Shown here piece after piece: positions 1-64,000 of a stretch of DNA of 64,000 nt (the first letter of the stretch is position 1; every line of letters begins with the position of its first letter). Source of the DNA: Cynocephalus volans (taxonomy: Eukaryota; Chordata; Mammalia; Dermoptera; Cynocephalidae); assembly GCF_027409185.1 (NCBI RefSeq), contig NC_084478.1, positions 81,513,624 to 81,577,623 of the forward strand, written 5' to 3'. The position numbers were made by a program, and so were the translations under genes. The notes under the pieces were generated by a model. It was not told where the DNA came from and searched no databases. It worked only from the letters and a program-made list of their open reading frames with translations.

Positions 1-850
1 GTAAATAATATTGCAGTGAACATGGGGATGCAGAAATCTCCTCAGGGTACTGATTTTATTATTATTCTTGAGTATGTACCCAGAGGTGGGATTGCTGGAT
101 CGTATAGTAGTTCTATTTTTAATTTTTTGAGAAAGTTCTATGCTGTTTTCCATAATGGTTATACCAATTTACATTTCCACCAACAGTGTACAAAGGTGTG
201 CTTTTCTCCACACCCTTGCCCACACTTATCTCTTAACTTTTTTGTTGTTACTTTTGTAGTTTATTTTTTATTGAGACGTAATTGATTATACATATTTGTG
301 GGGTACTGAGTAAACTATCAGTATTTGTGTACGAGATGTGGTGATCAAATTGAGATAATTAGCATACTCATCATTACAAAACACAATCATTCTTTGTGTC
401 CATTAACTACTTTCTCCCTAATCCCCCTCCCCCTCCCCCTTTCCCATCTGTAGTAACCGCAGTTCTGTTCTCGCCTTCTGAAAGTTCAACATATTATTGT
501 GATTGTTCTTTCTCTTTCTCTCTGTCTCTCTTTCTGTCTTGATAATAACTGTCCTAACGGGTGTGAGGCAATATCTCATTGTGGTTTTGATTTGCATTTG
601 TCTGATGCCTAGTTGTAGTGCACCATTTTGCATACCTGTTGACCATTTACATGTCCTCTTTGGAAAAATGTTTATTCGTGCTCTTTGCCCTTTTTTTTGG
701 TTTATATTTTTTCACAATTGAGTTGTATGAGTTCCTCATATATTTTGTATGTTAACCGCTTACCAGAGATACAAGTGGCAAATATTTTCTCCCAAACCAT
801 AGGTTGTTTTTCATTTTGTCAAACGTTTCCTTTGTTGTGGAGAGTTTTTT
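1..850 (-). mobile_element. Old L1 ORF2 3' fragment, split by another L1 3' end
   Basis: Read on the minus strand, 1-244 and 535-850 match the well-known 3' part of L1 ORF2 (the stretch giving 'ttttccataatgg' and the 'caacagtgta' segment on the plus strand). Between them, 245-534 resembles an L1 3' UTR end ('gattatacatatttgtgggg'), also minus strand, and the older copy resumes afterwards. Reading frames are broken throughout. The subfamily cannot be assigned by eye. Confidence 0.7.
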
Positions 851-852
851 AG

Positions 853-1595
853 ATGCCAGTTCTATTCGACATAATACTGAGAAAACTAGCAAGGGCAATC
901 AGACAAGAGAAAGGAATAGAAGGCATCTCAATAAGAAAGGAAGATGTAAAATTATCTCTGTTTGCAAATGACATGATCCTGTATGTAGAAAACCCTAAAA
1001 ACTCCACACATGCACAAAAACTCTGTTAGAACTAATAAATACAGTAAAGTTGCAGGATACAAAACCAATATGCAAAAGTCAGTTGCTTTCTTTTTTACAC
1101 CGAAAATGATCTGTCAAAAAGGAAATCATGACAACAATCCCAATTAATGCTAACACCAAAAAGAATAAAATATCGAGAACTAACTTAACCAAGGAGTGGA
1201 AAGACATAAACACTGAAATCTCTATGACTATGATAAAAGAAACTGAAGAAGACACAAACAAATGGAAAGATATCCTGTGTTCATGGACTGGAAGAATTAA
1301 TATTTTTAAATGTCCATACTACCCGAGGTGATATACAGATCCAAGACAAAACCTGCCAAAATTCCAAAGGCATTTTTCACAGAAATATATAGCACAATTC
1401 TTTTTTTTTTTTTTTTTTTGTCTGTTTCGTGACCGGCACTCAGCCAGTGAGTGCACCAGCCATTCCTATATAGGATCCGAACCCGTGGCGGGAGCGTCAC
1501 CACGCTCCCAGCGCCGCACTCTCCCGAGTGCACCACGGGCTCGGCCCACATAGCAAAATTCTAAAATTCATAGGGAACCACAAGAAAAAGAAAGG
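853..1595 (+). mobile_element. L1 ORF2 reverse-transcriptase fragment (degenerate)
   Basis: The plus-strand translation shows the RT segment around 'LARAIRQ' and a changed catalytic motif, FANDM where active L1 has FADDM (about 960-975). Frameshifts and stops show it is dead. A SINE at about 1400-1547 splits its 3' part; L1 sequence resumes at about 1551. Confidence 0.7.
1400..1547 (-). mobile_element. tRNA-derived SINE, full length, minus strand
   Basis: Poly(T), then the complement of the 'gacaaaaa' tail, 'cactcagccagtgagtgcac', the box-B-like complement 'ggatccgaaccc' and the 5' head ending 'gggctcggccc'. It is flanked by an imperfect target-site duplication, 'atagcacaattct' before and 'atagcaaaattct' after. 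It belongs to the same family as the copies at 6.4, 10.2, 55.1 and 59.8 kb. Confidence 0.85.
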
Positions 1596-1599
1596 ATTT

Positions 1600-1742
1600 G
1601 CATTTTGCTAAGGGTTAATGACATTGAGCCTCTTTTCATGTGCTAAGTGGCCCTTTGTATATCTTTTGGGGAGAAATGACTATTCTCATCTTTTGCTCAT
1701 TTCCCAATGAAGTTATTTATTCTATTATTGATTTGTAAAGGT
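1600..1742 (-). mobile_element. L1 ORF2 fragment
   Basis: Minus-strand L1 sequence containing the recognisable 'tttgtatatcttttggggagaaatg' region (given here only as a landmark near 1655-1679). It is interrupted at about 1745 by an LTR and continues after about 2170. Confidence 0.6.
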
Positions 1743-1744
1743 GC

Positions 1745-2167
1745 AGTGGATTGAATTATGTCCCCCCAAAACTCACTGAAGCTTGAATTGTGTCCCCCAA
1801 CTTTTATGCATTAGAAACTTGGTGCCCACTGTGACTGTTAAGAGGGTGGGAAACCCTATTATGGTAATTGAAAGGTGGAGCCTTGAAGAGGTGATTAGAT
1901 TGTATGACCGTGCCATAGTGAATGGATTAAAAGTGGTGGTCAGGGGCATGGTTCCGAGGGCTTCAAAAGAAGAGAGAAGAGAGTCTGTCTTTCTCTCTGC
2001 TGTCTCTGTTCCCACCGTCTTGCAATGTGAGACCCCTGGGTCACTGTCACCACCACCAGATGGACTTTGGACTTCCCAGCCTCAGAAACTGTAAGCAATA
2101 AATTTTGTTTTTCTTTATATATCACCCAGTCCCAGGTATTTTGTTATAACCAACAGAAACGGACTAA
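1745..2167 (+). mobile_element. MaLR-like solo LTR
   Basis: Shows the typical order of MLT/MST-type LTRs: 'gtccccccaaaactca' near the start, 'ggtaattgaaaggtggagcc' in the middle, 'ggactttggacttcccagcc' near the end, AATAAA near 2098, and termination at 'cggactaatgcc'. Sister copies lie at 54.65 and 56.6 kb. No internal retroviral-like region adjoins it, so it is a solo LTR. Confidence 0.7.
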
Positions 2168-2169
2168 TG

Positions 2170-2960
2170 CCAAAGCTAATTTATAAAATCTGTATACATA
2201 CCCCTTGTAAGTCATGTGATTTGCAAATACTTTCTTTTATTCTGTGGCCTATCTTTTTACCTTTTCAATGGTATTATTTGCAGCAAAAAATATACTTCTT
2301 AATTTGGATGAAATCTGGTTTTTCTTTTTGTCTTCTTTTGTTGCTTGGGCTTTTGGAGTTACATCTAAGAAAGCATTGCCTAACCTAATCTCATGAAGGT
2401 TTCCCGTTAGGCCTCCTTTGAAAAGTTTTGTACTTTCAGCTCTAACATTTAGGCCTGTGACCCATATTGAATTAATTTTTATATATGCAGTGAGATAAGA
2501 GTCGGGTCCAATTTTATCATTTTGCATGTGGATATCCAGATGTCCCAACACCATTTGTTGAAAACACTACTCTTTCCCATATGGAATTATATTGCCACCC
2601 TGTTTGAAAATTAATTAACTATAAATGTCAGGGTCTGTTTATGGACTCTCCATTCTGTTCCATTAATCCTTATGACTTTCCTTGTGCCAGACCCACACTG
2701 TCTTGATTGCTGTAGCTTTGTAGTACAATTTGAAATGGGGAAAGTATGAGCCCTCCAACTTTATTCATCTATTCAAGATGGCTTTGGGTATTTTGGGTCT
2801 GGTGAATTCGCATGTCAGTTTCAGGATCAGCTTGTCAATTTCTGCAAAGAAGTCAGCTGGGATTTTGAGGAAGATTTCATGGAATCTATAGATTAGTTTA
2901 GACAGTACGGCCATATGAACAACAGTAAGTCTTCCCGTCAAGGTGCAAGGGATGTCTTTC
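2170..2960 (-). mobile_element. L1 ORF2 fragment
   Basis: Continuation of the minus-strand L1 interrupted by the LTR. It contains the L1 segment with 'ccaacaccatttgttgaaa' (near 2545-2565) and 'tcaggatcagcttgtcaatt'. It is decayed, with stops in all frames. Confidence 0.65.
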
Positions 2961-3600
2961 CATTTCTTTCCTTTTCATAAATTGTGGTAAAACACACATA
3001 ACATCGAATTTAACATTCTAATTGTTTTTAAGTTTATAGCTCTGTGCCATTAAGACATTCACATTGTTGTGCAACCATCACTGCCATTCATCTCCAGAAG
3101 TTTTTCATTTTCTCCAAATGCACTCATTAAACATTAACTCACCATTCCCTACTCCCCGCCAGGCTCTGGCAACTACCATTCCACTTTCTGTTTCTATGGT
3201 TTTGACTAGTCCATATAAGTGGAATCACACAATATTTGTCCTTCTTATTTCACTTAGCACAATGCCTTCAAAGATCATCGATGTTGGATCATGTGTCGGA
3301 ATTTCCTTCCCTTTTAAGGCTGAAAAATATGTTCCCTTGTGTGTATTTACCACATTCTGTTTTTATCTGTTCTTCCACCCATGGACATTTGGATTTGCAT
3401 CCACCCGTTGTGAATCGCACTGCGATGAACGTGGGTGTAAAATGGATTTTGGGGTCTCTGCATTCATTTCTTTTGTATAAATGCCTGGAAGTGGAATTGT
3501 TTGATCCTATGGTCATCCTGTGTTTAATTTTTTGAGGGAAGGTGAACCTATTTTCCAAAGTGGATGCACCACTTCACATTTTCACCAGCAATGCGTAGGG
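2960..3600 (-). mobile_element. L1 3' end, older subfamily
   Basis: Minus-strand 3' UTR-like sequence ('ttgtggtaaaacacacataa' near 2982, 'gtgcaaccatcactgccat' near 3069), followed by the reversed 3' end of ORF2. A related 3' end recurs at 60.48-60.73 kb. Confidence 0.6.
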
Positions 3601-5350
3601 GTTCCAATGTCTTCCAGTTTTTTATGTCCTTTAATTTGTTTCAACAATGTTTTGTGGTTTTGAGAGTATAAGTGTTGCACTTTCTGTTAAACTTATTTTT
3701 ATGTATTTTATTATTTTTGATGCTATTGCAAGTGGAATTGTTTTCTTAATTTTGTATTCAGTGTGCTTTTGCTACTGTATGGAAATAGAAATTATTTTTG
3801 TGTATTGATGTTGGATCCTTTTACCTTGCAAAATCATTTTTGAAGGTCTTTTGGTGGATTCCTCAGGATTTTATGATTACAAGATGATGCCATATGTCTT
3901 TTTATTTTTTCTTGATGTTAGTAAACTGAGTGTCCTCACCTTTTTCTTGGTTGATTTAGTCTACAGTTTGTCAATTTTGTAGATTTTTCAGAGTCAGATT
4001 TTTGTTTCATTGATTTTTCTCTTTTGGTTTGTACTCTTTATTTCATTAATTAATGCTCTGATCATTACTCACTCCTTCCTTCTATTTACGTGAAGCTTAG
4101 TTTGCTCTTTTTTCCATGTGTCATAACGTTGAAGGTAAGTTTATTGATCTGTGATCTTTCTTCTTTTTTAGTATAGGGATTTAGAGCTATAAATTTTTCT
4201 CTGAGCGCTGCTTAACTGCATCCCATAAGTTTTAGTATAGTGTGCCTTCATTTTCTTTCATCCCAAAGTATTTTCTAATTCCCCTTTTGATTTCTTCTTT
4301 GACCCATTGATTATTTAGGTGATAGTTAATTTCCATATAATTATAAATTTCCCAGTAGTAAGTCTCATTGGTTTCCAACTTTGTTCCATTGTGGTTGGAG
4401 AACCTACTTTATATTGTTTCTATTCTTTTAAGTTTGTTGAGGTTTGTTATAGCCTACCTTATGGGCTATCCTGGAGAACATTTCAGATGTAATTGAGAGG
4501 AATATATATCCTTGTGTGGTTGGGTGAAGTGTTGCATAGGTTTCATTTAGGTTCTTTTGCTTTATAGCTTTTTCAAGTCTAGTATATCTTTGCTGATCTT
4601 CCGTTTGGTTTTTCTAACCATTATTGAAAGTGAGGTATTGAAGTCTTCAACTATTATTGTCGAATTGTCGATTCTTTTCCTTATGTCTGTCAGTTTTTAC
4701 TTCAGGTAATTTGGTGCTCCGTTGCGTGGTGTAAATATATTTATTTATTTAATTTCTTTTATTTTGGCAGCTGGCCGGTACAGGGATCAAACCCTGGACC
4801 TTGGTGTTTATAGATGGTATATCTTCCTGATAGATTGACATGTTTATTATTTTAGATTGTCCCTCTGTGTCTCTAGTCATATTTGGTGTATTAAACTCTA
4901 TTTTGTCTGATGTTTGTTGTGCCACTCCAGCTATCTTATGGTTCCTATTTTCAGTGTACGTATTTTTCCATGGTTTTACATTCAAACTATTTGTATCTTT
5001 GAATCTAAAGTGTGTCTCTTCTGGACAGCATATACTTCAATCGTGTTATATATGTATATTTATATACATATATATGTATATATAAAGGAGATATTGGCAG
5101 AATGTCTAGTGTAGTGCTCAATCTGTTTACATCTAATGTAACTACTGATATGGGAGGATTTATGCCTGCCATTGTTGTATTTTATTTCTCATATTCTTAA
5201 GTTCCTCTATCCTTCCATTGTGGTGTTCTTTTGCATTAAGCAGATATTTTCTCATATGCCCTCTTAATTCCTTTGTTGTTTCATCCTATTTTTGAGTTAT
5301 TTTCTTAGTGATTGCCTCACAAATTGCAATTAATATGTTAACTTAAAAGA
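3600..5350 (-). mobile_element. Ancient L1 ORF2/5' region fragment
   Basis: T-rich minus-strand L1-derived sequence. Landmarks include 'gaggtttgttatagcctacc' and the region around 4900-5030 ('tgtgccactccagctat'). No open frame longer than about 80 codons survives. A short tRNA-Ile-type SINE lies within it at 4766-4808. Confidence 0.55.
4766..4808 (-). mobile_element. tRNA-Ile-like SINE, 5'-truncated
   Basis: The complement reads 'aacaccaaggtcca', then 'gggtttgatccctgtaccgg' and 'ccagctgcc', the 3' half of a tRNA-Ile-like SINE monomer with a recognisable B box. Only the last ~43 bp and an A-rich tail (T-rich here, before 4766) remain. Its relative at 37.7 kb is nearly complete. Confidence 0.55.
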
Positions 5351-5371
5351 ATCTAGTTTAGACCATTAGAA

Positions 5372-6820
5372 GGGAGGGGGCGGAGTAAGATGGCAAAGTA
5401 GATCTCTCCAGCAATCATCTAGTTCAGATTAGTATCAACTTAATTTCAATCTTATAAAAAACTTTGACCTTATAAAGCTCCAGACCCTCTGGCTCCTTCG
5501 TGCTATTGTCATCATAAAATTACTTCTTTATATCTTTAAAGCCCATCCAGACAGTTTTACGATTATTGCTTTATGCAATAATTGTCCTTGAAATAAGATA
5601 AAAGAGGAAAAGACTTACAAACAACAAATGCCATGTAGTTAACTTTAGTGGTGTTCTTATTTTTTCATGTGGATTTGAGTGACTGTCTACTGTCTATTTG
5701 AGATTTCCCTTTAATATTTCTTACAGATCAGGTCTGCTAACGATACCTTTTCTCAGTTTTTCTTCATTGGGATGTAGCTCTATTTCACCATCATTTTTGA
5801 AGGATAGTTTCGCTGGATAGAGAATTCTTGGTTAACAGTCTCTTTCTTTCAGCACTTCGAATATAACTTCCACTATCTTCTGTTCAGCTTGGACTCTGAT
5901 AAGAAGTCAGCTGTTAATCTTAACTTGGGATCCCTTGTGTGTGGCGAGCTGCATTTCTCCTGTTGCTTTCAACATTCTCTCACTGTCCTTGATTTTCAGC
6001 AGTTTGACTAAGATGTGTCCAGGTGAAGTTCTCTTTGGAGTTTCTGTGCTTCTCATTTGTGTAGATAAATAATTTTAATCACATTTAGGGATTTGGGGGC
6101 ATCATTTTAAAAAGTATTCTTTTGGCCCTTTCTCTCCTCTTCTTCAGGGACTCTCATTATGCATATGGTGGTGTGCTTGATCATGTCCTGCAAGGTCTCT
6201 GATGCTCTGTTCATTTTTCTTCATTTTTTCTCTTTTTTTGCTCTCAGACTGGACAGCCTCCATTGACTTATCTTCCAAGTTTGATGTTCTTTCTCTTGCC
6301 GGTTTCAGTTTCTTTTGACACCCTCTTGTGAATTTTCTATTGTCGTTATCGAACTTTTCAACTCCAGAGCTTCTACTTGGGTCTTTTTATTTTTTTATTT
6401 TTTATTTTTTATTTTATTTTGTCTTTTTCGTGGCCGGCACTCAGCCAGTGAGTGCACTGGCCAGTCCTATATAGGATCCGAACCTACGGCGGGAGCATCG
6501 CCGCACTCCCAGCGCCGCACTCTCCTGAGTGCGCCACGGGCTCGGCCCTACTTGGGTCTTTTTAAAAAGTAATTTCTATCTCTCTGACGATCTTCCCTAT
6601 TTCATGAGATATTGTTCTCATACTTTTGAAAAAAAATCTTTTGACATGGTTTCTTTTAGTTGTTTAAGCCTATTTATAATAGTTGGTTTAAAGTCTTTGT
6701 CTAGTAAGTCCAGTACTTACTACTGGGCTTCCCTGCGTGTGTTCCAGTTTCCCATCGCTTTGCCAGTCTCATAAGTTTTTGTTGAAAAGTGGACATTTTA
6801 AATAATGGAATGTGGCAACT
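5372..6820 (-). mobile_element. L1-derived region, mixed fragments
   Basis: 5372-5600 opens with 'ggcggagtaagatggcaaag', which looks like an L1 5' UTR start on the plus strand. From about 5640 the sequence is minus-strand old L1 ('ggatagtttcgctggatag', 'ctttcagcacttcga'). A SINE interrupts it at 6389-6548. Strand is given for the larger part; boundaries are approximate. Confidence 0.45.
6389..6548 (-). mobile_element. tRNA-derived SINE with clean target-site duplication
   Basis: Same family as the copy at 1.4 kb: T-rich tail with (ATTTT)n interruptions, 'cactcagccagtgagtgcac', 'ggatccgaacc' and the head complement 'cgccacgggctcggccc'. A direct repeat 'tacttgggtcttttt' occurs at about 6374-6388 and 6549-6563, which fixes the insertion site within an L1. 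Confidence 0.9.
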
Positions 6821-8000
6821 CTGGAATTCAGATTTTCTCTCCTTTCAAGGTTTTGTTTTTGTTGCTTGGTGGTGTTAATCTTGCCATTGTTTGCTTGTTT
6901 AGGGCTTTTTCTGAACTATTTCTTGTAAAGTCTGTATCCTCTGCTGTCTGTGGCCACTGACTTCTCTGCTTGGTTAGCTTAGTGGTCATCTAATGATTGG
7001 ACAGAAATGTCTTTAAATGTCTGGAACTAGAAAAACTCCCAGTCATTGCCATGGAACTCTGTATATGTTGGGCATGCCTTCAACATCTAGCCAGGCAATT
7101 GTCAACTCTTTCTTAACCTTCCCTTCTGATTGCACAGAACCTCAAAATAAACCAGAGCGGAGAGCTTAGGGACTTTTGGGGGCTTTCCAGACCATAATGT
7201 AGTCCTGGGCATGTGTCTGGCCTTTTAGATTCCCAGGAATATGTCACAGCTTTTCAAAGGTCCTATAGACATCTCATTACCTAGTTTCTCCTCTTAAGGT
7301 TTTGGGCATCTATTGTTTGCCCCAAGTGTTATCCACTGCCTGAGGCAGCTCCAGTGTTAAATGATTGCCTCCAAATACTTCTGACAAATGCATCCAGGGA
7401 AAAGCATTTCAAATCAAGACAACCATGCAAGTAGGGCCTTCCAGGGAACTGCCAGACAAATCAAGTAATGACAGTTCTCGGGAATGAGGCTTTGCAGGAG
7501 TTCCAAACCTGTTCTGCTCCCCCTGGTGGCTGCCAGGCTCCTGGTTTACACTTTGATTCCAGGCTGTTGGTATTCAAGGCTACCACGGAATTGGATGGAA
7601 GGGCATGGGAACAGGGCTAGTTGAAATGCCACATAGCTCACTGTTCCTACCAAGATTCAGCTTTTTTTTCTTGAATAAACACACCTGAGCTGTAGGCAAA
7701 TTTCCACATTTCTGAAAACAGTTATTCTGACCATTTTTGCCAGTTTTCTCATTGTTTTTATGGCAGAGAGAATTTTCAGGGGGCCTTACTTTGCTGTTTT
7801 TGCTGACTTCCTGTACAACTTCTCCTCGTACTCGTTTATCAGGGTGTTTGTTGCTATGCAGTCTCTGCGCTTAGAACTTACATATCTCTCAATAAATAAT
7901 TTTGTTGGTCACTGACCATGTGAAAGGGACCACAACAGGAGCTCAGGAAGCAAAGATGTATAAGATACCATCTTTGATCTCAAAGTTGTTACTCTCTATT
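6820..8000. other. No gene recognised
   Basis: Mixed-composition sequence without a convincing ORF, exon chain or repeat that I can name. About 7900-8000 faintly resembles an MIR/L2-type relic. Confidence 0.4.
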
Positions 8001-8470
8001 AGGCCTCATGGCTAGTTTAACATCAGCACAGCCAGGTTAAGCAACTTTCCCGTTTTCCCCCTCCCCATTTCCCTTTTCTGCTCCGGGAACTAAGAGTCCT
8101 GTTCTGGGTAAACATTACCATTATCACCAAGGGAACATCTTGTGGTTTGTGTCCAGCAGGCTTCGGTCTGGAATGCTTTGTACTGAGATAGTGGCTTATC
8201 TAGGGCCTGTGCCCTAACTGACCAGATGTTATTGGGCCTCAAGGCCTGTGTCACCTTGCATACCACTGATTTTGAAATTGCCCGTTACTCTGTCAGAACC
8301 CTCCCTAAAAATCTTATAAACCTCCTGCTTTCCTTGGTTTGGGGGAACTGATCTGGCTCAGTCTCCCCTCCACGTTAGCTGAAATAACGCTTTTGGCTGA
8401 AATGGCGCTGGCTCGGGTCTCTCTCCCTTCTCCATCTCACTGAACCTAACACTCTCAAGTATATTCTGTT
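8000..8470 (+). mobile_element. Possible solo LTR (ERV class I type)
   Basis: Layout resembles a gammaretrovirus-type LTR. There is a C-rich block, then 'cttataaacctcctgctttc' near 8316 as a possible TATA/cap region, then a repeated 'gctgaaataacgcttttggc' / 'gctgaaatggcgctggc' pair, then a pyrimidine-rich end. I see no coding remnant and no certain target-site duplication. It could instead be unrelated sequence of similar composition. Confidence 0.35.
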
Positions 8471-9235
8471 GAACCGACACATGTAAAACCTACTGATTGC
8501 CAAGCCTGCATCTGGACACCAAATTATACCTTAAGTCAGCAAGATGGGGGCAGGGGTGGAAGGGGAAGGATGTGGATCATTTCTGGCCACAGTGTTTTAA
8601 CTACAACCAAGTCTTTACCTGGATATTTTGCAGCAGCCTTGCTAATATCTCTGGTCAAAGCTACTTTTATCTCCAACCACTTCAGAAAGCTGAGAGCCTC
8701 AAGTGAGTGCAGAGAAAGTGCTGCAGAGATCTCCCATATGAAGAGTTAGAAACAGAGATTCATTGGAACAAACAGGTTTGGTTTTGAATAATTTCATGGT
8801 ACCAATCTGGGATTTTCTACTAAAATGGCTTGTTTTTATATGGATGCAGCCCACCACCTTGGCAGTTATTGATAGACTTTTAGGTAAAAAGCAGAAGGGA
8901 CCCAAGATATCACTCTTCACACCACAGAATGGAAATATAGCTCCATCCCTCTCCTTTTTAATCAGCCTCTGCCTATCAAAAAATACATATATATCACTTG
9001 GTCGTTGATCGAGGATTCCCATGGTAGCCTAAGACCCAAGTTTACATAGAACATCTATGTCTGTGAAATGCTCTGAACTGCAGGAGATGCCTGCTAACAT
9101 ACTCACAGCCAGTTTGTTCCGGGTTTGATTTCTCAAGGCATGCAGGTGTCTTATATAAACATGTCTTGTAAAGATTTCAAGAGCCTTCAAATGACAATAT
9201 AAAATTTCAGACCTACACAAATTTTGCTTTGAATA
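8470..9235. other. No gene recognised
   Basis: ORFs of 60-107 codons exist on both strands, but none has a recognisable domain, flanking splice sites or coding-like composition. Confidence 0.4.
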
Positions 9236-9400
9236 CAGGTTCTACTGCTTCTTAGCTGTGTAACCTCGGACAGATTACTTAGTCTCTTTCAACCTCAGAT
9301 ACCTAATTTGCAAAACTGAGAATAATAATAGGGAGATACGATTGTAGGGCTTAAATATGACAATGTTTTTGTAATGCATTTAATGCACTATCTGACAAAT
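9236..9400 (+). repeat. MIR relic
   Basis: Matches the MIR core order: 'cttagctgtgtaacctcgga', then 'cctcagatacctaatttgc', then 'aataataatagggagata' and a decayed tail. Confidence 0.6.
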
Positions 9401-9550
9401 AGTTAATGCCACAAAACATTAGGTCTAATTCCCATTGATTAACCTCTGAATGCCATAAACACTCAAAGTCTATTATAGTGACCTGAATTAAGAGATTCAG
9501 AATTCAGTTCCTCACTTGGCTGACAATGAGCTGCACGGATGGACAGTGGC

Positions 9551-9611
9551 CAGAGAGAGGGAGGGAGAGAGAGGGAGAGACAGAGAGAGACAGAGAGACA
9601 GAGAGACAGAG
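9551..9611 (+). repeat. (GAGA)n purine-rich simple repeat
   Basis: About 60 bp of nearly uninterrupted gagagag/gagggag/gacaga sequence. The minus strand is consequently a pyrimidine tract and gives a spurious low-complexity ORF. Confidence 0.9.
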
Positions 9612-9966
9612 ATCCCCTGTGATCAGAACTCTTGTCTATTATTTCTTTGTGATGCTGGGTGACAACAAAATCAATTCTCCTAAAAATCAATGAATTTACC
9701 AAATGGCAAATCTTCCACATTTACTGAATTTCCTGATTGCCATTTTAATAGCTTTCATGGGAATCTTTATTTTTATTATTATTTATTGTTTTTATTATTT
9801 TATTAAAGATAAAACATGCATTTCTGATTATTAGCTCAGTAAAGGTGGATGTGCCTTAGGAATTGGAGAAAAAATCCAAAAGTAGAGACTGAAAAAGTCT
9901 CCCTTTATTATTTGTATTATTATTCCAATCTAAAATATGGCCTTGTATCTAAGATGGAATTGTTTT

Positions 9967-10022
9967 GAATAATCCTGATAGATTATTCAATGTTGAATAA
10001 TCCTGATAGATTATTCAATGTG
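9967..10022. repeat. Tandem 28-bp hairpin unit, two copies
   Basis: Two adjacent 28-bp units (9967-9994 and 9995-10022) differ only at the last base. Each contains 8-bp inverted arms, gaataatc and gattattc, around a 6-base loop (ctgata). Confidence 0.9.
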
Positions 10023-10212
10023 GGAATGTTTTGAGTATCATTTTCTATCCTTTTAAATCATATGCTTTTTTGGTTTTCTTTTGCATTTTTTGAAATGGCT
10101 TCGTCAGACAGAATTGCTCACTTTTTGTAAGTGTAATTTCTATTCAAAGGCAAATCAATTGAATTCCAAAGATGTGTTTAATTTCAATTATTATTTCAAA
10201 TCAAATTATTTT

Positions 10213-10342
10213 CGGCGCTGGGAGCATGGCGACGCTCCCGCCGCGGGTTCGGATCCTATATAGGACTGGCCGGTGCACTCACTGGCTGAGTGCTGGTCAC
10301 GAAAAAGACAAAAAAAGAAAAAAAGGAAAAAAAAGAAACAGG
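10213..10342 (+). mobile_element. tRNA-derived SINE, 5'-truncated, perfect TSD
   Basis: Starts at 'ggcgctgggagc', lacking the first ~35 bp of the family head. It has the B-box-like 'gggttcggatcc', the second unit 'ggtgcactcactggctgag' and an A-rich tail with G interruptions. The 18-bp direct repeat 'ttcaaatcaaattatttt' flanks it exactly (10195-10212 and 10343-10360), so the insertion is probably young. Confidence 0.92.
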
Positions 10343-10439
10343 TTCAAATCAAATTATTTTAAGGTGGGTTAAAAGTGAATTTGAATTTAATTTTAAATTT
10401 GAACACATTCAAAGAATCAAAAATTTAAATTAAATTTAT

Positions 10440-11270
10440 AAAACTGAAATTAGAATGATCATTTGATCCAACACTTCTGGGTATATATCCAAAAGATGTG
10501 AAATCAGTGCGTCAAAGACATATCTGCACTCCCATGTTTATTGCAGGGTGATTCATGATAGCAAAGGTATGGAATCAACCTACGTGTCCATCAACAAATG
10601 AATGAATAAAGAAAACGTGGTGTGTATACACAATGGAATTCTATTTGGCCTTAAAAAAGAGGGAAATCCTGTCTTTTGCAACAATGTGGATAAATCTGAG
10701 AGACATTATGCTAAGTGAAATAAACCAGGTGCAGAAAAACAAATACTGTGTGATGTCACTAATATGCAAAATCTAAAAAAATCTAACTCATAGAAGTAGA
10801 GAGTAGAATGGTGATTATCGGAGGCTGGAAGTTGGCGGTGGGGGCAGATGGGGAAGGGAAATATGTTGATCAAAAATTCAAAGTTCCAGTTAGGGCGAAC
10901 AAGTTTTAGTGATCTATTGCATAGCATTATTAACTAATAAAAACGTATCGTATATTTTTAAATTGGTAAAAGAATATATTTTAAATGTTCTCATTACTAA
11001 AAATGACAGGTAGGCGAGGTGATGGATATGTTAATTAGCTTGATTTAATCATTCCACATTGTATACATATACCAAAACATCATATTGTGCCCCATAAATA
11101 TATAAAATTATTATTTGATTGGACAGGGGCATAAAGAATAAGTACAATTTGTAACTATATACATACTAGTAATATTGATTCGATCAACATATGTCAACAT
11201 TGAACCCCCAAAATATGTATAATCAATTGTAATTCAATAAAAAACCTAAAATTGTTATTTGTCAATTAAA
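10440..11270 (+). mobile_element. L1 3' end (ORF2 end plus 3' UTR)
   Basis: Plus-strand L1: 'cttctgggtatatatccaaa' at about 10473, 'gtatacacaatggaattcta' near 10626, 'attatgctaagtgaaataaa' near 10705, then a 3' UTR ending near 'caataaaaaacc' at about 11235. Many stops. The same family recurs at 12.0-12.77 kb. Confidence 0.75.
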
Positions 11271-11279
11271 CGTTTTTAA

Positions 11280-12000
11280 AATAATAAATATAATAAATTT
11301 ATAGAGACTGCTGCTTCTGGGAAGATGTAGACGTACATTTCCCCATTATTCCCACTAAGTACAACTTAAAATCCTAGACACTGTATATAAAACAAACGTA
11401 GGAATTTTCAAAGTGGAGAGAAGAAAGTAGACCAACTGAGGACCTCAGAACGACATGGTAGTGAGTTCCCTGGGTATTGTCTTTGTCTGATATGGCCCAG
11501 ACTTGGGGATAAATAGGCTACAGAAAATGCCAGTAGGCACAAGCAAAAACCAAAACAAAACAAAAGAAAAACCTAAAAAGCAACAAAACAAAACAAAAAA
11601 CACAAAAACAAAAATGAAAAAACAAAACGACAAAAACCCAACCAACAAAAGCCTGCTCTCCCTAGACTAAGGATCACAAAAGGGGAAGCCTAACAAGACA
11701 GAAAATGTTTTCACAACACCTGCTCTTCCCCAGCCAGCCAAACACCACAGAAAAATCTGTGGCTCCGTTGCCACTCAGGCCAGCAAAGGTATAGTGAGAA
11801 GCACAGGCTTCCACACTCATTTCCACTGGCAGAAACGAGAGCCCCCTCATGCTCCCGTGTCAGGGGAGGTTATGTGGAGATCCCAAAATTACACCCCCAC
11901 CAGACAATAAGGAGGCAACCCTCTCCATCCTTACTGGGATGATGTCAGGACTTGCACCACCGTTCAGTGGTAAGGATGCCACTCAATCCATGGGCTAGAG
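11280..12000. other. Unassigned sequence with A-rich tract
   Basis: No gene recognised. 11540-11650 is an (aaaac)n-type low-complexity tract whose complement yields a spurious Phe/Leu/Val-rich ORF. The remainder may be old L1-derived 5' sequence, but I cannot show it. Confidence 0.4.
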
Positions 12001-12004
12001 AGAA

Positions 12005-12775
12005 AGTCTTCCAGATGTAAATTAGTACAGCCATTATGGAAAAAAGCATGGAGGGTCCTCCACAAAACAAAAACAAAACTAGAGCTACCATATGGTCCAG
12101 CCTTCCCACTTCGGGGCATATATCCAAAGGATATAAAACCAGTACGTCAAAGAGATAGGTGCACTCCCATGTTCGTTGCAACATTGTTTACAATAGCCAA
12201 GATATGGAATCAAACAAAGCATCCATCAACAGATGAATGTCTAAATAAAATGTGGTGTATACACAGTGGAATACTGTTCAGTGTTTAAAAATTAGAAGAA
12301 ATTCTGTCATTTGCAGCAACATAGATGAGCCTGGAGGACATCACACTAAGTGAAATAAGCCGGGCACAGAAAGATAAACACTGCATGATCTCACTTATAT
12401 GTAGAATCTGAAAAAAAGTTCAACTCATACAAGCAGAGTAGAATGATGGTTACCAGAGGATGGGGGTTGCGGGGGCAGGGAGATGTTGGTCAAAGGGGAC
12501 AAAATTTCAGTTAGACAGGAAGAGTAATTTTAAGAGCGTCTATTGCACATTATGATGACTATAGTTAATAACAATATATTGCATACTTGAAAATTGCTAA
12601 AAGAGTTCATTTTAAGTGTTTTCACCACACACAAAAAATGGTTAAGTATGTGAGGTAATGCCTATGTTAATTAGCTTGATTTAGCCATTCCATAATGTAT
12701 ACTTATAACAAAACATATGTTGTATATCATAAAACGTACAATTTTTACATGTCAGTTACAAAAAAAAATCATAAA
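12005..12775 (+). mobile_element. L1 3' end, second copy of the same family
   Basis: Same landmark order as the copy at 10.44 kb ('gcatatatccaaaggatata' near 12116, 'acactaagtgaaataagc' near 12343, 'gaggatgggggttgc' near 12456), ending with an A-rich tail near 12770. It is separated from the first copy by about 0.7 kb. Confidence 0.75.
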
Positions 12776-12779
12776 AAAG

Positions 12780-13275
12780 AGAGCTCTTCTAGGACATCAA
12801 GAAATGAATTGAACTGAATGGAAATGGCTATAAGACATCTCAAAATTTGTGGGACAAAGCTAAACCGTTGCTGAAAGGGAAGCTTGTACCATTACGTGCT
12901 TCCGTTAGACAAAAGGAAAAGTATCTAAGCAGTACTCTAAGCTGTCCACCTCAATAAACTAGAAAATGAAGAGAAAAATAAACCCTAGGCAAGCAGAAGG
13001 AAGGGAATGTGAAAGGTAAGTACAGTAATCAATGAAATGGAAAACGGAAAAACAATAGAGAAAGTCAATTAAACAAAAATGGTTTTTTGGAAAACATCAA
13101 TAAAACTTACCTCTAGCGAGGCTTACAAGGTAAACCTATGGTGATTCGCTACATTTGCACATATTCACTTAATGACTTTAATGACTATATTCGTAAAACT
13201 TTTCATATAGTCTAGGAAGCTAAACCCCTATGTTTTCAACATGAATCATACAGTGGAAAGAAGAAATAAGAGAAA
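12780..13275 (+). mobile_element. Ancient L1 ORF2 fragment
   Basis: Decayed plus-strand ORF2 sequence ('aactagaaaatgaagagaaa' near 12957, 'agaaagtcaattaaac' near 13058). A younger L1 is inserted at its right end. Confidence 0.55.
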
Positions 13276-15372
13276 CACCAAAAGCTTTTCCTTTAAGAAC
13301 AGGCACTAGACAAGGATGCCCACTCTCACCACTCCTATTCAACATAGTGTTGGAAGTACTAGCCAGAGCAATCAGAGAAGAGAAGGAAATAAAGGGCATC
13401 CAGATTGGAAAAGATGAAGTCAAACTGTCCCTGTTTGCAGATGACATGATCCTATACATCGAACAGCCTAAAACCTCTACAAAAAAACTGTTGGAATTGA
13501 TAAATGATTTCAGCACAGTAGCAGGATACAAAATCAACACACAAAAATCAGTTGCATTTCTTTTCTCCAATAGTGAACATGCAGAAGGAGAAATCAAGAA
13601 AGCCTGCCCATTTACAATAGCCACCAAAAAAATAAAATACTTAGGAATTGAGTTAACCAAGGAGGTGAAAAATCTCTATAATGAGAACTACAAACCACTG
13701 CTGAGAGAAATTAGAGAGGATACAAGAAGATGGAAAGATATTCCATGCTCTTGGATTGGAAGAATCATCATAGTGAAAATGTCCATACTACCCAAAGTGA
13801 TATACAAATTCAATGCAATCCCCATCAAAATTCCAAAGACATTTTTCTCAGAAATGGAAAAAACTATTCAGACATTTATATGGAACAATAAAAGACCACG
13901 AATAGCCAAAGCAATGCTCAGCAAAAAAAATAAAGCTGGAGGCATAACACTACCTGACTTTAAGCTATACTACAAAGCTATAGTAACCAAAACAGTATGG
14001 TACTGGCATAAAAACAGACACACTGACCAATGGAATAGAATAGAGAATCCAGAAATCAACCCTCACACTTACTGCCATCTGATCTTTGACAAAGGCACCA
14101 AGCCTATTCACTGGGGAAGGGACTGCCTCTTCAGCAAGTGGTGCTGGGATAACTGGATATCGATATGCAGGAGAATGAAACTAGATCCATACCTCTCACC
14201 GTATACTAAAATCAACTCAAAATGGATTAAGGATTTAAATATACATCCTGAGACAATAAAACTTCTTAAAGAAAATATAGGGGAAACACTTCAGGAAATA
14301 GGACTGGGCACAGACTTCATGAATACGACCCCAAAAGCACGGGCAACCAAAGGAAAAATAAACAAATGGGATTATATCAAACTAAAAAGCTTCTGCACAG
14401 CAAAAGAAACAATTAAAAGAGTTAAAAGACAACCAACAGAGTGGGAGAAAATATTTGCAAAATATACATCTGACAAAGGATTAATATCCAGAATATATAA
14501 GGAACTCAAACAACTTTACAAGAAGAAAACAAGCAACCCAATTAAAAAATGGGCAAAAGAGCTAAGTAGGCATTTCTCTAAGGAAGATATCCAAATGGCC
14601 AACAGACATATGAAAAAATGCTCAACATCACTCAGCATCCGGGAAATACAAATCAAAACCACATTGAGATACCATCTAACCCCAGTTAGGATGGCTAAAA
14701 TCCAAAAGACTATGAACGATAAATGCTGGCGAGGCTGCGGAGAAAAAGGAACTCTCATACATTGTTGGTGGGACTGCAAAATGGTGCAGCCTCTATGGAA
14801 AATGGTATGGAGGTTCCTTAAACAATTGCAAATAGATCTACCATACGACCCAGCCATCCCACTGTTGGGAATATACCCAGAGGAATGGAAATCATCAAGT
14901 CGAAGGTATACCTGTTCCCCAATGTTCATCGCAGCACTCTTTACAATAGCCAAGAGTTGGAACCAGCCCAAATGCCCATCATCAGATGAGTGGATACGGA
15001 AAATGTGGTACATCTACACAATGGAATACTACTCAGCTATAAAAACGAATGAAATACTGCCATTTGCAACAACATGGATGGACCTCGAGAGAATTATATT
15101 AAGTGAAACAAGTCAGGCACAGAAAGAGAAATACCACATGTTCTCACTTATTGGTGGGAGCTAAAAATTAATATATAAATTCACACACACACATACACAC
15201 ATACACACACAAACCAGGGGGGGGGGGGAGAAGATATAACAACCACAATTATTTGAAGTTGATACAACAAACAAACAGAATGGGCATGGTTCGGGGGGAG
15301 GGGGGGAGGGAGAAGGGAGGGAGGTTTTGGTGATGGGGAGCATTAATCAGCTACAATGTATATCGACAAAAT

Positions 15373-15403
<31 letters not shown>
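13276..15403 (+). mobile_element. Young 5'-truncated L1 with open ORF2 end
   Basis: A ~2.1-kb L1 truncated inside the reverse-transcriptase domain and complete at its 3' end. It has the ORF2 C-terminus, a 3' UTR with a CA repeat (15181-15212), a G-run/purine block (15217-15330), 'tatatcgacaaaataaaa' and a poly(A) tail (about 15380-15403). A short direct repeat 'gaaacacca' at the left edge and after the tail is a plausible target-site duplication. The same 3' UTR type occurs in the L1 fragments bounding the DMRTC1 array. Confidence 0.88.
13347..15164 (+). CDS. L1 ORF2p C-terminal fragment (605 codons open)
   Basis: Encodes the C-terminal half of the L1 ORF2 protein, whose full form supplies endonuclease and reverse transcriptase for target-primed retrotransposition. 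The frame stays open from the truncation point (about 13281, upstream of 13347) through [10 protein letters not shown] (near 13306) and the catalytic FADDM motif (about 13434-13448). It continues to the zinc-knuckle-like C-terminus (CWRGC...H...C, near 14725-14775) and stops at 15162-15164. The endonuclease domain and the first RT blocks are missing, and 13347 is a GTG, not a real start. It cannot be a functional protein. The lack of stops over about 630 codons indicates recent insertion. Confidence 0.85.
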
Positions 15404-15404
<1 letters not shown>

Positions 15405-15409
15405 GAAAC

Positions 15410-16935
15410 ACCAGATTCCTGATTTGAATTACAACAAAACTCGATTTTTGACCTAACAGCCAGATCCCTGCCTTGCATCCTAGAAACTAGTTTTTGTAAT
15501 GCCTTTCATAATTAGTTCAATTTCTTTCCTAAGAGATAAAAAATGATTCCAAAATATCTGTGCCATGAGTTCAACTTTTTAATGCTACAAGCATGTCTTT
15601 GCAAATTGGAAAGTTCCTGGAGACAAAATGTCTCATGGACTCATCTGATGCTAAAAATGAGGTACTCTAAAGTTTTCAGATTTTGCATTAATTACTCTTC
15701 CATATTGTTAAACCCCACAAATGTGTTTAATCAAAACTAAGTAAATAATAATTTTAAAAACTTATACCATAAAAAAGTCCTGTATTACATGGGCATTTGC
15801 TTGGTGATTTAGTTGAAAGTCTCCTGCTTTTCGTAAAATATTATATATGGTCTCACAATTTTCTAACTTACATTCTATAAATGAAATAACAATTTCTTCT
15901 TACCATGTTTCCACCTAAAATGCTCATGTGTGCATGTGTGTGACTGTGTATGTGCAAGATCCAAGCCATTCTTTAGCTGGCTGAATTTATAAACTCAGAC
16001 CCTCTCAATAATTGTCAAAAACTGCTTTACTGTTGTTGATGACTAATTAATTCTAATTTCAAGCAACTGACTTTGTCAATCTGTTTAGATTGTTGGAGGG
16101 GAAATTCTCATCAAATTCATCATATATTTGCTTACATTTCTCTTAGTATTGTCCACTTCATTCTCTTTGTATTTCTTTCAACACAACGAATAAACAGCTT
16201 TTCCTTTTTCTCTGCTGCAGCAAATGCAATATCAACAACAAAAATGAGGTGGAAAGGGGATGGCATGCTCCTCTTTACAGCAAATGCCCACCAATGAAAG
16301 TAGAAGTGAATGAGAGAATTAGAAAATCACTATTTTTCAACCACCAAAGCAATAACCAAATCAGGCAAGAACCCTGAATGAATACCAAGGTCAAGAGGTG
16401 AAATTTTTCTGGAGAACAGAATACTCACATGATATAAAAATGTTATGCCACAGACTACTTAGAAATCACACAGGGAAAAGGTACCTTTACAAAGGAGAAA
16501 TCTGTCTGCAAAAAAACACCCTAAATAAGTCATCAAACTGAGTAATACTAATAGCATCACTGATGACTAGACAAACTGGCATTAAGAACTTCCAGATGTA
16601 ACACATTGTAAACTACTTATCACCTGCTTAATATTCTTACCCAAACTGTTAAACATAAACCTCAACAAGAGACAAATATCAGGCAAACCCATATTGTAGG
16701 ACACTTTAAAGGACAACAGTCCTAGGCTCTGGGAAAGTGTCATTGTCATGAAAAACTAAAAAACGTGGCTGGGAGAATACTCAAGATTAAAGAACACTAA
16801 AGAGACATGACAACAGAATGCAATGTATGATACTTGCTTGGATTGTTGATCCCCCAAATATCTGTAAAAAGGGACAACCGAGGAAGTTTAAATATGGACT
16901 GTATATGGACTTAGATAATATTACCATATAATTGT
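15410..16935. other. No gene recognised
   Basis: AT-rich intergenic-looking sequence with short ORFs only. There is no splice-consistent exon chain and no repeat that I can name with confidence. Confidence 0.4.
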
Positions 16936-16939
16936 TTAA

Positions 16940-17333
16940 TTTTTTTTCTTTTTTTTTTTAAATTTCATTTTGTCGATATACATTGTGGCTGATTATTGTT
17001 GCCCCTCACCAAAACCTCCCTCCCTCCTCCCTCCCCCCTCCCCCAACCGATGTCCCCTCTGTTTGCTTGTCACATCAACTTCAAGTAATTGTGGTTGTTA
17101 TATCTTCTTCCCCCGCCCCCCGGTTTTTTTTTTTTATGTGTGTGTGTGAGAATTGATATATTAATTTTTAGCTCCCACCAATAAGTGAGAACGTGGTATT
17201 TCTCTTTCTGTGCCTGACTTGTTTCACTTAATATAATTCTCTCAAGGTCTATCCATGTTGTTGCAAATGGCAGTATTTCATTCGTTTTTATAGCTGAGTA
17301 GTATTCCATTGTGTAGATGTACCCTTATTGGTG
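16940..17333 (-). mobile_element. L1 3' end, left arm of inverted L1 pair
   Basis: Poly(T), then the complement of the young L1 3' UTR ('ttttgtcgatatacattgtg' near 16970) and the last part of ORF2 up to 'gtgtagatgtacc'. It abuts a plus-strand L1 3' end at about 17334, so both poly(A) tails point outward. Confidence 0.88.
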
Positions 17334-17354
17334 GGAGCTAAAAATTAATATATA

Positions 17355-17428
<74 letters not shown>

Positions 17429-17606
17429 AAAAACCGGGTGGGGGGGAGAAGATATAACAACCACAATTACTTGAAGTTGATGTGACAAGCAAACAGAGGG
17501 GACATCGGTGGGGGGAGGGGGGAGGAAGGGGGGAGGGAGATTTTGGTGAGGGGCAACAATAATCAGCCACAATGTATATCGACAAAATAAAATTAAAAAA
17601 AAAAAG
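17334..17606 (+). mobile_element. L1 3' end, right arm; left boundary of the DMRTC1 array
   Basis: Begins at 'cttattggtgggagc', contains (AC)n at 17358-17392, an A/C-rich tract, the G-rich block with 'gggacatcggtgg', and ends in 'tatatcgacaaaataaaatt' plus poly(A). The 3' halves of the L1s at 23.4-23.6 and 29.5-29.6 kb match this copy ('gaggggacatcggtgg'), not the terminal copy at 35.5 kb ('aaaggacattgttgg'). This makes it the upstream recombination partner. Confidence 0.88.
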
Positions 17607-17800
17607 AAGTCATGCTGAATTTTGAAAAGGTCAATTCCAGAATACCAAGTCCATGAGTTAAAAATGCATTCACACAAGGTATTTTCCATCCAAAGGGAGA
17701 CTAGTCTGAGAAACGAGCCTTGGGAAGCACAAAGCTGAACTTCCCCTCAGGAGCTACTGGCTAGTCTAGTAAAGAGAGCACAAGAAGCTACACGGATGTG

Positions 17801-18008
17801 GAGAGGGCGGAACTGCCGGGCGTGAGCATCAGTGGATCTCGAAGCTCATTTGTCACCGGCCGCAGAGGTGGGAGGGGGGAAGGGGGAGGTGGAAGGCAGC
17901 GCTGGAAGCTCATTGGCCTTGTAGGAAGGGCGGGAAAGGTAGCAGAAGCCGGGTTTTCCCTCAGGCCTCTTGTCCCAGCTGATCGATTCCGACCTGCTGT
18001 AGGCTTAG
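17801..18008 (+). promoter_or_regulatory. DMRTC1: Candidate promoter and non-coding exon 1, copy 1
   Basis: A GC-rich segment upstream of the first intron contains GC boxes (gggcgg at about 17805 and 17928) and an inverted CCAAT box (attgg, about 17912). It ends in a strong splice donor, TTAG|GTAAGG, after 18008. No TATA box is obvious. Splicing from here to the acceptor at 19258 would join a short 5' UTR to the ATG exon. The transcription start itself cannot be placed from sequence. Confidence 0.55.
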
Positions 18009-19262
18009 GTAAGGCTTTTGACACAGGTTTTCGTCAGGAATACCACCCTTGTTCTCCATGCCTCTTCTTTCCTCCCTCCCTCCTGCTCCGAATCCCCAGC
18101 CCCTTCCCCTCTCCTCCACCTCAGCGGGGTATCCCCACCCGCCATGACATCCCACTCAGCCCCTACACTTCCCCACACCCCTTTTGGGAGAACCCTTCGC
18201 CCCTGCCCCTGGGACAGGGCTCATGCCCCTGCCTTTTATTCGGAGGTAGGGGGAGACAGTGAGTGATCGGGCTTCCTGAGGAGATGGTACACTCCAGGAC
18301 GGTGGGGTGGAATGGGGTGTGGGGGGTGGGGCGGAGTGTGGTGATGGTGTGTGCTCAAGCACAATCGTTGAAGTGTGGAGAAGAGTATGGAAGATTGTTG
18401 GGAGGCTGCAGAGGGAGTGCATGGGTTTGCATGAAAGCAGAGAGGGTGCGTCGGCCCAAGAGAAAAATTAGTTTGATGAAGAGTTGCCGATTGGCTAGAT
18501 TAAGGCCTGGCACTTCGCAGAGGGCTCAACAAATATCTGTTGAGTAAAGAATGGAGGGAATGAATGAAGGGGTGAATGAAAACAATAATTGAAAGAGGGC
18601 TGGGGATCCAGGAGAACATTATGGTTTCATGGGGTGGAAGAGGGTATTCAGCTTAAAGGGGGAGCAAGGGAATAATTAAGATTGCAGTGGGGTGCAAGAA
18701 AAGTCAGAATGGAGTGTGAGGGGAAAACTGAACACAGGGCAAACGTGAAACTAATAGAGTTGAGTGTAGGGAGCATAAAATCCTGTGTGGCGAGTGAATG
18801 AAGGCAGGAGGTTAGGAAGACTATTGTTGATGTGGATGCCAGAAATAATAGTTGGGTTTGGCAGAATACACGATGATACACAAGAAGAGGGTGGAGTAAC
18901 TGTTGAAGGGGGCACGGGAGTACATGTGCATGCTGAAAATGAAATCTATGGCGGAGTGAAGGTAAGCAAGGAGAAGAGCGAACGGCTTGAATGTGTATGC
19001 GGCCCATGCTAAGAGTTTCTTGGTCGGGACGCTATGTATGAGTGGGGCTTCCTGGGAAGGAGGCTATGTGAGTAAGAAGGTTGGGGTGAAGGTTAGAGAA
19101 AGCCATGGGAGAACAAGGGAGGAGGCAATCTGATTCCAGTGGTGAGAGGGATGGAGAAGAAGAATCGAGCCACTTCACATAGGACTTTCCAAGGGCAAAG
19201 GAGGTACATTGGAGGGAGGGCATCACGTGGCCATTCTGACCTCCACTACTGACCCTAGAACC

Positions 19263-22200
19263 ATGGATCCCCAAGAAACACCTGCTGTGCCCTGCTGCTC
19301 CTCCAACTTGGAATGCACCACAGGGTGTGAGATCGGAGCCCCATGGGGGGGTGAACTTGTCCCCAGAAGAGATATAGGCCGCCATGACCACTGCCAGAAG
19401 CGTGACATCTCTACCCAAATCAGAGGCCACAAGCGTTTCTGCATCTTCCGGGCCTGCAAGTGTCACAATTGTACCCTCTTCTGGTGAGTATGCTGTCTGG
19501 CAAGGAGAAGGGTCAGGCCTCCTCTAAATGTGATTAACCTTAGACCTGTAATCCCTCACTTTAGGGAACACCGTCGGGTCTTGCCTGCTGTGAGTGCCTT
19601 GAAGGAGGAGCAGAGGGCAGCGCTAAAGAGGCACCTGGCTCAAAGACAGAAAAGGAGTGTGGCAGCCCCTGCCAAAGCTCACATCCCTGTCAAGAATTTG
19701 GGCATCAAAGGAGTCCTCAGTGAGTGTCTATGGCCAGGGAGTGAGCCTGAGTTTGGGTGGAGGAAGCAGGAGTAATTCTGTCACCAGTTCTATCACTGAA
19801 TTGCTATGTGGCCTTGGGCAAGTTACTCGCTGGACCTTAGCTCGCCCAAGTGTAAAACATCGTCAACATTATTTACCAAATGTTTGTGGGAATGACAGAC
19901 CGGGGAGTCGAAAAGGTCCATGGTGAGATGAGACTTCAGATTGGGGGTGGGCAGAGTGGGGTGGGGCTGAGGGGGAAAGGCTCACCAAAGCTGTCCCTGG
20001 TCTTTCACAGCTGGGAAGGTGGACATTGTGCCTCAGCCTGAGGCCCACCCCCACACAACCCCCGAGGAGGTAAGTAGAGTCTGTTGCCAGTGGGGGAGGC
20101 TCCCACCCAGCCACTGCCCAGACCCCTTCCACTGTGTCCCAAAGACGTGGGTTCCATCTCCAATCCTACCACCGTCTTGCCATGTGACCTTGGGAAAAAA
20201 ATCACTTCTCCTCCCCGGCCCTCAGTTTCCCTAGTTGCAAAATGAAAGATAAGACTGTCTGGTCTTCAAGATCTTCAGAGCTCTGGCATTCTGGGCTCCT
20301 ATCCTCATCCCCAAACATGCCCACACCTCCTCTCTCCATGGCCGACCTGGTACCTGACTCCAACCTGTGCTCTGCGCCCCTGCAGGAGAGCTCCCAAGGG
20401 GCTCTGCTCCTCGGCCAGCCCCCAGAACCTCTGTCTCTGCCCTGCACTCCAGTGACCTTGGAGCAGCAACCGATGGCTTCTCTTTCTAGGCAGCCCCACG
20501 GGTCCCCTGTCCTGTGCAGCAGGTGAGTAGAGCAAGGTCATGTCTTGTGTTGTTGTGTGCCCACCCTTGTGCTTGATGCTATGGGAGACAGGAGGAGGAA
20601 GAGGAGAAGGAGGAGGAGAAGGCAGCATCTCAGGCTAATGGGCAAGACAGGGCTCTCCCAGCTTTGCCATTTCCTACTTGTGAGGCTTTGGACAAGTGAG
20701 TTTATGTTTTTGAACCCCCCATTTCCCTATGGGTGTACTGGGGACAATATTCTACACCTATAGCATTGACAAGAGAACTAGCCTGAGGCCTGACACATAG
20801 TAGGCCTTCAACTAGTGAAAGCTGTTATTTCACATGAAACAGATAGATGGGATAGAAGGTCCTGCTGAAAAGTAGGGCCATGATGGCGACGGCCACAGAG
20901 GACCAGGGGAAAGCCCAGAGGCCGTTAGAGAAGGCTTCCTGGAGATGAGGCAAACTTGTCCGTCAAGACCCATGGGGATTGGACAGTATGGAGGCGAGAA
21001 CCAGTCCCTGAACCGGGACAGTAATCACATCTCTGCAGGTGCTTTGCAGGTAAAAGCACGGACACCTGTGTGATTTTCCATACTCTTCGCTGTTGCCCCA
21101 GGAGGAAAAAAGCTGGCAGAAATTAGTGTCTCACAAAAGATATAGAAAAAAGAGGTATGGAAAAGAAAACAGGCCAAGCAGGAGAAGAGGCTTGCCCAAG
21201 CCACGGCAGTGGCTCAGCAGGCATTCGGATTCCCACATCCAGATATTGCAGAATCCTTCCCCTCTCTCTGTTGACTGGTGCTATGTGTCTGCCACAGGGT
21301 TTAATCCCCTGGCCTCTCCTCTCCTTGTTTCTAGATGCTCAGCGCTGATCCTGCAGCCCAGTGCCACCCTTGACTCTCTTCTACTGCAGCCACAGGTCCT
21401 GGAAGAGTAGTGGGGTCCAGAACCCTGGGAGGGGCCGAACTTAGTGAATGGAAAGAACAGAAGACCTCGGGTGTTGGGCGGGGGTGCGGGCTCTCTAGAA
21501 CTGGAGGCTTCAGAGGCACTTGTCGCGTTGGAAGGAGGTATGGTTTCCCAGCCCCCATTCTCTCAAGCCCTTTCCTTTGCAGGCCGCTACAGCATCTGAC
21601 CAGGCTTTGGCTTCTGCCTCCTCAGAGTGGCAGCGGAAGCTGGAGGCTGTCGAGGCTCTGCTGAGTCTGAGACACTCTTTTCAGACCCCTTCTGACTCCA
21701 TCTCCCTCCACCAGGCCTGTGACCCACCAGGTAGCCTGCTCCTTGAGAGGACACGGGGTGGGGATGGTTGGGAATTGGGGGTTGTTGTGGTAAGCAGGTT
21801 CTAACTGGGAAATCAGGGTCGGTGGACTGAACCTCCTTGGAGCCAGCTACCCAAGCTCCTCAGTCTAACTCCTGAGATGGTCGTTGAGAACTGCTCAGTG
21901 AATCTTTAGTTTATCGAACTTTGTGCCCTTGTCCAGTGCCCTTCGTGCAGAGGTTGAGCGCCCTTTAGTCGAGAAACAAGGAAACTGAGGCCCTGAGAGT
22001 GGCAGGGACTTGCCCTAGGGCATGCAGCACACATGTTAGGTGGAAGAACCAGGTCTCCCGACTCTCCGCCCAAGGCTCTCTATCGAGACCCCTGAAGTCT
22101 TCTGTGGCCTGGGGAGGACATACAGAGGTGATAAGGGCCTAGTCTGGAAGGAGGTCTGGTCCCTGCCTTCAAGAAACTTCCAGCCTAGATGTGGAGCCTG

Positions 22201-22785
22201 GATGCCTGTACCGCCTGTGTTTTGTGGCTAAATCTCAATGGTGTGCCCAGAGAGGAAGGGCTGGAGGAGCCCTGAGGGAAGATAAACTCCTGGGAAGGCT
22301 GAGAGGGAAGGCTTGGTATTCCAAGACCAAAATGGTGGATGGGGCATGGTGTGTGAGTGAAGAGGCAACCCTGGAGGAACTAATGGAACAGAGGGAAATG
22401 GGGCTGGAGAGTCTACCAATCACGGACCAGCAGCTGTGGGTGACGAGGAGCCAGGCAACGCTTCTGAGCGAGGGAGGAGCATATTCAGAGACCCCAGCCT
22501 TGAGGAAAGAGACGTGGTGGCTGTGATGGAGGGATTGGGGAAGGCGAGAGGGGTGATGAGGAAATCAGAGAGGAAGAGGTCTGTGCAATAGTCCAGGTGA
22601 CAAATCTTCAGTTGGGTAGGACAAAAAAAGAGGGGACAGCCAGGAGGGGATATGGATGTGACCTGGCTCTGGCCTCTTCTTTTCTGTCTATAGCTTCTGC
22701 TGAAGAAAGAGGACTCCAGCCTCCCAGTCGCTCTATCGGACCCAGGCCAGACAGCTCCACCTCACTGTCTATTGGATATCTGTGA
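19263..22785 (+). CDS. DMRTC1: DMRTC1-like (DMRT8) gene, copy 1, 290 aa predicted
   Basis: DM-domain-family gene; DMRT proteins are nuclear sex- and germline-related transcription factors, and DMRTC1 is the X-linked member with a degenerate or lost DM domain. Predicted coding exons: 19263-19483, 19565-19719, 20011-20069, 20386-20522, 21335-21395, 21583-21730 and 22694-22785. All introns are GT-AG and phases agree, giving 873 nt with stop. The start has a strong context (aaccATGG) 4 bases after an acceptor. Residues 41-70 form the DM-like module: C44, H56, C60, C65, C67 and C70 are kept, H41 replaces the first Cys and R47 replaces the His of the usual NHG. Residues about 75-79 (EHRRV) continue the family helix. 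Residues 212-260 ([14 protein letters not shown]) and the C-terminus (IGYL) resemble the DMRTC1/DMRTC2 tail. The donor after the 61-nt exon (cag|gtcctg) is weak. Exon 1 is non-coding. Confidence 0.8.
19775..22090 (+). repeat. MIR relics in the introns of copy 1
   Basis: At least four MIR-type segments: 19785-19865 ('tgtggccttgggcaagttac'), 20150-20260 ('catgtgaccttggga'), 20660-20825 ('ggcctgacacatagtagg') and, in opposite orientation, 21930-22090 ('gaaactgaggccctgag'). A further relic lies in intron 1 near 18510-18560. All recur at matching positions in copies 2 and 3, so they predate the tandem duplication. Confidence 0.65.
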
Positions 22786-23062
22786 TGCATGTCCCTCTTG
22801 CGCTAGGAGCCAAGAGAAGGAGGCCTCACTAAAGCACGGCCTACCCTGTTTCTGAATGTGCGAAATGGTTAATGTGCAAAATGCTTCACATCTTTTTTCT
22901 TTTTTTTTTTAAGCCTTTAGGTGTTTTATAAGCTTTCACATCCCTTTAATTATATGGGGCAATTCCTTGACTGAGTGTGGATTTTCTTGTACCTCCATCC
23001 CACCTTACTCCTTTGGATGCTGGGGCCTTTCCAATGACTCTTATAAAAACAGGATTGTGCTA

Positions 23063-23364
23063 CCCAGAGGAATGGAAATCATCAAGTCAAAGGTATACCT
23101 GTTCCCCAATGTTCATCGCAACACTCTTTACAATAGCCAAGAGTTGTAACCAGCCCAAATGTCCACCATCAGATGAGTGGATACGGAAAATGTGGTACAT
23201 CTACACAATGAAATACTACTCAGCTATGAAAACGAATGAAATACTGCCATTTGCAACAACATGGATGGACCTTGAGTGAATTATATTAAGTGAAACAAGT
23301 CAGGCACAGAAAGAGAAATACCACATGTTCTCACTTATTGGTGAGAGCTAAAAATTAATATATA

Positions 23365-23447
<83 letters not shown>

Positions 23448-23626
23448 AAACAACCGGGGAGCGGGGAGAAGATATACCAACCACAATTACTTGAAGTTGA
23501 TGGGACAAGCAAACAGAGGGGACATCGGTGGGGGGAGGGGGGAGGGAGGGGGGAGGGAGGTTTTGGTGAGGGGCAACAATAATCAGCCACAATGTATATC
23601 GACAAAATAAAATTTAAAAAAAAAAG
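23063..23626 (+). mobile_element. Chimeric L1 3' fragment between copies 1 and 2
   Basis: Starts at 'cccagaggaatgg' directly after 'aaaacaggattgtgcta', exactly like the terminal L1 at 35095. The (CA)n tract runs 23368-23443. After it the sequence follows the upstream L1 ('gaggggacatcggtgg'). It ends in poly(A) joined to 'gaagtcatgctg', the left border of the next unit, with no second target-site duplication. AATAAA signals lie at 23445-23450 and 23606-23611. Confidence 0.9.
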
Positions 23627-23820
23627 AAGTCATGCTGAATTTTGAAAAGGTCAATTCCAGAATACCAAGTCCATGAGTTAAAAGTGCATTCACACAAGGT
23701 ATTTTCCATCCAAAGGGAGACTAGTCTGAGAAACGAGCCTTGGGAAGCACAAAGCTGAACTTCCCCTCAGGAGCTACTGGCTAGTCTAGTAAAGAGAGCA
23801 CAAGAAGCTACACGGATGTG

Positions 23821-24028
23821 GAGAGGGCGGAACTGCCGGGCGTGAGCGTCAGTGGATCTCGAAGCTCATTTGTCACCGGCCGCAGAGGTGGGAGGGGGGA
23901 AGGGGGAGGTGGAAGGCAGCACTGGAAGCTCATTGGCCTTGTAGGAAGGGCGGGAAAGGTAGCAGAAGCCGGGTTTTCCCTCAGGCCTCTTTTCCCAGCT
24001 GATCGATTCCGACCTGCTGTAGGCTTAG
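23821..24028 (+). promoter_or_regulatory. DMRTC1: Candidate promoter and non-coding exon 1, copy 2
   Basis: Same GC boxes, inverted CCAAT box and TTAG|GTAAGG donor (after 24028) as in copy 1. It differs by a few substitutions, including 'tcttttccc' where copies 1 and 3 have 'tcttgtccc'. Confidence 0.55.
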
Positions 24029-25279
24029 GTAAGGCTTTTGACACAGGTTTTCGTCAGGAATACCACCCTTGTTCTCCATGCCTCTTCTTTCCTCCCTCCC
24101 TCCTGCTCCGAATCCCCAGCCCCTTCCCCTCTCCTCCACCTCAGCGGGGTATCCCCACCCGCCATGACATCCCACTCAGCCCCTACACTTCCCCACACCC
24201 CTTTTGGGAGAACCCTTCGCCCCTGCCCCTGGGACAGGGCTCATGCCCCTGCCTTTTATTCGGAGGTAGGGGAGACAGTGAGTGATCGGGCTTCCTGAGG
24301 AGATGGTACACTCCAGGACGGTGGGGTGGAATGGGGTGTGGGGGGTGGGGCGGAGTGTGGTGATGGTGTGTGCTCAAGCACAATCGTTGAAGTGTGGAGA
24401 AGAGTATGGAAGATTGTTGGGAGGCTGCAGAGGGAGTGCATGGGTTTGCATGAAAGCAGAGAGGGTGCGTCGGCCCAAGAGAAAAATTAGTTTGATGAGG
24501 AGTTGCCGATTGGCTAGATTAAGGCCTGGCACTTCGCAGAGGGCTCAACAAATATCTGTTGAGTAAAGAATGGAGGGAATGAATGAAGGGGTGAATGAAA
24601 ACAATAATTGAAAGAGGGCTGGGGATCCAGGAGAACATTATGGTTTCATGGGGTGGAAGAGGGTATTCAGCTTAAAGGGGGAGCAAGGGAATAATTAAGA
24701 TTGCAGTGGGGTGCAAGAAAAGTCAGAATGGAGTGTGAGGGGAAAACTGAACACAGGGCAAACGTGAAACTAATAGAGTTGAGTGTAGGGAGCATAAAAT
24801 CCTGTGTGGCGAGTGAATGAAGGCAGGAGGTTAGGAAGACTATTGTTGATGTGGATGCCAGAAATAATAGTTGGGTTTGGCAGAATACACGATGATACGC
24901 AAGAAGAGGGTGGAGTAACTGTTGAAGGGGGCACGGGAGTACATGTGCATGCTGAAAATGAAATCTATGGCGGAGTGAAGGTAAGCAAGGAGAAGAGCGA
25001 TCGGCTTGAATGTGTATGCGGCCCATGCTGAGTTTCTTGGTGGGGAGGCTATGTATGAGTGGGGCTTCCTGGGAAGGAGGCTATGTGAGTAAGAAGGTTG
25101 GGGTGAAGGTTAGAGAAAGCCATGGGAGAACAAGGGAGGAGGCAATCTGATTCCAGTGGTGAGAGGGATGGAGAAGAAGAATCGAGCCACTTCACATAGG
25201 ACTTTCCAAGGGCGAAGGAAGTACGTTGGAGGGAGGGCATCACGTGGCCATTCTGACCTCCACTACTGACCCTAGAACC

Positions 25280-28200
25280 ATGGATCCCCAAGAAACACCT
25301 GCTGTGCCCTGCTGCCCCTCGAACTTGGAATGCACCACAGGGTGTGAGATCGGAGCCCCATGGGGGGCTGAACTTGTCCCCAGAAGAGCTATAGGCCGCC
25401 GTGACCACTGCCAGAAGCGTGACATCTCTACCCAAATCAGAGGCCACAAGCGTTTCTGCATCTTCCGGGCCTGCAAGTGTCACAATTGTGCCCTCTTCTT
25501 GTGAGTATGCTGTCTGGCAAGGAGAAGGGTCAGGCCTCCTCTAAATGTGATTAACCTTAGACCTGTAATCCCTCACTTTAGGGAACACCGTCGGGTCTTG
25601 CCTGCTGTGAGTGCCTTGAAGGAGGAGCAGAGGGCAGCGCTGGCAGAGCCAGCGCACCTGGCTCGAAGACTGAAAAGGAGTGTGGCAGCCCCTGCCAAAG
25701 CTCACATCCCTGTCAAGAATTTGGTCATCAAAGGAGTCCTCAGTGAGTGTCTCTGGCCAGGGAGGGAGCCTGAGTTTGGGTGGAGGAAGCAGGAGTAATT
25801 CTCTCACCAGTTCTATCACTGAATTGCTATGTGGCCTTGGGCAAGTTACTCGCTGGACCTTAGCTCGCCCAAGTGTAAAACATCGTCAACATTATTTACC
25901 AAATGTTTGTGGGAATGACAGACCGGGGAGTCGAAAAGGTCCATGGTGAGATGAGACTTCAGATTGGGGGTGGGCAGAGTGGGGTGGGGCTGAGGGGGAA
26001 AGGCTCACCAAAGCTGTCCCTGGTCTTTCACAGCTGGGAAGGTGGACATTGTGCCTCAGCCTGAGGCCCACCCCCACACAACCCCCGAGGAGGTAAGTAG
26101 AGTCTGTTGCCAGTGGGGGAGGGTCCCACCCAGCCACTGCCCAGACCCCTTCCACTGTGTCCCAAAGACGTGGGTTCCATCTCCAATCCTACCACCGTCT
26201 TGCCATGTGACCTTGGGAAAAAAATCACTTCTCCTCCCCGGCCCTCAGTTTCCCTAGTTGCAAAATGAAAGATAAGACTATCTGGTCTTCAAGATCTTCA
26301 GAGCTCTGGCATTCTGGGCTCCTATCCTCATCCCCAAACATGCCCACACCTCCTCTCTCCATGGCCGACCTGGTACCTGACTCCAACCTGTGCTCTGCGC
26401 CCCTGCAGGAGAGCTCCCAAGGGGCTCTGCTCCTCGGCCAGCCCCCAGAACCTCTGTCTCTGCCCTGCACTCCAGTGACCTTGGAGCAGCAACCGATGGC
26501 TTCTCTTTCTAGGCAGCCCCACGGGTCCCCTGTCCTGTGCAGCAGGTGAGTAGAGCAAGGTCATGTCTTGTGTTGTTGTGTGCCCACCCTTGTGCTTGAT
26601 GCTATGGGAGACAGGAGGAGGAAGAGGAGAAGGAGGAGGAGAAGGCAGCATCTCAGGCTAATGGGCAAGACAGGGCTCTCCCAGCTTTGCCATTTCCTAC
26701 TTGTGAGGCTTTGGACAAGTGAGTTTATGTTTTTGAACCCCCCATTTCCCTATGGGTGTACTGGGGACAATATTCTACACCTATAGCATTGACAAGAGAA
26801 CTAGCCTGAGGCCTGACACATAGTAGGCCTTCAACTAGTGAAAGCTGTTATTTCACATGAAACAGATAGATGGGATAGAAGGTCCTGCTGAAAAGTAGGG
26901 CCATGATGGCGACGGCCACAGAGGACCAGGGGAAAGCCCAGAGGCCGTTAGAGAAGGCTTCCTGGAGATGAGGCAAACTTGTCCGTCAAGACCCATGGGG
27001 ATTGGACAGTATGGAGGCGAGAACCAGTCCCTGAACCGGGACAGTAATCACATCTCTGCAGGTGCTTTGCAGGTAAAAGCACGGACACCTGTGTGATTTT
27101 CCATACTCTTCGCTGTTGCCCCAGGAGGAAAAAAGCTGGCAGAAATTAGTGTCTCACAAAAGATATAGAAAAAAGAGGTATGGAAAAGAAAACAGGCCAA
27201 GCAGGAGAAGAGGCTTGCCCAAGCCACGGCAGTGGCTCAGCAGGCATTCGGATTCCCACATCCAGATATTGCAGAATCCTTCCCCTCTCTCTGTTGACTG
27301 GTGCTATGTGTCTGCCACAGGGTTTAATCCCCTGGCCTCTCCTCTCCTTGTTTCTAGATGCTCAGCGCTGATCCTGCAGCCCAGTGCCACCCTTGACTCT
27401 CTTCTACTGCAGCCACAGGTCCTGGAAGAGTAGTGGGGTCCAGAACCCTGGGAGGGGCCGAACTTAGTGAATGGAAAGAACAGAAGACCTCGGGTGTTGG
27501 GCGGGGGTGCGGGCTCTCTAGAACTGGAGGCTTCAGAGGCACTTGTCGCGTTGGAAGGAGGTATGGTTTCCCAGCCCCCATTCTCTCAAGCCCTTTCCTT
27601 TGCAGGCCGCTACAGCATCTGACCAGGCTTTGGCTTCTGCCTCCTCAGAGTGGCAGCGGAAGCTGGAGGCTGTCGAGGCTCTGCTGAGTCTGAGACACTC
27701 TTTTCAGACCCCTTCTGACTCCATCTCCCTCCACCAGGCCTGTGACCCACCAGGTAGCCTGCTCCTTGAGAGGACACGGGGTGGGGATGGTTGGGAATTG
27801 GGGGTTGTTGTGGTAAGCAGGTTCTAACTGGGAAATCAGGGTCGGTGGACTGAACCTCCTTGGAGCCAGCTACCCAAGCTCCTCAGTCTAACTCCTGAGA
27901 TGGTCGTTGAGAACTGCTCAGTGAATCTTTAGTTTATCGAACTTTGTGCCCTTGTCCAGTGCCCTTCGTGCAGAGGTTGAGCGCCCTTTAGTCGAGAAAC
28001 AAGGAAACTGAGGCCCTGAGAGTGGCAGGGACTTGCCCTAGGGCATGCAGCACACATGTTAGGTGGAAGAACCAGGTCTCCCGACTCTCCGCCCAAGGCT
28101 CTCTATCGAGACCCCTGAAGTCTTCTGTGGCCTGGGGAGGACATACAGAGGTGATAAGGGCCTAGTCTGGAAGGAGGTCTGGTCCCTGCCTTCAAGAAAC

Positions 28201-28808
28201 TTCCAGCCTAGATGTGGAGCCTGGATGCCTGTACCGCCTGTGTTTTGTGGCTAAATCTCAATGGTGTGCCCAGAGAGGAAGGGCTGGAGGAGCCCTGAGG
28301 GAAGATAAACTCCTGGGAAGGCTGAGAGGGAAGGCTTGGTATTCCAAGACCAAAATGGTGGATGGGGCATGGTGTGTGAGTGAAGAGGCAACCCTGGAGG
28401 AACTAATGGAACAGAGGGAAATGGGGCTGGAGAGTCTACCAATCACGGACCAGCAGCTGTGGGTGACGAGGAGCCAGGCAACGCTTCTGAGCGAGGGAGG
28501 AGCATATTCAGAGACACCAGCCTTGAGGAAAGAGACGTGGTGGCTGTGATGGAGGGATTGGGGAAGGCGAGAGGGGTGATGAGGAAATCAGAGAGGAAGA
28601 GGTCTGTGCAATAGTCCAGGTGACAAATCTTCAGTTGGGTAGGACAAAAAAAGAGGGGACAGCCAGGAGGGGATATGGATGTGACCTGGCTCTGGCCTCT
28701 TCTTTTCTGTCTATAGCTTCTGCTGAAGAAAGAGGACTCCAGCCTCCCAGTCGCTCTATCGGACCCAGGCCAGACAGCTCCACCTCACTGTCTATTGGAT
28801 ATCTGTGA
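25280..28808 (+). CDS. DMRTC1: DMRTC1-like (DMRT8) gene, copy 2, 292 aa predicted
   Basis: Coding exons: 25280-25500, 25582-25742, 26034-26092, 26409-26545, 27358-27418, 27606-27753 and 28717-28808; phases match copy 1. Relative to copy 1 the first coding exon changes S13P, G30A, D37A, H41R, T71A and W74L. The second gains two codons near residue 95 and changes Q to R, Q to L and G to V. The DM-like module therefore has Arg at the first zinc-Cys position and Arg in place of the NHG His, keeping six of eight usual ligands. The donor after the DM exon is CTT|GTGAGT, weaker than CTG|GTGAGT in copy 1. The coding sequence is identical at protein level to copy 3. The gene is a recombinant: its 5' half carries copy-3 variants and its 3' half copy-1 variants, switching in intron 3 between about 25805 and 25941. 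Confidence 0.8.
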
Positions 28809-29085
28809 TGCATGTCCCTCTTGCGCTAGGAGCCAAGAGAAGGAGGCCTCACTAAAGCACGGCCTACCCTGTTTCTGAATGTGCGAAATGGTTAATGTGC
28901 AAAATGCTTCACATCTTTTTTCTTTTTTTTTTTAAGCCTTTAGGTGTTTTATAAGCTTTCACATCCCTTTAATTATATGGGGCAATTCCTTGACTGAGTG
29001 TGGATTTTCTTGTACCTCCATCCCACCTTACTCCTTTGGATGCTGGGGCCTTTCCAATGACTCTTATAAAAACAGGATTGTGCTA

Positions 29086-29387
29086 CCCAGAGGAATGGAA
29101 ATCATCAAGTCAAAGGTATACCTGTTCCCCAATGTTCATCGCAACACTCTTTACAATAGCCAAGAGTTGTAACCAGCCCAAATGTCCACCATCAGATGAG
29201 TGGATACGGAAAATGTGGTACATCTACACAATGAAATACTACTCAGCTATGAAAACGAATGAAATACTGCCATTTGCAACAACATGGATGGACCTTGAGT
29301 GAATTATATTAAGTGAAACAAGTCAGGCACAGAAAGAGAAATACCACATGTTCTCACTTATTGGTGAGAGCTAAAAATTAATATATA

Positions 29388-29460
<73 letters not shown>

Positions 29461-29638
29461 AAACAACCGGGGAGCGGGGAGAAGATATACCAACCACAAT
29501 TACTTGAAGTTGATGGGACAAGCAAACAGAGGGGACATCGGTGGGGGGAGGGGGGAGGGAGGGGGGAGGGAGGTTTTGGTGAGGGGCAACAATAATCAGC
29601 CACAATGTATATCGACAAAATAAAATTTAAAAAAAAAA
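29086..29638 (+). mobile_element. Chimeric L1 3' fragment between copies 2 and 3
   Basis: Nearly identical to the fragment at 23.06 kb apart from a shorter (CA)n tract (29391-29456). It shares the derived differences 'gtcaaaggtatacc' and 'atgaaatactactc', while the terminal L1 has 'gtcgaagg' and 'atggaatac'. AATAAA lies at 29458-29463 and 29619-29624. The right edge joins the unit border directly. Confidence 0.9.
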
Positions 29639-29833
29639 GAAGTCATGCTGAATTTTGAAAAGGTCAATTCCAGAATACCAAGTCCATGAGTTAAAAATGC
29701 ATTCACACAAGGTATTTTCCATCCAAAGGGAGACTAGTCTGAGAAACGAGCCTTGGGAAGCACAAAGCTGAACTTCCCCTCAGGAGCTACCGGCTAGTCT
29801 AGTAAAGAGAGCACAAGAAGCTACACGGATGTG

Positions 29834-30041
29834 GAGAGGGCGGAACTGCCGGGCGTGAGCGTCAGTGGATCTCGAAGCTCATTTGTCACCGGCCGCAGAG
29901 GTGGGAGGGGGGAAGGGGGAGGTGGAAGGCAGCACTGGAAGCTCATTGGCCTTGTAGGAAGGGCGGGAAAGGTAGCAGAAGCCGGGTTTTCCCTCAGGCC
30001 TCTTGTCCCAGCTGATCGATTCCGACCTGCTGTAGGCTTAG
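29834..30041 (+). promoter_or_regulatory. DMRTC1: Candidate promoter and non-coding exon 1, copy 3
   Basis: GC boxes, inverted CCAAT box and donor TTAG|GTAAGG (after 30041) are conserved with copies 1 and 2. Nothing in the sequence suggests that this copy is silenced. Confidence 0.55.
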
Positions 30042-31292
30042 GTAAGGCTTTTGACACAGGTTTTCGTCAGGAATACCACCCTTGTTCTCCATGCCTCTTC
30101 TTTCCTCCCTCCCTCCTGCTCCGAATCCCCAGCCCCTTCCCCTCTCCTCCACCTCAGCGGGGTATCCCCACCCGCCATGACATCCCACTCAGCCCCTACA
30201 CTTCCCCACACCCCTTTTGGGAGAACCCTTCGCCCCTGCCCCTGGGACAGGGCTCATGCCCCTGCCTTTTATTCGGAGGTAGGGGAGACAGTGAGTGATC
30301 GGGCTTCCTGAGGAGATGGTACACTCCAGGACGGTGGGGTGGAATGGGGTGTGGGGGGTGGGGCGGAGTGTGGTGATGGTGTGTGCTCAAGCACAATCGT
30401 TGAAGTGTGGAGAAGAGTATGGAAGATTGTTGGGAGGCTGCAGAGGGAGTGCATGGGTTTGCATGAAAGCAGAGAGGGTGCGTCGGCCCAAGAGAAAAAT
30501 TAGTTTGATGAGGAGTTGCCGATTGGCTAGATTAAGGCCTGGCACTTCGCAGAGGGCTCAACAAATATCTGTTGAGTAAAGAATGGAGGGAATGAATGAA
30601 GGGGTGAATGAAAACAATAATTGAAAGAGGGCTGGGGATCCAGGAGAACATTATGGTTTCATGGGGTGGAAGAGGGTATTCAGCTTAAAGGGGGAGCAAG
30701 GGAATAATTAAGATTGCAGTGGGGTGCAAGAAAAGTCAGAATGGAGTGTGAGGGGAAAACTGAACACAGGGCAAACGTGAAACTAATAGAGTTGAGTGTA
30801 GGGAGCATAAAATCCTGTGTGGCGAGTGAATGAAGGCAGGAGGTTAGGAAGACTATTGTTGATGTGGATGCCAGAAATAATAGTTGGGTTTGGCAGAATA
30901 CACGATGATACGCAAGAAGAGGGTGGAGTAACTGTTGAAGGGGGCACGGGAGTACATGTGCATGCTGAAAATGAAATCTATGGCGGAGTGAAGGTAAGCA
31001 AGGAGAAGAGCGATCGGCTTGAATGTGTATGCGGCCCATGCTGAGTTTCTTGGTGGGGAGGCTATGTATGAGTGGGGCTTCCTGGGAAGGAGGCTATGTG
31101 AGTAAGAAGGTTGGGGTGAAGGTTAGAGAAAGCCATGGGAGAACAAGGGAGGAGGCAATCTGATTCCAGTGGTGAGAGGGATGGAGAAGAAGAATCGAGC
31201 CACTTCACATAGGACTTTCCAAGGGCGAAGGAAGTACGTTGGAGGGAGGGCATCACGTGGCCATTCTGACCTCCACTACTGACCCTAGAACC

Positions 31293-34200
31293 ATGGATCC
31301 CCAAGAAACACCTGCTGTGCCCTGCTGCCCCTCGAACTTGGAATGCACCACAGGGTGTGAGATCGGAGCCCCATGGGGGGCTGAACTTGTCCCCAGAAGA
31401 GCTATAGGCCGCCGTGACCACTGCCAGAAGCGTGACATCTCTACCCAAATCAGAGGCCACAAGCGTTTCTGCATCTTCCGGGCCTGCAAGTGTCACAATT
31501 GTGCCCTCTTCTTGTGAGTATGCTGTCTGGCAAGGAGAAGGGTCAGGCCTCCTCTAAATGTGATTAACCTTAGACCTGTAATCCCTCACTTTAGGGAACA
31601 CCGTCGGGTCTTGCCTGCTGTGAGTGCCTTGAAGGAGGAGCAGAGGGCAGCGCTGGCAGAGCCAGCGCACCTGGCTCGAAGACTGAAAAGGAGTGTGGCA
31701 GCCCCTGCCAAAGCTCACATCCCTGTCAAGAATTTGGTCATCAAAGGAGTCCTCAGTGAGTGTCTCTGGCCAGGGAGGGAGCCTGAGTTTGGGTGGAGGA
31801 AGCAGGAGTAATTCTCTCACCAGTTCTATCACTGAATTGCTATGTGGCCTTGGGCAAGTTACTCGCTGGACCTTAGCTCGCCCAAGTGTAAAACATCGTC
31901 AACATTATTTACCAAATGTTTGTGGGAATGACAGACCGGGGAGTCGAAAAGGTCCGTGGTGAGATGAGACTTCAGATTGGGGGTGGGCAGAGTGGGGTGG
32001 GGCTGAGGGGGAAAGGCTCACCAAAGCTGTCCCTGGTCTTTCACAGCTGGGAAGGTGGACATTGTGCCTCAGCCTGAGGCCCACCCCCACACAACCCCCG
32101 AGGAGGTAAGTAGAGTCTGTTGCCAGTGGGGGAGGCTCCCACCCAGCCACTGCCCAGACCCCTTCCACTGTGTCCCAAAGACGTGGGTTCCATCTCCAAT
32201 CCTACCACCGTCTTGCCATGTGACCTTGGGAAAAAAATCACTTCTCCTCCCCGGCCCTCAGTTTCCCTAGTTGCAAAATGAAAGATAAGACTGTCTGGTC
32301 TTCAAGATCTTCAGAGCTCTGGCATTCTGGGCTCCTATCCTCATCCCCAAACATGCCCACACCTCCTCTCTCCATGGCCGACCTGGTACCTGACTCCAAC
32401 CTGTGCTCTGCGCCCCTGCAGGAGAGCTCCCAAGGGGCTCTGCTCCTCGGCCAGCCCCCAGAACCTCTGTCTCTGCCCTGCACTCCAGTGACCTTGGAGC
32501 AGCAACCGATGGCTTCTCTTTCTAGGCAGCCCCACGGGTCCCCTGTCCTGTGCAGCAGGTGAGTAGAGCAAGGTCATGTCTTGTGTTGTTGTGTGCCCAC
32601 CCTTGTGCTTGATGCTATGGGAGACAGGAGGAGGAAGAGGAGAAGGAGGAGGAGAAGGCAGCATCTCAGGCTAATGGGCAAGACAGGGCTCTCCCAGCTT
32701 TGCCATTTCCTACTTGTGAGGCTTTGGACAAGTGAGTTTATGTTTTTGAACCCCCCATTTCCCTATGGGTGTACTGGGGACAATATTCTACACCTATAGC
32801 ATTGACAAGAGAACTAGCCTGAGGCCTGACACATAGTAGGCCTTCAACTAGTGAAGGCTGTTATTTCACATGAAACAGATAGATGGGATAGAAGGTCCTG
32901 CTGAAAAGTAGGGCCATGATGGCGACGGCCACAGAGGACCAGGGGAAAGCCCAGAGGCCGTTAGAGAAGGCTTCCTGGAGATGAGGCAAACTTGTCCGTC
33001 AAGACCCATGGGGATTGGACAGTATGGAGGCGAGAACCAGTCCCTGAACCGGGACAGTAATCACATCTCTGCAGGTGCTTTGCAGGTAAAAGCACGGACA
33101 CCTGTGTGATTTTCCATACTCTTCGCTGTTGCCCCAGGAGGAAAAAAGCTGGCAGAAATTAGTGTCTCACAAAAGATATAGAAAAAAGAGGTATGGAAAA
33201 GAAAACAGGCCAAGCAGGAGAAGAGGCTTGCCCAAGCCACGGCAGTGGCTCAGCAGGCATTCGGATTCCCACATCCAGATATTGCAGAATCCTTCCCCTC
33301 TCTCTGTTGACTGGTGCTATGTGTCTGCCACAGGGTTTAATCCCCTGGCCTCTCCTCTCCTTGTTTCTAGATGCTCAGCGCTGATCCTGCAGCCCAGTGC
33401 CACCCTTGACTCTCTTCTACTGCAGCCACAGGTCCTGGAAGAGTAGTGGGGTCCAGAACCCTGGGAGGGGCCGAACTTAGTGAATGGAAAGAACAGAAGA
33501 CCTCGGGTGTTGGGCGGGGGTGCGGGCTCTCTAGAACTGGAGGCTTCAGAGGCACTTGTCGCGTTGGAAGGAGGTATGGTTTCCCAGCCCCCATTCTCTC
33601 AAGCCCTTTCCTTTGCAGGCCGCTACAGCATCTGACCAGGCTTTGGCTTCTGCCTCCTCAGAGTGGCAGCGGAAGCTGGAGGCTGTCGAGGCTCTGCTGA
33701 GTCTGAGACACTCTTTTCAGACCCCTTCTGACTCCATCTCCCTCCACCAGGCCTGTGACCCACCAGGTAGCCTGCTCCTTGAGAGGACACGGGGTGGGGA
33801 TGGTTGGGAATTGGGGGTTGTTGTGGTAAGCAGGTTCTAACTGGGAAATCAGGGTCGGTGGACTGAACCTCCTTGGAGCCAGCTACCCAAGCTCCTCAGT
33901 CTAACTCCTGAGATGGTCGTTGAGAACTGCTCAGTGAATCTTTAGTTTATCGAACTTTGTGCCCTTGTCCAGTGCCCTTCGTGCAGAGGTTGAGCGCCCT
34001 TTAGTCGAGAAACAAGGAAACTGAGGCCCTGAGAGTGGCAGGGACTTGCCCTAGGGCATGCAGCACACATGTTAGGTGGAAGAACCAGGTCTCCCGACTC
34101 TCCGCCCAAGGCTCTCTATCGAGACCCCTGAAGTCTTCTGTGGCCTGGGGAGGACATACAGAGGTGATAAGGGCCTAGTCTGGAAGGAGGTCTGGTCCCT

Positions 34201-34821
34201 GCCTTCAAGAAACTTCCAGCCTAGATGTGGAGCCTGGATGCCTGTACTGCCTGTGTTTTGTGGCTAAATCTCAATGGCGTGCCCAGAGAGGAAGGGCTGG
34301 AGGAGCCCTGAGGGAAGATAAACTCCTGGGAAGGCTGAGAGGGAAGGCTTGGTATTCCAAGACCAAAATGGTGGATGGGGCATGGTGTGTGAGTGAAGAG
34401 GCAACCCTGGAGGAACTAATGGAACAGAGGGAAATGGGGCTGGAGAGTCTACCAATCACGGACCAGCAGCTGTGGGTGACGAGGAGCCAGGCAACGCTTC
34501 TGAGCGAGGGAGGAGCATATTCAGAGACCCCAGCCTTGAGGAAAGAGACGTGGTGGCTGTGATGGAGGGACTGGGGAAGGCGAGAGGGGTGATGAGGAAA
34601 TCAGTGAGGAAGAGGTTTGTGCAATAGTCCAGGTGACAAATCTTCAGTTGGGTAGGACAAAAAAAGAGGGGACAGCCAGGAGGGGACATGGATGTGACCT
34701 GGCTCTGGCCTCTTCTTTTCTGTCTATAGCTTCTGCTGAAGAAAGAGGACTCCAGCCTCCCAGTCGCTCTATCGGACCCAGGCCAGACAGCTCCACCTCA
34801 CTGTCTATTGGATATCTGTGA
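31293..34821 (+). CDS. DMRTC1: DMRTC1-like (DMRT8) gene, copy 3, 292 aa predicted
   Basis: Coding exons: 31293-31513, 31595-31755, 32047-32105, 32422-32558, 33371-33431, 33619-33766 and 34730-34821. The predicted protein is identical to copy 2, including Arg at the first zinc-ligand position and the Ala-Glu-Pro-Ala segment near residue 95. Single-base differences from copies 1 and 2 cluster in its 3' half but fall in introns or flanks (for example near 31955, 32857, 34248 and 34277), so exons 4-8 match the other copies. This is probably the right-hand ancestral copy, because it alone retains the original 3' flank beyond the L1. No AATAAA was seen in its terminal L1, unlike copies 1 and 2, so its polyadenylation site is unclear. 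Confidence 0.8.
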
Positions 34822-35094
34822 TGCATGTCCCTCTTGCGCTAGGAGCCAAGAGAAGGAGGCCTCACTAAAGCACGGCCTACCCTGTTTCTGAATGTGCGAA
34901 ATGGTTAATGTGCAAAATGCTTCACATCTTTTTTTTTTTTTTAAGCCTTTAGGTGTTTTATAAGCTTTCACATCCCTTTAATTATATGGAGCAATTCCTT
35001 GACTGAGCGTGGATTTTCTTGTACCTCCATCCCACCTTACTCCTTTGGATGCTGGGGCCTTTCCAATGACTCTTATAAAAACAGGATTGTGCTA

Positions 35095-35637
35095 CCCAGA
35101 GGAATGGAAATCATCAAGTCGAAGGTATACCTGTTCCCCAATGTTCATCGCAACACTCTTTACAATAGCCAAGAGTTGTAACCAGCCCAAATGTCCACCA
35201 TCAGATGAGTGGATACGGAAAATGTGGTACATCTACACAATGGAATACTACTCAGCTATAAAAACGAGTTAAATACTGCCATTTGCAACAACATGGATGG
35301 ACCTTGAGAGAATTATATTAAGTGAAACGAGTCAGGCACAGAAAGAGAAATACCACATGTTCTCACTTATTGGTGAGAGCTAAAAATTAATATATAATTC
35401 ACACACACACACACACACACACAGACACACACACACACACACAAAAAAACCCGGGGGGTGGGGAAGAATATATAACAACCACAACTACTTTAAGTTGATG
35501 CGACAAGCAAGCAGAAAGGACATTGTTGGTGGGGAGGCGGGAAGGGAGGAGGGAGGGAGGTTTGGGTGAGGGGCAACAATAATCAGCCACAATGTATATC
35601 GACATTATAAAATTTAAAAAAAAAAAACCAAAACAAC
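35095..35637 (+). mobile_element. Ancestral L1 3' fragment with 17-bp target-site duplication
   Basis: A 5'-truncated L1 end (last part of ORF2, CA repeat with an 'ag' interruption at 35399-35443, G-rich block, poly(A)). It is flanked on both sides by 'aaaacaggattgtgcta' (35078-35094 and 35638-35654). The usual 'gacaaaataaaa' end is mutated to 'gacattataaaa', so no AATAAA remains. Confidence 0.93.
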
Positions 35638-35654
35638 AAAACAGGATTGTGCTA

Positions 35655-36500
35655 TGTAAGTTGATCAGTCTCTGAACGGGGTTCTGTGTAAGTTTATTCA
35701 TCACAGTTTTTATTTTTCTTGTGATCGCGGACATACCTGTGCACTCACATACCTATCCATGCATGTGGAAACATGAGGATGCTTTCGCTTTGTGTCTAGG
35801 TTTGTGTGCGTGAACAAATAACAAACCCTTGTTTTTGTAAGGCACTGAGATATACGGGCTCTTTGTCACCACAGTATAACCAACACTGTCATGACCCTAG
35901 CAGACTTGTTCATTGCACGTTTTAAACTGAAAACCACCTTATTCAATAACTGGGATTTTAAAAACATAGCTAGATAAGAAAATGGTAGAGGAAGAAAAGT
36001 AGGATATCTATTTGTTGAGCAATTAAGTACCTACCCTCTGCCTGGCATAGACTTTTCCAGTTGTCCAGAGAGCCACAAATCGTAATGCCTACAGGATATC
36101 GCAGATGTCAATGAGTAGGGCAGGCCAGATGGTCTCTGGTGAGCTAACAGTGCATGTTCTACCTAAGGGGGCAGCTGCTGCTTGGCCCTGGCCAATTGTT
36201 GCCATGCAGGAATGCGGACTCATTGTTGCCAAATCGACCTATTTTTCAAGAGAAGATGGAATTCTAGATTTCTATGTAAAATTACTCAATTTGTAAACGC
36301 TGGCTCAGGTTTCTTCTTTTAGCCCTCTATGTGGGCCCAATCAAACATCAACCCAGGACAGCTTTGGCTGATGGAATGCTAGTTTGATTCTAGTCCAATG
36401 TGAATTTTACAGTGGAGGAAACAGGCCAATCACAAAGGGAAGACTCAAAGTGAGGAAATGAATTAGACCCAGACCCCACTTTTGAAGGACCCATGAAATA
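35655..36500. other. No gene recognised (original 3' flank of the array)
   Basis: This segment continues the sequence interrupted by the L1 and is not repeated inside the array. Short ORFs only. A weak L2/MIR-like stretch occurs near 36005-36060. Confidence 0.4.
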
Positions 36501-36504
36501 TGAG

Positions 36505-36650
36505 GAGTCACTGCCTTTTATTTATTCTGTGCTCACTATGTGCTGAGCACTTACAGCCTCATAGCAACTCTGCAAGCTAAGCATTATTATTTCCATCTTT
36601 CGGATGAGGAAACATGCTCAAAGGGTGAAAGTGACTTGCACAAGTGTTTT
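36505..36650 (+). repeat. MIR/L2-type relic
   Basis: 'ctatgtgctgagcacttaca', then 'attatttccatctttcgga', 'gaggaaacatgctcaaag' and 'gtgacttgcacaag' follow the MIR order. Confidence 0.65.
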
Positions 36651-37606
36651 CTGGGAAATTTTTAGCCAAAAATTGGGGAAGACTCCCTTGTCTTTCCCTA
36701 AATTAGCCACTTATTTATAATTTTATATAGCATTGAATGAAAGATTCAAAACTTGAGGCAGCAGACATTAGTCAGAAGGGTTTTTCAAAAGTAGTTCCTC
36801 TGTTTCCTACTCTAGGTAACAATATGTAGTCATTGATCACAGCTTCCTTCCCTACACTTGTTTCCCAGTCCTGTGCTGAAGTTCCAAACAAGTTAAGAAC
36901 TGGAGACCCCCACCAGGCAGACAGAAAGTTCAATTGGACACACATGGACATGGACTCTTCCCTATGCTGTTACCTCCCTCCTTCTTCCCTTCGTCTTTTT
37001 CACCCAAGAAGATTGATGGTGATGACATCCAATTACAACTTGTCCTTTCTTTTCTGCGGCCTTGAAAAGTCAGGATTCTTATGTTCTCTATCCGATGGCA
37101 GAGAAACAAACATGCAAAATCCCTCAGGACTTGGAGTAAGACTGAGGACCATCTCATGCCTTCCGTCCTTCCCCAAAGTGATCTGTCACTTGAATAAATG
37201 ATCCCCAAACCTCTCTTTCTCCAGTGACAGATGGACAAGTCCACATATTCCTGGAGGATGGAAACAGCAGTACCTGAAAAGGAAGAAGATCCTGTGATAC
37301 AATTGTGTCCTAGGCACACCACAGTCCCATAGCTGACTTGAGTAAAAGACAAAGTATATTTTGGTTAAGGATGTGGCATGAGAAGAGGGAGGAACAGAGA
37401 AATACAAGGGTAATTCAAAAAGTTCATGTAAGGATTTGTACTGTCTCTCAATTCCATTTTTCCATGAACCACCATAAAGTGAGAAACACTGAGGGAAGAA
37501 GTGACAGACGTTGTGGGAAGGAGTGAGACCCTTCTCCCTGCACCTCTTCACTTTTCTGAGGCCCACCACCCTTTTCTGTACAGGGCTTTGTAGACCTGAC
37601 ACTGGT
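36650..37606. other. No gene recognised
   Basis: Overlapping ORFs of 120-155 codons occur on both strands (36833-37201 plus; 36930-37352 and 37186-37653 minus). Their products have no recognisable domain, and the longest runs into a CA repeat. I treat them as chance ORFs. Confidence 0.4.
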
Positions 37607-37626
37607 GACACACACACGCGCGCACA

Positions 37627-37657
<31 letters not shown>
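37607..37657 (+). repeat. (AC)n microsatellite with CG interruptions
   Basis: Alternating purine-pyrimidine run starting 'acacacacgcgcgcac' and continuing as (AC)n, potentially Z-DNA-forming. It directly precedes a SINE target site. Confidence 0.9.
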
Positions 37658-37660
<3 letters not shown>

Positions 37661-37671
37661 TCTGTAACTTG

Positions 37672-37763
37672 GTTTTTTGGGAAGCTGGCCAGTAAGGGGA
37701 TCCGAACCGATGACCTTGGGGTTATAAGGCTGTATTCTAGCCAACTGAGCTAATCGGGCAGCC
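37672..37763 (-). mobile_element. tRNA-Ile-like monomeric SINE
   Basis: On the minus strand it reads as a nearly full tRNA-Ile-like body: 'gggctgcccgattagctcag' (A box), 'ccttataaccccaaggtca' (anticodon arm region with TAT), 'ggttcggatccccttactgg' (B box), then a short A-rich tail. The direct repeat 'tgctctgtaactt' flanks it (37658-37670 and 37764-37776). Confidence 0.88.
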
Positions 37764-37779
37764 CTGCTCTGTAACTTTT

Positions 37780-39100
37780 TATAAAGTCTCTTCATGGCAT
37801 ATTTTGGGCATCTTAAGACATCTTCGTAAATGTTAAATATCAAACGTTTTTTGTGTACTTTGTCGTGTACTACCGCAGTTCACAGATTTAAATCATCACT
37901 GTATAGAGCACTCTGAGTTACGTCTTGACTCTTGTATGTTAGGTAACAATATTGGTTAGATCTGAGTATATCCACCACATCAGAGTATCTGCAGAGCAGA
38001 TGGATCAATTTCAAGAAGCAGCGTGCAAGTAAAGGTTTAGCAACAGGCTCTCAGGGGGAAAGGGGTTGGGGGAAATGCCCTAAGTTGTCACATTTGCTGA
38101 TGTCAGGATACCAAAGTGGTGTCAATGAATGCAGAGTTGGGAAGAGATGTATTTTCACCACGCAGATACAGTAAATGTAAATAACCTCAAGGACATTGAT
38201 AATAGTAAAATGTAGGAAAATAATTGGGGATTGATGAGTTTCGAGCATGCGTTATGTCTGTCTTCTATGTAATGGATGTGATTGTTAGTTTATATAATTT
38301 AGTTTTTATTAATGGCCGTATTTTACAACTGGCTCACAAAAGTCCTGACAAGTTAACAGTTGGCTCTTATGCTCCAGTAAAAACCAGCTCCAGCACTCCA
38401 CTTCTTTCAACCCCTGGCCAGGAAGAATTCTCTTCCCAAGTAGGTTCCACTAATACTGCAGGGCCACAAAGGGCTGCTACTACTGGTTTCTTACCAAGAA
38501 CAGCCTAAAGTGTGTGGCAAAGTATTATTTTTTAGTGAAAACTGGAAAGATCTTGGACAAATACTGAGCAAAATAAATACTCGAAAGCATTTATGTGGGA
38601 ATGTGGGTCTTGGAGGGGGCCAAAGTTGGGTAGAGTTGAGTGGTAGGGACATAAGAATTAGAAAAACACATACAGGGGTATATTCAGCAGATTTCTTAAA
38701 GGCTAAAGGAATGGGGGCGACTCATGTTACCTGGCCATTGGACCTGTATCTCTCATTAGAGAGACAGACGTTCATTACTCTCCCTCCTCCTGCTTATATA
38801 AATGTTGCATAAGCTACACAATCTTCTCCACCTTGCCTTTTTTCACTTAAGAATATACCTTGAGGCTACTTGCTTGCGAAGTTGAGAACAGTGATATTCC
38901 AGTGAATGGATGTATTGAGCACACTATAATGCGTCGTCTGAAGTATTTAAAGCCACACATGCAGAAAAAGTTTCTAAAAACTCTACTTGCTCCCCACATT
39001 GAAAACTGTGTTATTTCAGGGAACAAAATGTGGTAGCCAAAGTGCGATGCATGTGAAGTGTTTAAAGACACATGATTTTAAGAAATTACTATAAATGAAG
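37780..39100. other. No gene recognised
   Basis: A 94-codon ORF at 38224-38508 and a 100-codon ORF at 38510-38812 lack known domains and splice context. I see no nameable repeats. Confidence 0.4.
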
Positions 39101-40010
39101 AAAGAAAACTCAAAATCACTCTATAGTGTTTTGTAGAGACATCCCTCATTCTTCTCAATAGATAGAGAGTACTCCACCGTGTGAATGTACCATAGCTTTG
39201 TTAACTAGTCTTCTATTGACAGACACTTTAGTTGTTTTTATTCTTGTTATTACAAATATTGCTGCAATGAATAGCCTTGTGACATAATCTTTACTAGTTT
39301 TTAATCACTATATCTTTGGCATTTATCCATAGATGTACTATTGCTACTTAAGGAATAAAAACACGAGTTATCTTTCTCATTACTGTCAAAACCCCCTTCA
39401 TAAAGGTTGTGCCACTTGCCTTTTCCCCATCAATATCTGAAAGAGAAAGTTTTCCCAGAGTCTCACCAGTAGTGTTACCAGACTTGAATTTTGCCCACCT
39501 CTTGGCGTTAAATGATATATCGGTACATATTTTTACTTGCATTTCCCTTGATACGAGCAAGGTTGCACATCTTTTGCATATGGTTAAGAGCCATTCCTGT
39601 TTTATTTTTTCTTATGGGCTGTCAGTTCAGTTTATATTTTTGGCCTTTTTTTTTTCTTTTCAAAAATGTTCTTTATGTCTTAGAGATATATTAGGGCATT
39701 AGCTTTTTTTTCTCTGACATAAGTTGCAAATAATTTTCCCTGTTTGTCATGTATCTTTTTACCATGGCTGTGATGTTTTTTTTTTTCTTTTTGCTGTGCA
39801 AAAGCATTTTATGTTTATTTAGTCAACATTATCAACAGCTTGCCTTATTTCTTCTGAATTTTCAGTCATAGCTGGGAAAGATTTCCCATTCTTGAGGTAG
39901 AGAGAAACATGTCCTGTAAGTGCCTATGTGGTTTCATTCTTTACATTTTAAATTCCAGTCCATTTAAAATTCATCCTCTTATATGATGTGAGGAAGAAAT
40001 GAAGTTATTC
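39100..40010 (-). mobile_element. Old L1 3' end
   Basis: Minus-strand L1-type sequence: 'gaatgtaccatagctttgtt' near 39183, 'attgctgcaatgaatagcc' near 39259, 'ttttgctgtgcaaaagc' near 39788. It is heavily decayed. Confidence 0.55.
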
Positions 40011-41592
40011 CAAACTTCCCCATGGGAGTGAAATCAGCATGGTGGCAGTTAAGGAAGCTGCAGGCCCTGCTTCCTCCACAGAGACGTTGAGTTGAAAACA
40101 ATATACGGACTAGAATACCTCTACAAGAGCCGCAGCGATCAGTTGAGAAGCTTCATTCAGCACACAGGCCACTGAAAAACCAAGAATGGATTTCAGCAAA
40201 ATAGGGAGGAAAATTCCCGGTGTTTGGCCCACTTGTTTGTGCCCCTCGTCCTGTCTGGCACAGCGTGGAGCAACCGGGAAGAAATTTCTAATACTGGGAT
40301 CCTCCTTTGGAACGGAGATGAAAGAGTGGACAGTGATCTAATGTTCTGGCTTGGCTGGGCGCTGCTGGAGGGACTGGCTTCTGTCTCATGAAGGCTGAAG
40401 CAACCTGAGGCAGAGCTTGGAAGCTCCTGAAAACAGAGGAGAGTAGCACGTTAGAGCTGCAGTAATGCAGGCAGAAGCCAGGAGGAGCAAGAGATCAGAA
40501 AAGGTTTGAGAGGTCCTAGACCCTCCAGCCAACTGGTGAAGGTCTTCCTATGCACCGAGCCATTATGCAAAGACTGGGAGAGGTGGTTATTTTCTCAAAT
40601 GCCCAAATCCCAACATAAGATTGCAAGGCATACATATCAACAGGGAAACATGGCTCCGTCAAAGAAATAAAACAAAACTCCAGGAGCCAACCCTTAAAAA
40701 ACGCAGGTCTATGAGCTGCCTGACAAAGAATCTAAAATACCTGTCATAAACATGTCCAATGAGCTAAAAGCACAGACAGACAACTGAATAAAATCGGAAA
40801 AAATATGCACGAACACAATGAGAATATTGACAAAGAAATAAGAACTACAAAAAAGAGCCATGCAGATTGTGGAGATAAATACAATAATTTAACTGAAAAA
40901 TTCATTAACAACACACTTGATAGGGCAGAAAAAAACTATTATCAAACTTGAAAACAGGTCATTTTAAATCATTGAGTCAGAGGAGCAAAAGAAAAAAAGG
41001 CTGAATTAAAGTGAAAAGAGCCTAAAACTTATGGGACTACTATCAGGTGGACCAGTACATGCACTATGGTAATCTCAGTAGAGAAAGAGATGGAGAGTGC
41101 CCACTTGACGAAGTAATGACTGAAAACTTCTCAAGTCTGGGGAAAGAAATGGACCTACACATGCAAGAAGCTCAAATAACTCCAACAAGTTTAAATCAAG
41201 AGAATCACTCTGAGACACATTATACTCAAACTAACTAAAGTTTATAGACAGGGAGATAATCTCAAAAGCAGCAAGAGAAAAGCATTTTGTCACATACGAG
41301 ACTGATTCCATAAGATTATCAGTGGGTTTCTGGGCAAAAACTTTGCAGACCAGAAGGGAGTGGAAAGATATAGTCAAAGTGCTTAAATTAAAAAACAAAA
41401 AAACAAAAAACTTTTGACAAAGAACACTGACTCTGGAACAATGGTTCTTTAAGAGTGAAGGAAAAATAATAACTTTTAAAGATAAGCAAAAGCTGAGGGA
41501 GTTCATTACCAGTAGACATGCTCTGTAAGAAATGCTAAATAGAGCCCTTCAAGTGGAAACAAAAGGGCCATAGACAGCAACATGTTGCCTTC

Positions 41593-41630
41593 TGAGTAAA
41601 AGTCCAAGTCTCTACTGATTGAGCCATCCA
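41593..41630 (-). pseudogene. tRNA-Lys 5'-half-like fragment
   Basis: The complement reads 'tggatggctcaatcagtaga' and then 'gacttggactttta', resembling the 5' half of tRNA-Lys(TTT) up to the anticodon. It is joined directly to L1 ORF2 sequence ('aagacttcaaaagc'). A similar junction occurs at 42.65 kb. Several mismatches make the assignment moderate. Confidence 0.45.
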
Positions 41631-41773
41631 GTCTTGAAGACTTCAAAAGCACAAGGAAACAAAACCAAAACAGTGAAAAGGGACTACATCAAAATAAAAA
41701 GCTTATGCACAGCAAAGGAAGCAATCAAAGTAAACATATGAACAAACATAGTAAACCAATAAGGTTGTAATAT

Positions 41774-42442
41774 TGTTGGAGTGAGAGAGACTGAAGCCAT
41801 GTTGGGGCACAAAACTGCCTGGACGGCAGTGGGGGTGTGGTGGTCGTGGGGGGGCGGGCGGATTTAAAAAGGACAGTTTATTCTTCTCTCCACTCTTTCT
41901 TCCCACCCTTGACTTTCTTATCTTACTTGCTAAATAGGAAAAGAAGGCTAAGAAGCTAATAAATGCTTTGCAAAACTAACAGTTCTTTCTTTGAGACTTG
42001 TAGAGTTTTGAGAAATGATCAAGGCCAAATGACTGGAAGCTGACCTTGGGTGCCAGCCAAGTCAACCAGAGCTCTGTGAAGTGAAACGATGCAAAAGACT
42101 TTGCAGGACAGTTGATTCTACTCTGGAGCAAATAGAAATCTTGCAGGGTCCTGAGATAATAGCAAAGATAAGAACAGAAACAGATGAGGCTTTGGAGAGA
42201 CCTTGTATCTGACTCTCATAGACACGGACCCCTCCTAGCTCATATCGCCTTCTCTCATGCTTGTCACATCCCATGTTCCATTCCCTCAACCCTCCCTTTA
42301 AGAAACTCCTTAAATCTAAATCTTACCAATTCCTTCAGCAGAATACATCTGCTTTTCTAACACCAACCATTTGGTTTCCACGTCTTTTTTTCTTTCTTTC
42401 TTTCTTTCTCAAGGGGACAGGCAGCCAGACCTGAGTTCGGCA
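41774..42442 (+). mobile_element. Possible solo LTR (ERV class I type)
   Basis: Starts TGTTGG and ends CGGCA. It contains a G-rich central tract, a C-rich segment ('caaccctccctttaag') and a terminal (TTTC)n stretch (42386-42410) before 'ctgagttcggca', a layout typical of class I LTRs. It interrupts the ancient L1. A target-site duplication is not clear. Confidence 0.45.
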
Positions 42443-42651
42443 ATGATATTGATGTATAAAATTTAAATGACAAAGCATAAACTGCAACTATAAATCTATG
42501 TTAGTGGGTATACAATATATAAAGATGTAACTTGTGACATGAATGATATAAATGACTGAGGGAGGAGTTGCTGTAAATTAGTATAGTCTTTCTGTGCAAT
42601 TGAAGTTAAGCTATCAGTGTAAAATAGAATGCCAGAAATTTTAATATCCCC

Positions 42652-42694
42652 TTACATTAAAAGTCCAAGGCTCTTCTGATTGAGCTATCCACGC
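42652..42694 (-). pseudogene. tRNA-Lys 5'-half-like fragment, second instance
   Basis: The complement reads 'ggatagctcaatcagaagag' and then 'ccttggacttttaa', about 80% like the tRNA-Lys(TTT) 5' half and stopping at the anticodon. As at 41.6 kb, it is followed by L1 ORF2 starting 'aagacttcaaaagca'. Confidence 0.5.
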
Positions 42695-42720
42695 TCCAAG
42701 ACTTCAAAAGCATAGGCAAC

Positions 42721-42763
42721 GGGAGGCGTTGGTTGTATAGTGGTGAGCATAGCTGCCTTCCAA
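42721..42763 (+). pseudogene. Tailless retro-inserted tRNA-Gly(TCC) 5' half
   Basis: 42725-42763 matches the 5' half of tRNA-Gly(TCC) with one mismatch in about 38 positions: 'gcgttggttgtatagtggtg', then 'agcatagctgccttccaa', ending at the anticodon. It is flanked by the 16-bp direct repeat 'caaaagcataggcaac' (42705-42720 and 42761-42776), which is L1 ORF2 target sequence. There is no poly(A), and four extra bases (ggga) precede the tRNA 5' end. Confidence 0.85.
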
Positions 42764-43278
42764 AAGCATAGGCAACAAAAGTGAGAACAGATGAATGGGA
42801 CCAAATAAAAACTAAAAATCTTCTGCACGGCAAAGGAAACAATCAACAGACTGAAGTGGCAGCCTGCAGAATGGGAGAAAATATTTGCAAACTATTCGTC
42901 TGACGAGGGACTAATATCCAGAATATACAACAGAAAGATAAATGCTACATGTTCTCACTCATATCGTATGTGGGAGGTATAAAAGTTGAGCTCCTAGAAG
43001 TGGAGAGTACAATTGTAGTTACTAGAATCTGGGAAGGGTAGGAAGGAGGCAGGGGATAGGGAGAGGTTGATTCAGTGAGTACAAACTTACAGCCAGACAG
43101 AAAAAAAATAAGTTATGGTGTTCTATAATAGTGCTATGTGTCTATTATTAACAATAATTTATTATATGTTTGGAAATGGCTAGGAGAGAGGTACTCAAGT
43201 ATTCTCAACACAGAAAAAGGATAAATGTTTGCAGAGATGGATATGCTAATTACCTTGATTTAATCATCACACATTGCA

Positions 43279-43857
43279 TATGTGATGTTTAATTTTAGGT
43301 GTCAACTTGACTAGATTAAGGAATACCTAGAAACCCGGTAAAGCATTATTTTGGGGTGTGTCTGTGAGGGTGTTTCCAGAGGAGATTAGCATGTGAACCT
43401 GAGTGGAGTAGGTGAGGGAAGATTCACCCTCAGTATGGGTGGGCACCGTCTAATCTGCTGGGGGGCTGGGGGCCAGGAGAGAACAGAAATAGAGGAAAAG
43501 GTGAATCTATCATTCTATTCACCGAAGCTGGGATACACTCTTCTCTCCTGTCCATGAACATCAGGACCCCAGGCTCTTCAGCCTTGGGTTCCAGGACTTA
43601 CACCAGTGGCACTCCCAGACTCTTGGGCCTTTGGCCTCTGACTGAGAATTATACCATCAGCTTCCCTGGTTCTGAGGCTTTTGGGCTTGGACTGAACCAT
43701 GCTACAGGTATTCCAGGGTCTCCAGTCTGCAGAGGGCCTATCTTGGGACTTCTCCACCTTCATAATCATGTGAGTCAATTTCCCCAGTAAATCACCTCTC
43801 ATATATCTGTATACATGTCCTATTGTTTCTGTCTCTCTGGAGAACCCTACTAACACA
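43279..43857 (+). mobile_element. Medium-reiterated element, family not assigned
   Basis: Contains 'gtgtcaacttgactagatta' near its start, 'gtgtctgtgagggtgtttcc' near 43358, C/T-rich units around 'ggttctgaggcttttgg', and 'ctctctggagaaccctacta' at its end. Relatives on the opposite strand lie at 48.16 and 57.1 kb, with a plus-strand stub at 60.38 kb. I recognise the repeat but do not trust my memory of its name. Confidence 0.65.
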
Positions 43858-45204
43858 GTATACATGTATCAAAATATCACTTTGCACCCCATAAATATGT
43901 ACAGCTATTACAAGTTAATAAATAAATAAATAGACATAAGAATGCAAATAAAAATTTAGTGTGTTTTAGGTAATTTCCATGATAATGACAAATAAAACAT
44001 CTACAAAATACCCGTAAAAGACAATGAGAAGGGAGTCGAAGCATATCACTAGAAAAAAATCAACAAAACACAGATGAAAGCAATAAGAGAAGAAAGGAGG
44101 AACAAAGATAAGCTACGAAACATACAGAAAACAATTTTAAAACGGCTATATTGAATCCTTCCCTATCAGTAATTACTTTCAATGTAACTGGATCAAAAAC
44201 CCTAAACAAAAGGCATAGATTGGCTGAAAAGATTTTACAAAATCAAGATCCATCTATGTGTTGTCTACTAGACACTAACTTTGCATCTAAGGATGAACAT
44301 AGGCTAAAAGGGAAAGGATTGAAAAAGACATTCTATGCAAATGATAGTCAAAAGAGATCAGGGGTAGATATGCTACCTCAGGAAAAATAGACTTTAAATC
44401 AAAAACAGCTAGAAGACACAAAGAAGAGTGCTAAATGATGGTAAAAGGATCAATTCACCAAGAATATGTTACAATTATAAATATTTATGCACCAAACCCC
44501 AGAGTTCCCAAATATATGAAGCAAACTTTAACACAATGGAAGGGCAAAATAGACAGCCATATAATTGAGTAGAAGACTTCAATACCCTGCTTTAGCTGAT
44601 GGATAGTACAAACAGTGCATCCATAAACAAATACAGAATTGAACTACACTATAGACCAATTGGACCTCAAAGAGAGTCACAGAGCATTTATCGAGAACAG
44701 CAGAATGCACATTCTTCTCAAGAGCGCATGGAATGTTCTCGCAGAAAGACTTCATCCTGGGCCACAGAACAAGTCTTAACAGATTCACGAAGGTTCATAA
44801 AATACAAAGTAACTTTTCTAATCATACTAGAATGAATCTAGAAGTCAATAACATGAGGAAAATTTGAAAATTTACAAAAACGAGGAAATTCAACAGAACA
44901 GTGTTATACAGCCACCGAGTCAAAGCGAAAAGTCACAAGAGAAATTAGAAAATACTTTGAGGTAAATTAAAATGAAATCATAACATAGCAAAACTTATGA
45001 GATACAGTGCAATTTGCGCTGAAGGGGGATTTTATAGCTGTAAATGCATACATTTAAAAAGGAAATATTTCAAATCAATGAATTAATTTTTCACCTCAGG
45101 AAACTAGAAAAAGAAGGATAAACCCAAGCCAGCAGAAAGTTGAAAAGATAAATTAAGGAACAGAAAAAACAATAGAAAATGTTAATGAACAACCATTAAA
45201 AAGC

Positions 45205-47085
45205 AACAACTGCCAAGCTGGGGCTGCTAGAGCTCAGGGGAAGAGGAGGCGAGACCTGAAGAATTCATGAAGGCTGGAGAAGCCACAATGAGAGAAAGAA
45301 AGGACCACGGTGACCGTTTCGAGCCCTAGCCACTTCAAGGCTGGTCCTGGTGAGCACACGGAGCAAGAGATGTCAAAACCTGCAGCTGTGCCCTTCCTAT
45401 GAAGTAGCTTGGGGGCTGCACATAGGAGTGAGGGACCACAGACAACTGAAAAAAGAACCATTCAGAGGCCAGTGAGTCATCACAAGGGCCTGGCACCTGG
45501 GAAGTGTTTGGAGTGCAGACAGTGGGGGAGATGGGCCCCATGGGGGGTCACTGGGGCACAGCATGGACAGCTGCTCTGCCCTCCAATCAGTGTAGACTGG
45601 TCAGGAATATAGAACTGCAGGGGGTGCAGTTTGCTGAAAGGACTCAGGCTCAGGCCAGAGTTTCCACACAACCCAGGTGTACCGGACCTCACAAGACCTG
45701 GAAGTGCTTGCAAGGTCAACAGTTAAAACCTGAGCTTCACAAAAAGCCTTCCCCAGAGAATCAGCAGCAAAGCAGCAATTTATCCCAAACACGGGGCTCA
45801 AGTGCTGGTTCCCTTAGGAAGTTCCCCCATTTTAGAAGTAAGCAAAGGGCAACAAATTAGTTCCAGTGCAGAATTTAAGTGTTGGGAACAGAGTATAATC
45901 CCACACAGAACTGAAAGAAAAAATAAAATACCCACAGATAAGAGACAAAGTTTGACATTAACCAGTAAAGGTCTAACATCACCAAAGAACACCTATAAAA
46001 CCTAGAAGTACTGCAAGCCCCCTAGGCTCCCAAGCTGGGATGGGGGCAGGGCTGAGGGCCTCAGCCACACACCCCCAATGACCACATCCTGCCCAGTGAC
46101 TTCTACTAGGCTTCTGCAAGAAGCACCCTGGGATCCCAAGTCAGGGCAAGAGGAACCAAAGGCTTCAGCCACACACCCCCGATGTCTGTATCCGGCCCAC
46201 CGAGGACCACTGAGCCACCACCAGAAGCACCCTGGGCTCCTGAGCCAGGGTGATGCAGGGCTGACCTAAGCCACGCCCCCTGACTTCCACATCCATCCCA
46301 GAGATGATCTACGAGCCACTGGTAGAAGGTCCCTGGGCTCCCCTGCCAGAATGATGAGGGTCCCACAGGCCTCGATCACACACCCCCTCCTTCCTCCTTC
46401 TCCCATCCTATCCCCTTCCCCCACCCTATCCCCTTCCCCTTCTCCACTCCCCCTCCCCGCCAACTGCTCTGCAACAGCATCCTATTATTTTTTTAAGTTT
46501 AGTTATTTATTAATATTATTTCTTTTACATTCTATGATGTTGTTGTGGAGCAGTTGTGGGGAAGGGGCAGAGGGAAAGGGGGAAGGAGATAGGGTGGGAG
46601 GAGGAAGGATGAGGGAAAGGGTTGAGGCCTGTGGCAGCCCCCTCATTCCTGCAGGGGAGACCTGATGGCTTCCAGCGGTGGCTTGGTCATAGCTGGGCTG
46701 GGTGCAGATGTCAGGGGGGCGTGCTTGAAGCCCTCACCCCCCATCACCCTAGCTCGGGAGCCTGGGGTGCTTCCTGCAGCAGCTTGTTGGTCACCACTGG
46801 GCTGGTTGCAGGTGTCGGGGAGGTGTGGCCAAGGCCCTCCTTCCCCCACTACCCCAACTTGGGAGAACAACATCTTAGAATGTAAAAAAATTAATAATAA
46901 TTCATTCATTCATTAAAATAATAAATAAATAAAAACAAAAATCTTGGAAAGGACTCAAATTTCCATTAACGTACGAATGGGTAAATGATTCATTGTAATG
47001 TACATTGAATATGGTGTTATAACTATTCATTGAACTGCATTCAATAGAGTAAATAAAACTTAGCTACATGATTATTAATAAAAAG
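45205..47085 (+). mobile_element. GC-rich composite element with ~104-bp tandem repeat
   Basis: Inserted within ancient L1 ORF2: 'gaaaatgttaatgaa' occurs before it (about 45175) and after it (about 47097). The left part (45205-46000) is unassigned. It continues into 'aataaaatacccacagataa', then four ~104-bp GC-rich units beginning near 46062, 46166, 46268 and 46373 (each with 'cagccacacaccccc'-like and 'agaagcaccctgggct'-like motifs). A C-rich tract and an A/T-rich segment follow, then similar units in reverse orientation (about 46640-46860). The second copy is at 52.83 kb. Confidence 0.6.
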
Positions 47086-48159
47086 TACAAGAAAAGAAAA
47101 TGTTAATGAAACCAAGAGCTGAAGAGATCCACGAAATTGACAACCCCTTAGCTATGTTAACTAAGAAAAAAAGAGAAAATACACAAATTACTAAAATCAG
47201 AAATGAAACAGTGGCATTACAGTCAATACCACAGAAATGAAAATGGTTATAAGAAAATACTACGAACAATTTTATGCCAATCAATTGAATAACTTAGAAG
47301 AAATTGACAAATTCTTAGAAACACTGAATCTATCAAGACTGAGTCAAGATGAAAAAGAATATTTAAACCAATAACTAGTAAGGATATTGAGTCATTAATC
47401 AGAAACCTCCCAACAAAGGAAATCCCACGAACAGACAGCTTCACTGGATAAATCTAGGAAACATTTAAAGAAATATTAACATCATTCCTCCTAAAACTCT
47501 TCATAAACATCGAAGCGGAAGAAAAATTTTCACGCTCACTGTATGAGGCCAGCATTACCCTGATGTCAATGCCAGACAAAGACACTAGAAGGAAAGAAAA
47601 CTAGAGAACAATATTCCTGATAAATATTGATGGAAATAGTCTCAACAAAATACTAGCAAACAGAATTCAACAGCACTTTAAAAGGACAATACACTATGAC
47701 CAATAGGTACTTATTCTGGGAATACAAGGAGGGGGTTGAACATACAAAAATCAATGTAATACACCACGTTAACAGAATGAAGGACAAAAACCACATGATC
47801 ATCTCAACTGATGCAGAAAAGGCATTTGACAATATTCAACACACTTTCATAATAAAAATTCTCAACAAACTGAGAATAGAACTAAACTACCTCAACTTCA
47901 TAAAAGCAATGTATTAAAAACCCAGAGCTAATATATTCAGTGGTGAAAGAATGAATGCTTTTCTTACAAGATCAGGAAAAAGGCAAGGCTGCCCATTCTT
48001 ACCCCTTCTATTCAACATAGTATTGGAAGTCCTAGCCAAGAGCAATCGGGCAAGAAAAAGAAACAAAAGACATTAAAATTGGAAAGGAAGATATAATATT
48101 ATCAAAATCTCATCCTTAAATTCAGTTCTTCTAGAACCATTCTCAGTATCAAAATCTGT

Positions 48160-48240
48160 ATTAGTCAGGGTTCTCCAAAGAAACATAACCAATGGGATAT
48201 GTCTATATATTTATATATCTCTATGTTTCTATATATGTAT

Positions 48241-48271
<31 letters not shown>

Positions 48272-48712
48272 TATACAAAAATAAATTTATTATGAGGAAT
48301 TTGCTCATGTGATTATGGAGGCTGAGATGTTCCACACCTACTGTCTGCAAGCTTCAGACTCTGGAAAGCCACTAGTGTAACTCAGTTCAAGTCTAAAGGC
48401 CAGAGAACCAGGGGAACCCGTGGTGTAAATCCCAGCCTGAGGCTGAAGAACTCCAATGTCCCAACTCAATCAGTCAGGCAGAGGAAGGAGCAAATTCTCC
48501 CTTTTCCACCTTTTGTTCTATTCAGGCCTTCAACGGATTGGATGATGCCCACTCACACTGGGGAAGGCCACCGCTTTAGTGAGCCCATGATTAAAATGCT
48601 AATTTCAACCGGAAACACCTTCACAGAAACACCCAGAAATAATTTTTAGCCAAATACCTGGGAACCCCATGACCTAGTCAAGTTGGCACATAAAATTAAT
48701 CATCACATTAAT
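48160..48712 (-). mobile_element. Medium-reiterated element, same family as 43.28 kb
   Basis: Starts 'tctgtattagtcagggttct', with an (AC)n tract at 48240-48268 and 'gtgattatggaggctgaga' near 48310, and ends 'caagttggcacataaaatta'. This is the reverse complement of the family seen at 43.28 kb. Confidence 0.7.
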
Positions 48713-48714
48713 TT

Positions 48715-49500
48715 TCTCTATTGTCCATCTATTTCCTCCTCCTCCTCCTCCTCCTTCCTCCTCCTCTTCATTTATCTAGTGTTATGCTTATTATTTTCTT
48801 CCTTCTATTTACTTTGGTTTAGTTGGCTATTCTTTTCCTAATCTCTTAATGTGGAATCTTAGGTCACTGGTTTCAGATCTTTCTCCTTTTTAATTTAAGC
48901 ATCCGAGGCTATAATTTTCACTCTCAGCATATATAAGCTTTATCCTGTAAATTTTGATATGCTATTTTTGCTGTAATTCAGTTCAAAATACTTTTAAGCT
49001 ATCTTTGTCTTTGACCCATGAAATATTTTTAAATATGTTGTTTATTTTATATTTTCTAGAAATTTGGGTTTTCATCTTACATATCTTATTATCATTTGTT
49101 ACGCAGCTAATTATATTTAGGTTAGAGAATACACTCTGTATGATTCTGATCTTTTAAAATGTATTGAGACTTGTGTTATGGCCCAGCATATGGTCTATCG
49201 TGGTAATGTACAGTGTGCATGTTAAAAGAAAGTTTATTTTTCAGTTGTTAGATGTAATTTTCTATAAATGTCATTTAGAACAAAGTGGTGGTTAGTGTTG
49301 TTCAGATCTTCTGTGTCTTCATTCCTTTTTGTGTCCAATTGTTCTATCAGTTTCTGAGAGTGGTGTTTACATCGCCTGATATAATTAAGGAAATGTCTAC
49401 ATCTCAAACCTTTAACTATGTTCATTTTAGTTTCATATATTTTGAATCCCTGCTATTAGGTACCTGCACATTTAAGATTTTTAGTCAATGGTTCTTTTAA
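48715..49500 (-). mobile_element. Old L1 fragment
   Basis: Minus-strand, T-rich L1-type sequence resembling 4.0-4.6 kb ('ggcccagcatatggtctat' near 49180 and the region near 49000-49100). It includes a (CCT)n tract at 48735-48770. Confidence 0.5.
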
Positions 49501-49875
49501 TCTGTCTCCCCACCTGCCTTAGGCTGTTTTGTATTGCTTTTTTATTTTATTTAAATTTTAAAAAGTTTTCACAGTTGTGTAGGTTGGGAAGTTTAATGTC
49601 AAGGTGTCAGCATCTGACGAGGACCTTCACTCTGTGTTATCCCATAGCAGAAGGCAGAAGGGCAAGAGAGGGCAAGAGTGAGAAACACAGAGAGTGCTGA
49701 TCTCACTTTTATAGCAACTCCCTCTCATGATAATGACACTTTGCAATAACGGTATCGATCCATTCATAAAAGTCGAATCACCTCTTCACTTTCCCACCTC
49801 TTAATACTGTCACAATGGCAATTAACTTTTGGCATGAATTTTGAAGGGGCCATTCAAACCGAAGCACCTCCCTTC
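49500..49875 (-). mobile_element. MaLR/MST-like LTR
   Basis: On this strand the sequence runs 'aggctgttttgtattgc', 'gttgggaagtttaatgtca', 'cctcttaatactgtcacaat', 'ggcaattaacttttggcatg'. It is related to the element at 60.0-60.37 kb. Confidence 0.55.
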
Positions 49876-49984
49876 ATGCCTCTGACAAACCCCTCCTGTT
49901 CTTTTGCTCCCAGAAATGACCTCTCCTACTTTTTACAGAGAAAATAGTGGTGATCATGTGGGAACTGTCTCAACTTTCCAACAT

Positions 49985-50330
49985 TGCTATGGTTTGAATG
50001 ATTGTCTCCTCCAAAATTCAAGTTGAAATTTGATTGCCTTTGCAAAAGCATGAAGAGGTGGGATCTTTAAGAGGTAGTTAGGCCATGAGGACTTTGCTTT
50101 ATGGGTAGAATTAATGCCACTATGAAAGGGCAAGTTTAGCCCACTGTTGCCTTCTCCACTATGTGATGCCTTCCACCATGTGATGATGCAGCAAGAAAAC
50201 CCTCACCAGAGGCCAGACTCTTAATATTGCACTTCTAAGCCCCAGCACTGTGAACAAATACATTTTTGTTCTTTATAAATTACCCATTCTGAAGTATTAT
50301 GTCATAGCAGCACAAAATGGACTAAAACAA
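49985..50330 (+). mobile_element. MaLR-like LTR
   Basis: 'gctatggtttgaatgattgt', then 'gaggtgggatctttaagagg', 'ccaccatgtgatgatgcag', 'ccccagcactgtgaac' and an end at 'caaaatggactaaaac' follow the MLT1/MST plan. Confidence 0.65.
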
Positions 50331-50334
50331 ACAT

Positions 50335-52825
50335 GAAACTCACAAGCCAAACTGTACTTGTTCTCATATGCTTTCTATTTTCTCATTACAGTAGAGGTGG
50401 AGTCCCTTCTCCTACCTAAGGACGTTATCAAGCCATCTGTATACCAGATTTCATCCCTTCTTTCCTCCTCCTGCAAAACCTCATATTGACAAGTGTTTCT
50501 CTACCCCCTGCCTCCATATCTGAAACATCTCTTTCTCTGCTGTGTCTTGCTCACTAGCGCTTAAATGTTCACAAGCCCCTCCCTACAAGAGCAAAAACTT
50601 GGACCCTGACAACTGCTCTACTAACTTCATTGACTTAACTAGTGAACAAACAATTATTGAGATCCTGCTGTGTGTGAGGACCTGAGTTAGTCGCTAGGTG
50701 AATGAGAGTGAGCATGGCACATTCCCTACCTCAAATCTGAGAATAGAGAGGGGGTGAACAAGAGCCTGATGCTGTGTGAGCCCAGAGAAGGGGCACCTAC
50801 CTGAATATGGAAGGTTATATGGAACAGGGAGGGCTTCTTTGAAATGAAATTCATCATTGACCTGATGGACATGTACAAGTGGAAGTGGGAAGTAATGGGT
50901 GCCAAGGGGAATAACTAAGTGCACTGAGTGCGAAAGATTTAATTCAGGCAACTTGAGGCATTTGAACAATTGGAATACCTTCCATGGCAATGGAAGTTTA
51001 GTTTAAGAGGTAAAAATTGAAGGAATATGGCCTTGCAAGAGATGAAACATGAACATATCCTCAGATGGCAGGTCTTAGGGCTAACAGACAGAAGCTAAGA
51101 AAAGAGAAGTGAAGCAGCTGCTCTTAGTGAGCTTATGGTACATCTGGAGGGTACCCCAGGATCCTGTTCCTATGTAGTTTTGTACAGTGCACCCACTAGT
51201 TATTTTATATGCATCACCTCTAAGGAGTGATAAGGGGGTCAATAAAGTGCTCACTTGAGTTTATTCCCAGAAGCCAGGGGTCAGGTTCTCTCTCCTATGA
51301 CCTGGGAGGTCGAGAGCCCAGGATTATATGAGGACTTTGAAAATCAAAAGTAACATCATAGCAGCAAAATTTCCTTTACATGAAAATCATCCAGGTTGCA
51401 TCTGGAAGGAATGACTTGAGGAGAAAAGGCCATGGAGGTCTCAGCATGTCTCCAGAGTCACCAAATTTGAGACATAAGTTTCTCCTAAGATGTCCCTGTT
51501 AGGGGGTAAGCAGAAGAATCCGTCTAAGATAGGCACCAGGTTAGGAGAAACATTGAGCATCTTAATAGTGCCCTTGTTGCAAGATCCTTGCTGCCTCTTT
51601 AGACTGCGCTCCTTGAGACCTTAGAAGGACATGGGTGGGGAGGGGGAGCACTGCTTAGCCCAATGCAACCAGACTGGAAGGCTTTTCTCCCTAATCATCC
51701 ACATAGACAGTCTGCTCCTGGCCACTGAGGAAGATAAAGTCCTGCTCCAGGTAACACACTCTGACACTCCCCTGACAGTCTACATACAATGGGAAATTGC
51801 AGAGGAGTGAGATATCTCTAAATAAGGCTCGAAAGCTCTTCAAGATCGAAAGAGAATGAGATCTCATCTGTAGCAATATTGAAGAGAGAAACAAATACCG
51901 TATTAATATTAGGAGGCCTTGTTGAGTTCCAGGTCCCATACTTACCTGTTTGTTCTATGATGAGAGACAAGAAACTTAACCTACCTAAGCCTGTGTATAT
52001 AAAAATCCACTTAATTCTGCCCCGTTTTGCTACTTCACAATATTGTAATTAGAATCAAAAGAGACTGAAAACGGATATAAAGCTTTTTGCAAAACACTAA
52101 TAAAATGTCCTCCATAGTACATGCCAGGTCTAGCAATTACCACTTTCATGTAAATTATGTTGTTTAATGTCCAGAAATACACTGCTAGGTGATTGATCTT
52201 ATTATACCAATTTTAGTACTCACCCAAGATACCTAGCTACTAAGTGTCAGATACAACTTTGGAGACCTGAGTCCGAATGCAAAGATTTTGCTCTTTCTAT
52301 TCTCCAACAACTAGCAGGAATTATTTCCTCACACATCTGGGACAAAGAAACAGGAGCATACAACTTTTCCACATCAGTCACAGAAAGAGGACAAGAGCAA
52401 AATCAGAAAAGATGCCAGAATTTCGGGTGATTGTTCCTGATTCCTCCAAGTGATCCTTTAGGACTTAAAAGGTCCAAGTAAGTAGTAAAATCCATGTATT
52501 GATGGGCTGGTGGTGGGTAAGTGGTGGTGCTGACTGAAACCAGTTACCATGCAAGAAGGTGAACAAGGGAGACCTCTTACTCATGTGAGTGAAAGGAGTT
52601 CCTTTTTTAATTCATTTTGTCTATCCTTACAGATTTTTATAATAAAAGGAAAACGGACACACTCCAAGAACTTACATTTAGCATTTATGCAGATTTTCTT
52701 ACATTTGTTTTTTTACTATGTATATACGAGTATTAATGTAGTGTTTCTTTCAAGGTTTTCTTTAAATTATAAATAGAATTTTCAGCCACTTTTTTTTTAT
52801 TTAACATTACATCAAGCTCATTTTC
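50335..52825. other. No gene recognised; an L2-like relic inside
   Basis: About 2.5 kb of mixed composition with no convincing exon chain. 50640-51000 resembles an L2-type 3' region ('attattgagatcctgctgtg', 'agtgagcatggcacattcc'). ORFs on either strand are under 100 codons and without domains. Confidence 0.4.
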
Positions 52826-53530
52826 CATATCTGAAAGAAAAAATAAAATACCCACAGATAAGAGACAAAGATTGATATTAACCAGTAAAGGTCTAACACC
52901 ACCAAAGAACACCTATAAAACCTAGAAGTACTGGAAGCCCCCTGGGCTCCCAAGCCGGGATGGGGGCAGGGCTGAGGGCCTCAGCCACACAGCCCCAATG
53001 ACCACATCCTGCCCAGTGATGTCCACTAGACTTCTGCAAGAAGCACCCCGGGATCGCCAGTTGGGGCAGGAGGAACCAAGGGCCTTAGCCACACACCCCC
53101 GACCTCCACATCCAGCCCACCAAGGACTGCTGAGCCACTGACTGAAGTACCCTGGGCTCCCGAGGCAGGGAGATGGGGGGACAAGGACCTTCTCAATCAC
53201 GCTCCCTCTGTGTGTGCTTCCTTCCCTGTGATGACCACCAGGCCACCACCGGAAGCATCCCGGGCTCCCAAACCAGCACGGGGGTCTAAAGGCCTCAGCC
53301 ATTGCCCCCTCAAAGTCTGCATCCAATCAAGCCATGACCAAGCTGCAGCCAGAAGCCCCCTGGGCTCTTCTGCCAGAATGATGGGGGTACCATGGGCCCT
53401 GACCATGCCACCTCCTCCTTCCTCCTCCTCCCATCCTGTCCCCCTCTCTTTTGCCCTCTCCCCCTCTGTCCCAACTGATCCACAACAACTTGGAATGTAA
53501 AAAGAAGTAATAATAATAAATAAATATATT

Positions 53531-53566
<36 letters not shown>

Positions 53567-53570
53567 ATAA
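52826..53570 (+). mobile_element. Second copy of the ~104-bp-repeat element, 5'-truncated
   Basis: Begins near 'tgaaagaaaaaataaaatac', colinear with about 45908 of the first copy. It carries five GC-rich units starting near 52982, 53086, 53194, 53296 and 53401 (spacing about 102-108 bp). It ends with a C/T-rich tract, 'acttggaatgtaaaaagaag', (aat)n and (AC)n (53534-53563). An A-rich end and a 5' truncation are what a retrotransposed element would show. Confidence 0.65.
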
Positions 53571-53589
53571 AATAAAAGGAAAGCAGACT

Positions 53590-54645
53590 GTAAAGATTTG
53601 GAAAAATTATGGCCTGGACATGTGGTAGAGAAGCAGAGAGCATTTTCAGTAGAAAACGTCAGTGGTGCCAAGAAGGTTAATACAAAGGAAAGGGATTATC
53701 AAGAGAAGGAAGAAAAGGCCCTGAAGGCATTGCACAAGCCTCTGGGGCCACCCCTTCCGTTTCAGGCCCAAAGGCCTAAGGAGACAGAATGGTCTTGGGG
53801 AACAGGCCATAGGAACACTCCAGGGGCTCACTGCCCAGGGCCACCTCAAGAAGCTGCTTCCAGCACCAGCACCCCAGCTGCTTGGCTGCTCCAGCCATGG
53901 CTAAATTGGCCCCAGTTGTGGCTGGACCCGCACCTTTGGAAAATACAAATCTGAAGCCTTGGTGGCATCCATGTGATGTTAGGTCTGTAGGCTTACAGAA
54001 TGCCAGAGCTGAGGAGGCTTGGGAGCCTCCATCCCAGTTTCAAGGGACGTATGGAAAAGCATGCGTCCCAGGAAGAGATCTGTCACAGGAGTGGATTCAC
54101 CACATAGAGTCTTTGCTAGAGCAATGCTGAGGAGAAATGTGGGGTTGGAGTTGCAGCAGAAAAACCCCATCAGCACCATACCTAGTGAAGCTGTGAGAGC
54201 GGGACCGCCACGGAGACCCCAGACCTATGGAGCTACCAGTGTGCAATGCCAGCCTCTGAGAGCTAAAGCATCACCTGAGACCAGGAAAGCCATAGAAGCA
54301 GAGCTGCCTGAGGACTTGGAGACCCAACTCTCACACCAGCATGCAGAGGACGTCGAACATGGAGTCAAGGTACATGATTTGCCACCTTTAGGATTTATTG
54401 TCTGCCCTGCTGGATTTTGGACTCGTTTGGATCTGTTACACCTTACTTTTGGCCTATTTCTCCCTTTTTGAATGGGAATATATACCATGGGCTTGCCCCA
54501 CCACTGCATCTTGGAAGTAGATAGCTTGCTTTTTATTTCACAGATGGTACTTTGAACTTTGGACTTTTGAGTTGAAACAAGTTAAGACTTCACGATGAAA
54601 TGAATGTATTTGTATGTGAAAAGGACATCTTTTTAGGGGACCAAG
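53590..54645 (+). mobile_element. MaLR internal region (non-autonomous ERVL-related), decayed
   Basis: Colinear with THE1/MST-type internal sequence: 'cttggctgctccagccatgg' near 53879, 'ccttggtggcatccatgtga' near 53956, 'gagctgaggaggcttggga' near 54007, 'gccctgctggattttggac' near 54403, 'aatgggaatatataccatg' near 54471. An LTR follows directly at 54646. The ORFs of 118 and 150 codons in it are chance reading frames, since these elements encode no protein of their own. Confidence 0.75.
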
Positions 54646-55045
54646 GGTGGAATGCCCTGGGTTGACTGTCCCCCCAAACTTAATCCCCACTGTAACTGTT
54701 GAGGGTGGGAAATTCTATTATGGTAATTGAAAGGTGGGATCTTGAAGAAGTGGTTAGATTGTAGGACCATGCCATATTGAGTGGATTAACAATGGTGGTC
54801 AGGGGTGTGGTTCTGAGGGCTTTAAAAAGAGAGTGAATGAGGAGGTTACTCTCTCTTTCTCTCTCTCCTCTGCCATTTTTGGCCATGTGAGACCCCTGAG
54901 TCACTGTGGCCACGACCAAGGCCTTCACCAAATGTGTTCCCTGGACTTTGGACTTCCCAGCCTCTGAAACTGTAGGCAATAAATTTCATTTTCCTTGAAA
55001 AGTACCCAATGCCAGGCATTTTGTTTAAGCAACAGAAAGGGCCTG
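54646..55045 (+). mobile_element. MaLR 3' LTR of the preceding internal region
   Basis: 'gactgtccccccaaactta' near 54665, 'ggtaattgaaaggtgggatc' near 54722, 'ggactttggacttcccagcc' near 54943, AATAAA near 54979, and an end near 'acagaaagggcctgatat'. It is very similar to the LTRs at 1.75 and 56.6 kb. Confidence 0.75.
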
Positions 55046-55120
55046 ATATTGATGTATTTTCAGGTATGATTTTTAATCACTGTGTTAGCAAACCCTGGAT
55101 TTATTTCAAACTGAGAAAAG

Positions 55121-55270
55121 AGGGCCGAGCCCGTGGCGCACTCGGTAGCGTGCTGCGCTAGCAGCGCGGCGACGCTCCCGCCGCGGGTTCGGATCCTATA
55201 TAGGAATGGCCGGTGCACTCACTGGCTGAGTGCCGGTCACGAAAAAGACAAAAAAAAAAAAAAAAAAAAA
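55121..55270 (+). mobile_element. tRNA-derived SINE, full length
   Basis: Full head 'gggccgagcccgtggcgcac', B-box-like 'gggttcggatcc', second unit 'ggtgcactcactggctgag', 'cacgaaaaagac' and poly(A). The direct repeat 'aactgagaaaag' flanks it (55109-55120 and 55271-55282). Its middle part ('tagcgtgctgcgctagcagc') differs from the other copies, suggesting a subfamily. Confidence 0.92.
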
Positions 55271-55309
55271 AACTGAGAAAAGCAACTTCACTTCATTGCC
55301 AAATGTAAG

Positions 55310-55400
55310 GCTGTTTTATTATTTTTTAAATTAAATTTGTTTATTTTTATTGGAACATAGTTGATTGTACATATCTGTGGCGTACAGCTTTGAATACCAT
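55310..55400 (-). mobile_element. Short L1 3' end
   Basis: 'tatttttattggaacatagt' followed by 'tgattgtacatatctgtgg' matches the reversed terminal L1 3' UTR, as at 270-310. Confidence 0.5.
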
Positions 55401-56605
55401 TTTAAAGTAATAATTTTAATACCTAATGAAAGCAAGGAGTTATAAAACAGAATGATATATGTAACGCAATACTATGTGGGTTAAAAATGCACACATTTTT
55501 TCAAAACCATGCACATTTTGTGAGAACACGTAAGAAAACAGTAGACATGAAACTCATGACACTGCTACATATGTCATAGGAGAATGGTAATGTGGGTAAA
55601 GGGGAATCAGTGAATAACTAAAATAAGAGAGGAAACTTGCAAAGACCAAAGATGACAATGTGCTACTAACCATGATTTTGTCTAATTCAATCCCCAACTT
55701 TTGGAACCAAGGAATTAAATCAACAAAACAGTAGAAAAATATTAAATTGTACTTTTTCCTTCACCAATGATGGATTATGTAATTCAGATCATCTTTCTCA
55801 CTGAGAGAACCTGGAAAACTGATACAAAAAATGGCATAAAACATTCTCAAATTGCTAACCAGGGAGCAAAAAATTATCTGGCCAAGATTCTGAAGAAATT
55901 CAATAAAGCAGATATCAGCCTGGTATTGGGAGTTAGATGTTTGTCAAATTGGAAAGAAAAAGCTGAGTGCCAAACACTTGTTCTTGTAGCATTTTAAGCC
56001 TATGAAGAGAAAATAAGAGTACAGAGCCTGCCAGCAATACTCTAGGTGCAAAAGTGAACAAGAAGTAACATAATCCATTCAAGGAGTATTGAGAATCATT
56101 GGGGAATCTCGGTAGTCCATAAAATGTTACTGGCTGATATCAGATTAGGGTTATTGCAGAATGCTAACGTCCTAAATCATTAGGAAGTAGCAACTGACAA
56201 TCTTCTCTGGAAGAATATGAAATCAACCACAACTTCCGAAGGTATTTACAAGTGATTTTTGAAATATAGTATATCCAACATATACCTGAAGAGATTTATG
56301 AAGAGATGAGAAATGAATAAGAACAAAAAGAAATGACAGACCCACAAAAGCTCCTATGTTGGAATTCTTGGATGTAAGCATACCATACACATGCATGCAC
56401 ACAGACAAATAAACACACAGACAGACACACAGAAACACGTGTGCACACACACACACACACGTGCACACACACACACACACACACACACAAATTTAGGCTC
56501 ACTGTGTCCAAGTACGTAAAAAGAAAGATTGACAATATTGGCAGAAAACAAATCCATAAAAATGACATAGTTTGAAAAAGAACAAGCTATAACTTTTGGA
56601 ACTTG
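55400..56605. other. No gene recognised; long (AC)n-type tract
   Basis: A 76-codon ORF at 55767-55997 has no known domain. 56385-56488 is an alternating purine-pyrimidine tract (ac/gtgcac runs). Confidence 0.4.
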
Positions 56606-56609
56606 AAAA

Positions 56610-57030
56610 TGCTTCTGTGGATTGAATCTCCCCCCAAAACTTATTGTAAACTTAATCTGCATTATAACAGTGGGAAACCCTATTATGTTAATTGAAAGGT
56701 GGGGCCTTTAAAAAGTGATTAGATTGTGAGGACTGCACCCTTGTGAGTGGATTAATCCATTGATGATTTAATGGGTGGTAATGGGCATGGTTCTGATGGC
56801 TTTAAAAGGAGACCAAGTGAGGAGATTAGCTCTCTCTTGCTGTCATTCACCTTGTGATACCCTGCATCTCTGTGGAGAGTCACCACCAAGAACAAGGCTC
56901 TCACCAGATATGTTCCATGGACTTTGGACTTCCCCACCTTGGAACTGTAAGGAATAAATTCTATTTCTTTTTAAATTACTCAGTTTCAGGTATTTTGTTA
57001 TGAGCAACAGAAACAGACTAATACAAATGC
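56610..57030 (+). mobile_element. MaLR-like solo LTR
   Basis: 'gattgaatctccccccaaaa' near 56620, 'ttaattgaaaggtggggcc' near 56688, 'ggactttggacttccccacc' near 56919, AATAAA near 56953, and an end 'acagaaacagactaatac'. No internal region adjoins it. Confidence 0.7.
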
Positions 57031-57094
57031 AATAGCAAAAATCAGTAAGATGGGTTCAGCAGCACATTAGAATATCCAAAGGAACCAGTAGAAA

Positions 57095-57130
<36 letters not shown>

Positions 57131-57650
57131 CATAGAAAGATTCATATTATCTTTATACTCTATTTTTTGTGAACTTTTTGAAGTACCATCACGTGTGTGT
57201 GTGTATGAAATTTATTATAAATTATTGGTTCACATGGTTATGGAGGCTGAGAAGTTTTTGATCTTCACTCTGCAAGCTGCTGACCTTGGAAGGCTGGTGA
57301 TATAGATTGAAGGCTTGAGAGCTGGAGAGTCAATGCTGTAGATTCCAGTCAGAGTCAGAAGGCCTGAGAACTAGGAACACTGAAGGCAGAAGAAGATATG
57401 AGTATATGTTCCAGCTCACACCACCAGGTAGGAAAGAGTAAATCCAACCTTTCTCTGCCTTGGTTTTTTTCAGGCCCACAGCAGACTGGATGATGCCCAT
57501 CTACATTGGGGAGGGCAATCCACTTTACTCAACCTACTGATTTAAATGTTAATCTCCTCTGGAAATACCCTCACTCAAAAATGGTGTTTAACTAAATATC
57601 TGAGTCGCCCATAATCCAGTCAAGTTGGCACATAAAATGAACTATCACAG
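57095..57650 (-). mobile_element. Medium-reiterated element with (TG)n
   Basis: A (TG)n tract at 57095-57128, then 'cacatggttatggaggctga' near 57230, 'ccacagcagactggatgatg' near 57476 and 'caagttggcacataaaatga' near 57619. Same family and strand as 48.16 kb. Confidence 0.65.
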
Positions 57651-57659
57651 TTCTATAGA

Positions 57660-58063
57660 GTAGAACATACAAAAGAGTAAGATTAACAATAGGCAAAATA
57701 AAATATGTGGAATAAAGCATGGAGAAACAAAGGAAAGGAATATAAAGAAGTGAGGGTAGAGGATTCAAGTGTAAGATCTAACTTATATTCATCTTTGTCC
57801 CATAAGGAGAGGAGAGAGAAAATCAATATTTTAAATGATAACGGAGAAGAATTTTCCAAAACTGACCAAAGACATGAAGCCACAGATTTAAGAAGCTCTG
57901 TGAACCCCAGCAGGATAAGAAAACCATGCCTAGGCATAGCATAGAAAATCAGAGACAAGGAGAAATCTTAAAAGCAAAAAAGAAAAAAAGACATATTCCT
58001 TTCAAAGAAGTAACAATTAGACCTATAGGAAACTTCTCAATAGGATCTATGGAAAGAAGAAGG

Positions 58064-58108
<45 letters not shown>

Positions 58109-59735
58109 GAAGGAAGAAGAAGAAGAAGAAAGGAAGAAAGAGAAAAACTAATGCTAAATAGCTAAAAGGAACTGCCAGCCTAGATTTCTACATGTATGAA
58201 AATATTCTCAAGTATAAAATATTTTCACTTATGGGCCTCAAAGGACACTATCAACAGAGTGAAAAGGCAACCCACAGAGTGGGAGAAAATGTTTGCATGT
58301 CATATACCTGATAAGGGGTTGATGTCCACAATATATAAAGACCTCTTACAACTCATCAACCAAAAGGTAAATGACCCACTTCAAAAATAGGCAAAGGACT
58401 TGAATAGATGTTTTTCTAAGGAAGTTAGGCAGACGTTCAATAAGCACATTAAAAGATTCCCAACATCACTAGTTATTAGGAAAATGTAAATGAAAACTAC
58501 AATGGATACCACTTCATATTCATTAGAAAGACAATTACAAAGAGAAAAACAAATCAAAACCAAAAAACAAACAGAAAATAGCAAGTGTTGGTGAGAATGC
58601 AGAGAAATCGGAACCTTTGTACATTGCTGATGGGAATGTAAAATGGTGGTGAAGAGTACGGCAGTCACTGAAAAAGTTAAGCGTAGAGTTACAGTATAAT
58701 CCAGCGATTATACACTTCTGGGTATATATCCCCAAAGAATTAAAATCAGGGACCTGAACAGATATTTGTACATCCATGTTCAAGACAACATTATTCACAA
58801 CAGTTGAAAGGTGGAACAACTCAAATGTACATTGACAAATGAGTGTAAACAAAATGTGATATAAATCCAATGAAATATTATTCAGCTTTAAAAAGGAATG
58901 AAATCCTGACACATGCTGCAATGTGGATGAACCTTGAAGACATTATACAGAGTAATATAAGCCAGTCAGAAAGGGACAAATATTGTAGAATCAACATATA
59001 TAAATTACCTAGAGTAGTCAGATTCATAGAGATAGAACACAGAATGGTAGATGCCAGGGGGTGGGCATTAGAGGGTACAGGGAATTATTGTTTAGTGGGT
59101 ATAGAGTTTCAGTTTTGGAGGATCAAAAAGTTCTGGAGATGGATGGTGGCAATGATTGTACAATGATGTGAATGTACTTGATGCCGCTGAACTGTACACT
59201 TAAAAATGATTAAAATAGCAAATTTTGTAGTATGTATATTTCACCACAATAAACAAATTTATAAACAAATGGAGAAACCTATCACCTGCAGATGCCCAGT
59301 ATTAAATATTATAAAGGAAGATCTGTCTGAATGACAATAATTCCAGATGGAAACATGGAAATTCAGGAAGCAATGGAGAGCATTTATCATAATTTCTACA
59401 GTTATACATTATTTTCTCTTTGCAAAATTGTAAGGGGAACATTTTTTTCTTAACCCCTTAAAGCTGTACTCACGGTGACAGAACTAATTCTAAACTATGT
59501 AAGCATATACCCTCTTTCCTCATAAACCCCACACATAGAAATGACCGAACCATAGACTGCACTGAGAGCAGTGATGAGAGATGACATTGGAATGTGGGTT
59601 TGGGTTATATTTTGAAGGGACCTGAGGCCAGGATGATGATACAGACGTCTACCTTGTAGGGAGCAGGGTTCAATTTGTAGGAGAGACATAATTGTTTCCT
59701 CAACAGAAGGAAAGTTTGCTTCCTTTCTCTGATTA
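57660..59735 (+). mobile_element. Old L1 fragments (ORF1-like, then ORF2 end and 3' UTR)
   Basis: 57830-58040 resembles decayed L1 ORF1 ('gaattttccaaaactgacc', 'gaaccccagcaggataag'). 58056-58145 is a purine tract. 58245-59270 is the ORF2 3' part ('gtgggagaaaatgtttgca' near 58279, 'cttctgggtatatatcccc' near 58715, 'gaaatattattcagcttta' near 58871) and 3' UTR. 59290-59735 is weaker L1-like sequence. Confidence 0.6.
58056..58145 (+). repeat. (GAA/GGA)n polypurine tract
   Basis: About 90 bases almost entirely A and G, built of aga/gaa/gga triplets. It generates an Arg-rich spurious ORF and could adopt triplex-type structure. Confidence 0.9.
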
Positions 59736-59752
59736 AAAAAGTAACATACTCC

Positions 59753-59880
59753 GGGCCAAGCCTGTGGCGCACTCGGGAGAGTGCGGCGCTGGGAGTGCAG
59801 CGACGCTACCGACACGGGTTCGGATCCTGTATAGGAATGGCTGGTGCACTCACTGGCTGAGTACCGGTCACGAAAAAGAC
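59753..59880 (+). mobile_element. tRNA-derived SINE, full length
   Basis: Head 'gggccaagcctgtggcgcac', middle 'gagagtgcggcgctggga', B-box-like 'gggttcggatcc', second unit 'ggtgcactcactggctgag' and a short tail. Near-perfect target-site duplication: 'aaaaagtaacatactcc' before and 'aaaaagtaacatattcc' after. Confidence 0.9.
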
Positions 59881-60014
59881 AAAAAAAGTAACATATTCCC
59901 ATTGAAAATATTTAAAATATTACACGAATGTATAACTTTGTGAAAACATCCTGAAATGTGCTTTCCTCTTCCTGACTTACAAGTGAGGTGTATATTCTTT
60001 CTAAGATATTTTTC

Positions 60015-60370
60015 TGTGCATACATGTCTTAGTTTTTTCTGTGCTGCTGTAACAGAATACCTGGCACCAGGTAACTTATAACAGAAATTTACTGGTTCAA
60101 ATTTCCAGAGGCTGGGAAGTCCAATATCAAGGTGCTGGCATTTGACTGGAGCCTTCTTGCTGTGCCATAACATAGTACAGGTCTAGAGGGTGAGAGAGAG
60201 CAAGAAGCGGCCAAAGTCACCCTTTTACAATGGCACCAATCCCACTCATGGGAGTGGAGCTGTCACAGCCTTATCACTTTTCAAGGGTCTCACCTCTTAA
60301 TACTGTTACAATGGCAATTAAATTTCAACATGAATTTTGTAGAGGATAAACATTTAAACTATAGCAATAC
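60015..60370 (-). mobile_element. MaLR/MST-like LTR
   Basis: 'tctgtgctgctgtaacagaa' near 60038, 'ggctgggaagtccaatatca' near 60110, 'cctcttaatactgttacaat' near 60293, 'ggcaattaaatttcaacatg' near 60313. Related to 49.5 kb. Confidence 0.65.
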
Positions 60371-60383
60371 ACCAGCACTTCTG

Positions 60384-60476
60384 ACAGTTAATTTTATGTA
60401 TCAACTTGGATGGGCCATGGGGTGCCTATATATTTGGTCAAACATTCTGGGTGTTTCTATGACAATGTTTTTGGGT
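60384..60476 (+). mobile_element. Stub of the medium-reiterated family
   Basis: 'gttaattttatgtatcaact' followed by 'tggatgggccatggggtgcc' and 'attctgggtgtttctatgac' equals the first ~90 bp of the element at 43.28 kb. Confidence 0.6.
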
Positions 60477-61585
60477 GAGTTTAACATTTGTTTATTGTGG
60501 CAAAACATGTGTAACATAAGAATTTCCATTTTAAGCATTTTTAAACATACAATTGTGTGAAATTAATTATATTCCCAATGCTGTGTGACTACTACCTCTA
60601 TCTATTTTCAAAACTTTTTCATCATCCTAAACATAAACTATATACCCATTAAGCAATAACTTCTCACTATTACTCTTCCCCCATGCTCCCATTTCTGGTA
60701 ACCTCTAATTTACTTCTGTCTCTGAATTTTTTTAAATTTATTTTTTCTTAATTGATCCACGAGAACTGTATGTATTTGTTCAGTGCAATATGATATTTGG
60801 GCACATTTATACTGTGTGCAATGATCATATCATTGTGTTTAACATACCCATCACCTCGAATATTTGTCACCTCTTTCTGTTGAGAACATTCAACATGCTC
60901 TCAACTAGCCTCTTGAAGTTATACAATAATTTGTTGTTGGCTGCAGTCTCCCTATATTTCTATAGAACACTAGATCTTATTCTTCATATCCCTCTACAAT
61001 TTTGTAGCCATTAGGCCTTTCGCCGTACCCGCCTCTCCCCTCCCCTTACTAGTCTTTTGTGACCACGCTTCTACTCTCTAATTCTATGAAGTCAACTTTT
61101 TTAGCTTCCACATATGAGTGAGAACATGAGGTATTTCTCTTTCTGTGCTTGGCTTATTTCACATAATCCAATTTTCTCCACGCTCATTAATGTTGCTGCG
61201 AATGGCAGAATTTCATTCTTTTTTATGGCTGAGTAGTACTCCATTGTGAATATATGCCACATTTTCCTTATCCAGTCATCCTTTGATGGACATTTAGGTT
61301 GGTTCCATAGTTTAGCTATTGTAAATAGAGCTGTGATGACCATGGGAGTGCAGGTATGCCTTCAACATGATGATTTCCATTCCTTTGGATATATACTCAA
61401 TAGTGGGATTACTGGATTGTATAGTAATTCTATCTGTAGTTGTTTGAGAAATCTCCACACTGTTTTCCATAATGGCTACACTAATTTACATACCCACCAA
61501 CAATCTATAAGAGTTCCCCTTTCTCAGCATCCTCTCCAGCATTTGTTATTTTCTGTCTTTTTGATAATATCTCTTCTAACTTAGA
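60477..61585 (-). mobile_element. Two stacked L1 3' ends
   Basis: 60477-60728 is an older L1 3' end ('attgtggcaaaacatgtgta'). 60730-61585 is another, with a 3' UTR ('gttatacaataatttgttg' area) and the reversed ORF2 end ('tatgagtgagaacatgagg' near 61112, 'ctgagtagtactccattgtg' near 61229, 'ttttccataatggctacac' near 61463). Confidence 0.7.
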
Positions 61586-62480
61586 GTTTCCTTAGAATTG
61601 TTGCTCAAAATTCCTTTTCAGTCACTTCAAGAACTTCCTGTTCTATAGGATCTGGTATTTGAGAATTATTATATTCCTTTGGTGGTGTCATAATTTCTTT
61701 TTTTTTTCATATTTGTAGTATCTCTCCATTGGTGTTTAGTCATCTGGTAGAGAAGTTACTTTTTCTAGTACTCTGGAGTTGAGTTAGCTGAGAGGGAGTT
61801 CCTCTTGCAGGTTTGTTTTCTAATGATGGTTGAATGGCGTGTTTTAGTATCGGTTCCAGGTAGACACTGTAGTGTAGTCTCTGTGTAGGTACTTTGGCTG
61901 AATTCAGTGTTGGATTTGCATGAGAGTGCCTCTGTGTGACCTAGTCCTTGGGACATTTATTATTTCCTTGCTGAGGTTGGCGACACTATATTGGTTCATT
62001 AGGACATGGGCAAGCTCTCAAATTTTGGGGGTAGCACCTTGGAGTCTTGTCACTCTTAGGTTACAGCGGGTGTTCTTGAGTGGGACTGTTGTCACCCTGG
62101 CCAGCTCACCCTGGCTCTAATGGGTGCACTGGGATATACTAGTGCTTCTCAATTTGAATGGATGAGTCTGCATGTGTTTTCTCTTTCCTCTTTCCCTGGG
62201 CTCTGCTGGTTACACTTCTGTCTATGCCAATGAGTGATCACCAGGTAACCTATGAGGTAGTGGTAGTTGCTGTTGTGGCAGCAAGCTGTCTTTGTGGCAG
62301 TGGGTGCTGTGGCAATGGCTGTCACAGCCCACTCATTCTGCACTGGTGTCTGCAGCAGTGGCAGGGAGTGTTGCCTGGGGGCCTCTGTGGCAGCTGGGTG
62401 GGCCTCTTGGGGGCAGGGTCTTACTTGCCTGGGTCCTGCAGGGCTGCCAGTCACTCAGGCAGGTCCTCTGTGGCAGCTGT
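61585..62480. other. Unassigned GC-richer segment between L1 fragments
   Basis: Lies between minus-strand L1 pieces. From about 62270 it has 'gtggcag'-type short repeats. ORFs of 88-133 codons exist but have low-complexity Gly/Trp/Cys-rich products. It may be an L1 5' UTR or an LTR; I cannot decide. Confidence 0.35.
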
Positions 62481-63330
62481 TTTTCATATCGTCTAATCCA
62501 TCCTACTTTTCCTTTATGTTTTGTATATTTTGAGTCTTGTTTAAGAAATTCTCTCACAGACCAGGGTTGGAAAATACACTCCTATAAATTTTTTTCTAAA
62601 TATTGTGCAGTTTTATCACTAATATTTAACTCTCTAAATGATATGGTGTGCACACGTGTGGGGGGACACATCTATGTGTGTGTTGAGAAATAGGTTAAAA
62701 TTTTAATATTTTTAGTGTGTGTAACTATTTTTATTTTTCCTGTGTAGAAAACCAACTGTTCCAGCACCATCTAGTTAAAAGTCTACCCCCAATGATGTGA
62801 AATGCAAGTTCTGCCATATATCAATTTCTGCATATGTGGGAATCTGTTTCTGGACCCTCTATGCTGTTCATCAGTTTATTTGTTCATCTTCAAGCCAATA
62901 CCAGTCTGTCTCAATGACTATTACTTTAAAATAAGTCTTGATATCTGCAGGGAAAATAGGGATTTTGCCTTGTTCTTCTACTTTTTCATAAATGTTATGG
63001 ATATTCTTGACACTGCTTTTCTTAAAAATCTTAGAATCAATTCAAGTTCAATGAAAAATGCTTAATTTTGTCAGGGATGCAATGAATCTACATATCAATT
63101 TGGAAAAAACAGTGATTTTACAATATTGAGTCTTCCTAGCCATAAACATGGTATAAGTTTACTTTTATTTAGGCTTCTTTTAATGTCTTTATGTCTTTCA
63201 ATAAAATATTATACTTTTATCCATAAAGGTTTTGTGTATCTTTTAAAATTAGATTTATTATGAGGAAGCATATGACTTTTATAGCTATTTTAAATGATAT
63301 TTCCTTTAAAATATAGTTTCTAACCTTTGT
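62480..63330 (-). mobile_element. Old L1 ORF2 fragment
   Basis: Minus-strand L1: 'aaccaactgttccagcacca' near 62751, 'gttcatcttcaagccaatac' near 62883, 'gggatgcaatgaatctacat' near 63075. Decayed. Confidence 0.6.
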
Positions 63331-64000
63331 TTCTGGTGTATATAAAACATGCCATTTTATCTTCTCATTTGTAATATTTATAGACTAATTAATTCAGTGA
63401 CTGAAGACAAAGAAATTATTTCTGATTATATTCACATAAAAGGATGCTGACTATAATTTTTACTGATGCCTTTGAATTGGCCAATGTCATGTAAGCCTGA
63501 AGGGAAAAAATTCCACTAAATACCTCATATTGTACAAAAGAGCTGTCAACTCTTACAGCCAGACACTTCTTGAGATTATGAAGAGGTGGGCTGAGTCAGC
63601 TCAGCTTCCTCTGCCCCTCACTCATTCATCCCTTTTCCTAGCCTGTACAAGCAGAATATGGGGGAGAGTGGGATAGAATCTCAAGAGTTGTAAGTCGGAG
63701 ACCTAGAGGAGAAATGTCTTTTATTTTTTCAGTCCTTCTGCATGGAGGACTGGAGGGGTCCTCCTTTCCCAAAACCAAGTTAAAAAATCTCCAAAGACAA
63801 TAATTTGTAAAAATTGGGGATCCCACACAAAAGGAAGAGACAGGCATCTCATCCTCTGGCTGAATATGTGCTTAGTCAGCAGGCTTGCTGTGCAGCCCTG
63901 GGCCTACACAAACAAGAATAAGAGAAGAAGAAAGATATGTAAGGGTAGAGAGACAGATGGTAATGGAGCATCCTATACACTCCTGATTAGATGGAGGTAA
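63330..64000. other. No gene recognised
   Basis: A 69-codon minus-strand ORF (63638-63847) has no recognisable domain, and I see no repeats that I can name. Confidence 0.4.

What the first reader, a model, noticed from the sequence alone, without database searches (positions are those of the whole stretch)
17607..35637. Triplicated, apparently intact DMRTC1-like gene in a 6-kb head-to-tail array
Seen: three complete units, each with promoter, splice sites and an open multi-exon frame (290, 292 and 292 codons). Known: DMRTC1/DMRT8 is X-linked and is also multi-copy in some other placental mammals (a pair in human, several in mouse). Inference: this L1-mediated array looks like an independent, lineage-specific amplification, which fits the pattern of X-linked testis genes becoming ampliconic.
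Basis: partly seen in the sequence, partly recalled or inferred. Interest (0 to 1): 0.85.

Follow-up and report, generated by a model that had tools for sequence, protein, structure and literature searches.

The report
Young, decaying DMRTC1 gene triplet
In what is very likely a colugo genome, the mammalian gene DMRTC1 sits in three near-identical tandem copies, of which the middle one is a mosaic likely born by unequal crossover between the other two; all three share a stop codon ahead of the protein tail that most relatives keep and lack two residues predicted to hold zinc, so they probably do not work as normal DNA-binding proteins.

Summary
The array is real: three head-to-tail units (period 6,020 and 6,013 bp), each with seven coding exons, GT/AG introns and open frames of 290, 292 and 292 codons. 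The gene is DMRTC1 (DMRT8); in a tree it joins a Galeopterus protein, so the genome is very likely a colugo's. The mechanism can be read off. The two junction L1s are chimeric (5' part from the right L1 with its target-site copy, 3' part from the left L1) and identical outside a CA repeat: one L1-L1 recombination likely founded two copies. The middle unit resembles unit 3 on its left and unit 1 on its right, the signature of an unequal crossover inside the gene. "Intact" does not hold: all three copies have TGA where most relatives have a tail glycine, cutting seven residues, and lack two of eight DM zinc ligands. Copies 2 and 3 encode the same protein. X-linkage, promoter activity and expression were not shown. 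Mouse, rat and rabbit have three Dmrt8 genes in an X cluster (PMC3406020, passage), so this is a new case of a known pattern with an unusually legible, young history.

The parts
17604..23623 (+). Unit 1 (parent A), 6,020 bp, from the end of the left L1 poly(A) to the end of the first junction L1
23624..29636 (+). Unit 2 (mosaic: left part like unit 3, right part like unit 1), 6,013 bp
29637..35654 (+). Unit 3 (parent B), ending in the right L1 and its 3' target-site copy
19263..22785 (+). DMRTC1 copy 1, coding exons 19263-19483, 19565-19719, 20011-20069, 20386-20522, 21335-21395, 21583-21730, 22694-22785; 290 codons plus stop
25280..28808 (+). DMRTC1 copy 2, coding exons 25280-25500, 25582-25742, 26034-26092, 26409-26545, 27358-27418, 27606-27753, 28717-28808; 292 codons plus stop
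31293..34821 (+). DMRTC1 copy 3, coding exons 31293-31513, 31595-31755, 32047-32105, 32422-32558, 33371-33431, 33619-33766, 34730-34821; 292 codons plus stop, protein identical to copy 2
22783..22785 (+). Shared early TGA (copy 1; the same at 28806-28808 in copy 2 and 34819-34821 in copy 3), seven codons ahead of the former stop
19781..22211 (+). Interval (unit 1 coordinates) in which unit 2 passes from unit-3-like to unit-1-like; also the stretch that is nearly the same in all three units (narrowest reading of the switch: 19781-19919, intron 2)
17324..17605 (+). Left L1 3' end (one inferred recombination partner), abutting an antisense L1 3' end at about 16939-17323
23061..23623 (+). Chimeric junction L1 between units 1 and 2
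29084..29636 (+). Chimeric junction L1 between units 2 and 3, identical to the first outside the CA repeat
35078..35654 (+). Right L1 3' end (other inferred recombination partner) with both copies of its 17-bp target site AAAACAGGATTGTGCTA, at 35078-35094 and 35638-35654

Best explanation
This is a young tandem triplet of the DMRTC1 gene, likely built in two recombination steps from a copy that probably had already lost its C-terminal tail and two zinc ligands of its DM domain. Step 1 (inferred from the chimeric L1s): non-allelic homologous recombination between two like-oriented L1 3' ends flanking the single gene made two copies, A and B. Step 2 (inferred from the mosaic): an unequal crossover between A and B, inside the gene between intron 2 and intron 6, added a middle copy with B's left half and A's right half; conversion (inferred) made the middle of all three nearly identical. 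Shown directly: the mosaic, the chimeric L1s, the open frames, the shared TGA and the changed ligand positions. Function is inferred: the products can probably be translated but would not bind DNA as normal DM proteins; if they act, it would be through the retained C-terminal DMRTC1/C2 region, and drift towards pseudogenes is about as likely.
For: Chimeric junctions: 5' parts match the right L1 at 263/270; 3' parts match the left L1 at 159/165 against 146/162 for the right L1; the two junctions are identical in both parts (270/270, 165/165). The right L1 keeps both 17-bp target-site copies; the junctions keep only the 5' one and run on into the left L1's downstream flank. Mosaic: of 51 sites or indels where unit 1 or unit 3 is the odd one out, 32 are unit-1-odd (all at or before 19780) and 19 unit-3-odd (18 from 19920 on, one at 17758): 3 runs, 0 of 100,000 shuffles as low; the same with the complex change in exon 2 counted once (45 sites). 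Units 1 and 3 differ at 2/2431 in the middle against 39/3350 outside (p 1.7e-7, bounds chosen after seeing the sites); a stretch that long with at most 2 differences arose in 0 of 20,000 random placements. Unit 2 has 5 private substitutions. Decay: TGA in all three with a former tail still readable behind it; PF15791 match ends at 113/119 in window proteins against 119/119 in 6 of 6 relatives given; ligand positions read H-C-R-H-C-C-C-C (copy 1) and R-C-R-H-C-C-C-C (copies 2, 3) against C-C-H-H-C-C-C-C in two lemurs and two equids.
Against: Of 33 columns where left and right L1 differ, the first junction follows the left at 21, the right at 11 and neither at 1; the early ones are mostly right and the later mostly left, but not cleanly, partly because the CA repeat aligns poorly. 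The unit-3-odd sites 17758, 19920 and 20820 may be private to unit 3, so the crossover point is not fixed. Conversion of unit 2 by its neighbours could give the same mosaic, though the third copy would then need another event. Open frames and canonical splice sites speak against advanced decay, and window and Galeopterus proteins have similar numbers of derived substitutions in the shared part (6 and 5, five positions unclear). The tail glycine is not universal (E or D in several rodents), and 9 of 51 database relatives end otherwise, which I read as alternative or partial predictions. Loss of zinc ligands is common in the family: 22 of 27 other DM-bearing rows lack at least one, so it does not by itself mark these copies as dead.
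Confidence: 0.8

Rival explanations
1. Assembly artefact: the true locus has two copies, and the assembler walked once too often round the repeat, printing a middle unit made of B's left and A's right half.
For: An extra loop through a collapsed middle would give exactly the order A, B/A, B seen; the middle is near-identical over 2.4 kb.
Against: A looped copy would carry no letters of its own; unit 2 has 5 private substitutions spread over the unit, and the CA repeats at the two junctions differ in length (38 and 33 units). Consensus errors or a second haplotype could mimic part of this.
Confidence: 0.1
2. Functional dosage array: the three copies are kept by selection because more of a truncated DMRTC1 product is useful in germ cells.
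For: Open seven-exon frames and splice sites kept in three copies; DMRTC1 is multi-copy in other mammals (PMC3406020, passages); retained PF15791 region.
Against: The copies are so young (5 private substitutions in about 5.8 kb) that open frames say little about present selection; at 1% divergence a neutral frame of this sequence stays free of stops 75% of the time, indels not counted. Tail and two zinc ligands are lost. Between copies 1 and 2 in exons 1-2, 9 nonsynonymous changes per 284 sites against 2 synonymous per 85.
Confidence: 0.3
3. Pseudogene cluster: the array is a duplicated by-product, and an intact DMRTC1 with its tail lies elsewhere in the same genome.
For: The Galeopterus record P0004 keeps the tail; exon 7 differs from it at 8/30 residues against 6/158 elsewhere (p 0.0003), though both lineages contribute; the diverged exon 1-2 block could come from such a donor by conversion.
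Against: No frameshift or lost splice site in any copy; no other DMRTC1 stretch in the window (51 database proteins, E up to 0.01). The genome could not be searched.
Confidence: 0.3

Closest known systems
Dmrt8 (Dmrtc1) three-gene cluster on the X of mouse, rat and rabbit (Veith et al. 2006, as described in PMC3406020; Veith itself not read)
   Same: Same gene family, three copies in one cluster
   Different: The window array looks like a separate, much younger event (window proteins join each other before Galeopterus); direct 6-kb units with L1 junctions; the window copies still read a recognisable DM domain, whereas the title of Veith et al. calls the mouse genes DM domain-less
Human X segmental duplication labelled DMRTC1B (120 kb, PMC7484160, one passage)
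   Same: DMRTC1 region duplicated
   Different: Window units are 6 kb, three in number, head to tail
Galeopterus variegatus DMRTC1-like protein (P0004)
   Same: 174/189 residues identical
   Different: Keeps the C-terminal tail; the record starts within exon 2 and lacks the DM part; copy number unknown
Hybrid genes made by unequal crossover in tandem arrays (opsins, globins; recalled)
   Same: Parents A and B flanking a B/A hybrid
   Different: Here the hybrid's protein equals copy 3's, because the copies do not differ in coding sequence beyond exon 2

Membership tests
DMRTC1 (DMRT8) | DMRTC1/C2 C-terminal domain (PF15791) | tested here: met
   E 5e-38, above cut-off, but profile positions 2-113 of 119 only
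DMRTC1 (DMRT8) | Groups with DMRTC1 rather than DMRTC2 in a tree | tested here: met
   Window proteins join Galeopterus_C1 (100/100); the five DMRTC2 rows form one group (100/100). Caveat: midpoint root, deep branching mostly unresolved, and a starred branch (100/97) puts dugong and horse DMRTC1 next to DMRTC2
DMRTC1 (DMRT8) | C-terminal tail like ...GHLGCISLL | tested here: not met
   TGA at the glycine position in all three copies; motif found in 37 of 51 database relatives, five more with a variant tail by eye, nine ending otherwise
DM-domain DNA-binding proteins | Pfam DM domain | tested here: met
   31.6 and 33.1 bits, cut-off 27; mouse lemur 47.9, fruit-bat DMRTC2 74.2
DM-domain DNA-binding proteins | Eight zinc ligands C-C-H-H-C-C-C-C (which residues are ligands is recalled) | tested here: not met
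   Six of eight kept; first C is H or R, first H is R. 7 of 7 DMRTC2 rows keep all; 5 of 27 other DM-bearing rows do
DM-domain DNA-binding proteins | Binds DNA | not testable with these tools
   Needs a binding assay
X-linked ampliconic gene | Lies on the X chromosome | tested here: inconclusive
   No neighbour gene recognised by Pfam in 30 of the 53 flank frames of 95 codons or more or with recalled PABPC1 and FAM236 proteins; genome search unanswered
X-linked ampliconic gene | Testis expression | not testable with these tools
   No RNA data held
L1-mediated tandem duplication (NAHR) | L1 at the junction that is a chimera of two flanking L1s | tested here: met
   (3' part 159/165 to the left L1, 5' part 263/270 to the right L1; column-by-column pattern not perfectly clean); target-site logic

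The most novel reading that the evidence does not exclude
A DM gene that can no longer hold its zinc properly and has lost its tail is being copied up in colugos within the last few hundred thousand years, with the number of copies varying between animals, so that DMRTC1 amplification serves a role without DNA binding, for example as a blunt partner that competes with its relative DMRTC2 in germ cells.
Probability: 0.12. Interest if true: 0.7.

Novelty: new member of a known kind. Interest (0 to 1): 0.38.

Why it matters
DMRTC1 has been multiplied in several placental lineages although its DNA-binding part seems to be eroding: here 22 of 27 DM-bearing relatives (several from the same families, so not independent) lack at least one zinc ligand, while 7 of 7 DMRTC2 proteins keep all. 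A triplet young enough that each recombination step can still be read offers a clean case for asking whether such copies are kept for dosage or merely tolerated, and the middle hybrid is a ready marker for copy-number variation in colugos.

Tried and rejected
Pfam on 30 of the 53 flank frames of 95 codons or more gave only the L1 reverse transcriptase above its cut-off (frame count). Positive selection on the DM exons: left unclaimed, because silent and noncoding sites close by are as diverged (p 0.81). Rfam: 13 matches, none reaching its gathering score; no tRNA by ARAGORN. Twin-priming origin of the left L1 pair: rejected, because the antisense piece carries its own 3' end and a poly(T) run. 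In the first Fisher test of exon 7 I entered 9 differences; the count is 8, redone.

Full report
What is there. A self-comparison shows three direct units: 17324-29638 against 23334-35625 at 98.8% and 17324-23411 against 29357-35443 at 98.7%. The unique parts start at 17604, 23624 and 29637. Copies 2 and 3 encode the same protein; copy 1 differs in exons 1-2 only.

Identity. Pfam gives DMRT-like C1/C2 (PF15791, E 5e-38) and a DM domain (PF00751, 31.6 and 33.1 bits, cut-off 27) for copies 1 and 2. The DM part matches DMRT1 (4yj0, E 5e-9) and Doublesex (1lpv, E 2e-5) in the PDB. The protein search returned 51 relatives, 47 with a DMRTC1 or DMRTC2 type of name and 4 'hypothetical'. By score the best are lemur DMRTC1 proteins (69% over the whole length); by identity the closest is a DMRTC1-like protein of Galeopterus variegatus (174/189). 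In a tree of 20 rows (copies 1 and 2 entered; copy 3 is the same protein as copy 2) the window rows pair (99/94) and then join Galeopterus (100/100); deeper branching is mostly unresolved, and a starred branch puts dugong and horse DMRTC1 beside DMRTC2. I infer a colugo. Which genus is not settled: 8% protein difference suits the other genus or a paralogue. PMC11928578 (passages) names a Cynocephalus volans genome, mCynVol1.

How the array arose. The two junction L1s are identical outside the CA repeat. Their 5' parts match the right L1 (263/270) and carry its upstream flank and target-site copy; their 3' parts match the left L1 (159/165) better than the right L1 (146/162) and run into the left L1's downstream flank. 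Column by column the first junction follows the left L1 at 21 and the right at 11 of 33 differing columns, one neither; early columns are mostly right, later mostly left, with exceptions. The right L1 keeps both copies of its 17-bp target site. This is what recombination between the left and right L1 would leave, and identical junctions point to one founding event.

The middle unit. Of 51 sites or indels at which unit 1 or unit 3 is the odd one, 32 have unit 1 odd, all at or before 19780; 19 have unit 3 odd, 18 of them from 19920 on and one at 17758. There are 3 runs; none of 100,000 shuffles was as low. Seven of the 32 belong to one complex change in exon 2; counted once, the result is the same (45 sites, 3 runs, 0 of 100,000). 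Unit 2 is B-like on the left and A-like on the right, the expected extra product of one unequal crossover between A and B. The stretch 19781-22211 is nearly the same in all: units 1 and 3 differ at 2/2431 there and 39/3350 outside, the six-base complex change left out (p 1.7e-7, bounds chosen after seeing the sites); so long a stretch with at most two differences came up in 0 of 20,000 random placements. I infer conversion. Unit 2 has five substitutions of its own, which speaks against an assembly loop. With a recalled rate of 2.2e-9 per site and year these give about 0.4 million years for unit 2 and 2.6 for A-B; both are rough.

Not intact. All three frames end at a TGA where most relatives have glycine in ...IGHLGCISLL; behind it the frame still reads C-M-S-L-L-R and then TAG, so seven residues are cut off. 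In alignment A1 the glycine stands in 11 of 12 other rows, the twelfth having a gap. In the 51 database proteins the tail motif (searched anywhere in the protein) is in 37; five more have a variant tail by eye; nine end otherwise, which I read as alternative or partial records without testing it. Several rodents have E or D at the glycine. The six DMRTC2 proteins printed have the same tail with serine for cysteine. PF15791 matches end at 113/119 in the window but at 119/119 in 6 of 6 relatives given. Of eight zinc ligands (assignment recalled) the window copies lack two: the first cysteine is histidine (copy 1) or arginine (copies 2, 3), the first histidine is arginine. Among 27 other DM-bearing rows, 5 keep all eight (two lemurs, two equids, black rhinoceros), 22 do not; two of the 22 have a gap at the last ligand, several come from the same families, and some bear other DMRT names. 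7 of 7 DMRTC2 rows keep all. Rows without a DM part were not in that count.

Selection. Between copies 1 and 2, exons 1-2 (complex change dropped: two codons of copy 1, four of copy 2) have 9 nonsynonymous changes in 284 sites and 2 synonymous in 85, one of the two lying next to the complex change. The nonsynonymous rate exceeds that of silent plus noncoding sites over the whole left part (16 of 1,883; p 0.003) but not that of the silent and noncoding sites close by (8 of 293; p 0.81). I read it as no visible constraint and do not claim positive selection. Against Galeopterus, 6 window-derived and 5 Galeopterus-derived substitutions can be polarised in the shared part, five positions being unclear and the lost tail apart; exon 7 is fast (8/30 against 6/158, p 0.0003).

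Setting. No other gene was recognised within 17 kb left or 28 kb right, with the limits told under Tried and rejected, so X-linkage rests on where DMRTC1 lies in other mammals. PMC3406020 (passages read) says that mouse, rat and rabbit have three Dmrt8 genes in a cluster on the X, that two are testis-specific in mouse while the third is in fetal ovary germ cells, and that human DMRT8 has a stop 3' of the DM domain. PMC7484160 (one passage) labels a 120-kb X segmental duplication DMRTC1B. PMC7689362 (passages) says DMRT8 lacks a complete DM domain, gives 6-7 exons, and lists one copy each in human and mouse. PMC6737965 (passages) calls the molecular function of DMRT8 not yet known. A search for colugo, X chromosome and DMRT together found no paper in the library.

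Verdict. The array and its L1 origin are well supported; the copies are not intact by comparison with most relatives; the middle copy is most likely a crossover hybrid; function is open. A new case of a known pattern with an unusually readable history.

Noticed in passing
13245-15161: L1 ORF2 part open for 639 codons (reverse transcriptase PF00078, 70.9 bits), 2 kb upstream of the array; an L1 of the same kind as the junction L1s (96% over 338 bp).
   Followed up: partly
16939-17605: Two L1 3' ends head to head at the left edge of the array: an antisense one with poly(T) (about 16939-17323) abutting the sense one (17324-17605).
   Followed up: partly
23445, 23606, 29458, 29619: AATAAA signals lie in the junction L1s behind copies 1 and 2; neither AATAAA nor ATTAAA was found behind copy 3 between its stop and 36600.
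   Followed up: partly
45911-46255 and 52831-53175; 46224-46773: An 89% direct repeat pair, and an inverted repeat that gives miRNA-family matches below Rfam's gathering scores.
   Followed up: no
P0052-P0069, P0005, P0009, P0013: The fourth zinc-ligand position (H of GHK) is Q or E in 17 of 18 records P0052-P0069 and in three squirrel-family records, suggesting an old or repeated loss in DMRTC1-like proteins.
   Followed up: partly
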